Source: Mycobacterium colombiense CECT 3035 | GTDB taxonomy: Bacteria; Actinomycetota; Actinomycetes; Mycobacteriales; Mycobacteriaceae | Direction: 5' to 3' | Length of the DNA stretch: 64,000 nt | Assembly: GCF_002105755.1 (NCBI RefSeq) | Contig: NZ_CP020821.1 | Coordinates: forward strand, 4,278,001 to 4,342,000 | Part shown: positions 1 to 64,000 of the stretch, piece after piece | How the letters are laid out: every line of letters begins with the position of its first letter | How positions within the stretch are numbered: position 1 is the stretch's first letter | Translations under genes and position numbers: made by a program | Notes under the pieces: model-generated | Databases searched by the model: none | The model's input: only the letters and a program-made list of their open reading frames with translations | Told to the model about the DNA's origin: nothing

Positions 1-656
1 ACCGAGACCCGGGTTAGGTCGGCACGGAAGTCGGTGTTGGACCATGCGGCCATGCAGGCCAGCGAAGCTTCCTTACTCGCCTGCCTGCACAGCGCGAGCG
101 CACCGGCGCGGGTGGCGGGGCTCACTCTCAATTGCCCGTTGGCGGAGAAGAATTCGGTCATCTGCTGGTCGTAGAAGGCATCGAGGTCTTTGACTAACTC
201 GGCGGTCGCCCGGGCCGCGTCCTTCATGGTGAGCGGGCCGTCCGGATTGTCGGTCGTCTGGAGCAGGTACGGCGTCACCGAGGAGGCGAACACCACGCTG
301 CGCACCCGATCCGCGCCGTAGGCCGACAGGTAACGGGCGATCTCGCCGCCGCCCATGGACGAGCCGACGAGCGTGGCGTCGTGCAGGTCAAGGGCCTCGA
401 TCAGGGCGTGCAGATCCTCGGTGAGGCTTTCGTAGGTGTAGCCGGTGGGGGGCTTGTCGCTGCGCCCGAAACCGCGCCGGTCGTACGCGACGACGCGATA
501 GCCGGCCGCGCGCAGGGCGCGGATTTGCGCCGACCACGTCCGGGCCGACAGCGGCCACGGGTGCATGAGCAATACCGGTCTCCCCGCACCGCCGGTGTCG
601 TCGACGTGCAGGCGGGTGTCCTTGAAGATGCCGTGGTGTGCGATCACATCGGGCAT
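1..656 (-). CDS. alpha/beta hydrolase, chloroperoxidase-like (partial, runs off left edge)
   Basis: Cytosolic serine hydrolase of the alpha/beta fold, closest in motif style to bacterial non-haem chloroperoxidases; substrate unknown. The frame starts with ATG at 656, preceded by a GGGAGG ribosome site, and is still open at base 1, so 218 codons are present of a family length near 275. Visible landmarks are the HPWPLS oxyanion segment near residue 32, the DRRGFGRSD loop near 59-67, and the nucleophile elbow G-S-S-M-G at 98-102 (Ser100). The catalytic His is beyond the window. In M. tuberculosis fbpC lies beside htdZ, so this gene is a local difference. It is divergent from htdZ, with about 150 bases between them. 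Confidence 0.85.
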   Translation of the reverse strand, partial: MPDVIAHHGIFKDTRLHVDDTGGAGRPVLLMHPWPLSARTWSAQIRALRAAGYRVVAYDRRGFGRSDKPPTGYTYESLTEDLHALIEALDLHDATLVGSSMGGGEIARYLSAYGADRVRSVVFASSVTPYLLQTTDNPDGPLTMKDAARATAELVKDLDAFYDQQMTEFFSANGQLRVSPATRAGALALCRQASKEASLACMAAWSNTDFRADLTRVS

Positions 657-804
657 GCGATGGCCTCCCGGGAGGTCGGGGTCAAATCGTTCTCCGCCTA
701 CTACCCGCGACGCTCGTGGACAAACCGTGTTGTGCATTGGCCGGATGGCCGGGGCGTGGACGCCCAGCGCTATTGTTAGCAGCCGAAACCAAGGAGAGAC
801 CTCA

Positions 805-1260
805 ATGCGCACCTTCGAATCAGTTACCGAACTTGCCGCGGCCGCGGGCGAAACCCTCGGGCACAGCGACTGGGTCACCGTCACCCAGGAAGACGTCAAC
901 CTGTTCGCCGATGCGACCGGTGATCACCAGTGGATCCACGTCGATCCGGAGCGGGCCGCCTCGGGTCCGTTCGGCACGACCATCGCCCACGGTTTCATGA
1001 CCCTGGCGTTGCTGCCGCGGCTGCAGCACCAGATCTACACCGTCAACGGCATCAAGCTCGCAATCAACTACGGCCTCAACAAGGTTCGCTTCCCCGCGCC
1101 GGTCCCGGTCGGCTCTCGGGTGCGTGCCCAGAGTTCGTTGGTCAGCGTCGACGACGTGGGCAACGGTGCCGTGCAGGCGACGATCTCGACCACCGTCGAG
1201 ATCGACGGTTCGGCCAAGCCGGCGTGTGTGGCCGAAAGCGTGGTTCGTTTCGTCGCCTGA
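805..1260 (+). CDS. htdZ: MaoC-like 3-hydroxyacyl-thioester dehydratase HtdZ
   Basis: Single hot-dog-fold (R)-specific enoyl hydratase/3-hydroxyacyl-thioester dehydratase, 151 residues, the same length as M. tuberculosis Rv0130. It interconverts 3-hydroxyacyl and enoyl thioesters in fatty-acid metabolism. The hydratase signature is present: Asp40 in ATGDHQW and His45 in WIHVD are the expected catalytic pair, followed by the GTTIAHGFM helix. The ATG at 805 is chosen because AAGGAGAG lies just upstream and the sequence then begins MRTFESV as in the tuberculosis protein; a longer in-frame extension to 565 has no homology and is rejected. fadE1 is convergent, 10 bases downstream. Confidence 0.96.
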   Translation: MRTFESVTELAAAAGETLGHSDWVTVTQEDVNLFADATGDHQWIHVDPERAASGPFGTTIAHGFMTLALLPRLQHQIYTVNGIKLAINYGLNKVRFPAPVPVGSRVRAQSSLVSVDDVGNGAVQATISTTVEIDGSAKPACVAESVVRFVA

Positions 1261-1270
1261 CGCCTAGCCC

Positions 1271-2617
1271 CTAGAACTCGGCGACCGCGTGCTCCAGCCG
1301 CTCGGCCAGACGCGCTTGGGCTTCGGCGCGCCGGGTCGGGATATGGGCCGACGGGAAAGGCGTTGTCACCGGCTCGTATTCACGCAGGGTGCGGCGGGCG
1401 ACCGTCATCTTGTGCAGCTCGGTGGCGCCGTCGGCGATGCCCAGCGACTCCGCGGCCACCAGCATCTTGACGAACGGCATCTCGTCGGAGACGCCGAGCG
1501 CGCCGTGCAGATGCAGGGCGCGCTGCGCGACGTCGTGCAGCACCTGGGGCATCGCGACTTTCACGGCCGCGATGTCGCGGCGCACCTTCTGATAGTCGTC
1601 GTGTTTGTCGATCAACCAGGCGGTGCGCAGCACCAACAGCCGGAACTGCTCGATCTGAATCCAGCTGTCGGCGATCTTCTCCTGCGTCATCTGGAAGTCG
1701 GACAGGTGGCCGTGCCTGGTCTTGCGTGACACGGCGCGTTCGCACATCATGTCAAAGGCCTTGCGCGCCAGGGCGATCGTGCGCATCGCATGGTGGACGC
1801 GGCCACCGCCGAGGCGGGTCTGCGCGATCATGAACGCCGCACCCTCGCCGCCGAGCACATGATCGGCCGGCACTCGGACGTCGTTGTAGCGGACGTACCC
1901 ATGCGAACCGTGCTTCGACTCGCCCCCCACCCCGACGTTGCGGATGATCTCGATCCCCGGCGTCTCGCCCGGAACGATGAAAAGCGACATCTTCTCGTAC
2001 GTGCGGGCGTCGGGCTTGGTCACCGCCATGACGATGAAGAACGACGCGTGCTTGGCGTTGCTGGAGAACCACTTCTCCCCGTTGATAACCCAGTCGTCCC
2101 CGTCCCGGGTTGCGCTCGTCACGAACATCCCCGGATCCGAACCACCCTGTGGTTCGGTCATCGAGTAGCACGAGGTGATCTCGCCGTCCAGCAACGGCTG
2201 CAGGTAGCGGGCCTTCTGTTCGTCGGTGCCGAACAGCGCAAGGATCTCGGCGTTGCCGGAATCCGGTGCCTGGCAGCCGAACACCGAAGGCGCCCAACGG
2301 GACCGCCCGAGGATCTCGTTGAGCAGGGCGAGCTTGACCTGGCCGAAGCCCTGGCCGCCGAGCTCGGGGCGCAGGTGCGCGGCCCACAACCCCTGGTCCT
2401 TCACCTGCTGCTGCAAGGGCCGCAGGATGGCCATCATCTCGGGGTTCTTTTTGTCGTACGGATCAAGAGCGACCAGGTCGAGCGGTTCCAGCTCTTCGGT
2501 CATGAATTTTTCGACCCAGTCCAGCTTTGCCTGGTATTCGGGGTCCGTTTCGAAGTCCCACACGGTGGCCGACCAATCCCCGGCGCCACGTCGCGCCGGA
2601 CTCGTTGATGAAGCCAT
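1271..2617 (-). CDS. fadE1: acyl-CoA dehydrogenase FadE1
   Basis: FAD-dependent acyl-CoA dehydrogenase of 448 residues, about the length of M. tuberculosis Rv0131c. It introduces the alpha-beta double bond of an acyl-CoA in beta-oxidation and passes electrons to an electron-transfer flavoprotein. The N-terminal helical domain, the middle beta domain with YSMTEPQGGSD and WFSSNA, and the C-terminal domain with the LHGALGVSD segment are all recognisable in order. The ATG at 2617 follows an AGGATGGG ribosome site. It ends 10 bases from the convergent htdZ stop. Upstream on the same strand, 42 bases away, lies the GAF-ANTAR gene, so the two may be co-transcribed. Confidence 0.95.
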   Translation of the reverse strand: MASSTSPARRGAGDWSATVWDFETDPEYQAKLDWVEKFMTEELEPLDLVALDPYDKKNPEMMAILRPLQQQVKDQGLWAAHLRPELGGQGFGQVKLALLNEILGRSRWAPSVFGCQAPDSGNAEILALFGTDEQKARYLQPLLDGEITSCYSMTEPQGGSDPGMFVTSATRDGDDWVINGEKWFSSNAKHASFFIVMAVTKPDARTYEKMSLFIVPGETPGIEIIRNVGVGGESKHGSHGYVRYNDVRVPADHVLGGEGAAFMIAQTRLGGGRVHHAMRTIALARKAFDMMCERAVSRKTRHGHLSDFQMTQEKIADSWIQIEQFRLLVLRTAWLIDKHDDYQKVRRDIAAVKVAMPQVLHDVAQRALHLHGALGVSDEMPFVKMLVAAESLGIADGATELHKMTVARRTLREYEPVTTPFPSAHIPTRRAEAQARLAERLEHAVAEF

Positions 2618-2659
2618 CCCATCCTAGAGCGGGGCGAACGCTTCGGTTCCGGCAAGGAC

Positions 2660-3361
2660 CTATTCGTGCTCGCCACGGGTGTCGATGATCCGCTGGGCGA
2701 TGTCGACCAGTTTCATCTGGTTCTCCTGCGAGAGCATCCGGAGCAGGTCGAAGGCCCGCACGTCGTCCACGCCGAAGCGCTCCATGATGATGCCCTTGGC
2801 CTGACCGATCCGGTCTCGCGTCGACACCGCCGAATACAGTTGCTCCGCATGGCTTCCGGCCAGGATCGCCGCGGCGGCGTGCGCGGCGAACACCGAGCCG
2901 ATCGTCTCGGCTTCGGCGTCCCACACATTGGGTCGATAGCCGAACAGGTTGAGCGCGCCGGCAGTCCGGTCGGCGGTGTACAGCTTGAAGGACATGCTGC
3001 TGAGCACGCCGAGCTCGACCGCCGCGGGCGCGTACTTGGGCCAGCGCGGCTCGTTGCGCAGGTCATCGCTGCGCACAGTCGTCTCCTGCAGTGCTGCCTC
3101 GGCGCAGGGTCCCTCGCCGAAGTCGTGCTGCAGCTTGTCGAGCTGTGCGGCCAGGCCGTCGGTATCCGCCAGCGATTCGAACTCGCCGCCCTTCCCCACC
3201 AGCAGCACACCCGCGATGTCGGCGCCCGGTATCACCTCCACCGCCATAGCGGTCACCTCGGCCAGCACCTGCTCGAGGCTGCGCGGTGCGGCGATTCCGC
3301 GGGCGAGCTCGGCCATCCGCACGGCCAGCTCGTGGCGGGAGCCCGGGTCTGAAACGTCCAT
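2660..3361 (-). CDS. GAF and ANTAR domain regulator
   Basis: A 233-residue protein with an N-terminal GAF sensor domain (roughly residues 15-165) and a C-terminal ANTAR domain (roughly 170-228, including the DRIGQAKGIIMERF helix). ANTAR domains bind paired RNA hairpins and act as antiterminators, so this is a probable signal-dependent RNA-level regulator; its ligand and RNA target are unknown. Two ATGs are possible, at 3379 and 3361; the second is preferred because GGGGG lies just before it. No transmembrane segment or histidine-kinase domain is present. It lies between fgd2 and fadE1 on the same strand, where M. tuberculosis has no gene. Confidence 0.9.
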   Translation of the reverse strand: MDVSDPGSRHELAVRMAELARGIAAPRSLEQVLAEVTAMAVEVIPGADIAGVLLVGKGGEFESLADTDGLAAQLDKLQHDFGEGPCAEAALQETTVRSDDLRNEPRWPKYAPAAVELGVLSSMSFKLYTADRTAGALNLFGYRPNVWDAEAETIGSVFAAHAAAAILAGSHAEQLYSAVSTRDRIGQAKGIIMERFGVDDVRAFDLLRMLSQENQMKLVDIAQRIIDTRGEHE

Positions 3362-3414
3362 AGGCCCCCGATTCTGCATGATCTGGCTATGACACGTAAC
3401 CGGCGTGGCAGCGT

Positions 3415-4509
3415 TCAGTGCAACTTCGGTAAGACGTTGGCGCGGTAGAACTCGATGGCGGCGACGGGATCGTCTTGGGGGAAGTGCAGGAACGGGACGG
3501 CACCGGCGTCCAGAACCCGCTGCACGGCTCCGATGTGCACGGCCGGGTCGGTGCCGACGGTCCAGCCGGCCAGCACCTTGTCGATGGGGTTGACCTCGGC
3601 CGCGCGCTGGATCTCGACGGGGTTGGGCTGATCGACCGCCCCGGCCGTGAAACGCCACAGCGTCGCGGCCCGGGCGGCCTCGGTGTTGTCTCCGACGACC
3701 GCGAACAGTTCGGCGCGCTTGCCCAGCGTGGCGGTGTCACGGCCGGCGGACTGCGCACCGGCAGCGAAGGCCGCCAACAGTTTTGGGTTGGTGATGTCGC
3801 GGTCCTGGGCGATCCAGCCGTCCCCGCGCTGTCCGGCGAGCTTCGCGCTTTTCGGGCCGCCCGCGGCAACGAAGATCGGTGGGGGCGTGGGCGGAACGTC
3901 GTAGAGCTTCAGCGAGTTTGTCTGGAAATAGCGGCCGGAGAACGAGATTCGGGTGCCACTCCACAGTTGGCGAATCAGGTCGATCGCTTCGGCAAGCCGG
4001 TCGCGGCGTTCGGCGTAGTTGCCGTAGCTGTTGGTGGTGGCCTGTTCGTTGAGGCGCTCGCCGGTGCCCACCCCCAGGAATACCCTGCCCGGGTTGAGGA
4101 TCGCCAGGGAGGCGAACGCCTGGGCGACCGTGGCGGGGTGGTACCGGTACGTCGGACAGGTAACCCCGGTGCCGAACGAGACGCGGGTGGTGTTGCTGCC
4201 CACGAGCGCCAGCGTCAGCCAGGGAAACATCGCATGGCCCTCGTTGTCCTGCCACGGCTGGATGTGATCGCTGGCCCACACGTACTGAAAGCCCGCCTGC
4301 TCGGCCGCCTGAGCCTGCGCCACCAGCCGATCGGTGCGGAACTGCTCGTGGGAGAGCACCAATCCGACGCCCTTGCCCGCCGGCGGCGGGCCGCTGGACT
4401 TGCCATGCTCGCCTGCCGGTTTCGCGCATCCGCCGGCCACCCCGACGGACCCGAGCATGCCGGCACCGGCTGCCACCCGCCCGAACGCTCGCCGAGAGAT
4501 GCCCGTCAC
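3415..4509 (-). CDS. fgd2: F420-dependent hydroxymycolic acid dehydrogenase Fgd2 (LLM family)
   Basis: Luciferase-like F420-dependent oxidoreductase, 364 residues, matching M. tuberculosis Rv0132c along its length. The family member is reported to oxidise hydroxymycolic acids to ketomycolic acids in the cell envelope. The N terminus has a twin-arginine export signal (SRRAFG at residues 5-10, then an Ala/Gly-rich stretch ending near GGC at 27-29), so export is likely and a lipidated cysteine is possible although the lipobox is weak. The FGTGVTCPTYRYHP and LNPGRVFLGVGTGE segments are typical of the LLM fold. The GTG at 4509 is chosen because it starts the Tat signal. The GNAT gene is divergent 51 bases away. 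Confidence 0.93.
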   Translation of the reverse strand: MTGISRRAFGRVAAGAGMLGSVGVAGGCAKPAGEHGKSSGPPPAGKGVGLVLSHEQFRTDRLVAQAQAAEQAGFQYVWASDHIQPWQDNEGHAMFPWLTLALVGSNTTRVSFGTGVTCPTYRYHPATVAQAFASLAILNPGRVFLGVGTGERLNEQATTNSYGNYAERRDRLAEAIDLIRQLWSGTRISFSGRYFQTNSLKLYDVPPTPPPIFVAAGGPKSAKLAGQRGDGWIAQDRDITNPKLLAAFAAGAQSAGRDTATLGKRAELFAVVGDNTEAARAATLWRFTAGAVDQPNPVEIQRAAEVNPIDKVLAGWTVGTDPAVHIGAVQRVLDAGAVPFLHFPQDDPVAAIEFYRANVLPKLH

Positions 4510-4560
4510 CGGATCGGCATACCCGTCCAACCGGGCCTCACACGCACTAGCGTGTTGCGG

Positions 4561-5166
4561 ATGATCCCGCAGGTCCGACCGGCAGTCAAAGCCGATGTCC
4601 GCACGCTGTCGCGCACGCTGGCGCGCGCGTTCTACGACGATCCGGTGATGATCTGGTTGATTCCCGACCCGGACAAACGGACCGCGCACCTGTCCCGCCT
4701 GTTCGCGACGATGACGCGCCACCACCACCTGGCCCGCGGGGGCGTGGAGGTGGCCCACGCGGACGCGGCTATCGGCGCTGCGGCGCTGTGGGATCCACCC
4801 GACCAGTGGCAGGAGACGTCGCGTGCGCAGCTGGCGATGACCCCGACGTTCATCCGGGTGTTCGGGCTGCGCTCGATGCGTGGACGCGCGATCCAGGAGT
4901 TGATGAAGAGCGTGCACCCCGCCGAACCGCACTGGTATCTGGCGGTGATCGGCAGCGATCCGGACGTCCGCGGTAAGGGCTTCGGTCAGGCATTGATGCG
5001 GTCACGGCTGGACCGCTGCGACGCGGAGTACTGCCCGGCCTACCTCGAGTCGAGCAAGCCCGAAAACGTGCCCTACTACGAGCGTTTCGGCTTCACGGTC
5101 ACCCGTGAGATCGTCCTGCCGGACGATGGTCCGTCGCTGTGGGCCATGTGGCGGCCGCCGCGCTAG
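4561..5166 (+). CDS. GNAT family N-acetyltransferase (Rv0133-like)
   Basis: Acetyl-CoA-dependent N-acetyltransferase of 201 residues, corresponding to M. tuberculosis Rv0133. The N terminus has the ARAFYDDPVM segment common in actinobacterial GNATs. The acetyl-CoA pyrophosphate loop is seen as VRGKGFGQALM near residues 137-147, followed by the YLESSKPENVPYYERFGF block. The acceptor is unknown. ATG at 4561 gives the usual length; GTG at 4552 and TTG at 4555 are in-frame alternatives, and no strong ribosome site separates them. It is divergent from fgd2 and may share its promoter region. Confidence 0.9.
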   Translation: MIPQVRPAVKADVRTLSRTLARAFYDDPVMIWLIPDPDKRTAHLSRLFATMTRHHHLARGGVEVAHADAAIGAAALWDPPDQWQETSRAQLAMTPTFIRVFGLRSMRGRAIQELMKSVHPAEPHWYLAVIGSDPDVRGKGFGQALMRSRLDRCDAEYCPAYLESSKPENVPYYERFGFTVTREIVLPDDGPSLWAMWRPPR

Positions 5167-5229
5167 CGGCCGGACGGAACGGCCCCCGGCCCGCGTTTAA
5201 CCCCCGATGCGGCGGGCAACCGTTCCGGC

Positions 5230-5583
5230 ATGAGCGATAACCCCCAGGCGGACGGGCTGGTGGATCCCGCGGACTTCCCCGAAGAGGGCGGCCCGGGTGA
5301 CACCCTGAACGCGAGCGAAGGCACCGACTCGGACGAACTGCGCAACGACGACGGCGACATCGTCGTCGACCCGCCCGAGGGCTGGAGCGAGGCCAACCGG
5401 TTCGGCGTGACGGCCAGGGAGGAACGTGAGGGCGAATCCCTCGATGCGCGGTTGGCGGCCGAGGAGCCCGACGTTCCCGATGCCATCGAGCCGGTCGACG
5501 ACACACCGCGGCGCGCCCATCGGGGCCAGATCGACGGCACCCCCGAGGACGGCGACTCGCTGTACGACGTCGTCGACGAGTAA
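5230..5583 (+). CDS. DUF5709-type acidic small protein
   Basis: A very acidic 117-residue actinobacterial protein rich in Asp and Glu, with the conserved segment around GVTAREEREGESLDARLAAEEPD (about residues 58-80) seen in DUF5709 proteins. No enzymatic motif, signal peptide or membrane segment is visible, and it is probably cytosolic and partly disordered. It starts 63 bases after the GNAT gene and is convergent with the TetR gene that ends at 5618. Function unknown. Confidence 0.8.
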   Translation: MSDNPQADGLVDPADFPEEGGPGDTLNASEGTDSDELRNDDGDIVVDPPEGWSEANRFGVTAREEREGESLDARLAAEEPDVPDAIEPVDDTPRRAHRGQIDGTPEDGDSLYDVVDE

Positions 5584-5617
5584 GTCAGTGCTCGGCTGTT
5601 TACTGCAGCCGACGCGG

Positions 5618-6292
5618 TCAGGGTGTGCTGCGCCAGCCGGCGATGCCGGTCGCGATCATTCGCAGCTGCTTGACCGCGAGCCGGCGGATGTCTTCGGTCG
5701 CCTCGGTGCTCTGCGAGTCCTCGATGGCCTCCGCGATCACGATCATGGCGTTGACGAACAGGGTCGCCAGCACGTTGAGATCCTCGGTGGTCCACTTGTT
5801 CAGCCCGGGGAAGCGCGCCAGGTCGGTGGCCAGTTCGGAGGTGATCAGCCGGATCTCGGTGCGAATGGCGTAGCGCAGCACCGACAGTCCGCTGTTGCGC
5901 TCGCGGCCGATCAGCCGCCAGTGTTCACGCCTGTCGGCGACGCTGGCGACCAGGATCTCCACGGACGACTCGATCACCCGGTTCGGGTCGAGCTTGCCGG
6001 CACGGGCATCGCGCAGGGTGTCACGCAGGCTGCGGAACGATTCGTCGATCAAGACCAGGCCGAGGGCCTCCATCGATTCGAAATGCCGGTAGAACGCCGC
6101 CGGAACGATCCCGACCTCGCGGGTCACCTCCCGCAGGCTCAGGCTGGAGAAGCTGCGGTCCTGCAACAGCTTGAGAGCCGCCGCGATGATCGCCCGGCGG
6201 GTCGCCTCCTTGCGCTCCTCGCGCGACTGGCTTTCGCGCGCCCGTTCGCGGCCAGAGCCGCGCTCGCGTGAGCTAGGAGTACGGCCGTTCAC
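5618..6292 (-). CDS. TetR family regulator, DesT/FabR-like
   Basis: A 224-residue TetR repressor. The N-terminal helix-turn-helix (about residues 25-75, with SLREVTREVGIVPAAFYRHF) closely resembles Pseudomonas DesT and E. coli FabR, which sense the ratio of unsaturated to saturated acyl-CoA. It is divergent from a reductase and a desaturase, the same layout as P. aeruginosa desT-desCB, so it probably represses that pair. The GTG at 6292 is preferred over ATG at 6370 because it starts just before the conserved domain with TAGGG nearby. Its start lies inside a perfect palindrome, which suggests autoregulation. Confidence 0.88.
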   Translation of the reverse strand: MNGRTPSSRERGSGRERARESQSREERKEATRRAIIAAALKLLQDRSFSSLSLREVTREVGIVPAAFYRHFESMEALGLVLIDESFRSLRDTLRDARAGKLDPNRVIESSVEILVASVADRREHWRLIGRERNSGLSVLRYAIRTEIRLITSELATDLARFPGLNKWTTEDLNVLATLFVNAMIVIAEAIEDSQSTEATEDIRRLAVKQLRMIATGIAGWRSTP

Positions 6293-6301
6293 TGTGTGAA
6301 C
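6287..6301. promoter_or_regulatory. palindromic operator at the DesT-like gene start
   Basis: Perfect inverted repeat GTTCAC-TGT-GTGAAC that overlaps the GTG start of the DesT-like repressor. Binding there would block its own expression. The half-site GTGAAC also occurs in known DesT sites. Confidence 0.55.
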
Positions 6302-6354
6302 CCTACCACAGCCAGGCAGTAAACCCTTGACTGCATGGCTGTTGCGGTCACACG

Positions 6355-6370
6355 GTGTACATATGTTCAC
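6355..6370. promoter_or_regulatory. DesT/FabR-like operator at the reductase start
   Basis: Near-perfect palindrome GTGTACATATGTTCAC (one mismatched pair) covering the ATG of the reductase gene. Its form, GTGnAC-N4-GTnCAC, resembles published DesT and FabR sites as remembered (GTGAAC-N4-GTTGAC and GCGTACA-NN-TGTTCGC). It is a candidate operator for the adjacent TetR. Confidence 0.6.
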
Positions 6371-7466
6371 TCAAACCGCTCAAGCTTCTGGCCGAGTCCT
6401 CGCGCGGACCCTTCGGCAGCGCGTGTTGGGTTCAGAGCTCCTAGACCTGCTGACCGGTCCGCACGGCGTCGACCGCTACACCGAGCTGGTGGCGCCGACA
6501 TGGACGCTGGGCGAAGCCCGCGCCAAGGTGACCGACGTGCGGCGGACCACCCCGCGCAGCGTCACCCTGACCCTGACCCCCAATGACACCTTCCTGTCCG
6601 CCCACAGCCTCAGGGCCGGCCAGTACGTCAACCTCACCGTCGAGATCGACGGCCGCCGGCACACCCGCTGCTATTCGCCCGCCAATGCCGAGGGGGCGGC
6701 CAGCCTCGAGTTGACCATCGGCCGGCACGAGGGCGGCCTGGTCTCCAACTATCTGTACGAACACGCCCGCCCCGGCATGGTGGTCGGTCTGACGGGCATC
6801 GGCGGCGACTTCACGTTGCCGGCGCGCGGACCGCAGAGCCCGCGGCGCATCCTGCTCGTTTCCGGGGGTAGCGGCATCACCCCCGTGCTGTCGATGGCGC
6901 GCACCCTGATCGCCCAGGACCACCCGGGCGAGGTCGCGTTCATCCACTACGCCCGCACGCCCGCCGAGGCGTGCTACCGCGCCGAGCTGGCCGCGATGCC
7001 CTCGGTGCGGGTGCTGCACGGCTATACCCGATCCGACGAGGGCGACCTCGTCGGGCGGTTCGGCCCGGATCATCTGGCCGCCGCGATGCCGTCACCCGAT
7101 GCGGTATTCGTCTGCGGGCCAACGCCTCTGGTCGAGGCCGTCCGGTCACACTGCGACAACGTGCACACCGAGAGCTTCGTGCCGCCGGTCTTCGATGCGC
7201 CGGCGAACGCGTCGGGCGGACGAGTCACGTTCGCCGACAGCGGAGTCGACATCGTCGACGACGGGCGACCGCTGCTGGAGCAGGCCGAATCGGCGGGCCT
7301 GACGCCCGAAAACGGATGCCGGATGGGCATCTGCCACACCTGCACACGGCGCAAAACCGCCGGTACCGTGCGCAACCTGGTCACCGGTGCGGTCTCGACC
7401 GCTCCCGATGAGGACGTGCAGATCTGCGTGTCCGTTCCGGTCGGTGACGTGGACCTGTCGCTGTAA
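6363..7466 (+). CDS. flavin/2Fe-2S oxidoreductase, electron donor for desaturase (Rv3230c-like)
   Basis: A 367-residue NAD(P)H oxidoreductase that probably delivers electrons to the desaturase encoded next. Domain order: FAD-binding ferredoxin-reductase domain (TRCYSPAN flavin motif near residue 100), NAD(P)-binding domain (LVSGGSGITP near 165), and a C-terminal plant-type 2Fe-2S domain with Cys319, Cys324, Cys327 and Cys355. It resembles M. tuberculosis Rv3230c, the partner of DesA3. ATG at 6363 is chosen because the downstream FTQTAQA matches the family; it sits inside the proposed operator. The next gene starts 39 bases downstream, so the two form an operon. Confidence 0.93.
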   Translation: MFTQTAQASGRVLARTLRQRVLGSELLDLLTGPHGVDRYTELVAPTWTLGEARAKVTDVRRTTPRSVTLTLTPNDTFLSAHSLRAGQYVNLTVEIDGRRHTRCYSPANAEGAASLELTIGRHEGGLVSNYLYEHARPGMVVGLTGIGGDFTLPARGPQSPRRILLVSGGSGITPVLSMARTLIAQDHPGEVAFIHYARTPAEACYRAELAAMPSVRVLHGYTRSDEGDLVGRFGPDHLAAAMPSPDAVFVCGPTPLVEAVRSHCDNVHTESFVPPVFDAPANASGGRVTFADSGVDIVDDGRPLLEQAESAGLTPENGCRMGICHTCTRRKTAGTVRNLVTGAVSTAPDEDVQICVSVPVGDVDLSL

Positions 7467-7505
7467 CGAATCAGAGCAGCCCAGAAAAGACTTGGAGGAC
7501 AAGCA

Positions 7506-8621
7506 ATGTCGAATGTCAAGATCACTCTGACGCCCGAACAGGCCGACGAGTTCGGCCGCGAACTCGACGCCATCAAGGAACGCGTGATGGCAGAACTCGG
7601 CGAACAGGACGCCGGCTACATCCGCCGCGTGATCAAGACCCAGCGCGCGCTGGAAGTCGGCGGCCGGGCGCTGTTGTTCGCCGGGTTTCTGCCGCCGGCG
7701 TGGCTGGCCGGCACCACGATGCTCGGCCTGTCGAAGATCCTGGACAACATGGAGATCGGCCACAACATCATGCACGGCCAGTACGACTGGATGCGCGACC
7801 CGGCCATCTCCGGGCGCACCTTCGAGTGGGACACGGCGTGCCCGGCCGATCAGTGGCGGCACTCGCACAACTACATGCACCACACCCACACCAATATCGT
7901 GGGGATGGACCGCGACATCGGTTACGGGATCCTGCGGATGAGCGAGGACCAGCGGTGGCAGCCCTACTTCCTCGGCAACCCGGTCTACGCGTTCTTACTG
8001 ATGGTGTTGTTCCAGTACGGTGTGGCGCTGCACGAGCTGGAAACCGAGCGCATCCGCTCCGGGGAGATCCGACTCGAGGACAAGCGCGAAGTCCTTCGTG
8101 CCATCTGGAAGAAGACCCGCCGCCAGACCCTCAAGGACTACGTCGCCTTCCCGCTGCTGGCCGGACCCGTCGCGCCGTTCGTCTTCACCGGTAACCTCAC
8201 CGCCAACCTGATGCGCAACGTGTGGTCGTACATGATCATCTTCTGCGGCCACTTCCCGGACGGCACACAGGAATTCACCGTCGAGGAGACCAAGGACGAG
8301 TCGCGCGGCATGTGGTACTTCCGCCAGGTGCTCGGCTCGGCAAACCTCACCGGCGGCAAGCTGTTTCACCTGCTCTCCGGCAACCTGTCGCACCAGATCG
8401 AGCACCACCTGTTCCCCGACATGCCGGCCCGCCGCTACTCCGAGATCGCGCCCGAGGTGCAGAAGATCTGCGAACGCTACGGCATCCCGTACAACCGCGG
8501 CCCGCTGCTGCGCCAGTTCGGCACCGTCGTGCGCAAGATCGTCCGGCTGACCTTCCCGGACTCCTGGGTGCAGAAGGCGGGCGCCGAGAAGTCCCCGGAA
8601 CCCGAGCCGGTCGCCGCCTGA
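7506..8621 (+). CDS. membrane fatty-acid desaturase (DesA3/DesB-like)
   Basis: Membrane-bound di-iron acyl desaturase of 371 residues. The three histidine boxes are present: HNIMH at 86-90, HNYMHH at 121-126 and HQIEHH near 300. Hydrophobic segments flank the boxes. It resembles M. tuberculosis DesA3 (Rv3229c), a stearoyl-CoA delta-9 desaturase, but is shorter at the C terminus and clearly diverged, so it is more likely a paralogue than DesA3 itself. It starts at ATG 7506 after TTGGAGGA, directly behind its reductase. Regulation by the divergent DesT-like repressor is inferred. Confidence 0.92.
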   Translation: MSNVKITLTPEQADEFGRELDAIKERVMAELGEQDAGYIRRVIKTQRALEVGGRALLFAGFLPPAWLAGTTMLGLSKILDNMEIGHNIMHGQYDWMRDPAISGRTFEWDTACPADQWRHSHNYMHHTHTNIVGMDRDIGYGILRMSEDQRWQPYFLGNPVYAFLLMVLFQYGVALHELETERIRSGEIRLEDKREVLRAIWKKTRRQTLKDYVAFPLLAGPVAPFVFTGNLTANLMRNVWSYMIIFCGHFPDGTQEFTVEETKDESRGMWYFRQVLGSANLTGGKLFHLLSGNLSHQIEHHLFPDMPARRYSEIAPEVQKICERYGIPYNRGPLLRQFGTVVRKIVRLTFPDSWVQKAGAEKSPEPEPVAA

Positions 8622-8665
8622 ACCCCACGCGGCGGGGGATTGCCTCGCGCCGCGACAGGGGCACA

Positions 8666-8758
8666 ATGAGGTCCGTGGAATGGACCGGCGCGCGCTATGC
8701 GGATACCCCGACAGTCGAAGCTTCGACGTGGATCGAGCTGGTTCGCCAGGTCGGCTGA
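8666..8758 (+). pseudogene. remnant of an SRPBCC-family gene
   Basis: A 30-codon frame whose start, SVEWTGARYADTPTVEAS followed by TWI, looks like the N terminus of mycobacterial SRPBCC/polyketide-cyclase-like proteins, which normally continue for about 150 residues. Here STWI is followed directly by ELV and a stop eight codons after the TWI, as if the DAPPxxVW stretch and everything after it had been deleted. It lies between the desaturase and the convergent DUF1214 gene. The family match is from memory; it could also be a chance short frame. Confidence 0.5.
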
Positions 8759-8798
8759 CTCTGGGCGCTTCCCGTAGTTGAGGCCCACACTCGCCGAG

Positions 8799-9914
8799 TT
8801 AGCTCACCGCGGTCGGCGCATCGGCCGCCTTGACGAGTCGCACCTCGGGCCGCTGCGGCACGCCGTCGGCAAGGAACCAGCGAAATGCCAGGTTGCCGCG
8901 CGGATAGCCCAGCGTGGTAAGCGAATTGGGGTGCGCCGTGTTGCCGGCGGACAAGACGACCGTCACCGAACCGTCGCTGTTGGGGACGGCGCTGTGGCCG
9001 TTGAGGGAGCATCGGGCGTCCTGCGGACCGACCGTCGCCATGAACTGGTTCCACACCACCAGGTTCCAGAACCTGCACGACGGCGGCCGGTGCGTGATCA
9101 CCAGCGCCTCGTCCTCGTCGAGCACGAAACTGCCGTAGGAGTAGCAGGCGTCGCGCGCCGACCAGCCGAAGTTGGCGTCGGGCACCTGATAGGGATCGGC
9201 GAAAGCATTGGCCGCATGGGCGGTTTCGTGCCCCAGAGCGTGCTGCGACTCATCCCTTTCGCGGACGCGCTCCGCGACGGGCAGCGGCACGATGGCGAAC
9301 ATGGTCCGCAGCCAGGTGGCGGCGGCGCGCAGGTTCGCCGCGGTCTCGGCGTCACCGTGCCGGATCGGGTCGGGCTCGTCGAGTGCTTCGATGTGCCAGG
9401 TCACCGGGCGCCCGGTCAGGGGGTCGGCCTGGTAGTCGCGGGTCATCAGCACGGCCGCGTCGGGCGTGGCGGGGAATTCGAAGGTGAAGTTGCCGTCGGC
9501 GTCGATATCGAGGTCGGTGTCGCGGACGATCGTGACGACCCGATCCGACCACGCGCCGGGGGTCGGCTCGTTGTAGGCCGTCACCGAAAAGTACACGCTG
9601 TCACCCTTGTTCCCGCTGATCCGGTACCGGCGCTCGGGATCGATCGGGCAGATGAAGTAGTAGGCGTCGGTGTTGTCGCCGCCCCAGCGTCGGTCGCGGC
9701 GAAAGGGTGTGTTGACTGCGACGAACTGCGGGCGGCCCGGTTCGGGGAACAGGTAGGTGTCCAGGGCCACGCCCAGGGTGGCGGCCAGCATGCGGTAGCC
9801 GTCGGCGACGTGGCGGTCGTCGGTGACCGCACGGTCGCCCTCGAGGAAGGAGTGTCCCAGTTCGCCAAGGGTTTTCAACAGTTCCTGCCACGCCTCGGTC
9901 GACTGGTGCGTCAT
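8799..9914 (-). CDS. DUF1214 domain protein
   Basis: A 371-residue protein with a C-terminal DUF1214 domain. The region around YSYGSFVLDEDEALVITHRPP and RFWNLVVWNQF (about residues 255-300) is typical, with a beta-rich N-terminal half. Such proteins are often found beside TetR regulators and lipid genes in mycobacteria; no enzymatic role is established. No signal peptide is seen. ATG at 9914 follows AAGGAA and overlaps the stop of the upstream TetR gene by four bases (ATGA), so the pair is translationally coupled. Confidence 0.88.
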   Translation of the reverse strand: MTHQSTEAWQELLKTLGELGHSFLEGDRAVTDDRHVADGYRMLAATLGVALDTYLFPEPGRPQFVAVNTPFRRDRRWGGDNTDAYYFICPIDPERRYRISGNKGDSVYFSVTAYNEPTPGAWSDRVVTIVRDTDLDIDADGNFTFEFPATPDAAVLMTRDYQADPLTGRPVTWHIEALDEPDPIRHGDAETAANLRAAATWLRTMFAIVPLPVAERVRERDESQHALGHETAHAANAFADPYQVPDANFGWSARDACYSYGSFVLDEDEALVITHRPPSCRFWNLVVWNQFMATVGPQDARCSLNGHSAVPNSDGSVTVVLSAGNTAHPNSLTTLGYPRGNLAFRWFLADGVPQRPEVRLVKAADAPTAVS

Positions 9915-10486
9915 GCGCTGATTCCTTTCAGGAGCAACGTGGTGGTGCGGTCGACCCACGCATCGTCGAGTTCGGTGGCGCGGGTGAGCAGGGCTACCAG
10001 CGTGATGCCGGCGATGGTCTCGGCGAGTTCGGCGGCGGTGACGTCCGGCCGCACCTCGCCGCTCGCCGCGGCGCCCGCCAGCCAGTCGGCGAGGCCGCCG
10101 CCGATGACGCCGGCGAAGCGCTCCAGCAGCGCCGAATGCAGCGTCGGATCCGCGGCCATCTCGCCGATCAGCCCCGGCAGTGCCGCCCGGGCGGCCGGTG
10201 TGGTGAGGAAATCCATTGTGCGGCGGACCATCTCGCGTAGGCCGTCGGCCGTCGACCCGGTATCGGGGATGGCGGTGCCGGCTCCGATCGGAAATACCGC
10301 CTCGTGCACCAGGTGCGCCTTGCTGGGCCAGCGGCGGTAGATCGCGGGCTTGCTGGTGCCGGCCCGCTCGGCGATGGCGGAGACCAGCAGCCCGGGGTAG
10401 CCCGTCTCGGCGAGCAGCTCAACGGTGGCGCCCAACACCGCGGCATCGATGCGGGGGTCTCGGGGTCTGCCGAAGTCTACTACCAT
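9911..10486 (-). CDS. TetR family regulator
   Basis: A 191-residue TetR repressor with an N-terminal helix-turn-helix (about residues 15-60; SAIAERAGTSKPAIYRRW) and a C-terminal TetR_C-type ligand domain. It is first in a two-gene minus-strand operon with the DUF1214 gene and is divergent from the sulfotransferase gene, 28 bases apart, so it probably controls both directions. ATG at 10486 is chosen because it keeps the basic RPRDPR segment; a GTG one codon inside is possible. Ligand unknown. Confidence 0.88.
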   Translation of the reverse strand: MVVDFGRPRDPRIDAAVLGATVELLAETGYPGLLVSAIAERAGTSKPAIYRRWPSKAHLVHEAVFPIGAGTAIPDTGSTADGLREMVRRTMDFLTTPAARAALPGLIGEMAADPTLHSALLERFAGVIGGGLADWLAGAAASGEVRPDVTAAELAETIAGITLVALLTRATELDDAWVDRTTTLLLKGISA

Positions 10487-10514
10487 TACGAAACTCAGAG
10501 TAACATAAGTCCGC

Positions 10515-11759
10515 GTGACCGATGCCGTTCGCTCAGTTCGCCTCGAAGACCTGCCCGTGCCGCGATTCAGCGCAGAGGGCCGGCAGATTCTCGACATGAT
10601 GGCCACGATGGCCGCCCAGTGTCCGTTGGATGCCGAGGCGCTGCACGCCCAGGCCAGCGCCGACACCGGCCTGCACGACTTCGGGCCCGACGACTACCGC
10701 GAGCGCCTCGATGTCTACCTCGCCGCGCTGCGCGACATCGACGGGCTGCACGACGCGGGAGTGGTGAACTTCTACGGGCAGCTGCTGCAGCTGCTCAAGA
10801 ATCGGTTGCTGCTGACCGACCTGCTGGCTCGCCATCCCGAGATCGAAGGCCTCGAACTGCGTTCGCCGGTGGTGATCGCCGGGCTGCCCCGCACCGGCAC
10901 CACGCACCTGCACAACCTGCTGGCCGCGCCGCCGACCTTCCGCACCATGCCGTACTGGGAAAGTAACGAGCCCTTCCCGTTGCCGAATGAGGTTGGCGTC
11001 GAACCGGATCCGCGCCGGGCGCGAATGGACGTCGCGGTCGGGGTGGTCAATCTGGTGATGCCGCATTTCCCGTTGATGCACGAGATGACCACCGACCATG
11101 TGCACGAAGAGATCCAGCTGTTGGCCAACGACATGTCCACGATGTTGTTCGAGACGCTGGCCGAGGTGCCGCGGTGGCGGGACTATTACCGGGCCCACGA
11201 CCAGACGCCGCACTACCAGTACCTGGCCACCCAACTCCGGGCGATGCAGTTTCTGCGTGGGGGACGGCGCTGGCTGCTCAAGTCGCCCCAGCATCTCGAG
11301 CAGGTGCGGGTGCTGGATCGGGTCTTCCCCGACAGCATCGTCGTGTTCACGCACCGCGACCCGGTGCCGGTGGCGCTGTCGATGATCGCGATGATCACCT
11401 ACTCCGCCCGCATGCACCGCTCGCCGGTGCCGGTGGAACAGATCGCCAAGTCCTGGATCGACCGCCTCGACCAGATGCTGAGCGCGCTCGTTCGCGACCG
11501 CGACACCATCGGTCCGGACCGCTCGATCGACATCCGGTTCGACGACTTCATGGCGGACGAACTCGGCGTTGCCGAGCGGGTATACGCCCTGGCCGGCGAA
11601 CCGTTCACCGATGAGGTGCGCGCGGCCGTCGGCGACTACCTCGCGGGCCACCGGCGTGGGCGGCTGGGCAATGTCGAGACGTCCTATGAGATGTTCGGGC
11701 TGGACGAGGCCAACCTGCGCGAGCGCTTCGCGCCGTATGTCGAACGGTTTCTGGCCTAA
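10515..11759 (+). CDS. sulfotransferase family protein
   Basis: PAPS-dependent sulfotransferase-type protein of 414 residues. The 5'-phosphosulfate loop is seen near residue 120 as AGLPRTGTTHLHNLL, and the 3'-phosphate-binding region as VVFTHRDPVPVALS near 280. Mycobacteria have a large family of such proteins, some of which sulfate glycolipids or act on xenobiotics; the acceptor here is unknown. The GTG at 10515 gives MTDAVRS. Divergent from a TetR gene 28 bases away, which suggests induction by the ligand of that repressor. Confidence 0.88.
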   Translation: MTDAVRSVRLEDLPVPRFSAEGRQILDMMATMAAQCPLDAEALHAQASADTGLHDFGPDDYRERLDVYLAALRDIDGLHDAGVVNFYGQLLQLLKNRLLLTDLLARHPEIEGLELRSPVVIAGLPRTGTTHLHNLLAAPPTFRTMPYWESNEPFPLPNEVGVEPDPRRARMDVAVGVVNLVMPHFPLMHEMTTDHVHEEIQLLANDMSTMLFETLAEVPRWRDYYRAHDQTPHYQYLATQLRAMQFLRGGRRWLLKSPQHLEQVRVLDRVFPDSIVVFTHRDPVPVALSMIAMITYSARMHRSPVPVEQIAKSWIDRLDQMLSALVRDRDTIGPDRSIDIRFDDFMADELGVAERVYALAGEPFTDEVRAAVGDYLAGHRRGRLGNVETSYEMFGLDEANLRERFAPYVERFLA

Positions 11760-11788
11760 GCCTTTCCGAGCCGCTACGTTCTCAAGTC

Positions 11789-12676
11789 ATGGTCACTATG
11801 CCCGCGCTCGACGGTGTGGAACACAGGTATGTCGATCTGGGAAGCGGCGTGACGATCCACGTCGCGGACGCCGGGCCGGCGAGCGGGCCGGCGGTGATGT
11901 TGGTGCACGGCTTCCCGCAGAACTGGTGGGAATGGCGCGAGCTGATCGGGCCGCTGGCCGCCGACGGCTACCGCGTGTTGTGTCCGGACCTGCGCGGCTC
12001 GGGCTGGAGTTCGGCGCCACGCACCAGCTACACCAAGGACGAGATGGCCGACGACCTGGCCGGGGTGCTGGAACGCCTTGGCGTCGCGACGGTCAAGCTG
12101 GTGGCCCACGACTGGGGCGGGCCGGTCGCGTTCATCATGATGCTGCGCCATCCGGAGCGGGTGACCGGGTTCTTCGGCGTGAATACCGTTGCGCCGTGGG
12201 TGAAGCCGAGCCTGTCGACCCTGCGCAATATCTGGCGGTTCTGGTATCAGATCCCGATTTCGCTGCCGGTCATCGGACCGCGGGTGATCAGCGACCCCAA
12301 TTCGCGATTCGTCCGGATGCTCGGGTCGTGGGTCGGGGGTGGTTACACCCTGCCCGAGGACGACACCCGCATGTACCTCGAGTGCATGCAGCAGCCCGGC
12401 CACGCGGAGGCCGGTTCGCGGTGGTACCGCAGCTTCCAAACCAAGGAGATGCGCAAATGGATGCGCGGGCAATACAACGATGCCCGCGTCGACGTCCCGG
12501 TCCGCTGGCTGACGGGCACCGAAGATCCGGTGATCACGCCGGATCTCACCGACGGTTATGCCGACCGCATCGACGATTTCGAAGTCGAGCTGGTCGACGG
12601 CGTCGGGCACTGGATCGTCGACCAGCGGCCCGACCTGGTCCTGGATCGGGTCCGCGCTTTCCTCGCCGAAAAATAA
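11789..12676 (+). CDS. ephF: epoxide hydrolase EphF
   Basis: Alpha/beta-hydrolase epoxide hydrolase of 295 residues (Rv0134-like). It opens an epoxide by nucleophilic attack of an aspartate. HGFPQNWW at residues 40-47 forms the oxyanion region and Asp108 in AHDWGG is the nucleophile; a VGHW motif near 270 carries the catalytic His. The cap domain between them supplies tyrosines for epoxide activation. Start ATG 11789 follows the sulfotransferase by 29 bases. A haloalkane dehalogenase is the main alternative for this fold, but the EphF-like sequence and position favour the epoxide hydrolase. Confidence 0.92.
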   Translation: MVTMPALDGVEHRYVDLGSGVTIHVADAGPASGPAVMLVHGFPQNWWEWRELIGPLAADGYRVLCPDLRGSGWSSAPRTSYTKDEMADDLAGVLERLGVATVKLVAHDWGGPVAFIMMLRHPERVTGFFGVNTVAPWVKPSLSTLRNIWRFWYQIPISLPVIGPRVISDPNSRFVRMLGSWVGGGYTLPEDDTRMYLECMQQPGHAEAGSRWYRSFQTKEMRKWMRGQYNDARVDVPVRWLTGTEDPVITPDLTDGYADRIDDFEVELVDGVGHWIVDQRPDLVLDRVRAFLAEK

Positions 12677-12704
12677 ACCGGGTGACGGCTTTTCGGCGCC
12701 GGCC

Positions 12705-12917
12705 CTAGTCGACGCCGATGGTGACTTCGGTCGACTTGATGAACACGGTCGCCGGCTGGCCGACCTTGAGGCCGAGGTCGGTCGCGGCGTCCTTGGTGAC
12801 TGACGACGTGACGACCTGGTCGCCGCCGTCCAGCGTCACCCTCACCACTGCCATCACGGTGCCGAGTTCGACCTCGGTGATAGTCCCCCTGAGCTGGTTT
12901 CGGGTCGAGAGCCGCAT
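12705..12917 (-). CDS. TOBE/Mop-type molybdenum-binding protein
   Basis: A 70-residue single TOBE (Mop) domain protein. The pattern MRLSTRNQLRGTITEVELG, then a valine-rich strand and SVTKDAATDLGLKVGQPATVFIK, is that of molbindins, which bind molybdate or tungstate as oligomers for storage or delivery. ATG at 12917 follows a strong GGAGG with eight-base spacing; the upstream ATG at 12932 has none. It is convergent with ephF. No molybdate transporter is nearby. Confidence 0.88.
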   Translation of the reverse strand: MRLSTRNQLRGTITEVELGTVMAVVRVTLDGGDQVVTSSVTKDAATDLGLKVGQPATVFIKSTEVTIGVD

Positions 12918-13024
12918 CGCAGGATCCTCCAAGTCGGAACGGGTGGGTCTGCGGAGAGCCTAGTCCTACCGGCCCAGGGCCGGAAATGGCTTGGGGGACT
13001 TTCACTTACGCGGGAGAGTCGGGG

Positions 13025-13630
13025 CTAATGGCGTGGGCCGAGCAGAGCTACGGATGCATCCACGGCCGGTTCCACGATTTCTCGGACCGGTTTACCGTCT
13101 TCCACCGCAAGTGCGGTCAGCTCGCGCAGGCCGCCCAACAGGATCACCGCCAGCGGTGCCGTTAACGGGGGCAGTTCGGCGCGCCGGAATCCGGGACTGG
13201 CGCTGAGGTCGATCAGCAGGCTGGTCAGCAACTGCAGCCCGCGGCGCTGCACCGGGCGAGCGGCCGCACCCAGCGAGGGCAGTTCGCGGATCCAGCTCAA
13301 CGTGATCGCCGGCCGGGATTCGATGTATCCGACGTAGGCTTCGACCGCCTGCCGGATCTGCACGTGCCAATCGGCCTCGGCATCGACCGAGACCTGGATA
13401 CGTTCGCCCAGCCTCTCGATGTCGGTGGCGAGTAGCTCGAGGAAGCACTCTTCCTTGCTGGCGAACTGGTCGTAGAACGTGCGCTTGGAGGTGCGGGCGT
13501 AACGGACGATGTCGGCGACGGTGCTGGCCCGGTAACCGCGCTCGTTGATGGCGTCGGCGAGTCCGTCGAGCAATCGGAGCCGAAACGGGTCGATCTCGCC
13601 GAGATCGGGGACGCCATCCGTTGCTGTCAT
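13025..13630 (-). CDS. TetR family regulator (Rv0135c-like)
   Basis: TetR repressor of 201 residues, the same length as M. tuberculosis Rv0135c. The DNA-binding domain lies at about residues 15-65 (STVADIVRYARTSKRTFYDQF). It is divergent from cyp138, and the 143-base gap contains three overlapping or neighbouring GTAC-based palindromes, so it very probably represses cyp138 and itself. ATG at 13630 gives MTATDGV; no in-frame alternative with better support was found. Confidence 0.92.
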   Translation of the reverse strand: MTATDGVPDLGEIDPFRLRLLDGLADAINERGYRASTVADIVRYARTSKRTFYDQFASKEECFLELLATDIERLGERIQVSVDAEADWHVQIRQAVEAYVGYIESRPAITLSWIRELPSLGAAARPVQRRGLQLLTSLLIDLSASPGFRRAELPPLTAPLAVILLGGLRELTALAVEDGKPVREIVEPAVDASVALLGPRH

Positions 13631-13685
13631 TGCTGAGGTCACGGCCGGCGCCCCCGTTCGGTTCGATACGGATCTTGTCAGCTTT

Positions 13686-13701
13686 GGTACTTCAGAGTAC
13701 C
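13686..13701. promoter_or_regulatory. operator palindrome 1, Rv0135c-cyp138 gap
   Basis: Perfect inverted repeat GGTACT-TCAG-AGTACC between the divergent TetR and cyp138 genes. It overlaps a second palindrome at 13695-13707 (GAGTAC-C-GTACTC). Likely binding sites for the TetR. Confidence 0.6.
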
Positions 13702-13707
13702 GTACTC
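13695..13707. promoter_or_regulatory. operator palindrome 2, Rv0135c-cyp138 gap
   Basis: Perfect 13-base inverted repeat GAGTAC-C-GTACTC sharing its left half with the neighbouring palindrome. The overlap means only one register could be occupied at a time by a given dimer. Confidence 0.5.
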
Positions 13708-13719
13708 GGAAAGGTCTGT

Positions 13720-13735
13720 GGTACATCGCGGTACC
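13720..13735. promoter_or_regulatory. operator palindrome 3, Rv0135c-cyp138 gap
   Basis: Inverted repeat GGTAC-ATCGCG-GTACC located 38 bases before the cyp138 start and sharing the GGTAC half-site with palindrome 1, 34 bases away (about three helical turns). It would place a repressor over the cyp138 promoter. Confidence 0.5.
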
Positions 13736-13773
13736 AACCCCGCAGCGGGGCAGATGTTGGGAGCAATGACGCC

Positions 13774-15093
13774 ATGAGTGAAGTAGCCACCGCCCCACCG
13801 GTCGCGACCAAGCTGCCGCCGGTCGCGCGAATTCCCAAGGCAGTTCAGGGCATTGGTTTCGCGATGTCACGGCGTTCGATGATGCGGCGACTGTCGCGCC
13901 GCTATGGCAGTGTCGTCGCGTTGCGGCTCCCGATGTGGGGGCACGTCATTGCCGTCAGTGACCCGGAGTTGGCCAAACAGATCTTCACCACCAGCCCCGA
14001 CGAGCTCGGCAATATCCAGCCCAACCTGAGCAGGCTGTTCGGCACCGGGTCGGTGTTCGCGCTCGAGGGCGACGACCACCGTCGCCGGCGGCGGCTGTTG
14101 GCGCCGCCGTTTCACGGCAAGAGCATGAAGAACTACGAGAGCATCATCGAAGACGAGACGCTGCGCGAGATCGCCGGCTGGCAAGAGGGCGAGTCCTTCG
14201 CGACGCTGCCGCCGATGATGCGGATCACGTTGAATGCCATCCTGCGTGCGGTCTTCGGGGCCGACGGTGCCGAGCTCGACGAGCTGCGCCGGCTCATCCC
14301 GCCGTGGGTGACCCTGGGCTCGCGTCTGGCCGCGCTGCCGAAGCCGAAACGGGACTACGGCCGGTTCAGCCCGTGGCACCGCCTGGACAAGTGGCGGCAG
14401 CAGTACGACAAGGTCATCGACAAGCTGATCGTGGCCGAGCGGGCCGACCCGAACTTCGACCAGCGCACCGATGTGCTCGCCCTGCTGCTGCGCAGCACAT
14501 ACGACGACGGTTCAGCCATGTCGCACAAGGATATTGGCGACGAGCTGCTCACCCTGCTGGCCGCCGGTCACGAAACCACCGCGTCCACGCTGGCGTGGGC
14601 ATTCGAGCGGATCAGCCGGCACCCCGACTTGCTGGCGGCCCTGGTCGAGGAGGCCGACAACGGGGGCAACGAGCTGCGCCAGGCGACGATCCTGGAGGTC
14701 CAGCGGTCCAGGACGGTGATCGACTTCGCGGGTCGTCACGTTTACCCCGAGACCTATCAACTGGGCGAGTGGGTGATTCCGCGCGGATATTCGATCATCG
14801 TCGGCATCGCACAACTACACGACAACCCCGAGCTGTTCCCCGATCCCGGGCGCTTCGACCCGCAACGCTTCATCGGAACGAAACCGTCGGCGCTGTCCTG
14901 GGTTCCGTTCGGTGGCGGCACCCGCCGCTGTGTCGGGGCCGCGTTTGCCAACATGGAGATGGACGTCGTGCTCCGGACGGTGTTGCGTCGCTTGGTGATT
15001 GAGGCAAACGACGCACCGGGCGAGCGGTGGCATTGCCGCGGGGTCGCGTTCACCCCGAAGGACGGCGGACGAATTGCGGTGCGGCGGCGCTGA
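13774..15093 (+). CDS. cyp138: cytochrome P450 CYP138
   Basis: Haem-thiolate monooxygenase of 439 residues, matching M. tuberculosis Rv0136 (441). The I-helix oxygen-binding motif AGHETT is at 264-269, the K-helix ExxR is Glu308-Arg311, and the haem loop FGGGTRRC places the cysteine ligand at 386. Substrate unknown. The first ATG of the conserved sequence is at 13774; longer in-frame extension lacks homology. It needs separate ferredoxin and reductase partners, which are not adjacent. Control by the divergent TetR is expected from the palindromes in the shared gap. Confidence 0.95.
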   Translation: MSEVATAPPVATKLPPVARIPKAVQGIGFAMSRRSMMRRLSRRYGSVVALRLPMWGHVIAVSDPELAKQIFTTSPDELGNIQPNLSRLFGTGSVFALEGDDHRRRRRLLAPPFHGKSMKNYESIIEDETLREIAGWQEGESFATLPPMMRITLNAILRAVFGADGAELDELRRLIPPWVTLGSRLAALPKPKRDYGRFSPWHRLDKWRQQYDKVIDKLIVAERADPNFDQRTDVLALLLRSTYDDGSAMSHKDIGDELLTLLAAGHETTASTLAWAFERISRHPDLLAALVEEADNGGNELRQATILEVQRSRTVIDFAGRHVYPETYQLGEWVIPRGYSIIVGIAQLHDNPELFPDPGRFDPQRFIGTKPSALSWVPFGGGTRRCVGAAFANMEMDVVLRTVLRRLVIEANDAPGERWHCRGVAFTPKDGGRIAVRRR

Positions 15094-15099
15094 TCGCGG

Positions 15100-16302
15100 C
15101 TAGCGGTCCGGTCTTGCGGCGCGGCGGGTGGTTTCCAGTGCGATACACAGTTCCGCCGCGGCGCGCGGTTCGCTGACCGAACGCCCCGTCCGCTGCTCGA
15201 TCTTGCGCAGCCGTTGGCGCACCGTATTGGGGTGGACGTACAGTTCCTGCGCGGCGCGCTCGGCCGAACCCCCGTGGTCGAACCACGCCTCGAGCGTGTC
15301 GAGCAGCGCCTCTCGTTCGTGCTCGGGCAACTCGTCCAGCGGACCGAGGACGTTGGCCGCGACACGACCCATCACCTCGGGTGCGGCGACCGCCGTGATC
15401 GCCATGACGTCGCGGTCGAAGACGGTGATCGGCCCGTGTTCGGGCCGTGACGCGGTCATCGCGATCCTCGCGTAGCGCAACGCGCCGGCGGTCTGCCCGA
15501 GATCCGCAATCGGAGGGCTGATCCCGATCCGGGTGGCCGTGTGCTTGCTCAGTTCCTCGATCACGGGGTCGGTCGTCTTGTTCGGGCCAAGGTGCAGGAT
15601 GCCGATCTCAATGTCGGGCTGCAGACGCCAAGCGGATGAGATCCCCCGCGCCGCGAGCCGGTTCTCGATGCCGGGCAACACCGATCGGCCCACACTGGAC
15701 AACTCCGCGCAGACCACCGTGTAGGGGCCCTGTAGCGAAATGCGCAGTGTATCAGCGGTATTCCAAAGGTCGACGGTGTCTACCAGCCGGCCGTCGATCA
15801 GCGCTTGCACCATTGCCGAGCGCTCCTGCTGGCGGTCCACCAGCTGGCGGGCCATCTCTTCCTGGTACCCGCTGACCATCGCGGTGGTGAATTCCTCGAG
15901 CGCAAGCCACATCGCCGACGAGGCACGGACCAGCCCGCCGTCGGTCACCGTCGTGGCGCGGCGCGCTTCCTGACGCAGCTCGTCCCAGAGAAAGCGAGCG
16001 CAGAGCCGGTAGGAATCCATCACCGCCGGTAGTGGAACCCCGGCGGCGGCCCGGCTACGCCCGGTCGCGGCGGCCGCCGCGGTGTCGTAATCGCGCTCGG
16101 GGGCGCCGAAGACACCCAGAATGAAATCCAGATGAGCCCGGATCGTGCCGCGCAGTTGGTCGTCCGTCACCAACGCCACGGTGCGGTGGAAGCCCACGTC
16201 GCGCCGCAGCAGCGCCAGCATGGTGTCGGCCAGCTCGTCGGCGCGCGACAGCAGGGCCGCGCCGAGTTCGGCCAATTGCGGGTCTGCCGCAGAGGCTGCC
16301 AT
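15100..16302 (-). CDS. PucR-type helix-turn-helix regulator
   Basis: A 400-residue regulator of the PucR/CdaR group. The N-terminal RsbRD-like helical part (residues 1-150) is followed by a GGDEF-like sensor region and a C-terminal PucR helix-turn-helix (about 335-390; RAAQELYVHPNTVRQRLRKI). Such proteins usually activate catabolic genes in response to substrate. It lies 49 bases downstream of the benzoylformate-decarboxylase-like gene on the same strand, so it probably controls that gene. It is convergent with cyp138, seven bases away. The effector is unknown. Confidence 0.9.
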   Translation of the reverse strand: MAASAADPQLAELGAALLSRADELADTMLALLRRDVGFHRTVALVTDDQLRGTIRAHLDFILGVFGAPERDYDTAAAAATGRSRAAAGVPLPAVMDSYRLCARFLWDELRQEARRATTVTDGGLVRASSAMWLALEEFTTAMVSGYQEEMARQLVDRQQERSAMVQALIDGRLVDTVDLWNTADTLRISLQGPYTVVCAELSSVGRSVLPGIENRLAARGISSAWRLQPDIEIGILHLGPNKTTDPVIEELSKHTATRIGISPPIADLGQTAGALRYARIAMTASRPEHGPITVFDRDVMAITAVAAPEVMGRVAANVLGPLDELPEHEREALLDTLEAWFDHGGSAERAAQELYVHPNTVRQRLRKIEQRTGRSVSEPRAAAELCIALETTRRAARPDR

Positions 16303-16351
16303 AGCGGCAGCCTAGTCCGTGGCGGTCCGTGCGAGCAGGTGCGTTCGGATA

Positions 16352-17965
16352 TCAGCCCAGGTGTGCGACTTGGGGTTTCGTGGGCACCACGATGACGGTG
16401 GGCCCATCGGCGGACAGCGCAGCCTCAAATTCTTTAATCAGCTGGTCTGTTCCGTCAACCGTGACGGCGCGGCAGCCGAAGCCGATCGCGAGCGACTCGA
16501 TGTCCAGGCCGGGCAGATCCAAGCCGGGCACGTTGGGCGTCTTTTCCAGCAAGGCAAACGATTTCAGGACAGCGTACTCGCCGTTGCGCATCACGACGAA
16601 CACGATCGGCAGCTTGTGCTGGGCCGCCGTCCAGATCGCCTGGATCGAATACTGAAACGACCCGTCACCGATGGTCGCCACTACCGGACGCTTGCGTCCG
16701 GTGGCCCGGTCGCCTAATGCGACCCCCACAGCACCGGGGACGCCCCACCCGATACCGCCGCTGCCGGTGGCGAAGAACGAAACCGGTCTGACGGCGGGCA
16801 GCCATCGCTGCTGCTCGGCCAAGGTCGACGTCGATTCGTTCACCAGCGCCGCTTCGGGCGGCTTGATGGTGCTCAGCGTCGAGTAGACCTGGTCCGGTGT
16901 CAGCGGCGCACTGGTCGCTTCGACGGTCCCCGCGCTCCGGTCGAGCGGAGCGAATGTCGGCCGGTCGGTTTCGGGGGAGATCAGTGCAGTCAGCTGCTGC
17001 AGGGCCAGTAAGGCGTCGCTGAGCAGACTGTCGCCGACCGGCGCGGCCCCGGCCAGAAATGGATCGCTGGTGATCTGCAGCAACTCGGTGCCCTCGGGAA
17101 GATAGTCGCCAGGCACGTACGGGTAGTAGCGGAACACCTGCGCGCCGACGACCACCACCAGGTCATGGCCCCGCAGTACTTCGGTGACTTCCGCGATCGT
17201 CATCGGCAACAGCCCCTGCCAGAGGGGATGGTCCTCGGGGAACGAAGCCCGGTCTGTCAATGGGCTCCCGTAGACCGGCGCGTGCACTATCTCGGCGAAT
17301 TCGACCCCGGCATCCCAGGCGCCGGCCCGGTCAACCTCGGGACCGATCACCACGGCCGGCCGCCGCGCGCGATTGATCCTGTCGGCGAAAGCACGCAACC
17401 GGTCCGCATCGGGCGCACAACGCTGGCTGGCCGTGCGAATGACCGCGGGGCCCAGCGCGGGCTTTTCCCAATCGTCAAGGGGAATCGACAGATACACCGG
17501 ACCCGCGGGCGGCTGCACCGCGATGGTGTAAGCCCGCATGAACGCCGCCGGGACGTCCTCGGCCCGCGCCGGTTCGTAGGACCACTTCACCCACGGCAAC
17601 GGCAGCTGCGTTGCGCTGGTGTTCGTCAAATATGGCTCACACAGCGACATCTCGCGGGTCTGCTGCCCGGCCGTGACGATCAGCGGGGTGTTGCTCTTGT
17701 ACGCCGCGATCAGGCTGCCCATGGCGTTGCCGGTACCCGCCGCGGTGTGCAGGTTCACCAGCGCCGGCCTGCCGGTGGACTGTGCGAAGCCGTCCGCCAT
17801 GGCCAGCACCGAGGCCTCCTGTAGCCCTAACACATAGCTGAAGTCGTCGGGGAAGTTCTTGAGGAATGTCTGCTCGGTCGAGCCCGGATTGCCGAACACG
17901 GTCGTCAACCCCAATGAGCGCAGCAGATCGTACGTGACATCCCAGACGGTGGGTGAAGACGACAT
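16352..17965 (-). CDS. thiamine-diphosphate enzyme, benzoylformate-decarboxylase-like
   Basis: ThDP-dependent decarboxylase of 537 residues, closely similar along its length to Pseudomonas benzoylformate decarboxylase (MdlC). The Pyr domain has FGNPGS with Ser29 and the catalytic Glu50; His73 matches the active-site His70 of MdlC. The PP domain carries GDGSFQYSIQAIWTAAQ. The other active-site histidine of MdlC (His281, in RYHQY) is replaced by Tyr281 in RYYPY here, so the substrate or reaction may differ. ATG at 17965. The PucR gene follows 49 bases downstream. Acetolactate synthase or another 2-keto acid decarboxylase is the alternative. Confidence 0.88.
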   Translation of the reverse strand: MSSSPTVWDVTYDLLRSLGLTTVFGNPGSTEQTFLKNFPDDFSYVLGLQEASVLAMADGFAQSTGRPALVNLHTAAGTGNAMGSLIAAYKSNTPLIVTAGQQTREMSLCEPYLTNTSATQLPLPWVKWSYEPARAEDVPAAFMRAYTIAVQPPAGPVYLSIPLDDWEKPALGPAVIRTASQRCAPDADRLRAFADRINRARRPAVVIGPEVDRAGAWDAGVEFAEIVHAPVYGSPLTDRASFPEDHPLWQGLLPMTIAEVTEVLRGHDLVVVVGAQVFRYYPYVPGDYLPEGTELLQITSDPFLAGAAPVGDSLLSDALLALQQLTALISPETDRPTFAPLDRSAGTVEATSAPLTPDQVYSTLSTIKPPEAALVNESTSTLAEQQRWLPAVRPVSFFATGSGGIGWGVPGAVGVALGDRATGRKRPVVATIGDGSFQYSIQAIWTAAQHKLPIVFVVMRNGEYAVLKSFALLEKTPNVPGLDLPGLDIESLAIGFGCRAVTVDGTDQLIKEFEAALSADGPTVIVVPTKPQVAHLG

Positions 17966-18111
17966 GAGCCGGAGTTCCCTTCGCGAGCGGACTTTTCATG
18001 CATAGGAAAAGCGCACCCACGCTGGCGCGCACTGCATCCGATGGATTAGATCTTGCGCCCGCGGGATCGCGATGTCGATGTCGTCAGCGACATCGTTGCG
18101 TGCCGTTAACG

Positions 18112-18149
18112 GTGGCGCCGCACATTGCTCGGGAAGAGCCCGGCGCCAC
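18112..18149 (-). terminator. hairpin after msrA
   Basis: Inverted repeat GTGGCGCCG ... CGGCGCCAC (nine-base arms, 20-base loop) that begins at the msrA stop codon. There is no clear U tract. A second hairpin CGATGTCG-TCAG-CGACATCG follows at 18076-18095. Together they probably end the msrA transcript before the gene downstream at 17965. Confidence 0.4.
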
Positions 18150-18664
18150 TACGGATTCGAGGTCGCCCGGCGCGGCAGTTTCCAGCCCGGGCGGATGAAG
18201 TGGCAGGTGTATCCGCTGGGATAGTGCTGCAGGTAGTCCTGGTGTTCGGGCTCGGCTTCCCAGAAGTCGCCGGCCGGGCTGACCTCGGTCACCACCTTGC
18301 CGGGCCACAGCCCGGACGCCTCGACGTCGGCAATGGTGTCCAGCGCGATGCGCTTCTGCTCGTCGTCGAGATAGAAGATCGCCGACCGGTAACTGGGTCC
18401 CCGGTCGTTGCCCTGCCGGTCTTTCGTTGTCGGATCGTGGATCTGGAAGAAGAACTCCAGGATCGTCCGGTAGTCGGTGACCGCAGGGTCGTAGACGATC
18501 TCGACCGCCTCGGCGTGGGTGCCGTGATTACGGTAGGTCGCGTTGGGGACGTCACCGCCGGTGTAACCGACCCGGGTCGAAACCACGCCCGGCTGCTTGC
18601 GGATCAGTTCCTGCATCCCCCAAAAGCAGCCGCCGGCGAGAATCGCTTTCTGCGTGTTGGTCAT
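18149..18664 (-). CDS. msrA: peptide methionine sulfoxide reductase MsrA
   Basis: Reduces the S-epimer of methionine sulfoxide in proteins, a cytosolic oxidative-damage repair enzyme. The 171-residue sequence has the MsrA active-site motif GCFWGM with the catalytic cysteine near residue 13, and the GYTGG and [14 protein letters not shown] regions. It corresponds to M. tuberculosis Rv0137c. ATG at 18664 is chosen over the ATG at 18669, which runs into a stop after one codon. It is divergent from the Rv0138-like gene. Confidence 0.95.
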
Positions 18665-18772
18665 GTCATTGCCTCGCTTCGCTCGGGGGCCGAATAATCG
18701 CCGTCTTTCCCCGATTATCCTGATGTTCGTCGTCGGGTACACCTACGAGGCAAAGCTCTCGACAAACCACGG

Positions 18773-18786
18773 TAGAACGTGTTCTA
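18773..18786. promoter_or_regulatory. KstR-type box before the Rv0138-like gene
   Basis: Perfect palindrome TAGAAC-GT-GTTCTA ending eight bases before the GTG start of the Rv0138-like gene. It matches the remembered KstR consensus TnnAACnnGTTnnA exactly. KstR represses cholesterol-catabolism genes, so the operon that follows may be sterol-responsive. Confidence 0.6.
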
Positions 18787-18794
18787 GTTTTCGC

Positions 18795-19301
18795 GTGAAC
18801 AGCCCGCAATTCTCGCGTAGCGAACTGGCCGCCGCCTTCGAGAAATTCGAAGCGACCGTCGATGCGGCGGCGCAATCGCACGACTGGGACGCCTGGGTCC
18901 AGCACTACACACCCGACGTCGTCTATATCGAACACGCGGCCGGCACCATGCATGGCCGCGACGAGGTCCGCGAGTGGATCAGCAAGACGATGGGCAGCTT
19001 TCCCGGCAGCCACATGGTCGCGTTCCCGTCGCTGTGGTCGGTGATCGACGAGCCCACCGGGCGCATCATCATGGAACTCGACAACCCGATGCGCGATCCC
19101 GGCGACGGCACGGTCATCGGCGCGACGAACATCTCGATCATCACCTACGCCGGTGACGGCCTGTGGTGTCAGCAGGAAGACATCTACAACCCGCTGCGCT
19201 TCGTGCAAGCGACGTTGAAGTGGTGCCGCAAGGCGCAGGAGCTCGGCACTCTCGACGCGGACGCAGCGCGATTCATGGAGCAGTTCGGAGGCGCCCAGTG
19301 A
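18795..19301 (+). CDS. SnoaL-like/NTF2-fold protein (Rv0138-like)
   Basis: A 168-residue protein of the SnoaL/NTF2-like fold, matching M. tuberculosis Rv0138 (167). The cone-shaped fold often binds small hydrophobic ligands; some members are isomerases or hydratases, but no catalytic assignment can be made. The GTG at 18795 is chosen because VNSPQFSRSEL matches the tuberculosis start; with no ribosome site and a nearby TAGTTT, the message may be leaderless. Its stop overlaps the next gene's GTG by four bases, so the two are coupled. The KstR-like palindrome overlaps its promoter region. Confidence 0.88.
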   Translation: MNSPQFSRSELAAAFEKFEATVDAAAQSHDWDAWVQHYTPDVVYIEHAAGTMHGRDEVREWISKTMGSFPGSHMVAFPSLWSVIDEPTGRIIMELDNPMRDPGDGTVIGATNISIITYAGDGLWCQQEDIYNPLRFVQATLKWCRKAQELGTLDADAARFMEQFGGAQ

Positions 19302-20317
19302 CCACCAAACCGAAACTCGTGATCGGCGCCAACGGTTTTCTGGGTTCGCATGTGACCCGGCAGCTGGCCGCCGCCGGCGCGGACGTCCGGGCGATGGTGC
19401 GGCCGAACGCCAATACCCGCGCCATCGATGACCTTGCGCTGACCCGTTTTCACGGCGACGTGTTCGACACCGCCGTGCTGCGGGAGGCGATGGACGGTGT
19501 CGACGACGTCTATTACTGCGTCGTGGACACCCGCGCCTGGCTGCGCGATACCGCGCCGCTGTTTCGCACCAACGTCGAGGGGTTGCGCAACGTTCTCGAC
19601 GTGGCCGTCGCGCAACCGGACCTGCGCCGGTTCATCTTCACCAGCACGTATGCGACCGTGGGCCGGCGCCGCGGACACGTCGCGACCGAGGAGGACGTCG
19701 TCGGCACCCGCGGCGTGTCGGACTACGTCAAGTCCCGGGTCCAGGCCGAGAACCTGGTGATGCGGTACGTGGCCGAGGCCGGGCTGCCCGCGGTGGCGAT
19801 GTGCGTGTCGACGACTTACGGCAGCGGCGACTGGGGCCGCACCCCGCACGGCGCGTTCATCGCCGGCGCGGTCTTCGGCAAGCTGCCCTTCACGATGGAG
19901 GGCATCGAGCTCGAGGTCGTCGGTGTCACCGACGCCGCGCGGGCCATGATCCTGGCCGCCGAACACGGGCGCACCGGCGAGCGGTATCTGATCTCGGAGC
20001 GGATGATCGCGTTGAAAGAGGTGGTCCGGATCGCGGCCGACGAGGCCGGCGTGCCGCCGCCGCGGCGCTCGATCTCCGTCCCGGTGCTGTATGCGCTGGG
20101 CGCGCTGGGCAGCCTGCGGGCGCGCCTGAGCGGCAAGGACGCCGAACTCAGCCTGGCCTCGGTGCGCATGATGCGTGCCGAGGCGCCCGTCGACCACAGC
20201 AAGGCCGTGCGCGAATTGGGTTGGCAGCCGCGCCCGGTCGAGGAATCCATCCGCGAGGCGGCCCGGTTCTGGGCCGCGATGCGCGATGCCAAAGGCAGGA
20301 GTACGACTCCGGGCTGA
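19298..20317 (+). CDS. NAD-dependent epimerase/3-beta-HSD-like oxidoreductase (Rv0139-like)
   Basis: Extended short-chain dehydrogenase of 339 residues (Rv0139 has 340). An N-terminal Rossmann motif GANGFLGSH near residue 8 binds NAD(P); the active-site region shows FTSTYATVG and, at the usual YxxxK position, YVKSR, so the lysine appears to be an arginine. The substrate is unknown; sequence style is that of nucleotide-sugar epimerases and 3-beta-hydroxysteroid dehydrogenases. GTG at 19298 overlaps the Rv0138-like stop, and the KstR-type box in front of the pair suggests a lipid or sterol role. Confidence 0.9.
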   Translation: MTTKPKLVIGANGFLGSHVTRQLAAAGADVRAMVRPNANTRAIDDLALTRFHGDVFDTAVLREAMDGVDDVYYCVVDTRAWLRDTAPLFRTNVEGLRNVLDVAVAQPDLRRFIFTSTYATVGRRRGHVATEEDVVGTRGVSDYVKSRVQAENLVMRYVAEAGLPAVAMCVSTTYGSGDWGRTPHGAFIAGAVFGKLPFTMEGIELEVVGVTDAARAMILAAEHGRTGERYLISERMIALKEVVRIAADEAGVPPPRRSISVPVLYALGALGSLRARLSGKDAELSLASVRMMRAEAPVDHSKAVRELGWQPRPVEESIREAARFWAAMRDAKGRSTTPG

Positions 20318-20382
20318 ACGCCACGCCGACCGCCGTTCAGGAGGCGCTGCGGGCGCATGGTGTGCGACTAACCTCGGGCGAT

Positions 20383-21225
20383 GTGACTACCGCGCGAGTG
20401 CCCATCGATCTCACCGGGGCGCCCCAGACCATGCTGGCGACGTTGTACGCGAAGGCGCTGGACGCCGATTTCCCCAAACCGATCCTCGGCGATCGGTACG
20501 CGAAGGAGATCGTCGAGCGCATCGACTACGACTGGAAGAAGACGACCATCACCGCGCGGCGGGCGCCGTCGGTGACCACCCGCTCGGCGCACTTCGATGA
20601 GTGGACGCGCAAATTCCTTGCCGCGCATCCGCATTCGGTCGTGCTGCACCTTGGCTGCGGGCTGGACAGCCGATTCTTCCGCCTCCAGCCGGGCCCGGAC
20701 GTGCAGTGGTACGACGTCGACTACCCCGAGGTCGCCGCGCTGCGCACGCAGCTCTACCCGAGCCGGGATCACTATCGCGTGATCGCGGCGTCCGTCACCG
20801 ACCCGGCATGGCTGGCGGAAATCCCGGTCGACCGTCCCACGCTGATGATCGGGGAGGGGCTGACGATGTATCTCACCGAGCAGGACGGCACCGCGCTGCT
20901 GCGCCGGGTGGTCGGCCGGTTCGGTTCGGGGGAGCTGCAGTTCGACGTGTTCAATTGGCTCGGGATCAAGTCGCAGTGGCTCAACACCGTGGTGCGGCAG
21001 TCGGGGGCCACGCTGCGCTGGGCCATCAACGGGCCCGACGACATCGTCGAAGCCGTGCCGGGGGTGCGGCTGCTGGCCTGGGAACGATGGTTCGAGTCGT
21101 ACACCTTCGCGCAGCTGCCCCTCTCATCCCGCGTCTTGGGCCGGTGCATGTCCCAGGTTCCGGCCGTTGCGAACATGTCGCAATACCACCGCTACGCATT
21201 CGGTCCGCCGGACGGGAAGCCTTGA
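20383..21225 (+). CDS. SAM-dependent methyltransferase, leucine-carboxyl-methyltransferase-like
   Basis: Class I methyltransferase of about 280 residues from the LCM/PPM1-like group, often annotated as O-methyltransferase of polyketide type. The SAM-binding motif is VLHLGCGLDSRFFRL near residue 87-101, followed by YDVDYPEV and IGEGLTMYL. The GTG at 20383 is chosen because homology begins at about RVPIDLTG; a longer frame has none. It is an insertion between the Rv0139-like and Rv0140-like genes. Substrate unknown. Confidence 0.85.
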   Translation: MTTARVPIDLTGAPQTMLATLYAKALDADFPKPILGDRYAKEIVERIDYDWKKTTITARRAPSVTTRSAHFDEWTRKFLAAHPHSVVLHLGCGLDSRFFRLQPGPDVQWYDVDYPEVAALRTQLYPSRDHYRVIAASVTDPAWLAEIPVDRPTLMIGEGLTMYLTEQDGTALLRRVVGRFGSGELQFDVFNWLGIKSQWLNTVVRQSGATLRWAINGPDDIVEAVPGVRLLAWERWFESYTFAQLPLSSRVLGRCMSQVPAVANMSQYHRYAFGPPDGKP

Positions 21226-21273
21226 CCGCGGACACGCGTTGGACGACGGTAGGCGTCTGAAGGAGGAACCACC

Positions 21274-21654
21274 ATGGCCCACCCGGAAATCAAAGAACCC
21301 AGCGCCGGGCATCCGATCACCATCGAGCCGACCAAGGGGCGGGTGCAAGTACGTGTCAACGGCGAGCTCGTCGCCGACACCACGGCAGCGCTGGGACTGC
21401 GCGAAGCCACTTTGCCCGCGGTGCAATACATTCCGATTGCCGACGTGATACAGGACCGGCTCACTCGGACGGACACCAGCACGTACTGCCCCTTCAAGGG
21501 CAATGCCAGCTACTACAGCGTGACCACCTCGGCCGGTGACACCGTCGACGATGTGATCTGGACGTACGAGCAGCCGTACCCGGCGGTCGAAAAGATTGCG
21601 GGGCACGTCGCGTTCTACCCCGACAAGGCCGACATCAGCGTCTCGGATCAGTAG
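21274..21654 (+). CDS. DUF427 protein (Rv0140-like)
   Basis: A 126-residue single-domain DUF427 protein, the same length as M. tuberculosis Rv0140. The domain signature is clear: VNGELVADT, then TYCPFKGNASYYSV and a terminal VAFYPDKADI. The fold is a small beta barrel; its function is not established. ATG at 21274 follows GGAGGAA. It overlaps the stop of the convergent Rv0141c-like gene by seven bases. A second, two-domain DUF427 protein is encoded at 48078-48764. Confidence 0.94.
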   Translation: MAHPEIKEPSAGHPITIEPTKGRVQVRVNGELVADTTAALGLREATLPAVQYIPIADVIQDRLTRTDTSTYCPFKGNASYYSVTTSAGDTVDDVIWTYEQPYPAVEKIAGHVAFYPDKADISVSDQ

Positions 21655-22046
21655 GGGATCCACCCGGGCAGCGCGGTCGCGACCGCCCGGGTGTCGCTGT
21701 ACAGCCGCATGGAGACGATCAGCCCGTCACGGGTGTCGAAGATGCACACGAACGGGCTGTCGTACTCGACGCCGGCGGTCGTGGTGCCGGTGGCCTGCGC
21801 CTCCACCACCACGGTTTCTCCCTCGTTGACGCAGCGCACCAGGTCGATGGTCAGTTCGAGCTCCTGTTTGCGTCGCTCGACACCTCGCCGGAATGCGTCC
21901 TTGCCGCAGGGAGTGCGCGTGTAGAGCGTCCAGTAGGTGAAGTCGTCACTGAGCAGGGCGAAGCCCTCGTCGAGATCGCCGCCGTCGCTGGTGCTCTGCA
22001 GGAACATCCAGGCCAGTTCGCCCTGCGGGTCATCGAACGGCGTCAT
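21648..22046 (-). CDS. SnoaL/NTF2-like protein (Rv0141c-like)
   Basis: A 132-residue SnoaL-like protein (Rv0141c has 136). The helical N terminus is followed by a curved sheet with IDLVRCVNEGETVVVEAQATG and a DSPFVCIFDTRDGLIVSMRLY segment, the usual ligand-pocket fold. Function unknown. ATG at 22046 is taken as the start; the frame continues upstream to 22085, so a start a few codons earlier is possible. It is divergent from the DNA glycosylase gene, 63 bases away. Confidence 0.86.
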   Translation of the reverse strand: MTPFDDPQGELAWMFLQSTSDGGDLDEGFALLSDDFTYWTLYTRTPCGKDAFRRGVERRKQELELTIDLVRCVNEGETVVVEAQATGTTTAGVEYDSPFVCIFDTRDGLIVSMRLYSDTRAVATALPGWIPY

Positions 22047-22109
22047 CACAACGCAATATTGACTTGGCACGCAGTTCACGGTCAATCAGGGCAAGCGGGG
22101 AGTCGTCAG

Positions 22110-23021
22110 GTGCAGAGCGCGCGCACGGTCGTGTTTCCCGGAGCGGTCAGCTTCGGGCACACGCTGGCGCCGCTACGCCGCGGCCTCGGCGACCCATGTT
22201 TCCGGATGCCCGGTGACGGCTCGATCTGGCGCACCAGCCTGCTGCCCAGCGGGCCGGTCACGGCCCGGATCAGCCGCGTCGGGCCCGACATCGCGCACGG
22301 TGTGGCGTGGGGCGGCGGCGCGCAGGAGTTCATCGAAATGCTGCCCGCCATGCTGGGTTTCGAGGACGACGACTCGGACTTCGTGCCGCGGCATCCGACG
22401 GTGGCCGCCGCGTACCGGCGGGTTCCACACCTGCGCCTGGGCCGCACCGGGCTGGTGCTCGAGGCCCTGATCCCGGCGATCATCGAGCAGCGGGTGCCCG
22501 GTGCCGACGCGTTTCGCTCGTGGCGGTTGCTGGTGTCGAAGTACGGGACGCCCGCGCCGGGGCCTGCCCCGGATGGGATGCGGGTCATGCCGTCGGCGGA
22601 GGTGTGGCGCAACATTCCGTCGTGGGAGTTTCATCGCGCCAACGTCGACCCGCGGCGGGCGCAGACGCTGGTGACCTGTGCGCGGCGCGCCGACTCGCTG
22701 GAACGGCTGGTGTCTCGGCCGGCCGTGCAGGCGCGTGAGGCGTTGACGTCGCTGCCGGGGGTGGGGGAGTGGACCGCCGCCGAGACCGCGCAACGCGCGT
22801 TCGGCGACGCGGACGCACTGTCGGTGGGCGACTACCACATTCCGAAAATGATCGGCTGGACGTTGCTGGGCCGGCCCGTCGACGACGCGGGCATGGTCGA
22901 ATTGCTCGAGCCGATGCGGCCGCACCGTCAGCGGGTGGTCCGGCTGCTCGAAGCCAGCGGACTGGCATACGAGCCCCGCCGCGGGCCGCGGCTACCGGTG
23001 CAGCAAATCCACTCGCTGTGA
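22110..23021 (+). CDS. HhH-GPD DNA-3-methyladenine glycosylase-like protein (Rv0142-like)
   Basis: DNA base-excision repair glycosylase of the AlkA/HhH-GPD superfamily, 303 residues (Rv0142 has 308). The helix-hairpin-helix is LTSLPGVGEWTAAET near residue 215-229, and the catalytic aspartate should be in VGDYHIPK about 23 residues later. The N-terminal beta domain resembles AlkA. It would remove alkylated purines from DNA. The GTG at 22110 is preferred because GGGGAG lies upstream and SARTVVFPGAVSFGHT matches the tuberculosis start. Confidence 0.88.
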   Translation: MQSARTVVFPGAVSFGHTLAPLRRGLGDPCFRMPGDGSIWRTSLLPSGPVTARISRVGPDIAHGVAWGGGAQEFIEMLPAMLGFEDDDSDFVPRHPTVAAAYRRVPHLRLGRTGLVLEALIPAIIEQRVPGADAFRSWRLLVSKYGTPAPGPAPDGMRVMPSAEVWRNIPSWEFHRANVDPRRAQTLVTCARRADSLERLVSRPAVQAREALTSLPGVGEWTAAETAQRAFGDADALSVGDYHIPKMIGWTLLGRPVDDAGMVELLEPMRPHRQRVVRLLEASGLAYEPRRGPRLPVQQIHSL

Positions 23022-23029
23022 TCCATCGC

Positions 23030-23054
23030 GTTTTTCAACTGGGCCATCGGGTAC
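23030..23054 (+). promoter_or_regulatory. SigF-type promoter of dps
   Basis: GTTT, 15 bases, then GGGTA, 57 bases before the dps start. This fits the remembered mycobacterial SigF consensus GTTT-N15-17-GGGTA(T). M. smegmatis dps is reported to be read by SigF, which supports the call. Confidence 0.5.
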
Positions 23055-23110
23055 CCAACGGGGCAAGTAACCGTGCGTGAACCTCATGGAAGGAAGCTAG
23101 GAAAGAAGCG

Positions 23111-23659
23111 ATGACTCAGTTCACCATCCCGGGATTGACCGACAAGCAGGCGGCGCGGCTCACCGAGCTGCTGCAAAAGCAACTGAGCACCTACAACGAT
23201 CTTCACCTGACGCTGAAGCACATTCACTGGAACGTGGTTGGCCCCAACTTCATCGGCGTGCACGAGATGATCGACCCGCAAGTGGACGCCGTTCGCGGAT
23301 TTGCCGACGATGTAGCGGAACGCATTGCGGCCCTTGGTGCTTCGCCGCAAGGAACGCCCGGTGCCATCATCAAGGACCGTTCGTGGGACGACTACTCCGT
23401 CGGCCGCGACACGGTCCAGGCGCACTTGGCCGCGCTGGACCTCGTCTACACGGGCGTCATCGAGGACATCCGCCAATACATCGACGAGACAGACGAACTC
23501 GACCAGGTGACCCAGGATCTGCTGATCGGCCAGGCGGGGCAACTGGAGAAGTTCCAATGGTTCGTCCGCGCGCACCTGGAGAGCGCCGGTGGCGAGCTGG
23601 CGCACAAGGGCAAGAGCACCGAGAAGGAGGCCGCCAGCAGCGCTCGTGGCAAATCCTGA
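23111..23659 (+). CDS. dps: DNA-binding protein from starved cells Dps
   Basis: Ferritin-like Dps of 182 residues, forming dodecamers that oxidise and store iron and bind DNA in stationary phase. The ferroxidase signature HIHWNVVGPNFIGVHEMID lies near residues 37-55, with further acidic ligands in the same helix. The C-terminal tail is lysine/serine-rich (KGKSTEKEAASSARGKS), which in mycobacterial Dps binds DNA. It resembles M. smegmatis Dps1 and is absent from M. tuberculosis. A SigF-like promoter lies upstream and a strong hairpin terminator follows. Confidence 0.95.
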   Translation: MTQFTIPGLTDKQAARLTELLQKQLSTYNDLHLTLKHIHWNVVGPNFIGVHEMIDPQVDAVRGFADDVAERIAALGASPQGTPGAIIKDRSWDDYSVGRDTVQAHLAALDLVYTGVIEDIRQYIDETDELDQVTQDLLIGQAGQLEKFQWFVRAHLESAGGELAHKGKSTEKEAASSARGKS

Positions 23660-23687
23660 GTCGCCCGGCTACGACTAGGCTCCACGC

Positions 23688-23718
23688 ATTCGCCCCGGCA
23701 TCGCACGCCGGGGCGAAT
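23688..23718 (+). terminator. hairpin terminator after dps
   Basis: Perfect 12-base inverted repeat ATTCGCCCCGGC / GCCGGGGCGAAT with a seven-base loop, 29 bases after the dps stop. The following TGTC is only weakly T-rich, as is common in mycobacteria. Confidence 0.7.
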
Positions 23719-23804
23719 GTCTTGGCGGGCATGCGGGCCGAGCGCTCCGGAATAAGTGGACCGTAGTCCGGTTATATAAGGCATCCAATATATGAGGAGG
23801 CCAG

Positions 23805-24791
23805 ATGCCTGCAGTTACGGCTAACACGCTGACGTTGCCACGAGTCAGCGGTCCCGGCCCCGCCGACACCGAGCGGCCGGTCCGATCGATCACCACCGGC
23901 CCTCGCGGCTACGAGGGCGAGGGTTTCCCCGTGGTCCGCGCGTTTGCGGGAGTCAGCTCCGCCGCGCTGGATCCCTTTGTGCACATGGACCAGATGGGCG
24001 AGGTCGACTACCAGCCGGGGGAGCCCCGGGGCACCGACTGGCATCCGCACCGCGGCTTCGAGACGGTCACCTACATGCTCGACGGGAAGTTCGCGCACCA
24101 GGACTCGCACGGTGGTGGCGGCCTGATCACCGACGGCGCGACGCAGTGGATGACGGCCGGCTCGGGCATCCTGCACATCGAGACGCCGCCGGCCGAGCTG
24201 GTCGACAGCGGCGGGCTCTTCCATGGCGTCCAGCTCTGGGTGAACCTGCCCAAGAAAGACAAGTTCGCGCCCCCGCGCTATCAGTCCATCGAAGGCGGCG
24301 ACGCCGCGTTGCTCGCGTCCGAGGACGGCGGGGCGCTGATCCGCGTCATCGCCGGCGACATCGACGGCCACCGGGGCCCCGGCATCACCCACACCCCGAT
24401 CACCCTGGCGCACGCGACCGTCGAGAACGGGGCCCAACTGAACATCCCGTGGCGGCGCGACTTCAACGCGCTGGTGTACGTGCTGTCCGGCAGCGGTTAC
24501 GTCGGCCCGGTGGCCCACCCGGTCCACCAGGGCCAGTTGGCGGTCCTGGGCCCCGGCGACCGGATCACCGTGGGGGCCCGGCCGGATTCCGGTACCACGC
24601 CCGTTCGCGGAGCCATTGATTTGCTGCTGCTGGGCGGCCGTCCGATTCGCGAGCCGGTATTCCACTACGGGCCTTTCGTGATGAACACCCGCGCAGAATT
24701 GATCGAGGCGCTCGAGGACTACCAGGCCGGGAAATTTGGCAGCATTCCGCCAAATGCGCTAATGCCGCACCGCGGGGGTGGCACACTCTAG
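23805..24791 (+). CDS. pirin family protein
   Basis: Bicupin pirin of 328 residues. The N-terminal cupin has the metal-binding segment HPHRGFETVTYML near residue 83-95, with a further histidine-rich GGGGLITDGATQWMTAGSGILHIE region; the C-terminal pirin_C domain follows. Some pirins are quercetin 2,3-dioxygenases, others are transcription cofactors; no specific role can be assigned. ATG 23805 follows GAGGAGG. The TetR gene starts two bases after its stop, so the two are one operon. Confidence 0.93.
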   Translation: MPAVTANTLTLPRVSGPGPADTERPVRSITTGPRGYEGEGFPVVRAFAGVSSAALDPFVHMDQMGEVDYQPGEPRGTDWHPHRGFETVTYMLDGKFAHQDSHGGGGLITDGATQWMTAGSGILHIETPPAELVDSGGLFHGVQLWVNLPKKDKFAPPRYQSIEGGDAALLASEDGGALIRVIAGDIDGHRGPGITHTPITLAHATVENGAQLNIPWRRDFNALVYVLSGSGYVGPVAHPVHQGQLAVLGPGDRITVGARPDSGTTPVRGAIDLLLLGGRPIREPVFHYGPFVMNTRAELIEALEDYQAGKFGSIPPNALMPHRGGGTL

Positions 24792-24793
24792 CA

Positions 24794-25429
24794 ATGCTCC
24801 CACGGGGGAACCGCAGGCCAGGGCGTCCGCCTGCCGCCAAGGCCGACGAGACGCGGCAGCGGATCATCCAAGCTGCCCGTTTGGTCTTCAGTGAACGCGG
24901 CTACGACGGCGCGACGTTCCAGGCCATCGCGGCGCGCGCGGATCTCACCCGGCCCGCGATCAACCATTACTTCTCGAGCAAGCGGGCGCTTTATCGGGAG
25001 GTTCTGGATGACACCAACGAATTCGTGATCGGAGCCGGGATCAAGCAGGCCGAGCGTGAGACCACGCTGGCGGCGCAGCTGACCGCATTCATTGCCGAAG
25101 CGACCAGAGCCAATTCGAAGAATCCCGCGGGATCTGCCTTTTTAATCACCGGCGTGCTGGAATCGCAGCGGCATCCGGATTTGACGGGGACCGATAACGA
25201 TTCCGTGCGGATCGCCCGCGATTTTCTGCTGCGCGTCATCAACGAGGCGATCGAGCGCGGCGAAATCGTGGCGGACGTCGACGCGACGGTGATGGCCGAG
25301 GCGCTGCTCGTTCTCGTCTGCGGGGTGGGCGTGTATGCGGGCTACGTGGAGAGCCCGGAAAACCTGCTGGCGCTCGTCGGCGTGATGCGCCAGCTGCTGG
25401 AAGGCGCGTTTCGCAAGCCGGAGGCCTAG
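24794..25429 (+). CDS. TetR family regulator (Rv0144-like)
   Basis: TetR repressor of 211 residues. An N-terminal basic stretch ([20 protein letters not shown]) precedes the helix-turn-helix at about residues 35-60 ([19 protein letters not shown]), nearly identical in style to M. tuberculosis Rv0144. It is downstream of pirin by two bases and upstream of the methyltransferases by 76. It could control either. ATG at 24794 gives MLPRGNRR; no better start is available. Ligand unknown. Confidence 0.9.
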
Positions 25430-25505
25430 CAGCGCGCCGAGGCGCAGTGAAGTTGCCCACAAAGCGTATAGGCTAACTAACTTATCCCGGTACCATGGGC
25501 GAGAT

Positions 25506-27414
<1,909 letters not shown>

Positions 27415-27523
27415 CCGCCCGCGCCGCATCCGGCCGGCGCGCGCCACGTCGCACGTCCGCCGTGGGCTCGCGGCGGCGGCTACCGGGAATTCGCCTGGTC
27501 ATCAGGGACAATGGTCACTCATT

Positions 27524-29089
27524 ATGGCCAGTGGCGAAGCCGATCGATCGCACCGCTGGGCGCTGCGAAAGGGCAGGTTCGTTGCCGCCGTCGCTTCGGC
27601 CGCGGTCATGGCGATCACCGGCATGGGCTGGACGGGCTATCACACCGCGCTGGGCAAGATCATCATCTCGCATGCACTGTCGAACGCGGCCACGACGCTG
27701 GACGGCAACCAGAACATCCTGCTGATGGGCCTGGACAGCCGGCTGGACCAGAACGGTAAGCCACTGCCGCAGGACGTCTACGAGGCGCTGCACGCCGGTG
27801 ACGAGAGCTCGGGCGGCTACAACGCCAATGTCCTTATCGTCGTGCATATTTCGGACGGCGACGGCCCGGTCACCGCCATATCCATCCCGCGTGACGACTA
27901 CGCGGAGTTGCCGGGGTGCCCGGGTTCGGTGTGCGCCGGCAAGATCAAGCAGGCATACGGGCTGGCCTACCAGCAGTCGCTGAATTCGCAGGCGGCCGGG
28001 AATTCCGGCGGGGCGGGCGCCAACAACCTGACCGCTCGCGAGCAGACCGCGCGCGAGGCAGGCCGCAAGGCCGAGATCAACGCCGTCAACGACTTCCTCG
28101 GCATCTCGGTGGACCACTTCGTCGAGGTCACGCTGGGCGCGTTCTTCCAAATCGCCAAGGCCGTCGAGCCGATCACGGTGTGCCTCAACGCCGATACCCG
28201 GGACAGCTATTCGGGTGCAGACTTCCACCAGGGGGTCCAACGCATCGATGCCGCCGACGCGATGGCGTTCGTGCGGCAGCGGCGCGACGAAAACGACGGC
28301 TCCTTCACCGATTTCGACCGCACGCGGCGACAGCAGGCGTTCCTGGTGTCGCTGGTGAACGCGGCCCGCAGCGGCGGCGCGCTGTCCAGCGTGAGCGGGC
28401 TGCGCAAACTGCTGCAGGTCGCCCGCGACAACGTCGCCGTCGACGACGGCCTGGACATCATGGAATTCGCTTCGCGCGCCACGCAACTGAGCGAGCGGCC
28501 GCTGTCGCTCTACACCCTGCCGATCGCCGGATTCGGCAAAGACGCCAACGGGTCCGACATCAATCAGGTCGACCTGCCGACCATCCGGCGCATCGTCAAC
28601 GAGCGCTTCATGTCGGATACACCGGTCGCGCTGCAGGCCGCATCACCGGCCGCCCAGCCACTGCCCGCGCCGGCCGAACCCGCGATTCTGGACGTCGTCA
28701 ACGCCACCTCACGGGACGGGCTCGCCGGCGCCGTCGAGGAGGCCTTCGCCGGCCGCGGCTTCACCCGCGGCAGCGCCACCACCGCGGCGGTCCCGGCCGA
28801 CGACAGCGTCATCGAGTACGGCCCCGGGGCCGACCGGGCCGCACAGGTCCTGGCCGATCAACTGCACCTGCCGGCGACGGCGAACAACGACGTGGCCGCC
28901 GGCACCGTGCGGCTGACCGTGGGAGCGCATTTTCCCGCGGGGGACTACCTGGCCCACCCCGGTGCGACGACCGACCTGTCCGGGTCCGGGCAGGTGAGTG
29001 CCGTGGCCGCCACCGGAACCGGCGACCGCGCCCCGGCCCCGACCGACCTCAGCCAGATGACCGCCGCGAACGTCCCCTGCGTCAAGTAA
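27524..29089 (+). CDS. LytR-CpsA-Psr family cell-wall ligase
   Basis: LCP-family transferase of 521 residues. Domains in order: short cytoplasmic N terminus, a membrane segment at about residues 18-40, the extracellular LCP domain (about 70-300, with GLDSR and SIPRDDY motifs and the FVRQRRD arginine segment), and a C-terminal LytR_C domain (about 385-500). LCP proteins attach arabinogalactan or similar polymers to peptidoglycan. It resembles the CpsA/Lcp group (Rv3484). It is inserted between the Rv0146-like and Rv0147-like genes. ATG at 27524. Confidence 0.9.
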   Translation: MASGEADRSHRWALRKGRFVAAVASAAVMAITGMGWTGYHTALGKIIISHALSNAATTLDGNQNILLMGLDSRLDQNGKPLPQDVYEALHAGDESSGGYNANVLIVVHISDGDGPVTAISIPRDDYAELPGCPGSVCAGKIKQAYGLAYQQSLNSQAAGNSGGAGANNLTAREQTAREAGRKAEINAVNDFLGISVDHFVEVTLGAFFQIAKAVEPITVCLNADTRDSYSGADFHQGVQRIDAADAMAFVRQRRDENDGSFTDFDRTRRQQAFLVSLVNAARSGGALSSVSGLRKLLQVARDNVAVDDGLDIMEFASRATQLSERPLSLYTLPIAGFGKDANGSDINQVDLPTIRRIVNERFMSDTPVALQAASPAAQPLPAPAEPAILDVVNATSRDGLAGAVEEAFAGRGFTRGSATTAAVPADDSVIEYGPGADRAAQVLADQLHLPATANNDVAAGTVRLTVGAHFPAGDYLAHPGATTDLSGSGQVSAVAATGTGDRAPAPTDLSQMTAANVPCVK

Positions 29090-29199
29090 CCGGGTTTGGC
29101 CGGATCCTTTCTATTGCTCTCCCAACCGGATGGTTAGTATCGCGGTTATCACCGATGAGCGGCCGCCACGCGGCGGGACCCTGCTCGGGAAGGACAATG

Positions 29200-30630
29200 A
29201 TGACCACCGAATCGGTTGCATCGAAGGCCTCGCTTTCCAAGGACTCCACGAACGGGACCGCACCGGTCGATATCCCCGCAACCGTTGCCCGGCTTCGCCA
29301 GACCTTCGCGACCGGACGCACCCGCGACATCGAATGGCGCAAGCGCCAGCTGCTGGCGCTGGAGAAGATGATGAACGACAACGAGGGCGCCATCATGGAG
29401 GCCCTCGCCAAGGATCTGGGCCGCGGCCCGTTCGAGGCCTGGCTCGCCGATATCGCCAGCACCTCGGGTGAGGCCAAGGACGCGGCGAAGAACGTCAAGA
29501 AGTGGACGCGCCGCAAGTACCGGCTGTTGGAGATGTCGCAACTGCCCGGGCGGGGCTGGATCGAGTACGAGCCGTACGGGACCGTGCTGATCATCGGCGC
29601 GTGGAACTTCCCGTTCGTCTTGACACTTGGCCCCGCGGTCGGCGCCATCGCGGCGGGCAACACGGTGGTCATGAAGCCCTCGGAGGTGTGCCCGGCGTCG
29701 TCGGCGGTGATGGCCGACTTGGTGCCGAAATACCTCGACAACGACGCGATCGCCGTGATCGAGGGCGACGCCGCGTGCAGCCAGGAACTCATCGCGCAGG
29801 GCTTCGACCACATCTGCTTCACCGGTGGCACCGAGATCGGCCGCAAGGTGTACGAGGCCGCCGCACCGCATCTGACCCCGGTCACCCTCGAACTCGGCGG
29901 CAAGAGCCCCGTGATCGTGGCGGCGGACGCGGACGTGGACGTCGCGGCCAAGCGCATTGCCTGGACCAAGCTGATCAACTCCGGTCAGATCTGCATCGCC
30001 CCGGACTACGTGCTCGCCGACGCGAAGATCCGCGACGAACTCGTCGCCAAGATCAAGGACGCGATCACGACGTTCGAGGCGAACAATCCCGCCGGAAAGC
30101 GCATCGTCAACGAGCGCCACTTCGCACGGCTCACCGCATCGCTGGCAGCGACCAAGGGCGACGTCGTCGCCGGCGGCGGTTCGGACGCGTCGAACATCAG
30201 CATCCAGCCCACCGTCGTGGTCGACCCCGACCCCTCCGAATCGCTGATGACCGACGAGATCTTCGGACCGATCCTGCCGATCGTGACCGTCCAATCCCTG
30301 GACGAGGCAATCAGTTTCGTGAACTCCCGGCCCAAACCGCTGGCCGCTTACCTGTTCACCAAGACCAAGAGCATTCGCGAGCGGGTGATCAAGGAGGTCG
30401 CCGCGGGCGGCATGGTGATCAACCACCTGCTGTTCCACTTCGCCACCAACAAACTGCCGTTCGGCGGTGTCGGCCCTTCGGGGATGGGCGCGTATCACGG
30501 CAAGTTCGGCTTCGAGCAGTTCAGCCACCGCAAAGCCGTGATGACCAAGCCGACCCGACCCGATGTCGGCGCGTTCATCTATCCCCCGTATACAGAAAAG
30601 GCTTTGAAGCTCGCCAAACGGCTGTTCTGA
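29200..30630 (+). CDS. aldehyde dehydrogenase (Rv0147-like)
   Basis: NAD(P)-dependent aldehyde dehydrogenase, about 476 residues (Rv0147 has 506). The cofactor region has WNFPFVLTLGP, the glutamate region is LELGGKSP near residue 230, and the catalytic cysteine lies in SGQICIAPDY near residue 265. It resembles the fatty-aldehyde (ALDH3-type) group, without the N-terminal extension. Two adjacent ATGs occur at 29197 and 29200; the second has better spacing from GGAAGG. The SDR gene follows after 12 bases, so the two form one unit. Confidence 0.93.
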   Translation: MTTESVASKASLSKDSTNGTAPVDIPATVARLRQTFATGRTRDIEWRKRQLLALEKMMNDNEGAIMEALAKDLGRGPFEAWLADIASTSGEAKDAAKNVKKWTRRKYRLLEMSQLPGRGWIEYEPYGTVLIIGAWNFPFVLTLGPAVGAIAAGNTVVMKPSEVCPASSAVMADLVPKYLDNDAIAVIEGDAACSQELIAQGFDHICFTGGTEIGRKVYEAAAPHLTPVTLELGGKSPVIVAADADVDVAAKRIAWTKLINSGQICIAPDYVLADAKIRDELVAKIKDAITTFEANNPAGKRIVNERHFARLTASLAATKGDVVAGGGSDASNISIQPTVVVDPDPSESLMTDEIFGPILPIVTVQSLDEAISFVNSRPKPLAAYLFTKTKSIRERVIKEVAAGGMVINHLLFHFATNKLPFGGVGPSGMGAYHGKFGFEQFSHRKAVMTKPTRPDVGAFIYPPYTEKALKLAKRLF

Positions 30631-30642
30631 GAGAGGAAACCA

Positions 30643-31506
30643 ATGCCCGGAGTGCAGGATCGCGTCATCGTCGTCACCGGAGCCGGCGGAGGACTGGGCC
30701 GTGAGTATGCCCGGACCCTCGCCAAGGAGGGCGCCAGCGTCGTCGTCAACGACCTCGGCGGTTCGCGTGACGGAACGGGCGCCGGCCACAACATGGCCGA
30801 CGAAGTGGTCAAGGAGATCAAGGACGCCGGCGGGCGGGCGGTCGCCAACTACGACAGCGTCGCCGAGCCCGAGGGCGCCGAGAACATCATCAAAACCGCG
30901 CTCGACGAATTCGGCGCCGTGCACGGCGTGGTCAGCAACGCCGGCATCCTGCGCGACGGCACCTTCCACAAGATGTCGTTCGAGAACTGGGACGCCGTGC
31001 TCAAGGTGCACCTCTACGGCGGCTACAACGTCATCCGCGCCGCGTGGCCGCACTTCCGCGAGCAGAGCTTCGGCCGCGTGGTCGTCGCCACCTCCACCAG
31101 CGGGCTGTTCGGCAACTTCGGCCAAACCAACTACGGCGCGGCCAAACTCGGCCTGGTCGGCCTGATCAACAGCCTGGCGCTGGAGGGTGCGAAGTACAAC
31201 ATCCACGCCAACGCCGTCGCCCCGATCGCGGCGACCCGCATGACCGAGGACATCCTTCCCAAGGAAGTGCTCGAGAAGCTGACGCCCGAGTATGTCGCCC
31301 CGGTGGTGGCCTACCTGTGCACCGAGGAAAACCCCAACAGTGCTTCGGTTTTCGTGGTCGGTGGCGGCAAGGTGCAGCGTGTCGCGCTGTTCCAGAACAA
31401 GGGCGTCAACTACGACCAGCCGCCGACGGTGGAAGACATCGCCTCGCAGTGGGGCGAGATCACCGACCTGTCCGCGGCGAAGCAGGCCGATTTCAAGCTG
31501 GGGTAA
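30643..31506 (+). CDS. short-chain dehydrogenase (Rv0148-like)
   Basis: SDR of 287 residues, near-identical in style to M. tuberculosis Rv0148 (286). The NAD-binding TGAGGGLG is at residues 12-19, the NAG motif SNAGILRDGTF near 98, and the catalytic YxxxK is YGAAK (Tyr near 165). It belongs to the group related to the dehydrogenase part of peroxisomal multifunctional enzyme 2, so it probably oxidises a 3-hydroxyacyl-CoA. Co-transcribed with the aldehyde dehydrogenase 12 bases upstream. Confidence 0.94.
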   Translation: MPGVQDRVIVVTGAGGGLGREYARTLAKEGASVVVNDLGGSRDGTGAGHNMADEVVKEIKDAGGRAVANYDSVAEPEGAENIIKTALDEFGAVHGVVSNAGILRDGTFHKMSFENWDAVLKVHLYGGYNVIRAAWPHFREQSFGRVVVATSTSGLFGNFGQTNYGAAKLGLVGLINSLALEGAKYNIHANAVAPIAATRMTEDILPKEVLEKLTPEYVAPVVAYLCTEENPNSASVFVVGGGKVQRVALFQNKGVNYDQPPTVEDIASQWGEITDLSAAKQADFKLG

Positions 31507-31533
31507 GCCGGTCGCGACCGGGTGGTCCGCGAG

Positions 31534-32358
31534 TCAGGCGAGCAGTTCGCCGCGCAGGCGTTTTACGTCCGCCTCGCTGACCCCCGCGTCGCGCAGATAG
31601 TTGTTCAGCGACCCGAATTCCCGGTCGATGGTCTGGCGCGCGGCGTCCAGGTATTCGGGGCGTACGCCCAGGACACCGTCGGCCAGCCGGGCCTTGGTGA
31701 ATGTGACGACCTCCGGGGTCAATTCGACGTCGGACCGTTTCTGGATCATCTCGTAGATGTGGTCGCGCAGTTGGGGCACCGCGGCGTTGCTGCGCAGGTA
31801 GTCGGCGACGATGGTGTCGCGATCGACGTCGAGCACCTCCAGCACCGTGGCGATCACGAAACCCGTGCGGTCCTTGCCCGCGAAGCAGTGCGTGAGCACC
31901 GAGCGACCGGCGGCCAGCATCGAAAAGACTTGTCGCACAGCGCGTTGCGCCCCGTTGCGGGTCGGGAACTGCCGGTACTCGTCGATCATGTGCCGGACGG
32001 CGGCCTCGTTGACCTCTTCGTCGGATTGGCCGGTGTCACCCTCGAAGAGCCGCCGAAACGCGGTCTCGTGCGGCGCGTCGTCGTCGCTGGGCTGGTCGTC
32101 GCCGAGGTCGGGCAGGGGGAGCCGGTGAATCGCGATGCCGTCCGGAACCAGACCCGGACCGCGTCGGGTGACTTCCTGATTCGCCCGCAGGTCGGCGACG
32201 TCGGTGATGCCCAACTCGCGCAGCGTGGCGCGGCCCTGGTCGTCGAGCCGGCTCAACTCACCGGAGCGGAACAACCGCCCGGGCCGAAGGGCGGACGCGC
32301 CGTCGGCGACGTCGCGAAAGTTCCACGCTCCGGACAGTTCTCGCAACGCCTCGGTCAT
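31534..32358 (-). CDS. ptbB: protein tyrosine/lipid phosphatase PtbB
   Basis: Phosphatase of 274 residues corresponding to M. tuberculosis Rv0153c (PtpB), a secreted triple-specificity phosphatase that hydrolyses phosphotyrosine and phosphoinositides and acts on host macrophage signalling. The P-loop HCFAGKDRTG has the nucleophile Cys158 and Arg164. No classic signal peptide is seen, as in the tuberculosis protein. ATG at 32358 overlaps the fadE2 stop by four bases (ATGA), so fadE2 and ptbB are coupled. Confidence 0.95.
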   Translation of the reverse strand: MTEALRELSGAWNFRDVADGASALRPGRLFRSGELSRLDDQGRATLRELGITDVADLRANQEVTRRGPGLVPDGIAIHRLPLPDLGDDQPSDDDAPHETAFRRLFEGDTGQSDEEVNEAAVRHMIDEYRQFPTRNGAQRAVRQVFSMLAAGRSVLTHCFAGKDRTGFVIATVLEVLDVDRDTIVADYLRSNAAVPQLRDHIYEMIQKRSDVELTPEVVTFTKARLADGVLGVRPEYLDAARQTIDREFGSLNNYLRDAGVSEADVKRLRGELLA

Positions 32359-33583
32359 TCTCCGGTGACCGCCGCGGCGAAGGCCGACTGTTCGCGGCCG
32401 ATCTCGGTGCGCGCGATCGTTCGCATGTGCACCTCGTCGGGCCCGTCGAAAATCCGCATGGCGCGGTGCCAGCCGTAGAGGCGGGCCAGCACCGTGTCGT
32501 CGCTGACGCCGGCGGCGCCGTGCACCTGGATCGCGCGGTCGATGACGTCGCAGGCCACCTGCGGTGCCACCGCCTTGATCTGTGACACGAGCAGGTGGGC
32601 GGCCTTGTTGCCGTGCTGGTCGATGGTCCACGCGGCCTTCTCGCAGAGCAACCGGGCTTGGTCGATCTCGTTGCGGGACTTGGCAATCGCCTGCTGCACC
32701 AGGCCCTGGTCGGCCAGCGGCCGGCCGAAGGCGATGCGGTTGTTGGCGCGGTGCACCATCAGAGCCAGGGCGCGCTCGGCGCCGCCGAGCGCGCGCATGC
32801 AGTGGTGGATGCGGCCCGGGCCGAGCCGGGCCTGGGCGATGGCGAAGCCGCCGCCCTCCTCACCGAGCAGGTTGGTGGCCGGCACCCGGACGTTGTCGTA
32901 GACGATCTCGCAGTGCCCGTGCTGGTCCTGCCAGCCGAACACCGACGTGGAGCGCAGCACGCTCACGCCCGGGGTGTCGATCGGCACCAGCACCATCGAC
33001 TGCTGCTGGTGACTCGCGGCCTCGGGGTTGGTGCGGCCCATCACGATCAGGATCTTGCAGCGCGGGTCGGCTGCTCCCGAGGTCCACCACTTGCGCCCGT
33101 TGATGACGTAGTCGGAGCCGTCGCGCACGATGGCCGTCTGGATGTTGCGGGCGTCGCTGCTCGCGACGGCCGGCTCGGTCATCGAGAAGGCGCTGCGGAT
33201 CTCGCCGGCCAACAACGGCTCCAGCCACTGCTTGCGCTGCTCCTCGGTGGCGAACAGGTGCAGGGTCTCCATGTTCCCGGTGTCCGGCGCCGCGCAGTTG
33301 ACCGCCTCGGGTGCCAGCTCCAGGCTCCACCCGGTCAGCTCGGCCAGCGGGGCGTATTCGAGGTTGGTCAGCCCCGACTCGGCCGGCAGGAACAGGTTCC
33401 ACAGGCCGCGCTCCTTGGCCTTGGTTTTGAGTTCCTCGATGACGGGGGGAACGGTGTGATCGTTGGGCCGGCCTCGTGGCGGTAGCTGTCGTATTCGGCC
33501 TCGGCCGGAAAGACGAACTCGGTCATGAAGTCGGACAGTCGCTTGTGGTAGTCGCTGGCTTTGGCCGACATCGCGAAGTCCAT
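32355..33583 (-). pseudogene. fadE2: acyl-CoA dehydrogenase FadE2, interrupted by a one-base deletion
   Basis: The gene corresponds to Rv0154c, a beta-oxidation acyl-CoA dehydrogenase of about 403 residues. It starts at ATG 33583 and reads MDFAMSAKASDYHKRL through RHEAGP; at about 33463-33470 the frame shifts and the remainder continues one base back as NDHTVPPVIEELKTK to the stop at 32355. Restoring one base in the GGCCC run near 33467 would rejoin the two parts. Both parts are well conserved, with FSMTEPAVASSD, HCMRALGGAERAL and VHGAAGVSDDTV. This is either a sequencing error or a recent inactivation. It is upstream of and coupled to ptbB. Confidence 0.85.
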
Positions 33584-33687
33584 GCCCGTCACGATAGGAC
33601 ACGTGTCGAGTCGCCGCGTTTCCGGTCGTCAGCGCGATGCTTAAGCCGCGGTGAAACCGTGCCGGCGCGGGCGGCACGATAGAGGGC

Positions 33688-34149
33688 ATGAGTGAATCCC
33701 GCCCCCCGTTGCCTCCGTTCACCCACGAAACCGCGCTGCAGAAGGTGCAGGCCGCCGAGGACGCGTGGAACAGCTGCGATCCTGAGCGGGTCAGCCTGGC
33801 CTACACGGTCGATTCGCACTGGCGCAATCGGGGCGAGCGGATCATCGGCCGCAACGAGATCGTGGCGTTTTTGACCCGCAAGTGGGAGCGCGAGCTCGAT
33901 TACTCGCTGCGCAAGAGCCTGTGGAGCTTCAACGGCAACCGCATCGCCGTGCGGTTCCAGTACGAGTGCCACGACCAGTCCGGCCAGTGGTACCGCAGCT
34001 ACGGCAACGAGCTGTGGGAGTTCACCGAGTCGGGACTGATGGCGCGCCGCGAGGCCAGCATCAACGACGTGCCCATCGACGAATCGCAGCGCCGCTACTT
34101 CGGGCCCCGCCCGGAGTCCGAACACGGCCAGGAAATCCCGCTCTGGTAG
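33688..34149 (+). CDS. DUF1348 SnoaL-like protein
   Basis: A 153-residue NTF2-fold protein of the DUF1348 family, recognisable by [19 protein letters not shown] and the [23 protein letters not shown] region. The function is unknown. ATG at 33688. It is divergent from fadE2, 104 bases away, and precedes the transhydrogenase operon by 142 bases. It is an insertion relative to H37Rv. Confidence 0.88.
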
Positions 34150-34291
34150 CCGCACAACGGGGGTATCCCGCCGTGGGGGTTGGCGCGTCCATGGTGAAAC
34201 CTGGTTAAGGTAGCGAAGCGCGCGGCCGAGCCGGCGCCACGCCCATCGGCAGGGACAGTACGGGAAAGTACGGAAAGTAGATGTACGCGCC

Positions 34292-35386
34292 ATGACAAAT
34301 GCGCAGACGACGGTAGGAGTGGTCGCCGAATCCGGCGCCGACGAGCGGCGGGTCGCGCTGGTGCCGAAGGCGGTCGCGTCGCTGGTGAACAGCGGCGTGG
34401 CGGTGGTGGTCGAGTCCGGTGCGGGCGAACGGGCGCTGCTGCCCGACGCCCTGTACACCGAGGCCGGGGCCAGCATCGGGGACGCGTGGGCCGCCGACGT
34501 GGTGGTCAAGGTCGCGCCGCCGACCCAGGCCGAGGTCGCCAAGCTGCACAGCGGCCAGACGCTGATCGGTTTCCTCGCGCCGCGCAACGCCGAGAACTCG
34601 ATCGGTGCCCTGAAGCAGGCCGGCGTGCAGGCGTTCGCGCTCGAGGCCATCCCGCGGATCTCGCGGGCCCAGGCGATGGACGCGCTGTCGTCGCAGGGCA
34701 ACGTCTCCGGTTACAAGGCCGTGCTGCTCGCGGCGTCGGAGTCCACCCGGTTCTTCCCGATGCTGACGACGGCGGCCGGCACCGTGAAGCCCGCCACCGT
34801 GCTGGTGCTCGGCGTCGGCGTGGCCGGGCTGCAGGCGCTGGCGACGGCCAAGCGGCTGGGCGCGCGCACCACCGGGTACGACGTCCGACCCGAGGTGGCC
34901 GACCAGGTGCGCTCGGTGGGCGCGCAGTGGCTCGACATCGGCATCGACGCCTCCGGTGAGGGCGGCTACGCCCGAGAGCTCACCGACGAGGAGCGCGCCC
35001 AGCAGCAGAAGGCCCTGGAACTGGCGATCAGCGGGTTCGACGTCGTGATCACCACGGCGCTGGTCCCCGGACGCCCGGCGCCGCGCCTGGTCACCGCCGC
35101 CGCGGTCGAAGCGATGAAGCCCGGCAGTGTGGTGGTGGACCTCGCCGGCGAGACCGGGGGCAACTGCGAGCTCACCGAGCCCGGGCAGACGGTGGTCAAG
35201 CACGACGTCACCATCGCCTCGCCGCTGAACCTGCCGGCCACCATGCCCGAGCACGCCAGCGAGCTGTACAGCAAGAACATCACCGCCCTGCTGGACCTGC
35301 TGATCACCGACGGCAAGCTGGCTCCCGACTTCGACGACGAGGTCGTCGCGGAGTCATGTGTGACGCGCGATCGGAAGGACTCGTAG
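34292..35386 (+). CDS. pntAa: NAD(P) transhydrogenase subunit alpha, part 1 (PntAa)
   Basis: NAD(H)-binding domain I of proton-translocating transhydrogenase, 364 residues (Rv0155). The enzyme couples hydride transfer between NADH and NADP to proton movement, supplying NADPH. The second Rossmann motif VLVLGVGVAGLQAL lies near residue 172; the RxxDxR-like nucleotide contact YDVRPEV follows. Split PntAa/PntAb/PntB is the usual mycobacterial arrangement. The pntAb ATG abuts the stop. Confidence 0.96.
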   Translation: MTNAQTTVGVVAESGADERRVALVPKAVASLVNSGVAVVVESGAGERALLPDALYTEAGASIGDAWAADVVVKVAPPTQAEVAKLHSGQTLIGFLAPRNAENSIGALKQAGVQAFALEAIPRISRAQAMDALSSQGNVSGYKAVLLAASESTRFFPMLTTAAGTVKPATVLVLGVGVAGLQALATAKRLGARTTGYDVRPEVADQVRSVGAQWLDIGIDASGEGGYARELTDEERAQQQKALELAISGFDVVITTALVPGRPAPRLVTAAAVEAMKPGSVVVDLAGETGGNCELTEPGQTVVKHDVTIASPLNLPATMPEHASELYSKNITALLDLLITDGKLAPDFDDEVVAESCVTRDRKDS

Positions 35387-35716
35387 ATGTACGACGAGCT
35401 ATTGGCCAACCTGGCGATCCTGGTGCTGTCCGGATTCGTCGGGTTCGCGGTCATCTCCAAGGTGCCCAACACGCTGCACACGCCGCTGATGTCGGGCACC
35501 AACGCCATCCACGGCATCGTGGTGCTGGGCGCGCTGGTGGTGTTCGGCTCGGTCGAGCACCCCTCGCTGGCGGTGCAGATCATCCTGTTCGTCGCGGTGG
35601 TGTTCGGAACCCTGAACGTCATCGGCGGGTTCATCGTCACCGACCGGATGCTGGGCATGTTCAAGGGCAAGAAGAAACCTCTGCCCGCTGCGAGTGAGGA
35701 GCCGGCCGCCAAATGA
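35387..35716 (+). CDS. pntAb: NAD(P) transhydrogenase subunit alpha, part 2 (PntAb)
   Basis: A 109-residue membrane subunit of transhydrogenase with three to four hydrophobic helices (residues about 5-25, 45-65 and 65-90) and a short charged C terminus. It forms part of the proton channel with PntB. ATG at 35387 abuts the pntAa stop and its own stop overlaps pntB by four bases (ATGA), so the three genes are translationally coupled. Corresponds to Rv0156. Confidence 0.95.
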   Translation: MYDELLANLAILVLSGFVGFAVISKVPNTLHTPLMSGTNAIHGIVVLGALVVFGSVEHPSLAVQIILFVAVVFGTLNVIGGFIVTDRMLGMFKGKKKPLPAASEEPAAK

Positions 35717-37137
35717 ACTACTTGGTAATCGGCCTCTACATCATTTCGTTCGCCCTGTTCATCTACGGCCTGATGGGTCTGACCGGGCCCAAGACGGCGG
35801 TGCGGGGCAACCTGATCGCCGCGGTGGGTATGGCCATCGCGGTGGCGGCCACGCTGATCAAGATCCGCCACACCGACCAGTGGGTGCTGATCATCGCCGG
35901 CCTGGTGGTGGGCGTATTGCTCGGCGTCCCGCCGGCCCGCTACACCAAGATGACCGCGATGCCGCAGCTGGTGGCGTTCTTCAACGGCGTCGGCGGTGGC
36001 ACGGTCGCGCTGATCGCGCTCTCGGAATTCATTGAGACCAGCGGCTTTTCGGCCTTCCAGCACGGCGAGTCGCCGACGGTGCACATCGTGGTGGCGTCGT
36101 TGTTCGCCGCGATCATCGGCTCGATCTCGTTCTGGGGATCGATCATCGCGTTCGGCAAGCTGCAGGAGATCATCTCCGGCTCGCCGATCGGCTTCGGTAG
36201 GGCGCAGCAGCCGATCAACCTGCTGCTGCTGGCCGCCGCCGTGGCCGCCGCGGTGGTGATCGGTCTGCACGCCCATCCGGGCAGCGGTGGGGCGCCGCTG
36301 TGGTGGATGATCGCGCTGCTCGCCGCCGCGGGTGTGCTCGGCCTGATGGTGGTGCTGCCCATCGGTGGCGCCGACATGCCGGTGGTCATCTCGCTGCTGA
36401 ACGCGATGACCGGGCTCTCGGCCGCGGCCGCGGGCCTGGCGCTGAACAACACCGCGATGATCGTGGCCGGCATGATCGTCGGGGCGTCCGGTTCGATCCT
36501 GACCAACCTGATGGCCAAGGCCATGAACCGCTCGATCCCGGCGATCGTCGCCGGCGGCTTCGGCGGCGGCGGGGTGGCACCGAGCGGCGGCGACGCCGGC
36601 GACAAGACCGTCAAGGCCACCTCGGCCGCCGACGCCGCGATCCAGATGGCCTACGCCAACCAGGTGATCGTGGTGCCCGGCTACGGCCTGGCCGTCGCGC
36701 AGGCCCAGCACGCCGTGAAGGACATGGCGGCCCTGCTGGAGAACAAGGGCGTCACGGTGAAGTATGCGATCCACCCGGTGGCGGGCCGGATGCCCGGGCA
36801 CATGAACGTGTTGCTGGCCGAGGCCGAGGTCGACTACGACGCCATGAAGGACATGGACGACATCAACGACGAATTCGGCCGGACCGACGTCGCGATCGTC
36901 ATCGGCGCCAACGACGTCACCAACCCGGCGGCCCGCAACGACGCGTCCAGCCCGATCTACGGCATGCCGATCCTGAACGTCGACAAGGCCAAGTCGGTGA
37001 TTGTGCTCAAGCGGTCGATGAATTCCGGCTTTGCCGGCATCGACAACCCGCTGTTCTACGGCGAGGGCACCAGCATGCTGTTCGGCGACGCTAAGAAATC
37101 GGTGACCGAGGTCGCCGAGGAACTCAAGGCGCTCTAA
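35713..37137 (+). CDS. pntB: NAD(P) transhydrogenase subunit beta (PntB)
   Basis: A 474-residue membrane protein (Rv0157). The N-terminal two thirds has about nine transmembrane helices making the proton channel; the C-terminal domain (about residues 290-474) binds NADP(H), with VPGYGLAVAQAQHAV and the VIGANDVTNPAA segment typical of PntB. It starts at ATG 35713 overlapping pntAb. Rv0157A is convergent downstream. Confidence 0.96.
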   Translation: MNYLVIGLYIISFALFIYGLMGLTGPKTAVRGNLIAAVGMAIAVAATLIKIRHTDQWVLIIAGLVVGVLLGVPPARYTKMTAMPQLVAFFNGVGGGTVALIALSEFIETSGFSAFQHGESPTVHIVVASLFAAIIGSISFWGSIIAFGKLQEIISGSPIGFGRAQQPINLLLLAAAVAAAVVIGLHAHPGSGGAPLWWMIALLAAAGVLGLMVVLPIGGADMPVVISLLNAMTGLSAAAAGLALNNTAMIVAGMIVGASGSILTNLMAKAMNRSIPAIVAGGFGGGGVAPSGGDAGDKTVKATSAADAAIQMAYANQVIVVPGYGLAVAQAQHAVKDMAALLENKGVTVKYAIHPVAGRMPGHMNVLLAEAEVDYDAMKDMDDINDEFGRTDVAIVIGANDVTNPAARNDASSPIYGMPILNVDKAKSVIVLKRSMNSGFAGIDNPLFYGEGTSMLFGDAKKSVTEVAEELKAL

Positions 37138-37145
37138 CGACGAAA

Positions 37146-37159
37146 AGCGCCTGTGCGCT
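37146..37159. terminator. short hairpin between pntB and Rv0157A
   Basis: AGCGC-CTGT-GCGCT, a five-base stem with a four-base loop, nine bases after the pntB stop and followed by GTGTTT. It may serve both convergent genes. The stem is short, so the call is tentative. Confidence 0.35.
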
Positions 37160-37165
37160 CGGTGT

Positions 37166-37291
37166 TTAGACGGGCGGGTACGCCGGCGGCGGGTATCCGT
37201 TTCCGTCGGTGACCCCGCGCAGTCCCCAGGTGAGGTAGCGCATGAAGAACTCGATCTCGTCGCTTCCGTCGTAATCCGGACTCGGATCCAT
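37166..37291 (-). CDS. small protein Rv0157A
   Basis: A 41-residue protein that appears to be the counterpart of M. tuberculosis Rv0157A. It is acidic at the start (MDPSPDYDGSDEIEFF) and ends in a proline/tyrosine-rich tail PPPAYPPV. The middle MRYLTWGLRGVT is weakly amphipathic. No function is known. ATG at 37291 follows GAGGTGGGG; an ATG at 37312 is possible. Conservation at the same position between pntB and Rv0158 argues it is real. Confidence 0.75.
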   Translation of the reverse strand: MDPSPDYDGSDEIEFFMRYLTWGLRGVTDGNGYPPPAYPPV

Positions 37292-37376
37292 CGGCCCCAC
37301 CTCTCGACTCATCGCGCTCGATGAGGAGTCTAGTCGCATACGGCTGCACGTGACACCCGGCGTTTTGCATAAACTG

Positions 37377-37390
37377 TCCAACCAGTTGAT
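37377..37390. promoter_or_regulatory. candidate operator before Rv0158
   Basis: TCCAACCAGTTGAT, within the wider inverted repeat AACTG-TCCAAC-CAGTT (37372-37387), 60 bases before the Rv0158 start. The inner 14 bases match the KstR-type pattern TnnAACnnGTTnnA except the last base. It could be the repressor's own site. Confidence 0.35.
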
Positions 37391-37449
37391 TGATAGCTAT
37401 TCTGGCCGAACCGGCCCTGGCCTGGCCATACCGACGATAGTGAGAACAG

Positions 37450-38085
37450 ATGCCCAGCGACAGCATCACCCCTAACGGGCTGACCCGCCGCGAAGAACTG
37501 CTGGCGGTCGCCACCAAGCTGTTTGCGGCGCGCGGCTATCACGGCACCCGGATGGACGACGTGGCCGACGTGATCGGCCTGAACAAGGCGACCGTCTACC
37601 ACTACTACGCCAGCAAGTCGCTGATCCTCTACGACATCTACCGCCAGGCCGCCGAGGGCACGCTGGCCGCCGTGCACGACGACCCGTCCTGGACCGCGCG
37701 CGAGGCCCTCTACCAGTACACCGTCCGGCTGCTCACCGGCATCGCCAGCGATCCGGAACGCGCCGCGGTGTACTTCCAGGAGGCGCCCTACATCACCGAA
37801 TGGTTCACCAGCGAGCAGGTCGCCGAGGTCCGCGAGAAGGAAACCCAGGTCTACCAACACGTGCACGGCCTGATCGACCGCGGGATCGCCAGTGGCGAGT
37901 TCTATGAGTGCGACTCGCATGTGGTGGCGTTGGGCTACATCGGGATGACGCTGGGCAGCTACCGCTGGCTGCGGCCCAGCGGCAGGCGTTCGGCCAAGGA
38001 GATCGCCGCCGAGTTCAGCACCGCGCTGCTGCGCGGGCTGATCCGCGACGAAGCCATCCGCACCACGTCTCCACTGGGGCCCTAA
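37450..38085 (+). CDS. TetR family regulator (Rv0158-like)
   Basis: TetR repressor of 211 residues corresponding to Rv0158 (214). Its helix-turn-helix is at about residues 15-65 (MDDVADVIGLNKATVYHYY), with a C-terminal TetR_C ligand domain. The preceding 60 bases contain an inverted repeat. It overlaps the convergent hydrolase stop by four bases. ATG 37450 is the only plausible start. Ligand and targets are unknown. Confidence 0.92.
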   Translation: MPSDSITPNGLTRREELLAVATKLFAARGYHGTRMDDVADVIGLNKATVYHYYASKSLILYDIYRQAAEGTLAAVHDDPSWTAREALYQYTVRLLTGIASDPERAAVYFQEAPYITEWFTSEQVAEVREKETQVYQHVHGLIDRGIASGEFYECDSHVVALGYIGMTLGSYRWLRPSGRRSAKEIAAEFSTALLRGLIRDEAIRTTSPLGP

Positions 38086-38971
38086 CCGCGCAGGTGCTTG
38101 TCGAGGAACGCGATCTGGTCGGCCACGACACGGTCGAAGGCGTCGTCGACGTAGATCGCGAAATGTCCCTCGGGATACAGCCTGACTTCGCCGCGGGGCG
38201 CCCTGGCCGCATGGCGCAGCGTCGCCTTCGCGGGGGCCACTGAGTCGGCCTCGCACACGCAGAACAGGATCGGGCAGGCGATCTCGGGGGTGTGGCGGCC
38301 GGGGCGATAGCCGAAGACCTGCAATGCGATTCGGGCGGCGACCTCGTTGCGGAAGTCCAGCCCGTCGGGCACCAGCCGCAGGTAGCCCGCGTAGGCGTCG
38401 GGCGTGTTCATCAATGCGACCTCGCCGGGCTTGCCGGCGGTCGCAACCATCACCGGCGGGCGGCCCGCCGGCGCGCGAGCAGGTCGCGCACCACCCGCGC
38501 GGTGATGCGCGCGGCGATCAACGGGTTGGTGATGGTGCGCGCCGACGCGAGGCCGTCGGTGAAGGGACATTGCGCGACGGCCGCGGCGATGCCGGGCAGC
38601 CGGGCCGCGCTGGCGATCACGTGACCGCCCGCAAAGGACGTGCCCCACAACGCGATCCGGTCGGGGTCGATCCCCGGGAGGGTGCGAGCGTAGGCGACGG
38701 CCGCGGCCCAGTCGGCGAGCTGCATGCCCACGTCGAGCACCTGACGCGGCCGGCCCTCGCTGTCGCCGAAGTTGCGGTAGTCGAACACCAGGCAGGCGTA
38801 GCCGGCGGCGCTGAACCGCTCGGCATACGCGTCCAGGCGCATGCCGCGCACCGCGCCCAGGCCATGCGCCATCACCAGCAGTGGTGCGGGCCCGTCGCCC
38901 GGCGGCCGGTAGAGCCAAGCGCTGATCAGGTCGTCGCCGGAGGTGAACCGAACGTCTTCGCGTGGTGTCAT
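38082..38971 (-). pseudogene. alpha/beta hydrolase, interrupted by a one-base deletion
   Basis: A peptidase S15/dienelactone-hydrolase-like alpha/beta hydrolase. The N-terminal part starts at ATG 38971 and shows MAHGLGAVRG and the nucleophile elbow WGTSFAGGH near residue 109-117; its frame ends at a stop about 38450. The rest (VMVATAGKPGEVALMNTP to HLRG, including the His of YPEGHFAIYVDD) continues one base back to 38082. The switch is in the GC-rich stretch around 38455-38480. One missing base would explain it, as in fadE2. A sequencing error or recent inactivation is possible. Confidence 0.75.
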
Positions 38972-39033
38972 CAGGGTTTGATTCTGCCCCCGCGGGCCGC
39001 GTGCCGCCGGGTAGGTATGCTGCCCAAAATTTA

Positions 39034-39060
39034 TGGACTACTGTCTAGAAAAGTTGTCCA
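39034..39060. promoter_or_regulatory. 27-base inverted repeat before the 39086 gene
   Basis: TGGACTACT, nine bases, AGTTGTCCA: nine-base arms with eight matching pairs and a nine-base spacer. It lies 26 bases before the ATG at 39086, where a repressor or activator would act. The regulator is unknown; the Rv0158-like TetR is the closest candidate. Confidence 0.5.
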
Positions 39061-39085
39061 GGGTTTTACAGGGACGGAGACTCTC

Positions 39086-40186
39086 ATGGCGATCCGCGTC
39101 GCGCACGTCGGAACCGGAAATGTCGGAGGGCTGGCCCTCGCCGAACTGATCACCAACCCCCAGTTCGAGCTGATCGGGGTGTGCGTCTCGACTCCGGAGA
39201 AGGTGGGCAAGGACGCCGGCGAGCTGTGTGGCGTCGGCCTGGACGGCGGTGTCGTCACCGGCGTCACGGCGGTCGACGACCTGGACGCGATCATCGCCGC
39301 CAAGCCCGACTGCGTCGTCTACTGCGCGATGGGTGACACCCGGCTACCCGAGGCGATGGCCGACGTCATGCGCATCCTGGCCGCAGGCATCAACGTCGTC
39401 GGCTCGTCGCCGGGCCTGCTGCAGTACCCGTGGGGCGTCATGCCAGACAAGTACATCGCGCGCGTGGAAGACGCTGCCAAGCAAGGCAATTCGAGCATCT
39501 TCATCAGTGGCGTCGATCCGGGGTTCGCCAACGACCTGATCCCGTTCGCGCTCGCCGGCACCTGTCAGCGCATCGAGCAGGTGCGCTGCATGGAGATTCA
39601 CGACTACGCGTCGTACAACGGGACCGAGGTCATGGACTACATGGGGTTCGCCAAGCCCATGGACCAAGTCCCGATGCTGCTGCAGCCGGGCATCCTCAGC
39701 ATCGCCTGGGGCACCGCGATCCGTCAGCTCGCCACCGGCCTCGGCATCGAAGTCGACGAGATCACCGAGTCCTACCAGCGCGAGCCCGCGCCGGAGGACT
39801 TCGACATCGCGGTCGGTCACGTGGCCAAGGGCACCGTGGCCGTGCTGCAGTTCGAAATTCGCGGCATGGTCAAGGGCCACCCCGCCATCGTCATCGAGCA
39901 CGTCACCCGGTTGCGGCCGGACCTGCGCCCCGATCTGCCCCAGCCCGCCTCCGGCGACGGCTCCTACCGCGTCGAGATCACCGGCGAGCCGTCGTATGCG
40001 GTCGACATCATCCCGAGCAGCCGCAAGGGCGACCACAACCACGCGGCGATCGCGGGCGCCGCGGGCCGTGTGGTCAACGCCATCCCCGCCGTGATCGCGG
40101 CGCCGCCGGGCATCCGCACCACTCTCGACTTGCCGCTGGTAACGGGCAAAGGCCTTTACGCACCAAGCACTTTGGTGACCACCTAA
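39086..40186 (+). CDS. dihydrodipicolinate-reductase-like NAD(P)-dependent dehydrogenase
   Basis: A 366-residue oxidoreductase with an N-terminal Rossmann motif HVGTGNVGGLAL near residue 6-17 and a C-terminal dimer domain. It belongs to the mycobacterial group related to dihydrodipicolinate reductase and 2,4-diaminopentanoate dehydrogenase; the substrate is not known. ATG at 39086 is the first in the conserved frame. The SDR gene follows after 17 bases, so the two are an operon. Confidence 0.85.
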   Translation: MAIRVAHVGTGNVGGLALAELITNPQFELIGVCVSTPEKVGKDAGELCGVGLDGGVVTGVTAVDDLDAIIAAKPDCVVYCAMGDTRLPEAMADVMRILAAGINVVGSSPGLLQYPWGVMPDKYIARVEDAAKQGNSSIFISGVDPGFANDLIPFALAGTCQRIEQVRCMEIHDYASYNGTEVMDYMGFAKPMDQVPMLLQPGILSIAWGTAIRQLATGLGIEVDEITESYQREPAPEDFDIAVGHVAKGTVAVLQFEIRGMVKGHPAIVIEHVTRLRPDLRPDLPQPASGDGSYRVEITGEPSYAVDIIPSSRKGDHNHAAIAGAAGRVVNAIPAVIAAPPGIRTTLDLPLVTGKGLYAPSTLVTT

Positions 40187-40203
40187 ATCGAAAGGAGACC
40201 CAC

Positions 40204-40944
40204 GTGGGTCGGGTAGACGGCAAGGTAGCGCTGATCAGTGGTGGCGCCGGCGGTATGGGCGCCGAAGACGCGCGGCTGCTGGTCGAGGAGGGCGCCAAGG
40301 TCGTGATCGGCGACATCCTGGACGACCAGGGCAAGGCCCTGGCCGACGAGATCGGCGACTCCGCGCGCTACGTGCACCTCGACGTCACCCAGCCCGACCA
40401 GTGGGACGCCGCCGTGGCCACCGCGGTCGGCGAATTCGGCAAGCTCAACGTGCTGGTCAACAACGCCGGCACCGTCGCTCTCGGCCCGCTGAAGAGCTTC
40501 GATCTGGCCAAGTGGCAGAAGGTGATTGACGTCAACCTGACCGGGACGTTCCTGGGCATGCGAGCGTCCGTCGAGCCGATGATCGCGGCCGGCGGCGGCT
40601 CGATCATCAACGTGTCGTCCATCGAGGGGCTGCGCGGCGCGCCCATGGTGCACCCCTACGTCGCGTCCAAGTGGGGGGTGCGCGGGCTGGCGAAGTCGGC
40701 GGCACTCGAGCTGGCGCCGCACAACATTCGGGTGAACTCGGTGCACCCGGGGTTCATCCGCACCCCGATGACCGCCCACCTGCCCGAGGACATGGTGACC
40801 ATCCCGCTCGGGCGTCCGGGCGAGGTTCGTGAGGTCGCGACCTTCGTGCTGTTCCTGGCCAGCGACGAGTCGTCCTACTCCACCGGCAGCGAGTACGTGA
40901 TGGACGGCGGCCTGGTCACCGACGTCAATCACAAGGAGTTTTAG
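40204..40944 (+). CDS. short-chain dehydrogenase, hydroxysteroid-dehydrogenase-like
   Basis: Classical SDR of 246 residues, similar to FabG3/20-beta-hydroxysteroid dehydrogenases. SGGAGGMG near residue 12 binds NAD, NNAG is near residue 84, and the active site is Ser in NVSSIEGLRG and YVASK (Tyr near 151, Lys near 155). GTG at 40204 follows AAGGAGA. It is the second gene of the unit after 39086. A cyclic or steroid alcohol is a possible substrate, by inference only. Confidence 0.9.
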   Translation: MGRVDGKVALISGGAGGMGAEDARLLVEEGAKVVIGDILDDQGKALADEIGDSARYVHLDVTQPDQWDAAVATAVGEFGKLNVLVNNAGTVALGPLKSFDLAKWQKVIDVNLTGTFLGMRASVEPMIAAGGGSIINVSSIEGLRGAPMVHPYVASKWGVRGLAKSAALELAPHNIRVNSVHPGFIRTPMTAHLPEDMVTIPLGRPGEVREVATFVLFLASDESSYSTGSEYVMDGGLVTDVNHKEF

Positions 40945-41086
40945 GGCGCCGCGCTGGCTAGGCTGGCGGCTTCACGCTGCGCGGGGAATGTTGCTGTTGC
41001 CCGCCTTTGAGCGACAATCGGCGGAGGTTCCGGTCGCTCCCAGGTCGTTCTCGCGCGTTGTCGCTCGGAGGTGGGCAATGATGCAT

Positions 41087-41108
41087 GCGCCCGGTGATTG
41101 CCGGGCGC
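41087..41108. terminator. hairpin before the Rv0161-like gene
   Basis: GCGCCCGG-TGATTG-CCGGGCGC, an eight-base stem with a six-base loop, lying 143 bases after the SDR stop and 25 bases before the next start. There is no T run. It may be a terminator or a leader structure of the Rv0161-like gene. Confidence 0.35.
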
Positions 41109-41132
41109 GGCGGCGGTGCTATAACCGCGATC

Positions 41133-42473
41133 ATGCTGCGCAGCCTGGCGAGCCTGGTCGGATCGAGCCACGTCGTCACCGACCCCGACGTGCTGGCGGC
41201 GCGCAGCGTCGACCACACCGGCCGGTACCGGGGCACGGCGAGCGCGCTGGTGCGGCCGGGCACGGCCGAAGAGGTCGCCGAGGTGTTGCGGGTGTGCCGC
41301 GATGCCGGCGCGCACGTGACGGTGCAGGGCGGCCGGACCTCGCTGGTGGCCGGTACCGTCCCCGAGCACGAGGACGTGTTGTTGTCCACCGAGCGGCTGC
41401 ACGACGTGGCTGACGTCGACACGGTCGAACGCCGGATCCAGGCCGGCGCCGGAGCCACCCTGGCCGCGGTGCAACGGGCCGCCGCCGCAGCGGGTTTGGT
41501 GTTCGGCGTGGACCTGGCGGCCCGCGACACCGCGACCGTGGGCGGCATGGCGTCGACGAACGCCGGCGGGCTGCGCACGGTCCGCTACGGCAACATGGGC
41601 GAGCAGGTGGTCGGCGTGCAGGTGGCGCTGCCCGACGGCACGCTGCTGCGCCGGCACAGCCGGGTGCGCCGGGACAACACCGGCTACGACCTGCCGGCGC
41701 TGTTCGTGGGCGCCGAGGGCACGCTGGGCGTCATCACCGAGCTGGACCTGCGGCTGCACGCCACCCCGTCGCATCGGGTGACGGCGATCTGCGGCTTCGC
41801 GGACCTGGAGGCGCTTGTCGAGGCGGGCCGCACCTTCCGCGACGTCGACGGCATCGCCGCCCTGGAGTTGATCGACGGCCGGGCCGCCGCGCTGACAGCC
41901 GAGCATCGCGGCGTCGGCGCCCCGGTGGCCGGCGAGTGGCTGCTGCTGGTGGAACTGGCCGCCGACCACGACCAGACCGAGCGGCTCGCCGAGCTGCTCG
42001 ACGACGTGCCGATGCGCGCCGATCCCGCGGTCGGCGTGGATCTTGCTGCGCAGCAACGACTATGGGAGGTCCGCGAATCGCTGGCGGACGTGCTCGGCGT
42101 GTACGGCCCGCCGCTGAAGTTCGACGTCTCGCTGCCACTGGCGGCGATCAGCGAATTCGAAAGCCACGCAGTCGATTTGGTGCACACGCATGCGCCCGAC
42201 GCGCTGCCGGTGCTGTTCGGTCACATCGGCGAGGGCAACCTGCACCTGAACGTGTTGCGCTGCCCGGCCGACCGCGAGCGGGCGCTGTACGAGCCGATGA
42301 TGGACCTCATCGCGCGATCCGGCGGCAACGTCAGCTCCGAACACGGCGTCGGCAGCCGCAAACGGCCGTACCTGGGGATGTCCCGCGAGGCCGCCGACAT
42401 CGCCGCGATGCGCACGGTCAAGGCCGCGCTGGACCCGACGGGTTATCTCAACGCCGCCGTGCTGTTCGACTAG
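41133..42473 (+). CDS. FAD-binding oxidoreductase, D-2-hydroxyacid dehydrogenase type (Rv0161-like)
   Basis: Vanillyl-alcohol-oxidase-type flavoprotein of 446 residues (Rv0161 has 449). The FAD_binding_4 domain includes VQGGRTSLVAG and GGMASTNAGGLRTVRYGNMGEQV; the C-terminal FAD-oxidase_C domain carries HIGEGNLHLNV and SSEHGVGSRKR, typical of D-lactate or glycolate dehydrogenases. It probably oxidises a 2-hydroxy acid. ATG 41133 gives the tuberculosis length. Its stop overlaps the convergent TetR stop by four bases and marks the left edge of the accessory island. Confidence 0.93.
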   Translation: MLRSLASLVGSSHVVTDPDVLAARSVDHTGRYRGTASALVRPGTAEEVAEVLRVCRDAGAHVTVQGGRTSLVAGTVPEHEDVLLSTERLHDVADVDTVERRIQAGAGATLAAVQRAAAAAGLVFGVDLAARDTATVGGMASTNAGGLRTVRYGNMGEQVVGVQVALPDGTLLRRHSRVRRDNTGYDLPALFVGAEGTLGVITELDLRLHATPSHRVTAICGFADLEALVEAGRTFRDVDGIAALELIDGRAAALTAEHRGVGAPVAGEWLLLVELAADHDQTERLAELLDDVPMRADPAVGVDLAAQQRLWEVRESLADVLGVYGPPLKFDVSLPLAAISEFESHAVDLVHTHAPDALPVLFGHIGEGNLHLNVLRCPADRERALYEPMMDLIARSGGNVSSEHGVGSRKRPYLGMSREAADIAAMRTVKAALDPTGYLNAAVLFD

Positions 42474-43015
42474 CTGCCCTTGATCCCGACGGCGTGGCGC
42501 AGCTGCGCCAAAAACTGATCGGCGTCATCGCTTCGCACGATGTAGTGCGATATCGCAATCCGGATGACAGTCGCCGCCTTGACCGCCGCGTTGGGGCCGG
42601 GCAGGTGGCGCTGCAGTCCCTCGCGCATCTGCGGGATGACCCAGGAGAACTGGGCGATGGTGTGCTCCGGCTCGACGTCGACCATGCGCACACCGGAGTA
42701 CGAATGCTGGTACTCGACGATGAACCGCAGCACCGCGTCGAGCTTGTCCACACCCTTTAAGCCCGCGGTGGCCTTCACCAGACCGCTTTCGAAGATCTGG
42801 CGCTCGTAGCTCGAAAAGGCCGACAGCAGCTCCTCTTTCGACGCGAACCAGCGGTACAGGGTCGGACGGGAGACGCCCGCCTGGGTGGCGACGTCGGACA
42901 GGCTGAGCTTGGTCTTGCCGTTGCGGCCGAGCACCTCGGCGGTGGCCGCCAGGATGCGCTGACGCGTCGAGGTGTCGGTGTCGGCGATCGTCGTCGCCCG
43001 GGCCGGCTGGCTCAT
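42470..43015 (-). CDS. TetR family regulator of the accessory island
   Basis: TetR repressor of 181 residues. The helix-turn-helix is at about residues 20-65 (SLSDVATQAGVSRPTLYRWF), followed by a helical ligand domain. It is the last gene of the minus-strand unit SMP-30, thioesterase, TetR (gap 37 bases). That unit begins with motif A at 44750, so it is probably autoregulated and is the best candidate for control of the three motif-bearing units. ATG at 43015. The effector is unknown, though CoA thioesters are plausible given the neighbours. Confidence 0.9.
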   Translation of the reverse strand: MSQPARATTIADTDTSTRQRILAATAEVLGRNGKTKLSLSDVATQAGVSRPTLYRWFASKEELLSAFSSYERQIFESGLVKATAGLKGVDKLDAVLRFIVEYQHSYSGVRMVDVEPEHTIAQFSWVIPQMREGLQRHLPGPNAAVKAATVIRIAISHYIVRSDDADQFLAQLRHAVGIKGS

Positions 43016-43052
43016 GGTTCTCGCCGAGGTGTCATGGTCATTCGCTCCCACG

Positions 43053-43886
43053 TTAGGCCCGAGGCGGGCGCCGGCGCACCAGCACCGACTGCTGGATGGC
43101 GCCGACCGCGCCCTGCTCGTCGAACAACGTGCCGATCGTCGTCCCGATGCCGTCCGGCCCGTAGCTGGTCTCCGCCCGAATGCCGATCCAGTCGCCGTCG
43201 GGAACACGAAATACATGCACGGCCAGATCGGTGTTGAGGAACGTCCATTTGGTGATGTCGAGCTTGCTGCCGATGCCGTTGGCGCAGTCGGCCACCGCGA
43301 ACAGCCGCTCCAGCTGCGTCATCGATTCGCCGTTGACCAGGTCGACCGTCGGGTTGATCCACGATTCGCCGGGCCCTTCGCTCAGCGGCTCGGTCAGCCA
43401 CAGCCACTGCAGGCTGTGCACGTAGTTGCGGTCCCAGTCCCGCGCCTTCAGGTTGCGGTCGAAGGCCTCGGCCCGGGGCCGGGGCAGCGGCGCGGCGGCG
43501 TGGGCCAGCGGCTGCGTGTCCTGGTGCTGCAACCGCCATCCGCTGGCGCGCGCGACCGGGCGCGGTGTGCCGTCGGGCCCGGGGGCGAGCATCTCGGCGC
43601 CGAGCAGTTCGATCTGCTTGCCGGGGCGTTGCACCTGCGCGCGCACCCACAGGTCGCCCTCGGCCGGCACCCCGCCCAGCAGGTCGATGACGACGCGGGA
43701 CAGGCGCGTGTCGTCGCGCTGCTCGCACCGCTCCAGCGCGCGGACCAGCAGCGCCGACACCGGACCGCCGTGCTGGATGGCCGCCGACCAGGTGCCGCGC
43801 GCCAGGTCGGTCGCCCGGAACTTCTCGCTCAATCCGGCGTCGTCGTCACCGGCCGGGTCGATCAGCTCGTAATAGGCGTCGGTCAT
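43053..43886 (-). CDS. thioesterase family protein, acyl-CoA type
   Basis: Double hot-dog acyl-CoA thioesterase-like protein of 277 residues. The N-terminal hot-dog has AIQHGGPVSALLVRALE near residue 38, typical of the mycobacterial TesB-related group; the C-terminal half has DLAVHVFRVPDGDWIGIRAETSYG. It would release CoA from an acyl-CoA, but the substrate is unknown. ATG 43886 is preferred over TTG 43892 because GAGAGG lies six bases before it. It is 15 bases after SMP-30 and 37 before TetR in one operon. Confidence 0.83.
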   Translation of the reverse strand: MTDAYYELIDPAGDDDAGLSEKFRATDLARGTWSAAIQHGGPVSALLVRALERCEQRDDTRLSRVVIDLLGGVPAEGDLWVRAQVQRPGKQIELLGAEMLAPGPDGTPRPVARASGWRLQHQDTQPLAHAAAPLPRPRAEAFDRNLKARDWDRNYVHSLQWLWLTEPLSEGPGESWINPTVDLVNGESMTQLERLFAVADCANGIGSKLDITKWTFLNTDLAVHVFRVPDGDWIGIRAETSYGPDGIGTTIGTLFDEQGAVGAIQQSVLVRRRPPRA

Positions 43887-43901
43887 CGTCAACCTCTCGG
43901 G

Positions 43902-44720
43902 TCAGGGCAGGCCGGCGCCGGGAGTGGTCACCGTGACGGCATCCAGCCGGGAAAGCCGGGTGCCGACCAGGCGCTGAGGATAGGCCTCCGTGCTCGACAA
44001 GAGAAACAGGGTGCGGCGCTGCGGACCGCCGAGCGCGCACGCGATCGCCACGCGGTCGCCCATGTCGATGCGGTCGGTCACGGTGCCGCCCGCCAGGATC
44101 CGCTCGAACTGATGGGCCAGCGTCATCGACGCCCACACCCCACCCCCGGCGTCCAGCGCGATGCCGTCGGGCGGGCCGTCCAGGCCGTCGGCGAAAACCC
44201 GGCGGTCGGACAGGGCGCCGTCGTCGGCGATGGAAAACGCGGTCAGCCGCCGCCCGGTCGATTCGGCGACGATCAGTGTCGTGCGATCCGGGGTGATCGC
44301 CATGCCGTTGGGGAAGTCGAGGTCGTCGGCGACGACCGTCGCACCGTCGTCGGGGTCCAGACGGAGGATGACCCCGCCGTGCAGCGCCTGGCAGCCGATG
44401 TAGGCGCGGCCCGCGTCGTCGATGACCATGTCACCGAGGTTGGCGGGCGCCAGGTCGGCGAGATCGGCGATGGTGACCACGGTTTCGCCGTCATAGCGCA
44501 GCACCTGCCGGTCCTCGGTCGACGCGATCAGCAGCGACCCGTCGGGCCGGAAGCCCAGGCCGGACGGCGAATGACCGGGCAGCGGCAACGTGGTCAGCGA
44601 GCCACCCATGGTCGCGGTGTGGACGGCCTCGCCCAGCATGTCGGAGAACCACAGCAGGCCCTCGAACCAGCGCGGGCCCTCGCCGAAGCAGAATCCGTTG
44701 GCCAGCGGCTCGGGAATCAT
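43902..44720 (-). CDS. SMP-30/gluconolactonase-like protein
   Basis: Six-bladed beta-propeller lactonase-like protein of 272 residues. The metal residues expected for SMP-30 are visible: Glu in FGEGPRW (about 14), Asn in DFPNGMA (about 138) and Asp in PDGIALD (about 188). It could open a lactone, for example one made by the Baeyer-Villiger enzyme of the third unit; that link is inference. ATG 44720 is first in the minus-strand operon and lies 30 bases from motif A. Confidence 0.87.
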   Translation of the reverse strand: MIPEPLANGFCFGEGPRWFEGLLWFSDMLGEAVHTATMGGSLTTLPLPGHSPSGLGFRPDGSLLIASTEDRQVLRYDGETVVTIADLADLAPANLGDMVIDDAGRAYIGCQALHGGVILRLDPDDGATVVADDLDFPNGMAITPDRTTLIVAESTGRRLTAFSIADDGALSDRRVFADGLDGPPDGIALDAGGGVWASMTLAHQFERILAGGTVTDRIDMGDRVAIACALGGPQRRTLFLLSSTEAYPQRLVGTRLSRLDAVTVTTPGAGLP

Positions 44721-44749
44721 CCGTCCCCGCCGTCGGCAAATCGGTCCGC

Positions 44750-44777
44750 TTTACAAAACACCGAAAAAGTGTCATGC
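44750..44777. promoter_or_regulatory. motif A (island regulatory element)
   Basis: TTTACAAA, ten bases, AGTGTCATGC, 29 bases in front of the SMP-30 start codon. The same element is found at 45024 and 51539. The ends form a partial inverted repeat (TTACA facing TGTCA), as expected of an operator. Confidence 0.7.
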
Positions 44778-44793
44778 ACCGCGGGTACCGGTG

Positions 44794-44916
44794 TCAATCT
44801 GCCGATCGGGCGAGCTCCCGCGCCACGGCCTCGTGGTAGGCGTCGATCCCGGCCGGATTGGCCTGGACGAAGAGCTGATCGGGCAGCGGGGCGTGCTTGT
44901 ACGCCTCGATCGTCAT
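44794..44916 (-). CDS. small hypothetical protein (40 codons)
   Basis: A short frame MTIEAYKHAPLPDQLFVQ onward, ending ARELARSAD. The third codon position is strongly G/C-rich, like real genes nearby, which suggests that it is or was coding. No ribosome site is visible and no family is recognised. It lies between motifs A and B in the 368-base gap from 44720 to 45088; apart from the two motifs nothing else is seen in that gap. It may be a remnant. Confidence 0.3.
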   Translation of the reverse strand: MTIEAYKHAPLPDQLFVQANPAGIDAYHEAVARELARSAD

Positions 44917-45023
44917 GGTCCGGGAGAAAAGCGTGACGCCCTGCCCGGGCCTCCAATCGTGTTGCCTCCCTGTGCGTTCCGCCACCCCGTCGATCGCCGG
45001 GGACGCCGTCTTGTTAGCCGAGC

Positions 45024-45051
45024 TTTACAAATCCTACTCAAAGTGTCACGC
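45024..45051. promoter_or_regulatory. motif B (island regulatory element)
   Basis: TTTACAAA, ten bases, AGTGTCACGC, 36 bases in front of the TTG start of the thioesterase gene at 45088. Spacing and both ends match motifs A and C. Read as a promoter it would be TTTACA, 17 bases, CACGCT. Confidence 0.7.
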
Positions 45052-45087
45052 TGAGCGCTGAGCCGCGAGCGCGAGAGGAACAGTGGA

Positions 45088-45978
45088 TTGACGAAGGCGT
45101 CTGAGGAATCCGCGCAGACCGAATGGACCGTGCAGGGCCTGCTGGATCTGTTCGACGTGCAGGCCGACGGGGACGACCGGTTCACCGGCGCGACCGGCAT
45201 CGCGTCGGGCGACGAACGCCAGGTCGTCGAGGGGACCCAGGTGCTCGCGCAGGCGATCGTCGCGGCGGCGAAGCGATTCCCCGACAAGTCGGTGCGCTCG
45301 GCGCACGCCGTGTTCTCCCGGGCCGTGGTGGTCGGCCCGCCGATCGAACTCGTCCTCGACGTCGTGTCCGAAGGCCGGTCCACCGCCACGGCGGTGGTCG
45401 CCGTGCACCAGAACGGCCGGCGCTGCTTGAGCATCACCGTGCTGGCCGACGTCCCGACCGACGACGTCATCCGGCACCACCTGCCGCGCCCCGACGTCGC
45501 CGCCCCGGCCGACGCGAACCACTCGCCGATGCCGATGGTCGGCCGCGAACTGCGCCTCGTCGACGTGGTCGACGTCAACAGCCCCGACGAGGTCGGCCCG
45601 CCGGAGCTCTACGCGTGGCTGCACTACGACCCGATCCCGACCCGCGACGAGCTGGCCAAGGCGCTGCTCGCCTACTTCACCGGCCACCTGGGCATCTCCA
45701 CCACCATGCGGGCGCACGAGGGCATCGGCACCGCCCAGGCGCACCTGACCGTGTCGACCGCACCGATGAGCATCTCGGTGGCCTTCCATGAACCGGTGGA
45801 CTGGACCGGGTGGCTGCTCTACACCCACGAGAGCACCCAGGTCGGCGCGGGCATGTCGTACGTGCGCGGCACCGTGCACGCGGAGGAGGGCGACCTACTG
45901 GCCTCCTTCGCGCAGGAGGCGCTGATTCGCCCGCTGCGCACCAGCGACACCGCGATCGACTCGCGCGCCCGGTTCTAA
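45088..45978 (+). CDS. TesB-like acyl-CoA thioesterase
   Basis: Acyl-CoA thioesterase II-like protein of about 296 residues with two hot-dog domains. VRSAHAVFSRAVVVGPPIELVLDVV marks the first and AMSISVAFHEPVDWTGWLLYTHES-like sequence the second (with SPMPMVGRE between). It would hydrolyse an acyl-CoA to the free acid, or the fold may accept other thioesters. TTG 45088 is the start, since GAGAGGA lies before it and no ATG or GTG is in reach. It heads the second plus-strand unit. Confidence 0.83.
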   Translation: MTKASEESAQTEWTVQGLLDLFDVQADGDDRFTGATGIASGDERQVVEGTQVLAQAIVAAAKRFPDKSVRSAHAVFSRAVVVGPPIELVLDVVSEGRSTATAVVAVHQNGRRCLSITVLADVPTDDVIRHHLPRPDVAAPADANHSPMPMVGRELRLVDVVDVNSPDEVGPPELYAWLHYDPIPTRDELAKALLAYFTGHLGISTTMRAHEGIGTAQAHLTVSTAPMSISVAFHEPVDWTGWLLYTHESTQVGAGMSYVRGTVHAEEGDLLASFAQEALIRPLRTSDTAIDSRARF

Positions 45979-45983
45979 CGGCC

Positions 45984-46904
45984 ATGCGGTTCACCATCAC
46001 CCACCCGATGCACAGTCATCCGTACAACCCGGAGCTGGTGAGCGGGGACGGGATTGGCAAGGTGGCCGCGGCGACCGAGGCGGCCGGGATCCACGGTTTC
46101 GGCTTCACCGACCACCCGGCGCCCTCGCAGCGATGGCTGGATGCCGGCGGGCACGACGCGTTGGACCCCTTCGTGGCCCTGGGTTTCGCGGCGGCCACGA
46201 CGTCCACGCTGCGGCTGATCCCCAACATCGTGGTGCTGCCGTACCGAAACCCGTTCGTGGTGGCCAAGTCCGGCGCCACCCTGGACCTGCTCTCCGGCGG
46301 CCGGTTCACGCTCGCGGTGGGCGTGGGCTACCTCAAGCGCGAGTTCGCGACGCTCGGCGTGAGTTTCGATGAGCGCGCCGAGCTGTTCGAAGAATCGCTT
46401 CAGGTGATCCGGGCCATCTGGACCGGCGACGACATCTCCTTCGAGGGCAAGCATTTCAGCGCGCGCGGCATCACCGCGCATCCGCGGCCTGTCAGCGATC
46501 CGCACCCGCCGATCTGGATCGGCGGCAACACGTCGTCATCGCGGCAGCGGGTGGCCCAGTACGGCGACGGCTGGTGCCCCTTTCCCGCACCCCCGCAACT
46601 GGCCCAGACGGCCGGCACGGCCGTCATCGACTCGGTGGCGAAGCTCGCCGACGGCATCGACGATCTGCGGCGCAGGTGCGATGCGGCGCAACGGGATTGG
46701 TCGGCGATCGACATCACCTTCACCAACTTCGAGGGCGGCAGCCCCGCGAGCGACGACTTCAACGCCGACGCCTACCTCGAGGGGCTGGACAAGCTTGCGA
46801 AGCTGGGCGTGACGTGGGTCAGCATCCACCTGCCCGGCGACAGCATGACGCACGCGCTCGAGACCCTCGACCGGTTCCGCACCCTGGTCGTCGACGCGGC
46901 CTGA
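45984..46904 (+). CDS. LLM class F420-dependent oxidoreductase
   Basis: Luciferase-like flavin/F420-dependent oxidoreductase of 306 residues. The family marks LRLIPNIVVLPYRNPFVVAKSGATLD, LAVGVGYLKREFA and PPIWIGGNTSSSRQRVAQYGDGW are present. In mycobacteria many such proteins use F420 to oxidise or reduce cyclic or unsaturated compounds. ATG at 45984 is six bases after the thioesterase stop. The acyl-CoA dehydrogenase start overlaps its stop, so the three genes are coupled. Confidence 0.9.
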   Translation: MRFTITHPMHSHPYNPELVSGDGIGKVAAATEAAGIHGFGFTDHPAPSQRWLDAGGHDALDPFVALGFAAATTSTLRLIPNIVVLPYRNPFVVAKSGATLDLLSGGRFTLAVGVGYLKREFATLGVSFDERAELFEESLQVIRAIWTGDDISFEGKHFSARGITAHPRPVSDPHPPIWIGGNTSSSRQRVAQYGDGWCPFPAPPQLAQTAGTAVIDSVAKLADGIDDLRRRCDAAQRDWSAIDITFTNFEGGSPASDDFNADAYLEGLDKLAKLGVTWVSIHLPGDSMTHALETLDRFRTLVVDAA

Positions 46905-48094
46905 TGGACTTCTCCCGCGTCGACCTTTCCCCCGAGGATCAGAAATTCCTCGATGAGACCCGGGCCTTCATGGCCGAACACGTCACCGACGAAATCCGTC
47001 GCCGTGACCGGGAGACCGGCGAAAACTTCAGCGAGCCGGTGCATTTGGCGCTGGGTGAAGCGGGTTACCTGACATCGGACTGGTACCAGGAGTCCGAAGG
47101 CGGATTCGACCCGGTGCGACGGCGAATATTTCACCTCGAGATCGGCCGCGCGCACACGCCGTGGTTCCACTGGGGCACCACCGCGGTCGTCGCGCGGCTG
47201 GTGCAGCAATTCGGCAGGGCCGAACTCGCCGACGCGATCCTGCCGGGCGTGCTGTCCGGGGAGATCCGGCTCTGCCTGGGCTATACCGAGCCCGAAGGCG
47301 GCTCCGACGTGGCCACCTGCAAGACCCGGGCCGTGCGGGAGGCGGATGGGTCCAGCTGGATCATCAACGGCTCCAAGATGTTCACCTCGAACGCGCAGAA
47401 CGCCAAGTACGTCTTCCTGCTGACCAACACCGACCCGCAGGGGCGCAAACACAAGAACCTGACCATGTTTCTGGTGCCGCTGGATTCCGACGGCATCGAG
47501 ATCCAGGGCATCCGCACGGTGGACGGCGACCGCACCAACATCGTGTACTACAGCGACGTTCGCGTCGATGACCTCTACCGGATCGGTGAGGTCAACGGCG
47601 GCTGGACGGTGATGCGGTTCGCCCTCGACGCCGAACACGGCATCACCGACGCGCAAGACCATGGCCTGCAGAACATTTCGATGCTGTCGGAGCACGGCCA
47701 CCTGATGGCCGAGGCGGCCGACGGCGTCGCGGCGGTGCTGGGCACGCCCGATGCGTCCGGGCGGAGCCCGATCGACGACGACGCCACGAAATACCGGCTC
47801 GGGCGTGCCATGGCGCGCATCGAAGCGGCCATGTCGACCCCCGGGATGTACGGGCGGGTGGCGCTCATTGCGACCATGCGTGAGGTGTCCCAGGAGTTGA
47901 TGGACCTGCTGGGGACGGCATCGGCATTGCCCACGGATACACCGGGTTCCGCGGACTTCGCTGATGATGGCGCCATCGAGTTCATCTTCCGGCACGGCGT
48001 GCCCGCCGGCATCTACGGCGGCACCATGGAGGTGTTCCGCAACATGATCGCCCAGCACGAGCTGGGGCTCGGGCGTCCTAGCTACGGTCGCTGA
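46904..48094 (+). CDS. acyl-CoA dehydrogenase
   Basis: FAD-dependent acyl-CoA dehydrogenase of 396 residues. YTEPEGGSDVATCKTRAV near residue 125 and the SKMFTSNAQNAKYV region form the substrate and FAD site; the C-terminal IYGGTMEVFRNMIAQHELGLGRP is typical. Substrate unknown, but the context of thioesterases and a CoA-transferase suggests a branched or cyclic acyl-CoA. ATG 46904 overlaps the upstream stop (TGATG). The last 17 bases overlap the convergent DUF427 gene. Confidence 0.93.
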   Translation: MDFSRVDLSPEDQKFLDETRAFMAEHVTDEIRRRDRETGENFSEPVHLALGEAGYLTSDWYQESEGGFDPVRRRIFHLEIGRAHTPWFHWGTTAVVARLVQQFGRAELADAILPGVLSGEIRLCLGYTEPEGGSDVATCKTRAVREADGSSWIINGSKMFTSNAQNAKYVFLLTNTDPQGRKHKNLTMFLVPLDSDGIEIQGIRTVDGDRTNIVYYSDVRVDDLYRIGEVNGGWTVMRFALDAEHGITDAQDHGLQNISMLSEHGHLMAEAADGVAAVLGTPDASGRSPIDDDATKYRLGRAMARIEAAMSTPGMYGRVALIATMREVSQELMDLLGTASALPTDTPGSADFADDGAIEFIFRHGVPAGIYGGTMEVFRNMIAQHELGLGRPSYGR

Positions 48095-48764
48095 GCGGCA
48101 GCTCGGCCGTCACCTCGGCTCGGGTGTCGTCGAAGCTCAAAAATCCCCTGATGGGCAGGCTTTCCGGCGGCGGGCCGGGGTAGCTCCACGCGACGTCGGA
48201 GACGACGTCCCCACCCGAGACGAACGACCAGTACGTCGCGAAACCCTTGTAATTGCAGTAACTTTCTGTCTCCGAGCGCCGCAACAGATCGGTGCGCACG
48301 TGTGCCGGATCGACGTAGAGCCGTGGGGCGAGCGCGGTCTCGAACACGATCACCGTGTCGTCGGTGTCCACCAGTGTGGTGCCGGAGACCCGGACGCGCA
48401 GGCGGCGTTGGGTGGGACGGCAATCGACGCGGTGATAGGGGTTGGGCGGGTAGTGCACGAGCCTGCGCCCCTCTTCCAGCCAGGCGTCGACCGCGTCCCA
48501 GGGCACCTGGACATAACCGGGCGCTTCGGGTTCCGGCTCGCTGGGCAGGTCGCCGACCTCGTCGGCCGCGAAGGCGTAGCTCAGCGGCCGGCCGCGCCGG
48601 TGCACCATCAGCGCCCGCTCGGTGTCGATCACCACCCGGCCGTCCTTGACGGCCTGCACGCGGCGGGGATGCGGTTCGACGTAGACGACGCCGTCGGGTA
48701 TCGCGGGCGAGAAGCGCCCCGCGGGATCGCTGCTGAGCGGACCACGCCCGGCCACCAGAGTCAT
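48078..48764 (-). CDS. two-domain DUF427 protein
   Basis: A 228-residue protein with two DUF427 domains: residues about 25-110 (VVYVEPHPRRVQAVKDGRVVID) and about 120-225 (TLVDTDDTVIVFETALAPRLYV, SYCNYKGFATYWSF). Function not established. ATG at 48764 has a strong GGGAGGGA ribosome site; the gene is convergent with the acyl-CoA dehydrogenase and downstream of the HxlR gene by 36 bases. The single-domain relative at 21274 shows that the window has two kinds of the fold. Confidence 0.88.
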   Translation of the reverse strand: MTLVAGRGPLSSDPAGRFSPAIPDGVVYVEPHPRRVQAVKDGRVVIDTERALMVHRRGRPLSYAFAADEVGDLPSEPEPEAPGYVQVPWDAVDAWLEEGRRLVHYPPNPYHRVDCRPTQRRLRVRVSGTTLVDTDDTVIVFETALAPRLYVDPAHVRTDLLRRSETESYCNYKGFATYWSFVSGGDVVSDVAWSYPGPPPESLPIRGFLSFDDTRAEVTAELPLSDRS

Positions 48765-48800
48765 GCGTCCCTCCCGGTTGCTCGCCTTCGCTCTACCCAA

Positions 48801-49289
48801 TCATGTGTGGCGCCGCGATGGGGCGGCGCGTTGGACCCGGATGTCGGCGGACCGCTTTCCCGGTGCGCCGGTGTCGGTGGTCACCCGCACCCCGACGGCC
48901 CGGCCGGTGTCGGCGTCGACGAACGCCAGCTTCGCGGAACCGTCCTGCAGATACGCGTCCCCCCACTGCACCAGCGCCATGAACACCGGCAGGAAGTCCT
49001 CCCCGGCCCCGGTCAGCCGGTACTCATCGCGGGCGCGCTGCCCCGGTTCCTGGTAGGGAACGCGCTCGACGATGCCCGCCGTCTCGAGTTGCTTGAGCGC
49101 CCGCGACACCGCAGGCGCCGACGTCGCGATGCGTTCCACGAAATCCTCGAACCGCGTTGTGCCGAAGAACAATTCGCGGACCACCTGGAAGGCGGTCTTG
49201 GTGCTCAACAGTTCGAGCACCTTCGACATCGAACAGCCATCGCCGATCGACCACTGCCGGCGGTCCTGCAGCCGGTTCTCGAACTCCAT
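48801..49289 (-). CDS. HxlR-type winged-helix regulator
   Basis: HxlR regulator of 162 residues. The winged helix (about 20-100, with FEDFVERIATSAPAVSRALKQLETAGIVERVPYQE) is clear; the C-terminal half is a short extension. Such proteins often respond to reactive aldehydes or quinones and control divergent oxidoreductases. It is divergent from an NmrA-like gene across an 89-base gap holding two matching palindromes. ATG 49289 is preferred to GTG 49292, with GGGGA upstream. Confidence 0.9.
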   Translation of the reverse strand: MEFENRLQDRRQWSIGDGCSMSKVLELLSTKTAFQVVRELFFGTTRFEDFVERIATSAPAVSRALKQLETAGIVERVPYQEPGQRARDEYRLTGAGEDFLPVFMALVQWGDAYLQDGSAKLAFVDADTGRAVGVRVTTDTGAPGKRSADIRVQRAAPSRRHT

Positions 49290-49305
49290 CACGGTCCCCT
49301 TTGGC

Positions 49306-49319
49306 TAACGCTTGCGTTA
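49306..49319. promoter_or_regulatory. HxlR operator 1
   Basis: Perfect palindrome TAACGC-TT-GCGTTA between the HxlR and NmrA-like genes. It shares the TAACG-N4-CGTTA core with operator 2 and lies 16 bases from the HxlR start, so autoregulation is likely. Confidence 0.65.
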
Positions 49320-49343
49320 TCCAGCATATCGTGCTTGTATCTT

Positions 49344-49361
49344 ACTAACGACATCGTTAGT
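49344..49361. promoter_or_regulatory. HxlR operator 2
   Basis: Perfect 18-base palindrome ACTAACGA-CA-TCGTTAGT, 17 bases before the NmrA-like ATG, with the same core as operator 1. The centres are 40 bases apart, close to four helical turns, so two HxlR dimers could bind on one face. Confidence 0.7.
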
Positions 49362-49378
49362 CAGCGAGGAGTCAGAAG

Positions 49379-50290
49379 ATGCCATCGGATCAGCTCTTTC
49401 TCATCACCGGGGCGACCGGCAACACCGGTGCGCCCACCGTCGAGCTGCTGCTCGCCGCCGGGCACCGGGTGCGCGCGTTCGTGCACCGCAGCGATCAGCG
49501 TTCCGCGGCGCTGGCCGGGCTGGGCGCCGAGATCGTCGAGGGTGATCTGCTCGACTTCCACGCGGTCAGCGCCGCGATGACCGGGGTCAGCGCCGCCTAC
49601 TTCTGCTACCCGATCGCCCCGGGCAGCCTGCTGCCTGCCACGGCCATCTTCGCCCAGGCCGCCAGCGAGGCCGGCGTGCGGGCGGTGGTCAACATGTCCC
49701 AAATATCCGCGCGGCGTGAGGCGAAAAGCCATGCCGCGCAACATCACTGGATCGCCGAGCGCCTGCTGGACCGGTTCGCCTTCGGCACCACCCATCTGCG
49801 CCCGACCTTCTTCGCCGAATGGCTCAAATGGCAATGGGCGCGCAGCGGCGACGGAGGCGTGCTGCGGCTGCCGTTCGGCAATGGACGCCACGCTCCCATC
49901 GCCGGGCGCGACCAGGCCGGCGTCATCGCCGCCATCCTGCAGAACCCGGCCCCGCACGATCGGCAGATCTATCCGCTGGTGGGCGCCGAGGAACTCGACC
50001 ACTACCGCATCGCCGAGCAGATGTCGGACGCGCTCGGCATCGCCGTGCGCTACGAGCCGATCGGCATCCCCGTCTTCGCCGCGGCGCTGACCGCGCAGGG
50101 CCGGCCGGACTTCTTCGTCCAGCACATCAGCAGCGTTGCCCAGGACTACCAGGACGGCGTCTTCGCCGGAGAGAACAACCTGGTCGAGGTGATCGGTGGG
50201 CACCGGCCGATGACCGTCGGCGACTACGTCGACGCCAACCGCGCCGCGTTCGACCACGACGGCGCCTTCGCGGCGCGCGTGGCGAGCTGA
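49379..50290 (+). CDS. NmrA-like NAD(P)-binding protein
   Basis: Atypical SDR of 303 residues from the NmrA group: TGATGNTGAPTV near residue 10 binds NAD(P), followed by VVNMSQIS and FGTTHLRPTFFAEW. Members reduce quinones or act as redox sensors. No catalytic YxxxK is obvious. It is a typical partner of a divergent HxlR regulator, and both operators lie in the gap. ATG 49379 follows CGAGGAG. It also precedes the CoA-transferase by 63 bases. Confidence 0.9.
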   Translation: MPSDQLFLITGATGNTGAPTVELLLAAGHRVRAFVHRSDQRSAALAGLGAEIVEGDLLDFHAVSAAMTGVSAAYFCYPIAPGSLLPATAIFAQAASEAGVRAVVNMSQISARREAKSHAAQHHWIAERLLDRFAFGTTHLRPTFFAEWLKWQWARSGDGGVLRLPFGNGRHAPIAGRDQAGVIAAILQNPAPHDRQIYPLVGAEELDHYRIAEQMSDALGIAVRYEPIGIPVFAAALTAQGRPDFFVQHISSVAQDYQDGVFAGENNLVEVIGGHRPMTVGDYVDANRAAFDHDGAFAARVAS

Positions 50291-50337
50291 CGCCGCCCGC
50301 CGAATCGGGGGGATGCGTGCGCCCCGGCGCGCCGACA

Positions 50338-50353
50338 GGGTAGGAACTTACCC
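50338..50353 (+). promoter_or_regulatory. hairpin touching the CoA-transferase start
   Basis: GGGTA-GGAACT-TACCC immediately before the ATG at 50354. The possible ribosome site AGGA lies in and next to the loop. A stem this short is weak, but it could reduce translation of the CoA-transferase. Confidence 0.25.
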
Positions 50354-51523
50354 ATGGCCGGACCGGTAGCAGGCGTCAAGGTCGTCGAACTCGGGGTCTG
50401 GGTGGCCGGACCGGCCGCCGGCGGCATCCTGGCGGACTGGGGCGCCGACGTGATCAAGATCGAACCCCCCACCGGTGATCCGGCGCGCATGTTCGGCCGG
50501 ATGCTGGGCTGCGATCTGGGCCTCAACCCGCCGTTCGAGATGGACAACCGGTCCAAGCGCAGCGTCGTGCTGGACCTGGGCACCGACGAGGGCCGCGGCA
50601 CCGCTTTCGAATTGCTCGCCGCCGCAGACGTTTTCCTGACCAACGTGCGCCCCGGCGCGCTGCGGCGCCTCGGCCTGGACTTCGAGTCGGTGTCGGCCGC
50701 CAACCCACGCCTGGTCTACGGGCTCATCACCGGATACGGCGAAGACGGGCCCGACGCCGACCGTGCCGCCTTCGACGTCGCGGCGTTCTGGTCCCGGGCC
50801 GGGGTGGCCCACCTGCTCACCCGGCCCGGCGACACGCCACCGTTTCAGCGCGGCGGGATGGGCGACCACTCCGCCGGGATGACGATGGCCGCGGCCGTGT
50901 GCGCGGCCCTGCTCGCGCGCGAACGCACCGGGACGGGCCAGCTGGTGAGCACCTCGCTCTACCGGCAGGGCGCCTACACCGTGAGCTTCGACCTGAACAC
51001 CTATCTGATGAGCGGGCAGCCGATCGCGATCGGCCAGCGCGAAACGATGGGCAACCCGTGCATGAACAACTACGCGGCCGCCGACGGGCGGCGGTTCTGG
51101 ATCGTCGGCCTGGAGCCCGAGCGGCACTGGCCGGCGCTGTGCCGGGCGGTGGGCCGGCCCGAATGGCGCGACGACCCCCGGTTCGCCGATGCCCGCGCCC
51201 GTGCCGTCAACTCGACCGCGCTGATCGCCGCCCTGGATGAAATCTTCGCGACGCGGCCGCTCGACGAGTGGGCACAGGTGTTCGCCGGAGAGCCGGATTT
51301 CTTCTGGTCACCCATTAACACCCTGGAGGACGTCGTCGCCGACGAACAGTTCCACGCCGCCGGCGGCATCGTCGACGTCCCCGACGGCGGCGCGGCCGTG
51401 CCGATGGTGGCCACACCCGCGGATTTCCACGGCACCCCGTGGGCGCCGCGTTCTGCGGCACCGGAACTCGGGCAGCACACCGAGGAAGTCCTGGCCGAGC
51501 TCGAGGCGCGCCGCGGGTCCTGA
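50354..51523 (+). CDS. CaiB/BaiF family CoA-transferase
   Basis: Class III CoA-transferase of 389 residues, which moves CoA between acids. KIEPPTGDPAR near residue 35-45 and the catalytic Asp171 in GGMGDHSAGM are present, as is the C-terminal VADEQFHAAGGIVD region. It would activate a free acid made in this island to its CoA ester. ATG 50354 follows NmrA-like by 63 bases and the third motif follows 15 bases after its stop. Substrate unknown. Confidence 0.92.
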   Translation: MAGPVAGVKVVELGVWVAGPAAGGILADWGADVIKIEPPTGDPARMFGRMLGCDLGLNPPFEMDNRSKRSVVLDLGTDEGRGTAFELLAAADVFLTNVRPGALRRLGLDFESVSAANPRLVYGLITGYGEDGPDADRAAFDVAAFWSRAGVAHLLTRPGDTPPFQRGGMGDHSAGMTMAAAVCAALLARERTGTGQLVSTSLYRQGAYTVSFDLNTYLMSGQPIAIGQRETMGNPCMNNYAAADGRRFWIVGLEPERHWPALCRAVGRPEWRDDPRFADARARAVNSTALIAALDEIFATRPLDEWAQVFAGEPDFFWSPINTLEDVVADEQFHAAGGIVDVPDGGAAVPMVATPADFHGTPWAPRSAAPELGQHTEEVLAELEARRGS

Positions 51524-51538
51524 CCGCCCGCCAGGACC

Positions 51539-51566
51539 TTTACAAATTTCGCCGGAAGTGTCACGC
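51539..51566. promoter_or_regulatory. motif C (island regulatory element)
   Basis: TTTACAAA, ten bases, AGTGTCACGC between the CoA-transferase and the nine-gene operon that starts at 51684. Same ends and the same spacing as motifs A and B, with an unrelated ten-base middle. Confidence 0.7.
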
Positions 51567-51683
51567 TGTCCGGTGAGCCGCATCGCCCGACGCGTGACGC
51601 GGCTGCAGCCCCTGAGAAAGCCCATGACAAGCGCTTGAGACCCGCCGGCCGACCGGCGGCGGGTGGTGGTGAGGAATGGATCG

Positions 51684-52247
51684 ATGGTCGCTCCGACGTT
51701 CGACATCAGCAAGACCGGTGCCGCCAAAGCAGCCCACGTGAATGGCGAGGGCCTGCGCTACCGGCTCGACGTCGTCGCGGCCGACGCCGTCGATGTCGTG
51801 CGATCGGCCGGCGGCTGGCTCTACGACCGGGCCATGGCCGGTTGGGAAGTCACCGTGCTGCTGCCGCGCGGCTGCGACACCCGGCCGCTGCGGATCCTGG
51901 GGGTGCGGGCGGCGGAGCTCGGGCCGCAGCTCGCCGGGCTGGGGACTGGCTCTACCAGCCTGGCCGTTAGCGCCGAGGTGTTCACCGCCGACGCCCGGGT
52001 GCGCGACGCGGTGCTCGAGTCGCTGGACAACGGGCTGATCGAGGTCGCGTTATGGGGTGAGGGATGGCCCCTCGGCATCAACCGTGCGACGACCCGGGCG
52101 CAGCACCTGCTCAGCGGCGCCGCCCGCATGTTCAAGGGCTATGCGCTTGCGGCGGCGGGCATTCCGGGCGCGACGGTCGATGCCACCGAGACGCTGCTGT
52201 GCGATGTGGGTTCGGGGGCCGACTCAGAGCTGATCCGGCTCGACTAG
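51684..52247 (+). CDS. unknown protein, first gene of the P450/BVMO operon
   Basis: A 187-residue protein not recognised from any family. The middle has a WLYDRAMAGWEVTVLLPRG segment and a C-terminal stretch ATTRAQHLLSGAARMFKGYALAA that looks helical; no signal peptide, zinc or nucleotide motif is visible. It is three bases upstream of the NIPSNAP-like gene, so it belongs to the same operon, and its place first behind motif C suggests a role in the pathway. ATG 51684 with GAGGAA upstream is preferred to the GTG codons near 51663. Confidence 0.7.
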   Translation: MVAPTFDISKTGAAKAAHVNGEGLRYRLDVVAADAVDVVRSAGGWLYDRAMAGWEVTVLLPRGCDTRPLRILGVRAAELGPQLAGLGTGSTSLAVSAEVFTADARVRDAVLESLDNGLIEVALWGEGWPLGINRATTRAQHLLSGAARMFKGYALAAAGIPGATVDATETLLCDVGSGADSELIRLD

Positions 52248-52250
52248 CCC

Positions 52251-52955
52251 ATGAAGAAATACTTCGGCCACACACTGCTCTACCTGCACGAGACGATCTC
52301 GCTGGGATCCGGGCGAAGCGACCGCTTCACCGAAATCTTCGCCGACACCTACCAGCCGATGATGGAACAACTCGGCGCCCGGCTGTTCGCGATCTGGGAA
52401 TCCACGCCGTACAACGGACACTGGCCACAGGTGACGGTGATCTGGGAGATCGACGGCTTCGCCGACTACGCCAGGATCGGCGCCGCCCAGGCCCGCGGCG
52501 GCAGCCACGAGGCCGCGTCCGGCAAATGGTCGGCGTTCCTCGCCGACATCGGCGCCTCGGGCGAGGGCCGCATCATGTACCCCGGCCCCAGCAACAAGAC
52601 GCTCGCCCAGCTGCGGGAGGCGAATTTCGCTGCGCCGCTGGTGATCCAAGAGATCATGCAGACCAAGCCGGGCCGTCAGGACGACTACATCCGCGAGCTG
52701 GAGCGGCTCTACGTTCCGTGGTCGGAGCGCACCGGCAAGCGCTGGCTGGGTTCGTTCACCACGACTTTCCGCTACAACGAGGTCATCCACTACTGGGCGC
52801 TGGACGGCGGCTGGGACTGCTTCGCCGAACACTATCCGTCCTGGAAAGAGAGCCCACCGGCCGAGATCGTCACGTGGATGAGCGTGGCTCCCGCGCTGCG
52901 CGACGGCTGGGAGGACTCCATCCTGCAGGCCCTCCCGCCATCGCCACTGCAATGA
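52251..52955 (+). CDS. NIPSNAP-like protein
   Basis: A 234-residue protein with two ferredoxin-like alpha/beta repeats of the NIPSNAP/dimeric alpha-beta barrel type: YFGHTLLYLHETISLGSG with a later WPQVTVIWEIDGFADYARI, then VIQEIMQTKPGRQDDYIRELERLYVPW with the NEVIHYWALDGGWDCFAEHY repeat. Such folds often bind lipophilic ligands or act as monooxygenases. ATG 52251 is three bases after the previous stop; its stop overlaps the P450 start (ATGA). Confidence 0.75.
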   Translation: MKKYFGHTLLYLHETISLGSGRSDRFTEIFADTYQPMMEQLGARLFAIWESTPYNGHWPQVTVIWEIDGFADYARIGAAQARGGSHEAASGKWSAFLADIGASGEGRIMYPGPSNKTLAQLREANFAAPLVIQEIMQTKPGRQDDYIRELERLYVPWSERTGKRWLGSFTTTFRYNEVIHYWALDGGWDCFAEHYPSWKESPPAEIVTWMSVAPALRDGWEDSILQALPPSPLQ

Positions 52956-54193
52956 CGGAGCCACCAATCCCCTTGAATATGACCGACTTCCATTACGATC
53001 CGTTCGACGTGGCGGTGATGTCGAACCCGTTGCCCTACTACCGGATCCTGCGCGACCGCCACCCGGTCTACTACATGCCGCAATGGGACACCTTCGCGTT
53101 GTCGCGGTTCGAGGACATCTGGACGGTGCTGGAGGTCAACAACGGCACGTTCGTCGCTTCGGAAGGCACGCTGCCACCGGCATCGGTTCTCGCGCAACAC
53201 AACAGCGGCCCGGTCGACGACCCGCCGCTGCACCCGCTGCCGTTTCACGCCATGTTCGACGCCGACCTGTACGGGGAGATCCGGCGCACCCACTCCCGGC
53301 CGTTTCGGCCACGGTCGGTCACGGACCTGGAGGGCCGGATCCGTGCGCTGGCCAACGAACGCCTCGACGCGCTGCTGCCGGGCGGTTCGTTCGACCTGAC
53401 CCAGGACTACGGCGGCATCGTGGTGGCCGCCATCGTATGCGAATTGTGCGGCATCCCAACCGATCTCGCGCCCCAGGTACTCGCCACGGTCAACGCCGGC
53501 AGCCTCGCGCAGCCCGGCGAAGGCGTGGACACCGGCCAGGCACGGCCCAACTACTTCGAGTACCTGCTGCCCGCGGTCCAGCGTCGGCGCGCCGATCCGT
53601 CCGGGGGACCGCTCGACGTGGTCGACGGCCTGCTCGGCTATCGCCTGCCCGATGGCGGCGCGCTCGACGACATGGAAGTCGCGACCCAGATGCTGTGCAT
53701 CTTCATCGGGGGAACCGAGACGGTGCCCAAGATCGTCGCGCACGGACTCTGGGAGCTCAGCCGGCGGCCCGACCAACTAGCGGCCGTGCGCGCCGACCTG
53801 GACAGCAACGTGCTCGTCGCCCGCGACGAGATGATCCGATTCTGCGCGCCGGCGCAGTGGTTCGCCCGAACGGTGCGCAAGCCCTTCGCGATTCACGGTG
53901 AAACCCTGAATCCGGGCCAGCGCGTCATCACCCTGCTCGCCTCGGCCAACCGCGACGAACGGGAATACCCCGAGCCCGACGAATTCGTCTGGGACCGGCC
54001 GATCCGGCGCTCGCTGGCGTTCGGCCGTGGCCAGCACTTCTGCATCGGCTACCATCTGGCCCGGCTGGAAGTGGCTGTGCTGCTACAGGAATGGCTGCGC
54101 CGGGTGCCCGATTTCGCGATCCAGGGTGACGCCGCCACCCGGCTGCCGTCCAGCTTCCAATGGGGCTGGAACAACATTCCGGTGGAGGTCTGA
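52952..54193 (+). CDS. cytochrome P450
   Basis: P450 monooxygenase of 413 residues, different from CYP138 in this window. The I-helix motif GGTET is at 253-257, ExxR is Glu293-Arg296 and the haem loop FGRGQHFC puts the cysteine ligand at 364. It probably hydroxylates a cyclic or terpenoid-like substrate as the first oxidation of the pathway (inference). ATG 52952 overlaps the NIPSNAP-like stop. No ferredoxin gene lies in the operon, so electrons must come from elsewhere. Confidence 0.95.
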   Translation: MTEPPIPLNMTDFHYDPFDVAVMSNPLPYYRILRDRHPVYYMPQWDTFALSRFEDIWTVLEVNNGTFVASEGTLPPASVLAQHNSGPVDDPPLHPLPFHAMFDADLYGEIRRTHSRPFRPRSVTDLEGRIRALANERLDALLPGGSFDLTQDYGGIVVAAIVCELCGIPTDLAPQVLATVNAGSLAQPGEGVDTGQARPNYFEYLLPAVQRRRADPSGGPLDVVDGLLGYRLPDGGALDDMEVATQMLCIFIGGTETVPKIVAHGLWELSRRPDQLAAVRADLDSNVLVARDEMIRFCAPAQWFARTVRKPFAIHGETLNPGQRVITLLASANRDEREYPEPDEFVWDRPIRRSLAFGRGQHFCIGYHLARLEVAVLLQEWLRRVPDFAIQGDAATRLPSSFQWGWNNIPVEV

Positions 54194-54194
54194 C

Positions 54195-55163
54195 GTGTGG
54201 TCGCACCGGATCATCGCCCCGTACCTGTTCGAGCGCACCACGATCGACGACAAGACGCCCGAGTGCCTGGCCGACGGTCAGGTGCTGCTGCGGTTTTCGG
54301 CCGCCGGTGTCTGTGGCAGCGACCTCCCGGCCTTTCGCGGCGCCAGGGGACGGATCCCCGGTGACGACGGCCGAAGCGGTCCCGAGAAAGACGGCTTCCC
54401 CATCCACGAGGTCGCCGGCGAGGTGATCGCCAGCCGGCACCCCGCACACCGGCCGGGCGATCACGTGGTCGGCTGGGCGTCGGGGTTCGACGGCTTGATG
54501 GAACGCATCGTCAGCAGCGGCGACGGGCTGGCGCCCTACGATCCGGCGTTGACCCCCGCCCAGGCCGTCGGGTTGCAACCGCTGGCCTGCGTGCTCTACG
54601 CGTGCGAGCAGCTCGGCGACCTGGCCGGCCGTCACGTCGCGATCATCGGCCAGGGATCGATCGGCCTGTTGTTCTCCTACGTCGCCAAGGCGGCGGGCGC
54701 GCGGCGGGTCACCGGGGTCGACCCGATCGATCGCCGCGATGTCGCAAGGGCTTTCGGGGTCGACGACCCGGTGCGCGCCACCAGCGACCGCTGGGTGAGC
54801 CAGCTCGGGCCCGGCGACCGCGCGGACGTCGTCATCGAGGCCGTCGGCCACCAGGTCGCCACCCTGAACCACGCCATCGACGCCGCCGCCCCCGGCGGCA
54901 CCGTGTTCTACTTCGGCGTCGCCGACGACGAGATGTATCCGATCAGCATGCGGGTGATGCTGCGCAACAACCTGACCCTGAAATCCGGTGTGACGCTGGA
55001 CCGCCAGAGGATGCTGGAGCTCGCCGGCAAGTTCACCGCCGAGCACCCCTGGCTGCTGGGCGCCTACCTCACCCACACGTTCGGCATCGACGGCGTGCAG
55101 GACGCGTTCGACCTGGCCTGCCGGCCGGACCCCGAACGCATCAAGATCGCGATCGCCGAATGA
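54195..55163 (+). CDS. zinc-dependent alcohol dehydrogenase family protein
   Basis: Medium-chain dehydrogenase of 322 residues. The catalytic-zinc cysteine is Cys40 in AAGVCGSDLPA, with IHEVAGE after it, and the NAD motif IIGQGSIGLL lies near residue 155. The structural-zinc four-cysteine loop is replaced by a GRIPGDDGRSGPEK stretch. It would oxidise the hydroxyl made by the P450. GTG 54195 is one base after the P450 stop, so both are tightly coupled. Substrate unknown. Confidence 0.9.
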   Translation: MWSHRIIAPYLFERTTIDDKTPECLADGQVLLRFSAAGVCGSDLPAFRGARGRIPGDDGRSGPEKDGFPIHEVAGEVIASRHPAHRPGDHVVGWASGFDGLMERIVSSGDGLAPYDPALTPAQAVGLQPLACVLYACEQLGDLAGRHVAIIGQGSIGLLFSYVAKAAGARRVTGVDPIDRRDVARAFGVDDPVRATSDRWVSQLGPGDRADVVIEAVGHQVATLNHAIDAAAPGGTVFYFGVADDEMYPISMRVMLRNNLTLKSGVTLDRQRMLELAGKFTAEHPWLLGAYLTHTFGIDGVQDAFDLACRPDPERIKIAIAE

Positions 55164-55170
55164 GCCGACC

Positions 55171-55923
55171 ATGACTTCGCCGAGCAACCTGCAGCGGGCG
55201 CTGAGCCGCAAGACCCCGATCTTCGGCGGCTGGGTCACCGGCCCGACGGCGCTGGGACCCGAGGAATTCGCCCGCGCCGGTTACGATTACGTCGGCTTCG
55301 ACGCGCAGCACGGCTATCTCGACGACGCCGACATCGCCCGCATCTTGCGCCGCACCGAGCACGTGCCCGTCGGCACCGTGGTGCGCCTGCCCAACGCCGA
55401 CGCGGCACCGATCGGTCGGGTGCTGGACGCCGGCGCCGACGCCGTCGTCATCGCGATGATCGAGTCGGCGGACCAGGCCGCCGCCGCGGTGGCCGCCACC
55501 CGCTACCCACCGCGCGGCGTGCGCAGCTTCGGCCCGCTCCGCGCCAGCCTGGGCCACGACCCCGCCGCCCACGAGGCACGGGCCGGCGTGTTCGCGATGA
55601 TCGAGACCGCGGCCGCGCTGGCCGGCATCCACGAGATCTGCGCCGTCGACGGGCTCACCGGAATCTACGTCGGCCCGGCCGATCTCGCCATTTCACTCGG
55701 GGCCGGCGTCGTCGGCGCCACCCGGCATCCCGACGTGCTGGACGCGATCGTGCGCATCCATCGGGTGGCGACGGACGCGGGCCTGCTCACCGGCATTCAC
55801 GCCGGGGACGGGAAGACGGGTCATGCCATGGCGCAGTTGGGGTTCGGCATGATCACCCTGGCCGCGGAGTCACAGGCGCTGCGCCGCGGCGCCGCGGAGC
55901 ACCTGCGTGAGGCGACGCAATGA
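55171..55923 (+). CDS. HpcH/HpaI family aldolase
   Basis: Class II pyruvate-type aldolase of 250 residues. The FDAQHGYLDD start with His47, the metal ligands Glu145 in FAMIET and Asp171 in VGPADLAISLG, and Arg-rich segments are as in HpcH and citrate-lyase beta relatives. It would cleave a 4-hydroxy-2-keto acid or similar to pyruvate plus an aldehyde, or cleave a CoA ester. ATG 55171 is seven bases after the ADH stop. Confidence 0.9.
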   Translation: MTSPSNLQRALSRKTPIFGGWVTGPTALGPEEFARAGYDYVGFDAQHGYLDDADIARILRRTEHVPVGTVVRLPNADAAPIGRVLDAGADAVVIAMIESADQAAAAVAATRYPPRGVRSFGPLRASLGHDPAAHEARAGVFAMIETAAALAGIHEICAVDGLTGIYVGPADLAISLGAGVVGATRHPDVLDAIVRIHRVATDAGLLTGIHAGDGKTGHAMAQLGFGMITLAAESQALRRGAAEHLREATQ

Positions 55924-56330
55924 CGGGCGACGCCCGCGACGATGAGGCCGCGATCCGCGAACTGCTCGCCGGTTACGCCCTGGCGCTTGACGTCGGCGAC
56001 GCCGACGAGTGCGTGCACCTGTTCGCGCCCGACGGCGAATTCCTGGTCTACGGCAAGACCTTTGCCGGCCATGATGCGATCGCGGGCATGTTCCGCGCCG
56101 CGGCGCGCGGCCTGCACCTGAACGGCAGCGCGCGGATCGAGGTCGTGGGGGAGCGGGCCACCGCCAGATCGCAGGTACTGTTCGTCCGCGCGGGCGACCT
56201 GCAGCTGCGGCCGGCGATCTACGACGACGAACTGACCCGCACCGCCGGGCAGTGGCGGTTTGCGCGGCGCCGCTGCCGCTTCGTCACCAGCGCCGGCCTG
56301 GCCAACAGCCCCGAGGTGAGTCCAACATGA
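55920..56330 (+). CDS. SnoaL/NTF2-like protein
   Basis: A 136-residue NTF2-fold protein of the SnoaL_4 or similar type: EAAIRELLAGYALALDVGDADECVHLFAPDGEF is the N-terminal helix and strand, followed by a short FRAAARGLHLNG helix. Related proteins include dehydratases and hydroxylases of small substrates, but no catalytic pair is certain. ATG 55920 overlaps the aldolase stop (ATGA) and its own stop overlaps the SDR start, so translation is coupled. Confidence 0.85.
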   Translation: MTGDARDDEAAIRELLAGYALALDVGDADECVHLFAPDGEFLVYGKTFAGHDAIAGMFRAAARGLHLNGSARIEVVGERATARSQVLFVRAGDLQLRPAIYDDELTRTAGQWRFARRRCRFVTSAGLANSPEVSPT

Positions 56331-57055
56331 ACCAACGCGTCGCGCTGGTGACCGGCGCCGCCGGCGGACAGGGCGAGGCGATTGCCAACCGCCTGCGCGG
56401 CAAGGGCTTTGCGGTGGCCGCCTGCGACCGGCGGATCGATGAGCTCCGCGCCGCGGTCAGCAAGGCGGGCGACGACGGCGTGATCGCGCTCGAGCTCGAC
56501 GTCACCGCGCCGGAGCGCTGGGACTCCGTGGTCGCGGAGGTGGTCGGGCGCTTCGGGTCGCTGAGCACGCTGGTCAACTGCGCCGGCGTGCTGCATCGGG
56601 CGTCGCTGACCGAGGAGACGCCCGAAGGTTTCGAAACCGCCTGGCGGGTCAACTGTCTGGGCCCGTTCCTCGGGATGCGCGCGGCGCTGGAACACCTACG
56701 TAAGGCGTCGAACGCGTGCATCGTCAACATCTGCAGCACCGGCGCGATCCGCCCGTTCCCGCAGCACAGCGCCTACGGGTCGTCGAAGTGGGCGCTGCGC
56801 GGACTGACCCAGACCGTCGCCGCCGAACTGGCGCCCTCCGGCATCCGGGTCAATGCCGTCTTCCCCGGGCCGATCGCCACATCGATGCTCGACGAGGCGA
56901 CCCAATCGCGGCTGGCCGAGGCGTCGATGTTCGGGCGGATCGGCGAGGCCGGTGAAGTCGCCGATGCCGTGGCCTTTTTGGTCTCCGACGAGGCGTCGTT
57001 CATCACCGGCTCCGAACTCATCATCGACGGTGGGCAATGCCTGCAGATCCGATGA
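56327..57055 (+). CDS. short-chain dehydrogenase
   Basis: Classical SDR of 242 residues. TGAAGGQGEA near residue 9 binds NAD(P), CAG is near residue 85, and Ser in ICSTGAIRP with YGSSK (Tyr near 145) form the active site. It could interconvert an alcohol and a ketone before the Baeyer-Villiger step. ATG 56327 overlaps the SnoaL-like stop, and the monooxygenase ATG overlaps its own stop, so the operon is continuous. Confidence 0.92.
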   Translation: MNQRVALVTGAAGGQGEAIANRLRGKGFAVAACDRRIDELRAAVSKAGDDGVIALELDVTAPERWDSVVAEVVGRFGSLSTLVNCAGVLHRASLTEETPEGFETAWRVNCLGPFLGMRAALEHLRKASNACIVNICSTGAIRPFPQHSAYGSSKWALRGLTQTVAAELAPSGIRVNAVFPGPIATSMLDEATQSRLAEASMFGRIGEAGEVADAVAFLVSDEASFITGSELIIDGGQCLQIR

Positions 57056-58548
57056 ACGTCGGCATCATCGGTGCCGGACCCGGCGGACTGGCGCTGGGAA
57101 TCATGCTGTCACGGGCTGGTTTTGACCGGTTCACCATCTTCGACCGGGAGGACGGCGTCGGCGGCACCTGGCGGATCAACACTTATCCGGGGCTGGCGTG
57201 CGACGTCAAGTCGCACCTCTACTCCTACTCGTTCGACCTGAACGCCGACTGGTCGCGGCTGTGGTCGGGGCAGCCCGAGATCCTGGATTACTTCCAGCGC
57301 TGCGCCGACAAGTACGGTTTGCGGTCACACCTGCGCCTGCGCACCGAAGTCAAGGCGGCGCAATGGGATCCGAAGAGTCAACTGTGGTGCCTGACCACCG
57401 CGTCCGGCGAGCAGCATCATTTCAACGTCGTCGTGTCGGCGGTCGGACTGTTCACGCGGCCGCTGCTTCCCGACCTCACCGAAGAGGAGCCGTTCACCGG
57501 TACGGTGATGCACTCGTCGCGCTGGGACCACTCGATACCGTTGGAAGGCAAGCGGATCGCCGTGCTCGGCACCGGCTCGACGGCCTCCCAGCTGATCCCC
57601 GAGCTGGCCAGGGTCGCCGACAAGGTGTATTCGGTGCAGCGGTCGCCGACCTGGATCCTGCCCAAGCCGGACCGGCACTACACGCGGCGCGAGCGCTGGC
57701 TGTTCGCGCACCTCCCGTTCGCCAAAAGGCTGTACCGGGCCCGGCTGTGGCTGCGCAGCGAATCCAACATCGCGGTGATCGAGCATGGCAGCGAAAAGAC
57801 CGAGCAGTTCAAGGCCGTCGCGCTCGGGATGCTCGAGAAGTCGGTCGACGACGAGGAACTGCGCCGCAAGCTCACTCCGGAGCATCCGATGGGCTGCAAG
57901 CGGCTGGTGTTCTCGTCGGACTACCTGGCCGCGTTGACCCGGCCGAACGTCGAGGTGGTGACCAGCCCGGCGCGCGCCCTGCGCAGCCGATCCCTGGTGA
58001 CCGACGACGGCACCGAACGCGAGGTGGACCTGGTGGTCTGCGCTACCGGCTACGCCGCGGCCGACTATCTCGCGGAACTGGACGTGTCCGGCGAGCACGG
58101 AATGACCCTGCGGGAGGTGTGGCGGGACGGGGCGCACGCCTACCTGGGCATGGCCGTGCCGGGCTTCCCCAACTTCTTCATGCTGTACGGTCCCAACACC
58201 AATGTCGGCTCCAACAGCGTCATCTTCATCCTCGAGGCGCAGGCGCGCTACGTCGTGCGGGCGCTGAAATATCTGCGGCGCAGGGGCAAGCGCTACGTTG
58301 CGGTGCGGCCCGCAGCGCTGGCCGACTTCGTCGCCAAGATCGATCGGTGGATGGTGGGTACGGTGTGGACCACCCAGTGCAGCAACTACTTTCGCGCCCC
58401 CAATGGGCGGGTGGTCACCCAGTGGCCGCGCAGCGCGCGCGCTTTCTGGAGCATGACGCGCAGGTTCGTCCCGGCCGACTTTACTTTCACCCCGCCCGTC
58501 ACGTCGGCGCCCGACCCGGTCACCGCGCCGCAGCGGGGCGCGCGGTGA
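57052..58548 (+). CDS. Baeyer-Villiger-type flavin monooxygenase
   Basis: FAD- and NADPH-dependent monooxygenase of 498 residues. Both Rossmann motifs are present (GAGPGG at 7-12, GTGSTA at 173-178) and the Baeyer-Villiger fingerprint FxGxxxHxxxWD is Phe148 to Asp159 (FTGTVMHSSRWD). CATGYAAADYL closes the FAD domain. It would convert a cyclic or linear ketone to a lactone or ester. ATG 57052 overlaps the SDR stop; ATG 57037 is the longer option and has no homology. The esterase start overlaps its stop. Confidence 0.93.
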   Translation: MNVGIIGAGPGGLALGIMLSRAGFDRFTIFDREDGVGGTWRINTYPGLACDVKSHLYSYSFDLNADWSRLWSGQPEILDYFQRCADKYGLRSHLRLRTEVKAAQWDPKSQLWCLTTASGEQHHFNVVVSAVGLFTRPLLPDLTEEEPFTGTVMHSSRWDHSIPLEGKRIAVLGTGSTASQLIPELARVADKVYSVQRSPTWILPKPDRHYTRRERWLFAHLPFAKRLYRARLWLRSESNIAVIEHGSEKTEQFKAVALGMLEKSVDDEELRRKLTPEHPMGCKRLVFSSDYLAALTRPNVEVVTSPARALRSRSLVTDDGTEREVDLVVCATGYAAADYLAELDVSGEHGMTLREVWRDGAHAYLGMAVPGFPNFFMLYGPNTNVGSNSVIFILEAQARYVVRALKYLRRRGKRYVAVRPAALADFVAKIDRWMVGTVWTTQCSNYFRAPNGRVVTQWPRSARAFWSMTRRFVPADFTFTPPVTSAPDPVTAPQRGAR

Positions 58549-59483
58549 CGGGGCTGGACGGGGCCGATCGCCTGGATCCCGCGCTGCGGGAGGTCGCGAC
58601 GACGCGCACCGAGTTCTCGCTGGCCGCAATCCAACTCACCCGGGATCCGTTCAACGAGCGCCGCCGGCTGACCGCCGAGCGGACCGATGCGCACGGGGTC
58701 CGGATCGTCGGGGATCGCGTGCCGACGCGATCCGGCGGTGTCGACGTGCGCATCTATCGCGGCGGGCCGCAGGGCCCGGCGCCGGCCGTGGTGTTCTGCC
58801 ACGCAGGGGGTTTCGCGCTGGGCAACCTCGACACCGATCACGTTCAGTGCGTGCAGCTGGCGCGCCGCGGCCGCTGCACCGTGGTGTCGGTCGACTACCG
58901 GCTCGCCCCCGAACACCCCTACCCGGCGGCCCTCGACGACGCCGGCGCCGTGCTGACCTGGGTGGCCGCGAACGCGGTTGCGCTCGAAGCGGATCCGGCA
59001 CGCCTGGCGGTCGCCGGCAGCAGCGCCGGCGCCGCCCTGGCCGCATGCCTGGCACAGCGGGCCACCGACGGGGCGGCGCCGCCGGTGGTGTTCCAGCTGC
59101 TGCACCAGCCGGTGCTCGACGATCGGGGCACCTTGTCGAAGGCGGAGTTCCGCGCCAGCCCGGCGTTCGACGGCGAGGCCGCCGACCTGATGTGGCGCCA
59201 CTACCTGGGCCCGGCCAGCACAGCCGAAACCGCGGTGCCCGCCCGTCGCGGCGAATTCGCGGGACTGCCACCGGCTTTGATCACCTGCGCCGAGATCGAC
59301 CCGTTTCGCGACGAGGCGATCGACTACGCGCTGCGGCTACTGCGCGCCGGGGTCTCGGCCGAGTTGCACGTCTTCGCGCGCGCCTGTCACGGGTTCGACT
59401 CGCTGCTGCCGCATTGGGCGGGCTCGCAACGACTGTTCGCGCTGCAGGGCGACGCCTTGGCGAGCGCGTTGCACAACGACTAA
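58545..59483 (+). CDS. HSL-family esterase/lipase
   Basis: Alpha/beta hydrolase of the hormone-sensitive-lipase family, 312 residues. The oxyanion motif appears as HAGG at 86-89, in place of the usual HGGG; the nucleophile is Ser160 in GSSAG; Asp in CAEIDPFRDEA and His in ACHGFD complete the triad. It would hydrolyse the ester or lactone from the Baeyer-Villiger step. GTG 58545 overlaps the monooxygenase stop. Its stop overlaps that of the convergent adhE1-like gene by four bases. Confidence 0.92.
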   Translation: MTGLDGADRLDPALREVATTRTEFSLAAIQLTRDPFNERRRLTAERTDAHGVRIVGDRVPTRSGGVDVRIYRGGPQGPAPAVVFCHAGGFALGNLDTDHVQCVQLARRGRCTVVSVDYRLAPEHPYPAALDDAGAVLTWVAANAVALEADPARLAVAGSSAGAALAACLAQRATDGAAPPVVFQLLHQPVLDDRGTLSKAEFRASPAFDGEAADLMWRHYLGPASTAETAVPARRGEFAGLPPALITCAEIDPFRDEAIDYALRLLRAGVSAELHVFARACHGFDSLLPHWAGSQRLFALQGDALASALHND

Positions 59484-60592
59484 CCGTCGAATCTGATCAG
59501 CTGCCGGACGGCGGTGCCGTCGGCCAGGTTGTCCATCGCCTCGTTGATGCCCTCCAGCGGAATCGTCGACGACACCAACGATTCCACCGGCAACCGCCCG
59601 GACTGCCACAGCTCGACGAAACGGGGAATGTCCCGGCTGGGCACCGCCGAGCCGAGGTAACTGCCGATCAACGACCGGCCTTCGGCCACAAAGCCCAACG
59701 GCGACACGCTGATTCGGGCGGCGGGCGGCGGCAGGCCCACCGTAACGGTCCGGCCCCCGGGCGCGGTCAACGCGATCGAGGTCTCCAGCGCGGCCGGATG
59801 ACCGACGGCCTCGACCACCACCGCGGCCTTCACCCCGGCGTCGGTGGCCTGCTGCGGCGTGTAGGCGTCATGGGCGCCCAGGCGGCGCGCTGCCGCCAAT
59901 TTCTCCGGCAGCTGATCGACCGCCACGACGCGGACGTCGGGATAGGTCAGCGCGGTGAGCAGCGCCGCCATCCCGACACCGCCCAGCCCGACGACGGCGA
60001 CGGTCTGGCCGGGTCGGGGATGTCCCACGTTGAGCACCGCGCCACCGCCGGTGAGCACCGCGCAGCCCAGCAGCGCGGCGACGTCGGCCGGCACGTCGCC
60101 GGGCACTGCGACCGCGCTGGCGCGGTTGACGACCGCGTGCGTCGCGAAGCCCGAGACGCCCAGGTGGTGAAACACCGGGTGCCCGGCGCGGCTGAGCCGG
60201 ATGTCGCCGCCGAGCAGGGTGCCGGCGCCGTTCGCCGCGCTGCCCGGTTCGCACGGCGTGAGGCCGTCGGTCGCGCACGCCGCGCAATGGCCGCACCGCG
60301 GCAGGAACACCAGCACCACCCGCTGACCCACGGCCAGGTCGTCGACGCCCTCACCGACCCGCTCGACGATCCCGGCGGCCTCGTGGCCGAGCAACATCGG
60401 CACCGGCCGCACCCGGTTGCCGTCGACCACCGACAGGTCGGAGTGGCAGACGCCGGCCGCCTCGACTCGGACCATGACCTCGCCGCGTCCCGGCGGCGCC
60501 AGGTCGAGCTCGGTGACGGCGATCGGCCGCGACTGCGCGTAGGGCCGAGGTGACCCGATGTGCTCCAGCACCGCGCCCCGGATTGAAGGCAT
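59480..60592 (-). CDS. adhE1: zinc-type alcohol dehydrogenase AdhE1-like (Rv0162c)
   Basis: Medium-chain zinc alcohol dehydrogenase of 370 residues, in the Rv0162c (383) position. The catalytic zinc site has GVCHSDL and GHEAAG; the structural zinc cysteines are in CGHCAACATDGLTPC; the NAD motif is VVGLGGVGMAAL. It oxidises or reduces an alcohol/aldehyde pair. ATG 60592 gives MPSIRGAVLEHIG, matching the tuberculosis start. It is divergent from the Rv0163-like gene, 14 bases apart. It marks the right edge of the accessory island. Confidence 0.9.
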   Translation of the reverse strand: MPSIRGAVLEHIGSPRPYAQSRPIAVTELDLAPPGRGEVMVRVEAAGVCHSDLSVVDGNRVRPVPMLLGHEAAGIVERVGEGVDDLAVGQRVVLVFLPRCGHCAACATDGLTPCEPGSAANGAGTLLGGDIRLSRAGHPVFHHLGVSGFATHAVVNRASAVAVPGDVPADVAALLGCAVLTGGGAVLNVGHPRPGQTVAVVGLGGVGMAALLTALTYPDVRVVAVDQLPEKLAAARRLGAHDAYTPQQATDAGVKAAVVVEAVGHPAALETSIALTAPGGRTVTVGLPPPAARISVSPLGFVAEGRSLIGSYLGSAVPSRDIPRFVELWQSGRLPVESLVSSTIPLEGINEAMDNLADGTAVRQLIRFDG

Positions 60593-60606
60593 GCTGGAAT
60601 ACAACC

Positions 60607-61080
60607 ATGGCGTCGGCTTCCGTAGTTCCGCCCGCACCCGACGGGCTGACCAGCAACGATTTTCCGGTGCTGTGGCCGGTCGGAACCCGGTGGGCCGACA
60701 ACGACATGTTCGGCCACCTCAACAACGCCGTGTATTACCAGCTGTTCGACACCGCGATCAACGCGTGGATCAACACCAGCACCGGGCTGGACCCGCTCAC
60801 CACGCCCGCCCTGGGCATCGTGGCGGAATCGGGTTGCCGCTACTTCTCCGAACTGCAATTCCCGCAGGACCTCAGGGTGGGCCTGGCCGTCACGCGGCTG
60901 GGCCGGAGCAGCGTCACCTACCGGCTGGGCGTCTTCCGGGCCGAGCCCGCGGCAACTCAGGCCCAACCCATCACCGCGCTCGGACACTGGGTGCACGTCT
61001 ACGTCGACCGGGTCACCCGCAAGTCCGTCCCGATTCCCGACGCCGTTCGCGCGCTGCTGGCCACGGCCACCGTGGACTGA
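60607..61080 (+). CDS. 4HBT-type thioesterase (Rv0163-like)
   Basis: Single hot-dog acyl-CoA thioesterase of 157 residues (Rv0163 has 151). The active-site pattern WADNDMFGHLNNAVYY, with the catalytic Asp near residue 31, and the HVYVD end are clear. It releases an acid from its CoA thioester; substrate unknown. ATG 60607 is 14 bases from the divergent adhE1-like start, so the two share a promoter region. TB18.5 follows after 99 bases. Confidence 0.9.
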   Translation: MASASVVPPAPDGLTSNDFPVLWPVGTRWADNDMFGHLNNAVYYQLFDTAINAWINTSTGLDPLTTPALGIVAESGCRYFSELQFPQDLRVGLAVTRLGRSSVTYRLGVFRAEPAATQAQPITALGHWVHVYVDRVTRKSVPIPDAVRALLATATVD

Positions 61081-61179
61081 CAGGTCGACCAATAACGGCC
61101 CGGCACCAGGGTTTTCGTCACCGCACGGGGCCGCGACGGCACCGCAAGGACGCGCGGCCGGCCCGGCTATGCTTCGCGC

Positions 61180-61620
61180 ATGCCAGTCATGAGCAAGACC
61201 GTCGAGGTGGACGCCGACGCCGCATTGATCATGAGGATCGTCGGCGACTTCGAGGCGTACCCGCAGTGGAACGAGGAGATCAAGGGCCTCTGGGTGCTGG
61301 CCCGCTACGACGACGGGCGGCCCAGCCAGCTGCGGCTCGATACCGACTATCAGGGCATGCAGAGCATGTTCATCCAGGCCGTGTACTACCCGGGCGACAA
61401 CCAGATCCAGACCGTGCTGCAGCAGGGCGACCTGTTCACCAAGCAGGAGCAGTTGTTCAGCGTGGTGCCGATGGGGGCGTCGAGCCTGCTGACGGTGGAC
61501 CTGGACGTCGAAACCTCGATGCCGGTGCCGGCGCCGATGGTGAAGCAGCTCCTCAACAATGTGCTCGACCATCTGGCCGAAAGCCTCAAGCAGCGCGCCG
61601 AGCAGCTGGCCGCGACCTAG
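61180..61620 (+). CDS. SRPBCC/cyclase-like protein TB18.5 (Rv0164-like)
   Basis: A 146-residue SRPBCC (START-like) protein, corresponding to Rv0164, also called TB18.5. The fold has a deep hydrophobic cavity for a lipid or polyketide-type ligand; MSKTVEVDADAALIMRIV is the first strand and helix and NVLDHLAESLKQRAEQL the last helix. ATG 61180 gives MPVMSKT, which starts later than the annotated tuberculosis protein. The mce1R gene is convergent 18 bases away. Confidence 0.92.
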   Translation: MPVMSKTVEVDADAALIMRIVGDFEAYPQWNEEIKGLWVLARYDDGRPSQLRLDTDYQGMQSMFIQAVYYPGDNQIQTVLQQGDLFTKQEQLFSVVPMGASSLLTVDLDVETSMPVPAPMVKQLLNNVLDHLAESLKQRAEQLAAT

Positions 61621-61638
61621 CCTGCGGTGCGCTCGCCG

Positions 61639-62328
61639 CTAAAAGATTCCGATGCGGTCGCGCATCTCGGTCAGCCGGGTGGCCGCGTCGGTGAACTGCC
61701 ACACGGTGTGCTCGATTACCGCGGCGGTGTCGTGGCGGCGCAGCGCGGCGATCAGCTGGCGGTGGTTGTCGACGGCGGCCTCTCCCCACTGCGGATCGGC
61801 GGCATAGACCAGCACCGGCATGTAGCGCGCGGCGTTGAGCAGGAACCAGGCCAGCTTGATCCGGCCGCTTGCCTGGTTGAAGACGCGGTGGAACGCGAAC
61901 TCGATGCCCGCGATGGTCTCGGCGTCGCCGGAGCCCACGGCCGCGGCCAGCGAGTCGTTGATCCGGTCCAGCTCGTCGATCTGGGCGTCGGTGATGTGGT
62001 CGGTGGCCGCGGCCGCCAGCTCCCGGGCGATCGACGCCTGCAGCCAGAAGATGTCCTCGATGTCCTGTCGGGTCAGCGGCAGCACGACGTGGCCGCGGTG
62101 CGGTTCGAGCTGCACCATGCCCTCGCCGCGCAGCTTCAGCAGGGCCTCGCGCACCGGGGTGACGCTGACCCCGAGCTCGGCCGCGGTCTCGTCCAACCGG
62201 ATGAACGTCCCGGGGCGCAGGGTGCCGGACATGATCGCCGCCCGCAGGTGACCGGCCACCTCATCGGACAGCTGCGCCCGGCGTAGCGGCCGCCGACTCC
62301 TCGGCTGCATTGACATCGGTGCGTTCAC
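61639..62328 (-). CDS. mce1R: GntR/FadR-type repressor Mce1R
   Basis: FadR-subfamily GntR repressor of 229 residues corresponding to Rv0165c, which represses the mce1 operon for fatty-acid import. The winged helix is at about residues 20-80 (LDETAAELGVSVTPVREALLKLRGEGMV), and the FCD ligand domain (about 90-220) has AIAFHR-like helices. The GTG at 62328 is the longest start; ATG at 62316 is also possible. The 171-base gap to the divergent fadD5 holds two palindromes. Confidence 0.92.
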   Translation of the reverse strand: MNAPMSMQPRSRRPLRRAQLSDEVAGHLRAAIMSGTLRPGTFIRLDETAAELGVSVTPVREALLKLRGEGMVQLEPHRGHVVLPLTRQDIEDIFWLQASIARELAAAATDHITDAQIDELDRINDSLAAAVGSGDAETIAGIEFAFHRVFNQASGRIKLAWFLLNAARYMPVLVYAADPQWGEAAVDNHRQLIAALRRHDTAAVIEHTVWQFTDAATRLTEMRDRIGIF

Positions 62329-62396
62329 GGGGGCTGCCAGGGCTTTCGTGGGCTTGGCGGGACGGGGTTTAAGTTTTGACGGGCGTTAGCCGGGAC

Positions 62397-62414
62397 TTGT
62401 CAGTGGACCGTCAA
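62397..62414. promoter_or_regulatory. candidate Mce1R operator 1
   Basis: Imperfect 18-base palindrome TTGTCAGTGGACCGTCAA, with six of nine pairs matching (TTG and CAA ends, GT..AC core). It sits centrally between mce1R and fadD5, where Mce1R is expected to bind. Confidence 0.4.
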
Positions 62415-62421
62415 CGCCATA

Positions 62422-62434
62422 GTGTGACCCACAC
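62422..62434. promoter_or_regulatory. candidate Mce1R operator 2
   Basis: GTGTG-ACC-CACAC, a perfect 13-base palindrome 66 bases before the fadD5 start. It is eight bases from the first candidate, so both could be one extended binding region. Confidence 0.4.
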
Positions 62435-62499
62435 AACACGAAGTTTTATCAAATATCAACCTGGCGCAAGCGGTGCGCGAGTGAAGGGGAGTGCTGAGT

Positions 62500-64000
62500 T
62501 TGACCGCGCAACTGGCGAACCATCAGACACAGGCGAACGAGCAGCCATACCTGGCCCGGCGACAGAACTGGGTGAACCAGCTGGAGCGGCATGCGCTGAT
62601 GCAGCCGAAGGCGACGGCGCTGCGGTTCCTGGGCAAGACCCTGACGTGGGGCGACCTGCGCGACCGGGTGGCGGCGCTCGCCGACGCGCTGAGCCGCCGG
62701 GGTGTCGGCTTCGGCGACCGGGTCATGATCCTGATGCTCAACCGCACCGAGTTCGTCGAGTCGGTGCTGGCCGTCAACATGCTCGGCGCCATCGCGGTCC
62801 CGCTGAACTTCAGGCTCACCCCGCCCGAGATCGCATTCCTGGTCCAGGATTGTGAAGCGCGTGTGATCGTCACCGAACCCGTGCTGGCGCCGGTGGCCAC
62901 CGGGGTTCGCGACATCGAGTCGCTGCTGGCCACCGTCGTGGTGGCCAGCGGCTCGACCGATGACAGCGTGCTCGGCTACGAGGACCTGATCAACGAGGTC
63001 GGCCAGGAGCACCAGCCCGTCGACATCCCGAACGACTCGCCGGCGCTGATCATGTACACCTCGGGCACCACCGGGCGGCCGAAGGGCGCCGTGCTGACCC
63101 ACACCAACCTGACCGGCCAGACGATGACCGGGCTGTACACCAACGGCGCCGACATCAACAACGACGTCGGGTTCATCGGCGTCCCGTTCTTCCACATCGC
63201 CGGCATCGGCAACCTGCTGACCGGGGTGCTGCTCGGCATCCCGACGGTGATCTACCCGCTCGGCGCCTTCGAGCCCGGGCAGCTGCTCGACGTGCTCGCC
63301 GCGGAGAAGGTCACCGGCATCTTTCTGGTGCCCGCCCAGTGGCAGGCGGTCTGCGCCGAACAGCACGCGCGCCCGCGCGAGCTGAAGTTGCGGGTGATCT
63401 CGTGGGGCGCCGCGCCGGCCCCCGACGCGTTGCTGCGGGAGATGTCGGCGAGATTCCCCGGCACGCAGATCCTGGCCGCGTTCGGCCAGACGGAGATGTC
63501 GCCGGTCACGTGCATGTTGCTAGGCGAAGACGCCATCCGTAAACGCGGTTCGGTCGGCAAGGTGATCCCCACCGTGGCAGCCCGTGTCGTCGACGAGAAC
63601 ATGAATGACGTGCCGATCGGTGAGGTCGGCGAAATCGTTTACCGCGCACCGACTTTGATGAGCGGCTACTGGAACAACCCGGAAGCCACGGCGGAAGCGT
63701 TCGCCGGCGGCTGGTTTCACTCCGGCGACCTCGTCCGGATGGACGAAGACGGTTACGTGTGGGTGGTCGACCGCAAGAAGGACATGATCATCTCCGGCGG
63801 CGAGAACATCTATTGCGCCGAGGTGGAAAACGTCCTCGCCAGCCACCCCAGCATCGTCGAGGTCGCCGTGATCGGCCGCGCCCACGAAAAGTGGGGTGAG
63901 GTGCCCATCGCGGTCGCCGCTGTCGCGGGCGACAATTTACGGCTCGACGAGCTCGATGAGTTTCTGACCGAACGGCTTGCGCGGTACAAGCACCCGAAGG
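62500..64000 (+). CDS. fadD5: fatty-acid-CoA ligase FadD5 (partial, runs off right edge)
   Basis: Acyl-CoA synthetase corresponding to Rv0166, the first gene of the mce1 locus. About 500 of about 554 residues are present. The AMP-binding P-loop is YTSGTTGRPKGAV near residue 185-197, the adenylate loop AAFGQTEMSPVT near 326, and GWFHSGDL with DRKKDMIISGGENIY later. It activates a fatty acid to acyl-CoA through an acyl-AMP. TTG 62500 is chosen because TAQLAN follows and matches the tuberculosis start, with AAGGGGA nine bases upstream; GTG 62491 is possible. It is probably repressed by Mce1R. Confidence 0.95.
   Translation, partial: MTAQLANHQTQANEQPYLARRQNWVNQLERHALMQPKATALRFLGKTLTWGDLRDRVAALADALSRRGVGFGDRVMILMLNRTEFVESVLAVNMLGAIAVPLNFRLTPPEIAFLVQDCEARVIVTEPVLAPVATGVRDIESLLATVVVASGSTDDSVLGYEDLINEVGQEHQPVDIPNDSPALIMYTSGTTGRPKGAVLTHTNLTGQTMTGLYTNGADINNDVGFIGVPFFHIAGIGNLLTGVLLGIPTVIYPLGAFEPGQLLDVLAAEKVTGIFLVPAQWQAVCAEQHARPRELKLRVISWGAAPAPDALLREMSARFPGTQILAAFGQTEMSPVTCMLLGEDAIRKRGSVGKVIPTVAARVVDENMNDVPIGEVGEIVYRAPTLMSGYWNNPEATAEAFAGGWFHSGDLVRMDEDGYVWVVDRKKDMIISGGENIYCAEVENVLASHPSIVEVAVIGRAHEKWGEVPIAVAAVAGDNLRLDELDEFLTERLARYKHPK

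What the first reader, a model, noticed from the sequence alone, without database searches (positions are those of the whole stretch)
44750..51566. Shared 28-base element marks three units of the island as one regulon
TTTACAAA, exactly ten bases, then AGTGTCA(C/T)GC occurs at 44750, 45024 and 51539, each in front of a different transcription unit: minus-strand SMP-30/thioesterase/TetR, plus-strand thioesterase/LLM/acyl-CoA dehydrogenase, and the nine-gene P450/Baeyer-Villiger operon. The middle ten bases are unrelated, so this is a constrained bipartite site rather than a recent duplication. The ends form a partial inverted repeat (TTACA facing TGTCA). The TetR at 42470 lies in one of these units and is the obvious candidate. 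I noticed no further copy in the window.
Basis: partly seen in the sequence, partly recalled or inferred. Interest (0 to 1): 0.78.

Follow-up and report, generated by a model that had tools for sequence, protein, structure and literature searches.

The report
Two-way promoter shared by catabolic genes
A 28-base DNA word repeated in front of a mycobacterial gene island is a genus-wide control site that looks like a complete two-way gene switch, probably shut by a nearby TetR-type repressor; it matters because one short palindrome seems to serve as promoter, repressor site and, in many relatives, the very edge of the genes on both sides.

Summary
In detail: three exact copies in the window (none expected by chance), and only one imperfect copy elsewhere in the genome. 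The element is widely conserved: 153 of 198 genomes of the genus, with 0 hits for the reversed control pattern, and 0 of 220 genomes of other genera of the order. The gap is rigid: 140 full matches have 10 bases, 1 has 11, none has 5-9 or 12-16.

The interpretation needs changing. In relatives, start codons pile up at position 36 on one strand and at -9 (less often -8) on the other (repeated on 82 further sites). So the two conserved blocks are most simply the -35 and -10 parts of two interlocked, outward-firing, often leaderless promoters. They form one inverted repeat with 9-base arms (TGTMAMGCT). Binding, transcription start sites and the sigma factor are inferred, not shown. A dedicated sigma factor is the main rival.

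The parts
44750..44777 (+). Element copy A (TTTACAAAACACCGAAAAAGTGTCATGC); with outer bases the dyad covers 44747-44778
   Evidence: Position 29 is A, so the forward -10 has lost its last T; 25 of 169 sites have lost it, 16 of them of this SMP-30-facing type (list, my count). Inferred use: minus-strand SMP-30/thioesterase/TetR unit.
44747..44752 (-). Predicted minus-strand -10 of copy A (17-bp register); its -35 (ATGACA) at 44770-44775
   Evidence: Inferred by position from the reverse start-codon peaks at -9/-8 in relatives. In the window itself the SMP-30 ATG lies at -29, so it is not leaderless here.
45024..45051 (+). Element copy B (TTTACAAATCCTACTCAAAGTGTCACGC); dyad 45021-45052
   Evidence: aligned with three relatives, one middle base differing in one of them.
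45024..45059 (+). Predicted forward promoter of copy B: -35 TTTACA 45024-45029, -10 CACGCT 45047-45052 (preceded by TGT), +1 about 45059; would drive thioesterase/LLM/acyl-CoA dehydrogenase
   Evidence: Inferred from the start-codon peak at position 36 in relatives; in the window the proposed TTG start is at 45088.
51539..51566 (+). Element copy C (TTTACAAATTTCGCCGGAAGTGTCACGC); dyad 51536-51567
51539..51574 (+). Predicted forward promoter of copy C: -35 51539-51544, -10 CACGCT 51562-51567, +1 about 51574; would drive the nine-gene P450/Baeyer-Villiger unit
   Evidence: Inferred as for copy B; first ATG of the unit about 51684.
42470..43015 (-). TetR-family regulator (181 aa from ATG 43015), the proposed repressor
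   Evidence: PF00440 E 3e-13 (on the longer ORF 42470-43216); ortholog searches.
43053..43892 (-). Acyl-CoA thioesterase-like (4HBT_3/4HBT_3C)
43902..44720 (-). SMP-30/gluconolactonase-like protein
   Evidence: PF08450 E 4e-49.
44794..44952 (-). C-terminal remnant of an SRPBCC-like gene between copies A and B; about 313-323 bp including its front part are absent here but present in three relatives
   Evidence: Alignment A1 and site spacings; a relative's protein matches PF10604 at E 6e-4, below the Pfam cut-off. Limits read by eye from the sequence.
45088..45978 (+). TesB-like thioesterase, first gene of unit B
45810..46904 (+). F420-dependent LLM oxidoreductase (ORF; true start later)
   Evidence: TIGR03619 266.7 bits, cut-off 166.9.
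46574..48094 (+). Acyl-CoA dehydrogenase (ORF; true start later, domain begins near residue 117-119)
   Evidence: PF02770/PF02771.
51684..52247 (+). First gene of unit C, no Pfam family
   Evidence: family F11 in 9 loci.
52251..52955 (+). NIPSNAP-like protein
   Evidence: PF07978 26.4 bits, cut-off 22.3.
52904..54193 (+). Cytochrome P450, nearest solved chains CYP130 (true start later in this stretch)
54027..55163 (+). Zinc-type alcohol dehydrogenase (ORF; true start later)
   Evidence: PF00107, PF08240.
55171..55923 (+). HpcH/HpaI aldolase
   Evidence: PF03328 E 5e-28.
55920..56330 (+). SnoaL-like protein
   Evidence: PF13577.
56252..57055 (+). Short-chain dehydrogenase (ORF)
57037..58548 (+). 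Type I Baeyer-Villiger monooxygenase-like
   Evidence: Solved relatives: cyclohexanone, steroid and phenylacetone monooxygenases.
58386..59483 (+). HSL-type esterase/lipase (true start later)
   Evidence: PF07859 E 2e-60.

Best explanation
The element is a fused promoter and operator. Its two 9-base arms (left arm read outward TGTAAAGCT, right arm TGTCACGCT; common form TGTMAMGCT) each do two jobs: outward on one strand an arm is an extended -10, and inward on the other strand it holds the -35 (TTTACA or GTGACA) of the opposite promoter. With a fixed 14-base gap between the arms, both promoters get a 17-base spacer and fire outward, with start sites about 45 bases apart. In many relatives these fall on the first base of a gene on one side or the other, sometimes on both (leaderless mRNAs). 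The TetR of the cluster binds the same arms, covers both promoters and its own, and shuts the P450/Baeyer-Villiger/acyl-CoA genes until a pathway ligand (not identified; perhaps an acyl-CoA or alicyclic intermediate) releases it. In the window, copy A serves the minus-strand SMP-30/thioesterase/TetR unit (autoregulation), and copies B and C serve the two plus-strand units. Shown here: copies, conservation, rigid spacing, symmetry, start-codon positions, co-occurrence with TetR. Inferred: transcription start sites, sigma factor, TetR binding, repression, ligand.
For: Conservation: 153 of 198 genus genomes, control 0; 0 of 220 genomes of other genera of the order. Rigid gap. Promoter reading, forward: RTG at position 36 in 70 of 169 sites against 5.8 at the average offset; in 31 of 169 it opens the long downstream frame; gene families with such a start include P450, acyl-CoA dehydrogenase, thioesterase, NIPSNAP-like, SnoaL-like, ferredoxin and DUF7064 proteins and the untyped F11. 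Reverse: RTG at -9 in 34 and at -8 in 14 of 169 against 4.3 on average, in frame 30 and 12, for TetR, SMP-30, aldehyde dehydrogenase, DUF427-like and SRPBCC-like genes (the last two by resemblance). Further sites: 24 of 82 at 36 and 22 of 82 at -9, against 3.3 and 2.0 on average. Outer T of each -10: A at -2 (T on the reverse strand) in 82% of sites with a start at -9 against 50% of those with neither -9 nor -8; T29 lost in 25 of 169, 16 of them SMP-30-facing. TetR: a match (E up to 1e-20) in 152 of 153 element-bearing genus genomes, in 150 at clear ortholog level, against 141 of 153 for the SMP-30 protein at E up to 1e-70; both Aldersonia have it, the two unrelated hits do not; in the order scan 27 of 27 element-bearing genomes have it; its start lies within 73 bp of an element (up to 3 mismatches) in 28 of 56 TetR hits. 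Genome G004 has TetR with one element 4.5 Mb along its contig (1.4 Mb if that is a closed circle) from a second cluster with elements, so TetR would act in trans.
Against: None of the three window copies is leaderless by position. The forward -10 CACGCT and the reverse AAAGNT lack the first T of the mycobacterial TANNNT. Arm centres 23 bases apart are wide for one TetR dimer (general knowledge). Other peaks exist: RTG at 35 in 29 of 169 (in frame 4) and 22 of 82; at -3 in 21 of 169 (in frame 13, often in the same frame as -9); further out in-frame counts reach 13 at 62 and 15 at -87. In the 82 further sites -8 is not among the top five. At sites with a start at -8, A at -2 is only 43%. Only 38 of the 70 forward RTG are open for 20 codons, so part of that peak is inherited sequence rather than start codons. 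12 of 164 TetR-bearing genus genomes have no element at up to 1 mismatch; upstream of TetR only 4 of those 12 score above the background maximum, although a looser count over the whole 3.5-kb loci finds 14-16 of 18 core letters in 5 of 12. Directly upstream of the two Aldersonia TetR genes nothing scores above the background maximum (only 224 bases were available for one). G105 has one near-match and no TetR; G103 and G161 match TetR only at 3e-50 and 3e-55, the level of the window genome's own paralog. Sites and genomes are related by descent, so the counts are not independent.
Confidence: 0.67

Rival explanations
1. The two blocks are the -35 and -10 of a dedicated alternative sigma factor (or of a sigma factor plus an activator). 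TetR sits in the cluster but binds elsewhere.
For: The -10 is not TANNNT; TGTCACGC is nearly invariant, more than a housekeeping -10 would need; M. tuberculosis starts without TANNNT were suggested to use other sigma factors (PMC3898074, passages).
Against: The symmetry, and the place of the element at TetR's own start codon in many loci, fit an operator. Sigma repertoires of carriers and non-carriers were not compared.
Confidence: 0.17
2. One reading: an operator only, in front of ordinary promoters elsewhere; the start-codon positions just reflect short intergenic gaps.
For: Many sites, the window's three among them, have leaders of about 20-110 bases; part of the RTG peak is inherited sequence.
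Against: Sharp peaks on each strand in several unrelated gene families, seen again on 82 further sites; outer T of each -10 kept or lost according to use.
Confidence: 0.1
3. The site is bound by an activator (TetR acting as activator, or an unseen AraC- or LuxR-type protein in trans).
For: Weak -10 elements often need activators; distal sites without a TetR hit in the fetched stretch exist (L090).
Against: An activator lying over both -35 and -10 would be expected to block polymerase; among the recurrent neighbour families only TetR was recognised as a regulator.
Confidence: 0.05
4. Recent duplication or a mobile repeat.
For: Three copies within 7 kb.
Against: Middle bases and flanks unrelated within the genome; the copies recur in relatives, aligned for A and B.
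Confidence: 0.01

Closest known systems
Mycobacterial TetR-controlled catabolic regulons (KstR, KstR2, BkaR)
   Same: TetR-family protein beside lipid/ring catabolic genes, palindromic operators, divergent layout (PMC4482099, abstract and section 11; for PMC3068626, PMC3920632 and PMC1995591 only titles and abstract starts in a listing).
   Different: None of four motif strings that I searched occurs in the main text of PMC4482099 (its logos are figures, not held); here a wide 14-base gap between arms, and the element is at the same time core promoter of both genes.
Bidirectional promoters of E. coli (e.g. acrA/acrR, with the TetR-family AcrR)
   Same: Pseudo-symmetric DNA firing both ways, one gene being a TetR-family auto-repressor (PMC12825309, introduction and passages).
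   Different: There the start sites lie either side of or within a shared -10 and are most often 18, also 10 or 23 bp apart; here each -10 overlaps the other promoter's -35 and the predicted start sites are about 45 bp apart.
Tn10 tetR/tetA control region (recalled, no call)
   Same: Divergent overlapping promoters shut by TetR on operators between the genes.
   Different: Two separate short operators there; one wide inverted repeat here, reused at many loci.
Leaderless promoters of M. tuberculosis
   Same: Start site on the start codon; purine start preferred (PMC3898074, passages).
   Different: TANNNT -10 and no -35 consensus there; here a fixed -35 block and a CACGCT -10 with TGT before it.

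Membership tests
TetR-family regulator (42470-43015) | TetR_N helix-turn-helix domain | tested here: met
   PF00440, 49.7 bits, cut-off 24.
TetR-family regulator (42470-43015) | Member of a named NCBIfam equivalog (KstR, FasR, MftR and so on) | tested here: not met
   17 families matched, all far below their cut-offs, best 37.4 bits of 250.
Operator of this TetR | Palindromic or near-palindromic site | tested here: met
   Best dyad centre 13.5; arm identity 5-7 of 9 in 161 of 169 sites.
Operator of this TetR | Present at the regulator's own promoter | tested here: met
   28 of 56 TetR hits in fetched loci have an element (up to 3 mismatches; 23 with at most 1) within 73 bp; in the window TetR is third gene behind copy A. 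Not so for the other 28 hits, some behind other genes of an operon.
Operator of this TetR | Co-occurs with the regulator across genomes | tested here: met
   Of 198: both 152, element only 1, TetR only 12, neither 33 (cross-tabulated by hand); counting only clear orthologs, both 150 and element only 3.
Operator of this TetR | Direct binding and repression | not testable with these tools
   Needs protein and strains.
Promoter of the principal sigma factor | -35 near TTGACA, spacer 17 | tested here: met
   TTTACA and GTGACA, each 5 of 6; rigid spacing.
Promoter of the principal sigma factor | TANNNT -10 | tested here: not met
   CACGCT forward, AAAGNT reverse in the 17-base register; the second-position A and the last T fit, the first T does not.
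Leaderless promoter | Start codon at the transcription start site | tested here: inconclusive
   Position peaks in relatives; not so for the three window copies; no RNA data.
Bidirectional promoter as defined in E. coli | Shared -10 with start sites mostly 10-23 bp apart | tested here: not met
   Predicted distance about 45 bp (positions 36 and -9); -10 overlaps -35 instead.

The most novel reading that the evidence does not exclude
One 9-base word (TGTMAMGCT) is at once extended -10 outward, -35 inward and protein-binding half-site. Two copies facing each other at a fixed distance therefore make a self-contained, portable, repressible two-way leaderless promoter that most of a genus has set between unrelated gene pairs; and, at the boldest, it is read by its own dedicated sigma factor rather than the principal one.
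Probability: 0.15. Interest if true: 0.75.

Novelty: new variant of a known kind. Interest (0 to 1): 0.52.

Why it matters
If right, it shows promoter and operator fused into a single palindrome: the same bases place two polymerases, place the repressor and, in many relatives, set where a neighbouring protein begins. Polymerase competition and repression would then be coupled by geometry. It also gives a precise, searchable mark for a P450/Baeyer-Villiger catabolic regulon carried by 153 of 198 genomes searched in the genus, for which my literature searches found no report, with a candidate regulator to test; and it would help correct start-codon calls for many genes at once.

Tried and rejected
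Recent duplication or mobile repeat: rejected. Chance: rejected. AraC-type direct repeat: considered from the xTxxCA match 19 bases apart, set aside because an inverted repeat centred at 13.5 scores clearly best among dyad centres (direct repeats were not scored). ECF-type sigma sites recalled from memory (TGTCAC as a -35): considered, not tested by a call; start codons 7 bases past the block leave no room for a -10 downstream in those loci. TetR's relatives among solved structures: only three weak matches, best Mce3R at 7e-7, not informative. Literature: of the papers holding the motif strings (3, 1) none looked relevant in the listings and none was opened; no hit for bidirectional promoter + leaderless + mycobacter + divergent or for divergent promoters + leaderless + operator + TetR family; two looser searches gave nothing on this regulon in the rows listed (9 of 10; 10 of 74). 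No structure prediction, homologous-protein search or RNA-family search was run. Comparing sigma-factor repertoires was left undone.

Rows dropped: from the 169 sites, those nearer than 60 (left) or 120 (right) bases to a locus end (not counted), two identical copies, and 10 sites with 3 mismatches. In one search, 50 repeats of earlier sites and 2 near an end were dropped, and the two loci of unrelated bacteria were left out beforehand. Outputs were cut in the middle; their summary counts were printed in full, but I saw only part of the rows.


Full report
OBSERVATION. In the 5.58-Mb genome one more copy exists at up to 2 mismatches, at G000:C1:4415380-4415407. It lies beside an AMP-binding (acyl-CoA-synthetase-type) gene. 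A closely similar sequence is found in 5 of 13 related genomes searched; whether it sits at the same place was not checked.

CONSERVATION. Up to 2 mismatches: 20 of 41 genomes, the 20 all within the 25 of the same genus (own genome included), none of 16 others; the reversed control gave 1 hit. A refined pattern with up to 1 mismatch: 153 of 198 genus genomes, control 0. Across the order: 27 of 249, all in the genus (29 genomes), 0 of 220 outside. The spacing is fixed: in 1.23 Mb (fetched loci L033-L093 and the window together), 140 full matches have a gap of 10, one of 11, none of 5-9 or 12-16.

SHAPE. From 169 unique sites at up to 2 mismatches in 62 stretches (L033-L093 and the window), the consensus is C-TTTACARA-N9-A-ARTGTCACGC-T, positions 0 to 29. 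Position 29 is T in 85% and position 0 is C in 96%. Read outward, the left arm is TGTAAAG(C)T and the right arm TGTCACGCT. The dyad centre is 13.5.

WHY A PROMOTER. An RTG triplet starts at position 36 in 70 of 169 sites; the average of other offsets (35 left out, which has 29) is 5.8. In 31 of 169 it is an in-frame start of the long downstream frame; other offsets reach 4 at 35, 7 at 37, 8 at 55 and 13 at 62. Proteins that begin there include P450s, acyl-CoA dehydrogenase, SnoaL-like, ferredoxin and DUF7064 proteins typed, and thioesterase, NIPSNAP-like and F11 proteins by resemblance to the window's. On the reverse strand RTG at -9 (34) and -8 (14) stand out against 4.3; -3 has 21, often two codons ahead of -9 in the same frame. 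In-frame counts are 30, 12 and 13; a later peak of 15 at -87 comes from an inner methionine of SMP-30 (my reading). Proteins there are mostly TetR and SMP-30, also aldehyde dehydrogenase, DUF427-like and SRPBCC-like. Among 82 further sites from named genomes, 24 have RTG at 36 and 22 at 35, and 22 have it at -9, against averages of 3.3 and 2.0. That places +1 six bases after CACGCT on one strand and six after AAAGNT on the other, each with a 17-base spacer to TTTACA or GTGACA. 26 of 169 sites have an RTG on both sides. In L043 both frames are open, so TetR and a P450 could start 45 bases apart, though TetR also has an in-frame ATG at -3.

SEPARATING PROMOTER FROM OPERATOR. The last T of each -10 tends to follow use. 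At sites with a reverse start at -9, position -2 is A in 82% (T on the reverse strand) against 50% where there is no start at -8/-9 (43% in the 14 sites with -8 only). T29 is missing in 25 of 169 sites, and 16 of the 25 are SMP-30-facing copies like copy A (my count). There the core TTTACAAA...AGTGTCAYGC stays, with few changes. So the core is kept for something beyond forward transcription, as an operator would be.

WHY TETR. Matches at E up to 1e-20 are in 164 of 198 genus genomes. Cross-tabulated by hand: both 152, element only 1 (G105), TetR only 12, neither 33. Two of the 152 (G103, G161) match only at 3e-50 and 3e-55, no better than the window genome's own paralog (3e-52), so clear orthologs are in 150 of 153. 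The SMP-30 protein, a control for mere cluster membership at the cut-off 1e-70, is in 141 of 198, all element-bearing; 12 carriers lack it, and 11 of those have a TetR match. In the order scan all 27 carriers have TetR, 2 TetR genomes lack the element and 220 have neither. Both Aldersonia carriers have it at 64-65% identity; the two unrelated hits do not. In 28 of 56 TetR hits (49 loci) an element of up to 3 mismatches lies within 73 bases of the aligned start. Against this: of the 12 TetR-only genomes, 4 show an element-like sequence above the background maximum upstream of TetR and 8 do not; three of the 8 share another sequence there, ending CGTAAGGTA. The genome's paralog (52% identity) has no element near it.

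THE WINDOW. Copy A faces the minus-strand SMP-30/thioesterase/TetR unit and has lost the forward T. Copies B and C keep full forward promoters. Between A and B three relatives carry more of an SRPBCC-like gene on the minus strand; here about 313-323 bases with its front part are missing and a tail remains. In those relatives copy B could serve both that gene and the thioesterase unit. Gene naming. The mix of P450, alcohol dehydrogenase, Baeyer-Villiger monooxygenase, lactonase, esterase, aldolase and acyl-CoA enzymes suggests oxidation of an alicyclic compound through a ketone and lactone to acyl-CoA. This is inference from family names.

LITERATURE. A survey of mycobacterial TetR proteins lists motifs for 30 conserved divergent regulators, as figures that are not held (PMC4482099: outline and abstract, section 11, word search). 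M. tuberculosis promoters: TANNNT at 73% of primary starts, 26% of genes with a primary start leaderless (PMC3898074, passages). E. coli bidirectional promoters share a -10 with starts most often 18, also 10 or 23 bp apart (PMC12825309, introduction and passages). The layout here differs. My searches showed no report of this element in the rows listed; they cover only the held open-licence papers.

Noticed in passing
window 44794-44952 (-): Remnant of an SRPBCC-like gene; about 313-323 bases including its front part are missing here and present in three relatives.
   Followed up: partly
window 44792-44797; same place in the other copy-A-type sites listed: A further TGTCAA(T/C) at element positions 43-48, kept where the forward promoter is lost; reads as TTGACA on the minus strand. 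Unexplained.
   Followed up: no
G000:C1:4415380-4415407 (-), L033 10381-10408: Fourth, weaker copy about 73 kb outside the window, beside an AMP-binding enzyme gene; a closely similar sequence is in 5 of 13 relatives.
   Followed up: partly
L212, L213, L214 upstream of TetR: Three TetR-bearing genomes without the element share another sequence upstream of TetR, ending CGTAAGGTA; perhaps a changed operator.
   Followed up: no
window 51573-51638: GTG at position 35 of copy C opens a short frame of 21 codons ahead of the first gene (read by eye); in some relatives a GTG at 35 is in frame with that gene.
   Followed up: no
window 48801-49292 (-): HxlR-type regulator gene inside the island (PF01638) with no copy of the element beside it.
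   Followed up: no
L090 8163: Isolated element in front of a SnoaL-like gene, behind a frame that looks by eye like ribosomal protein S16, with no TetR hit in that 20-kb stretch: a distal regulon member.
   Followed up: partly
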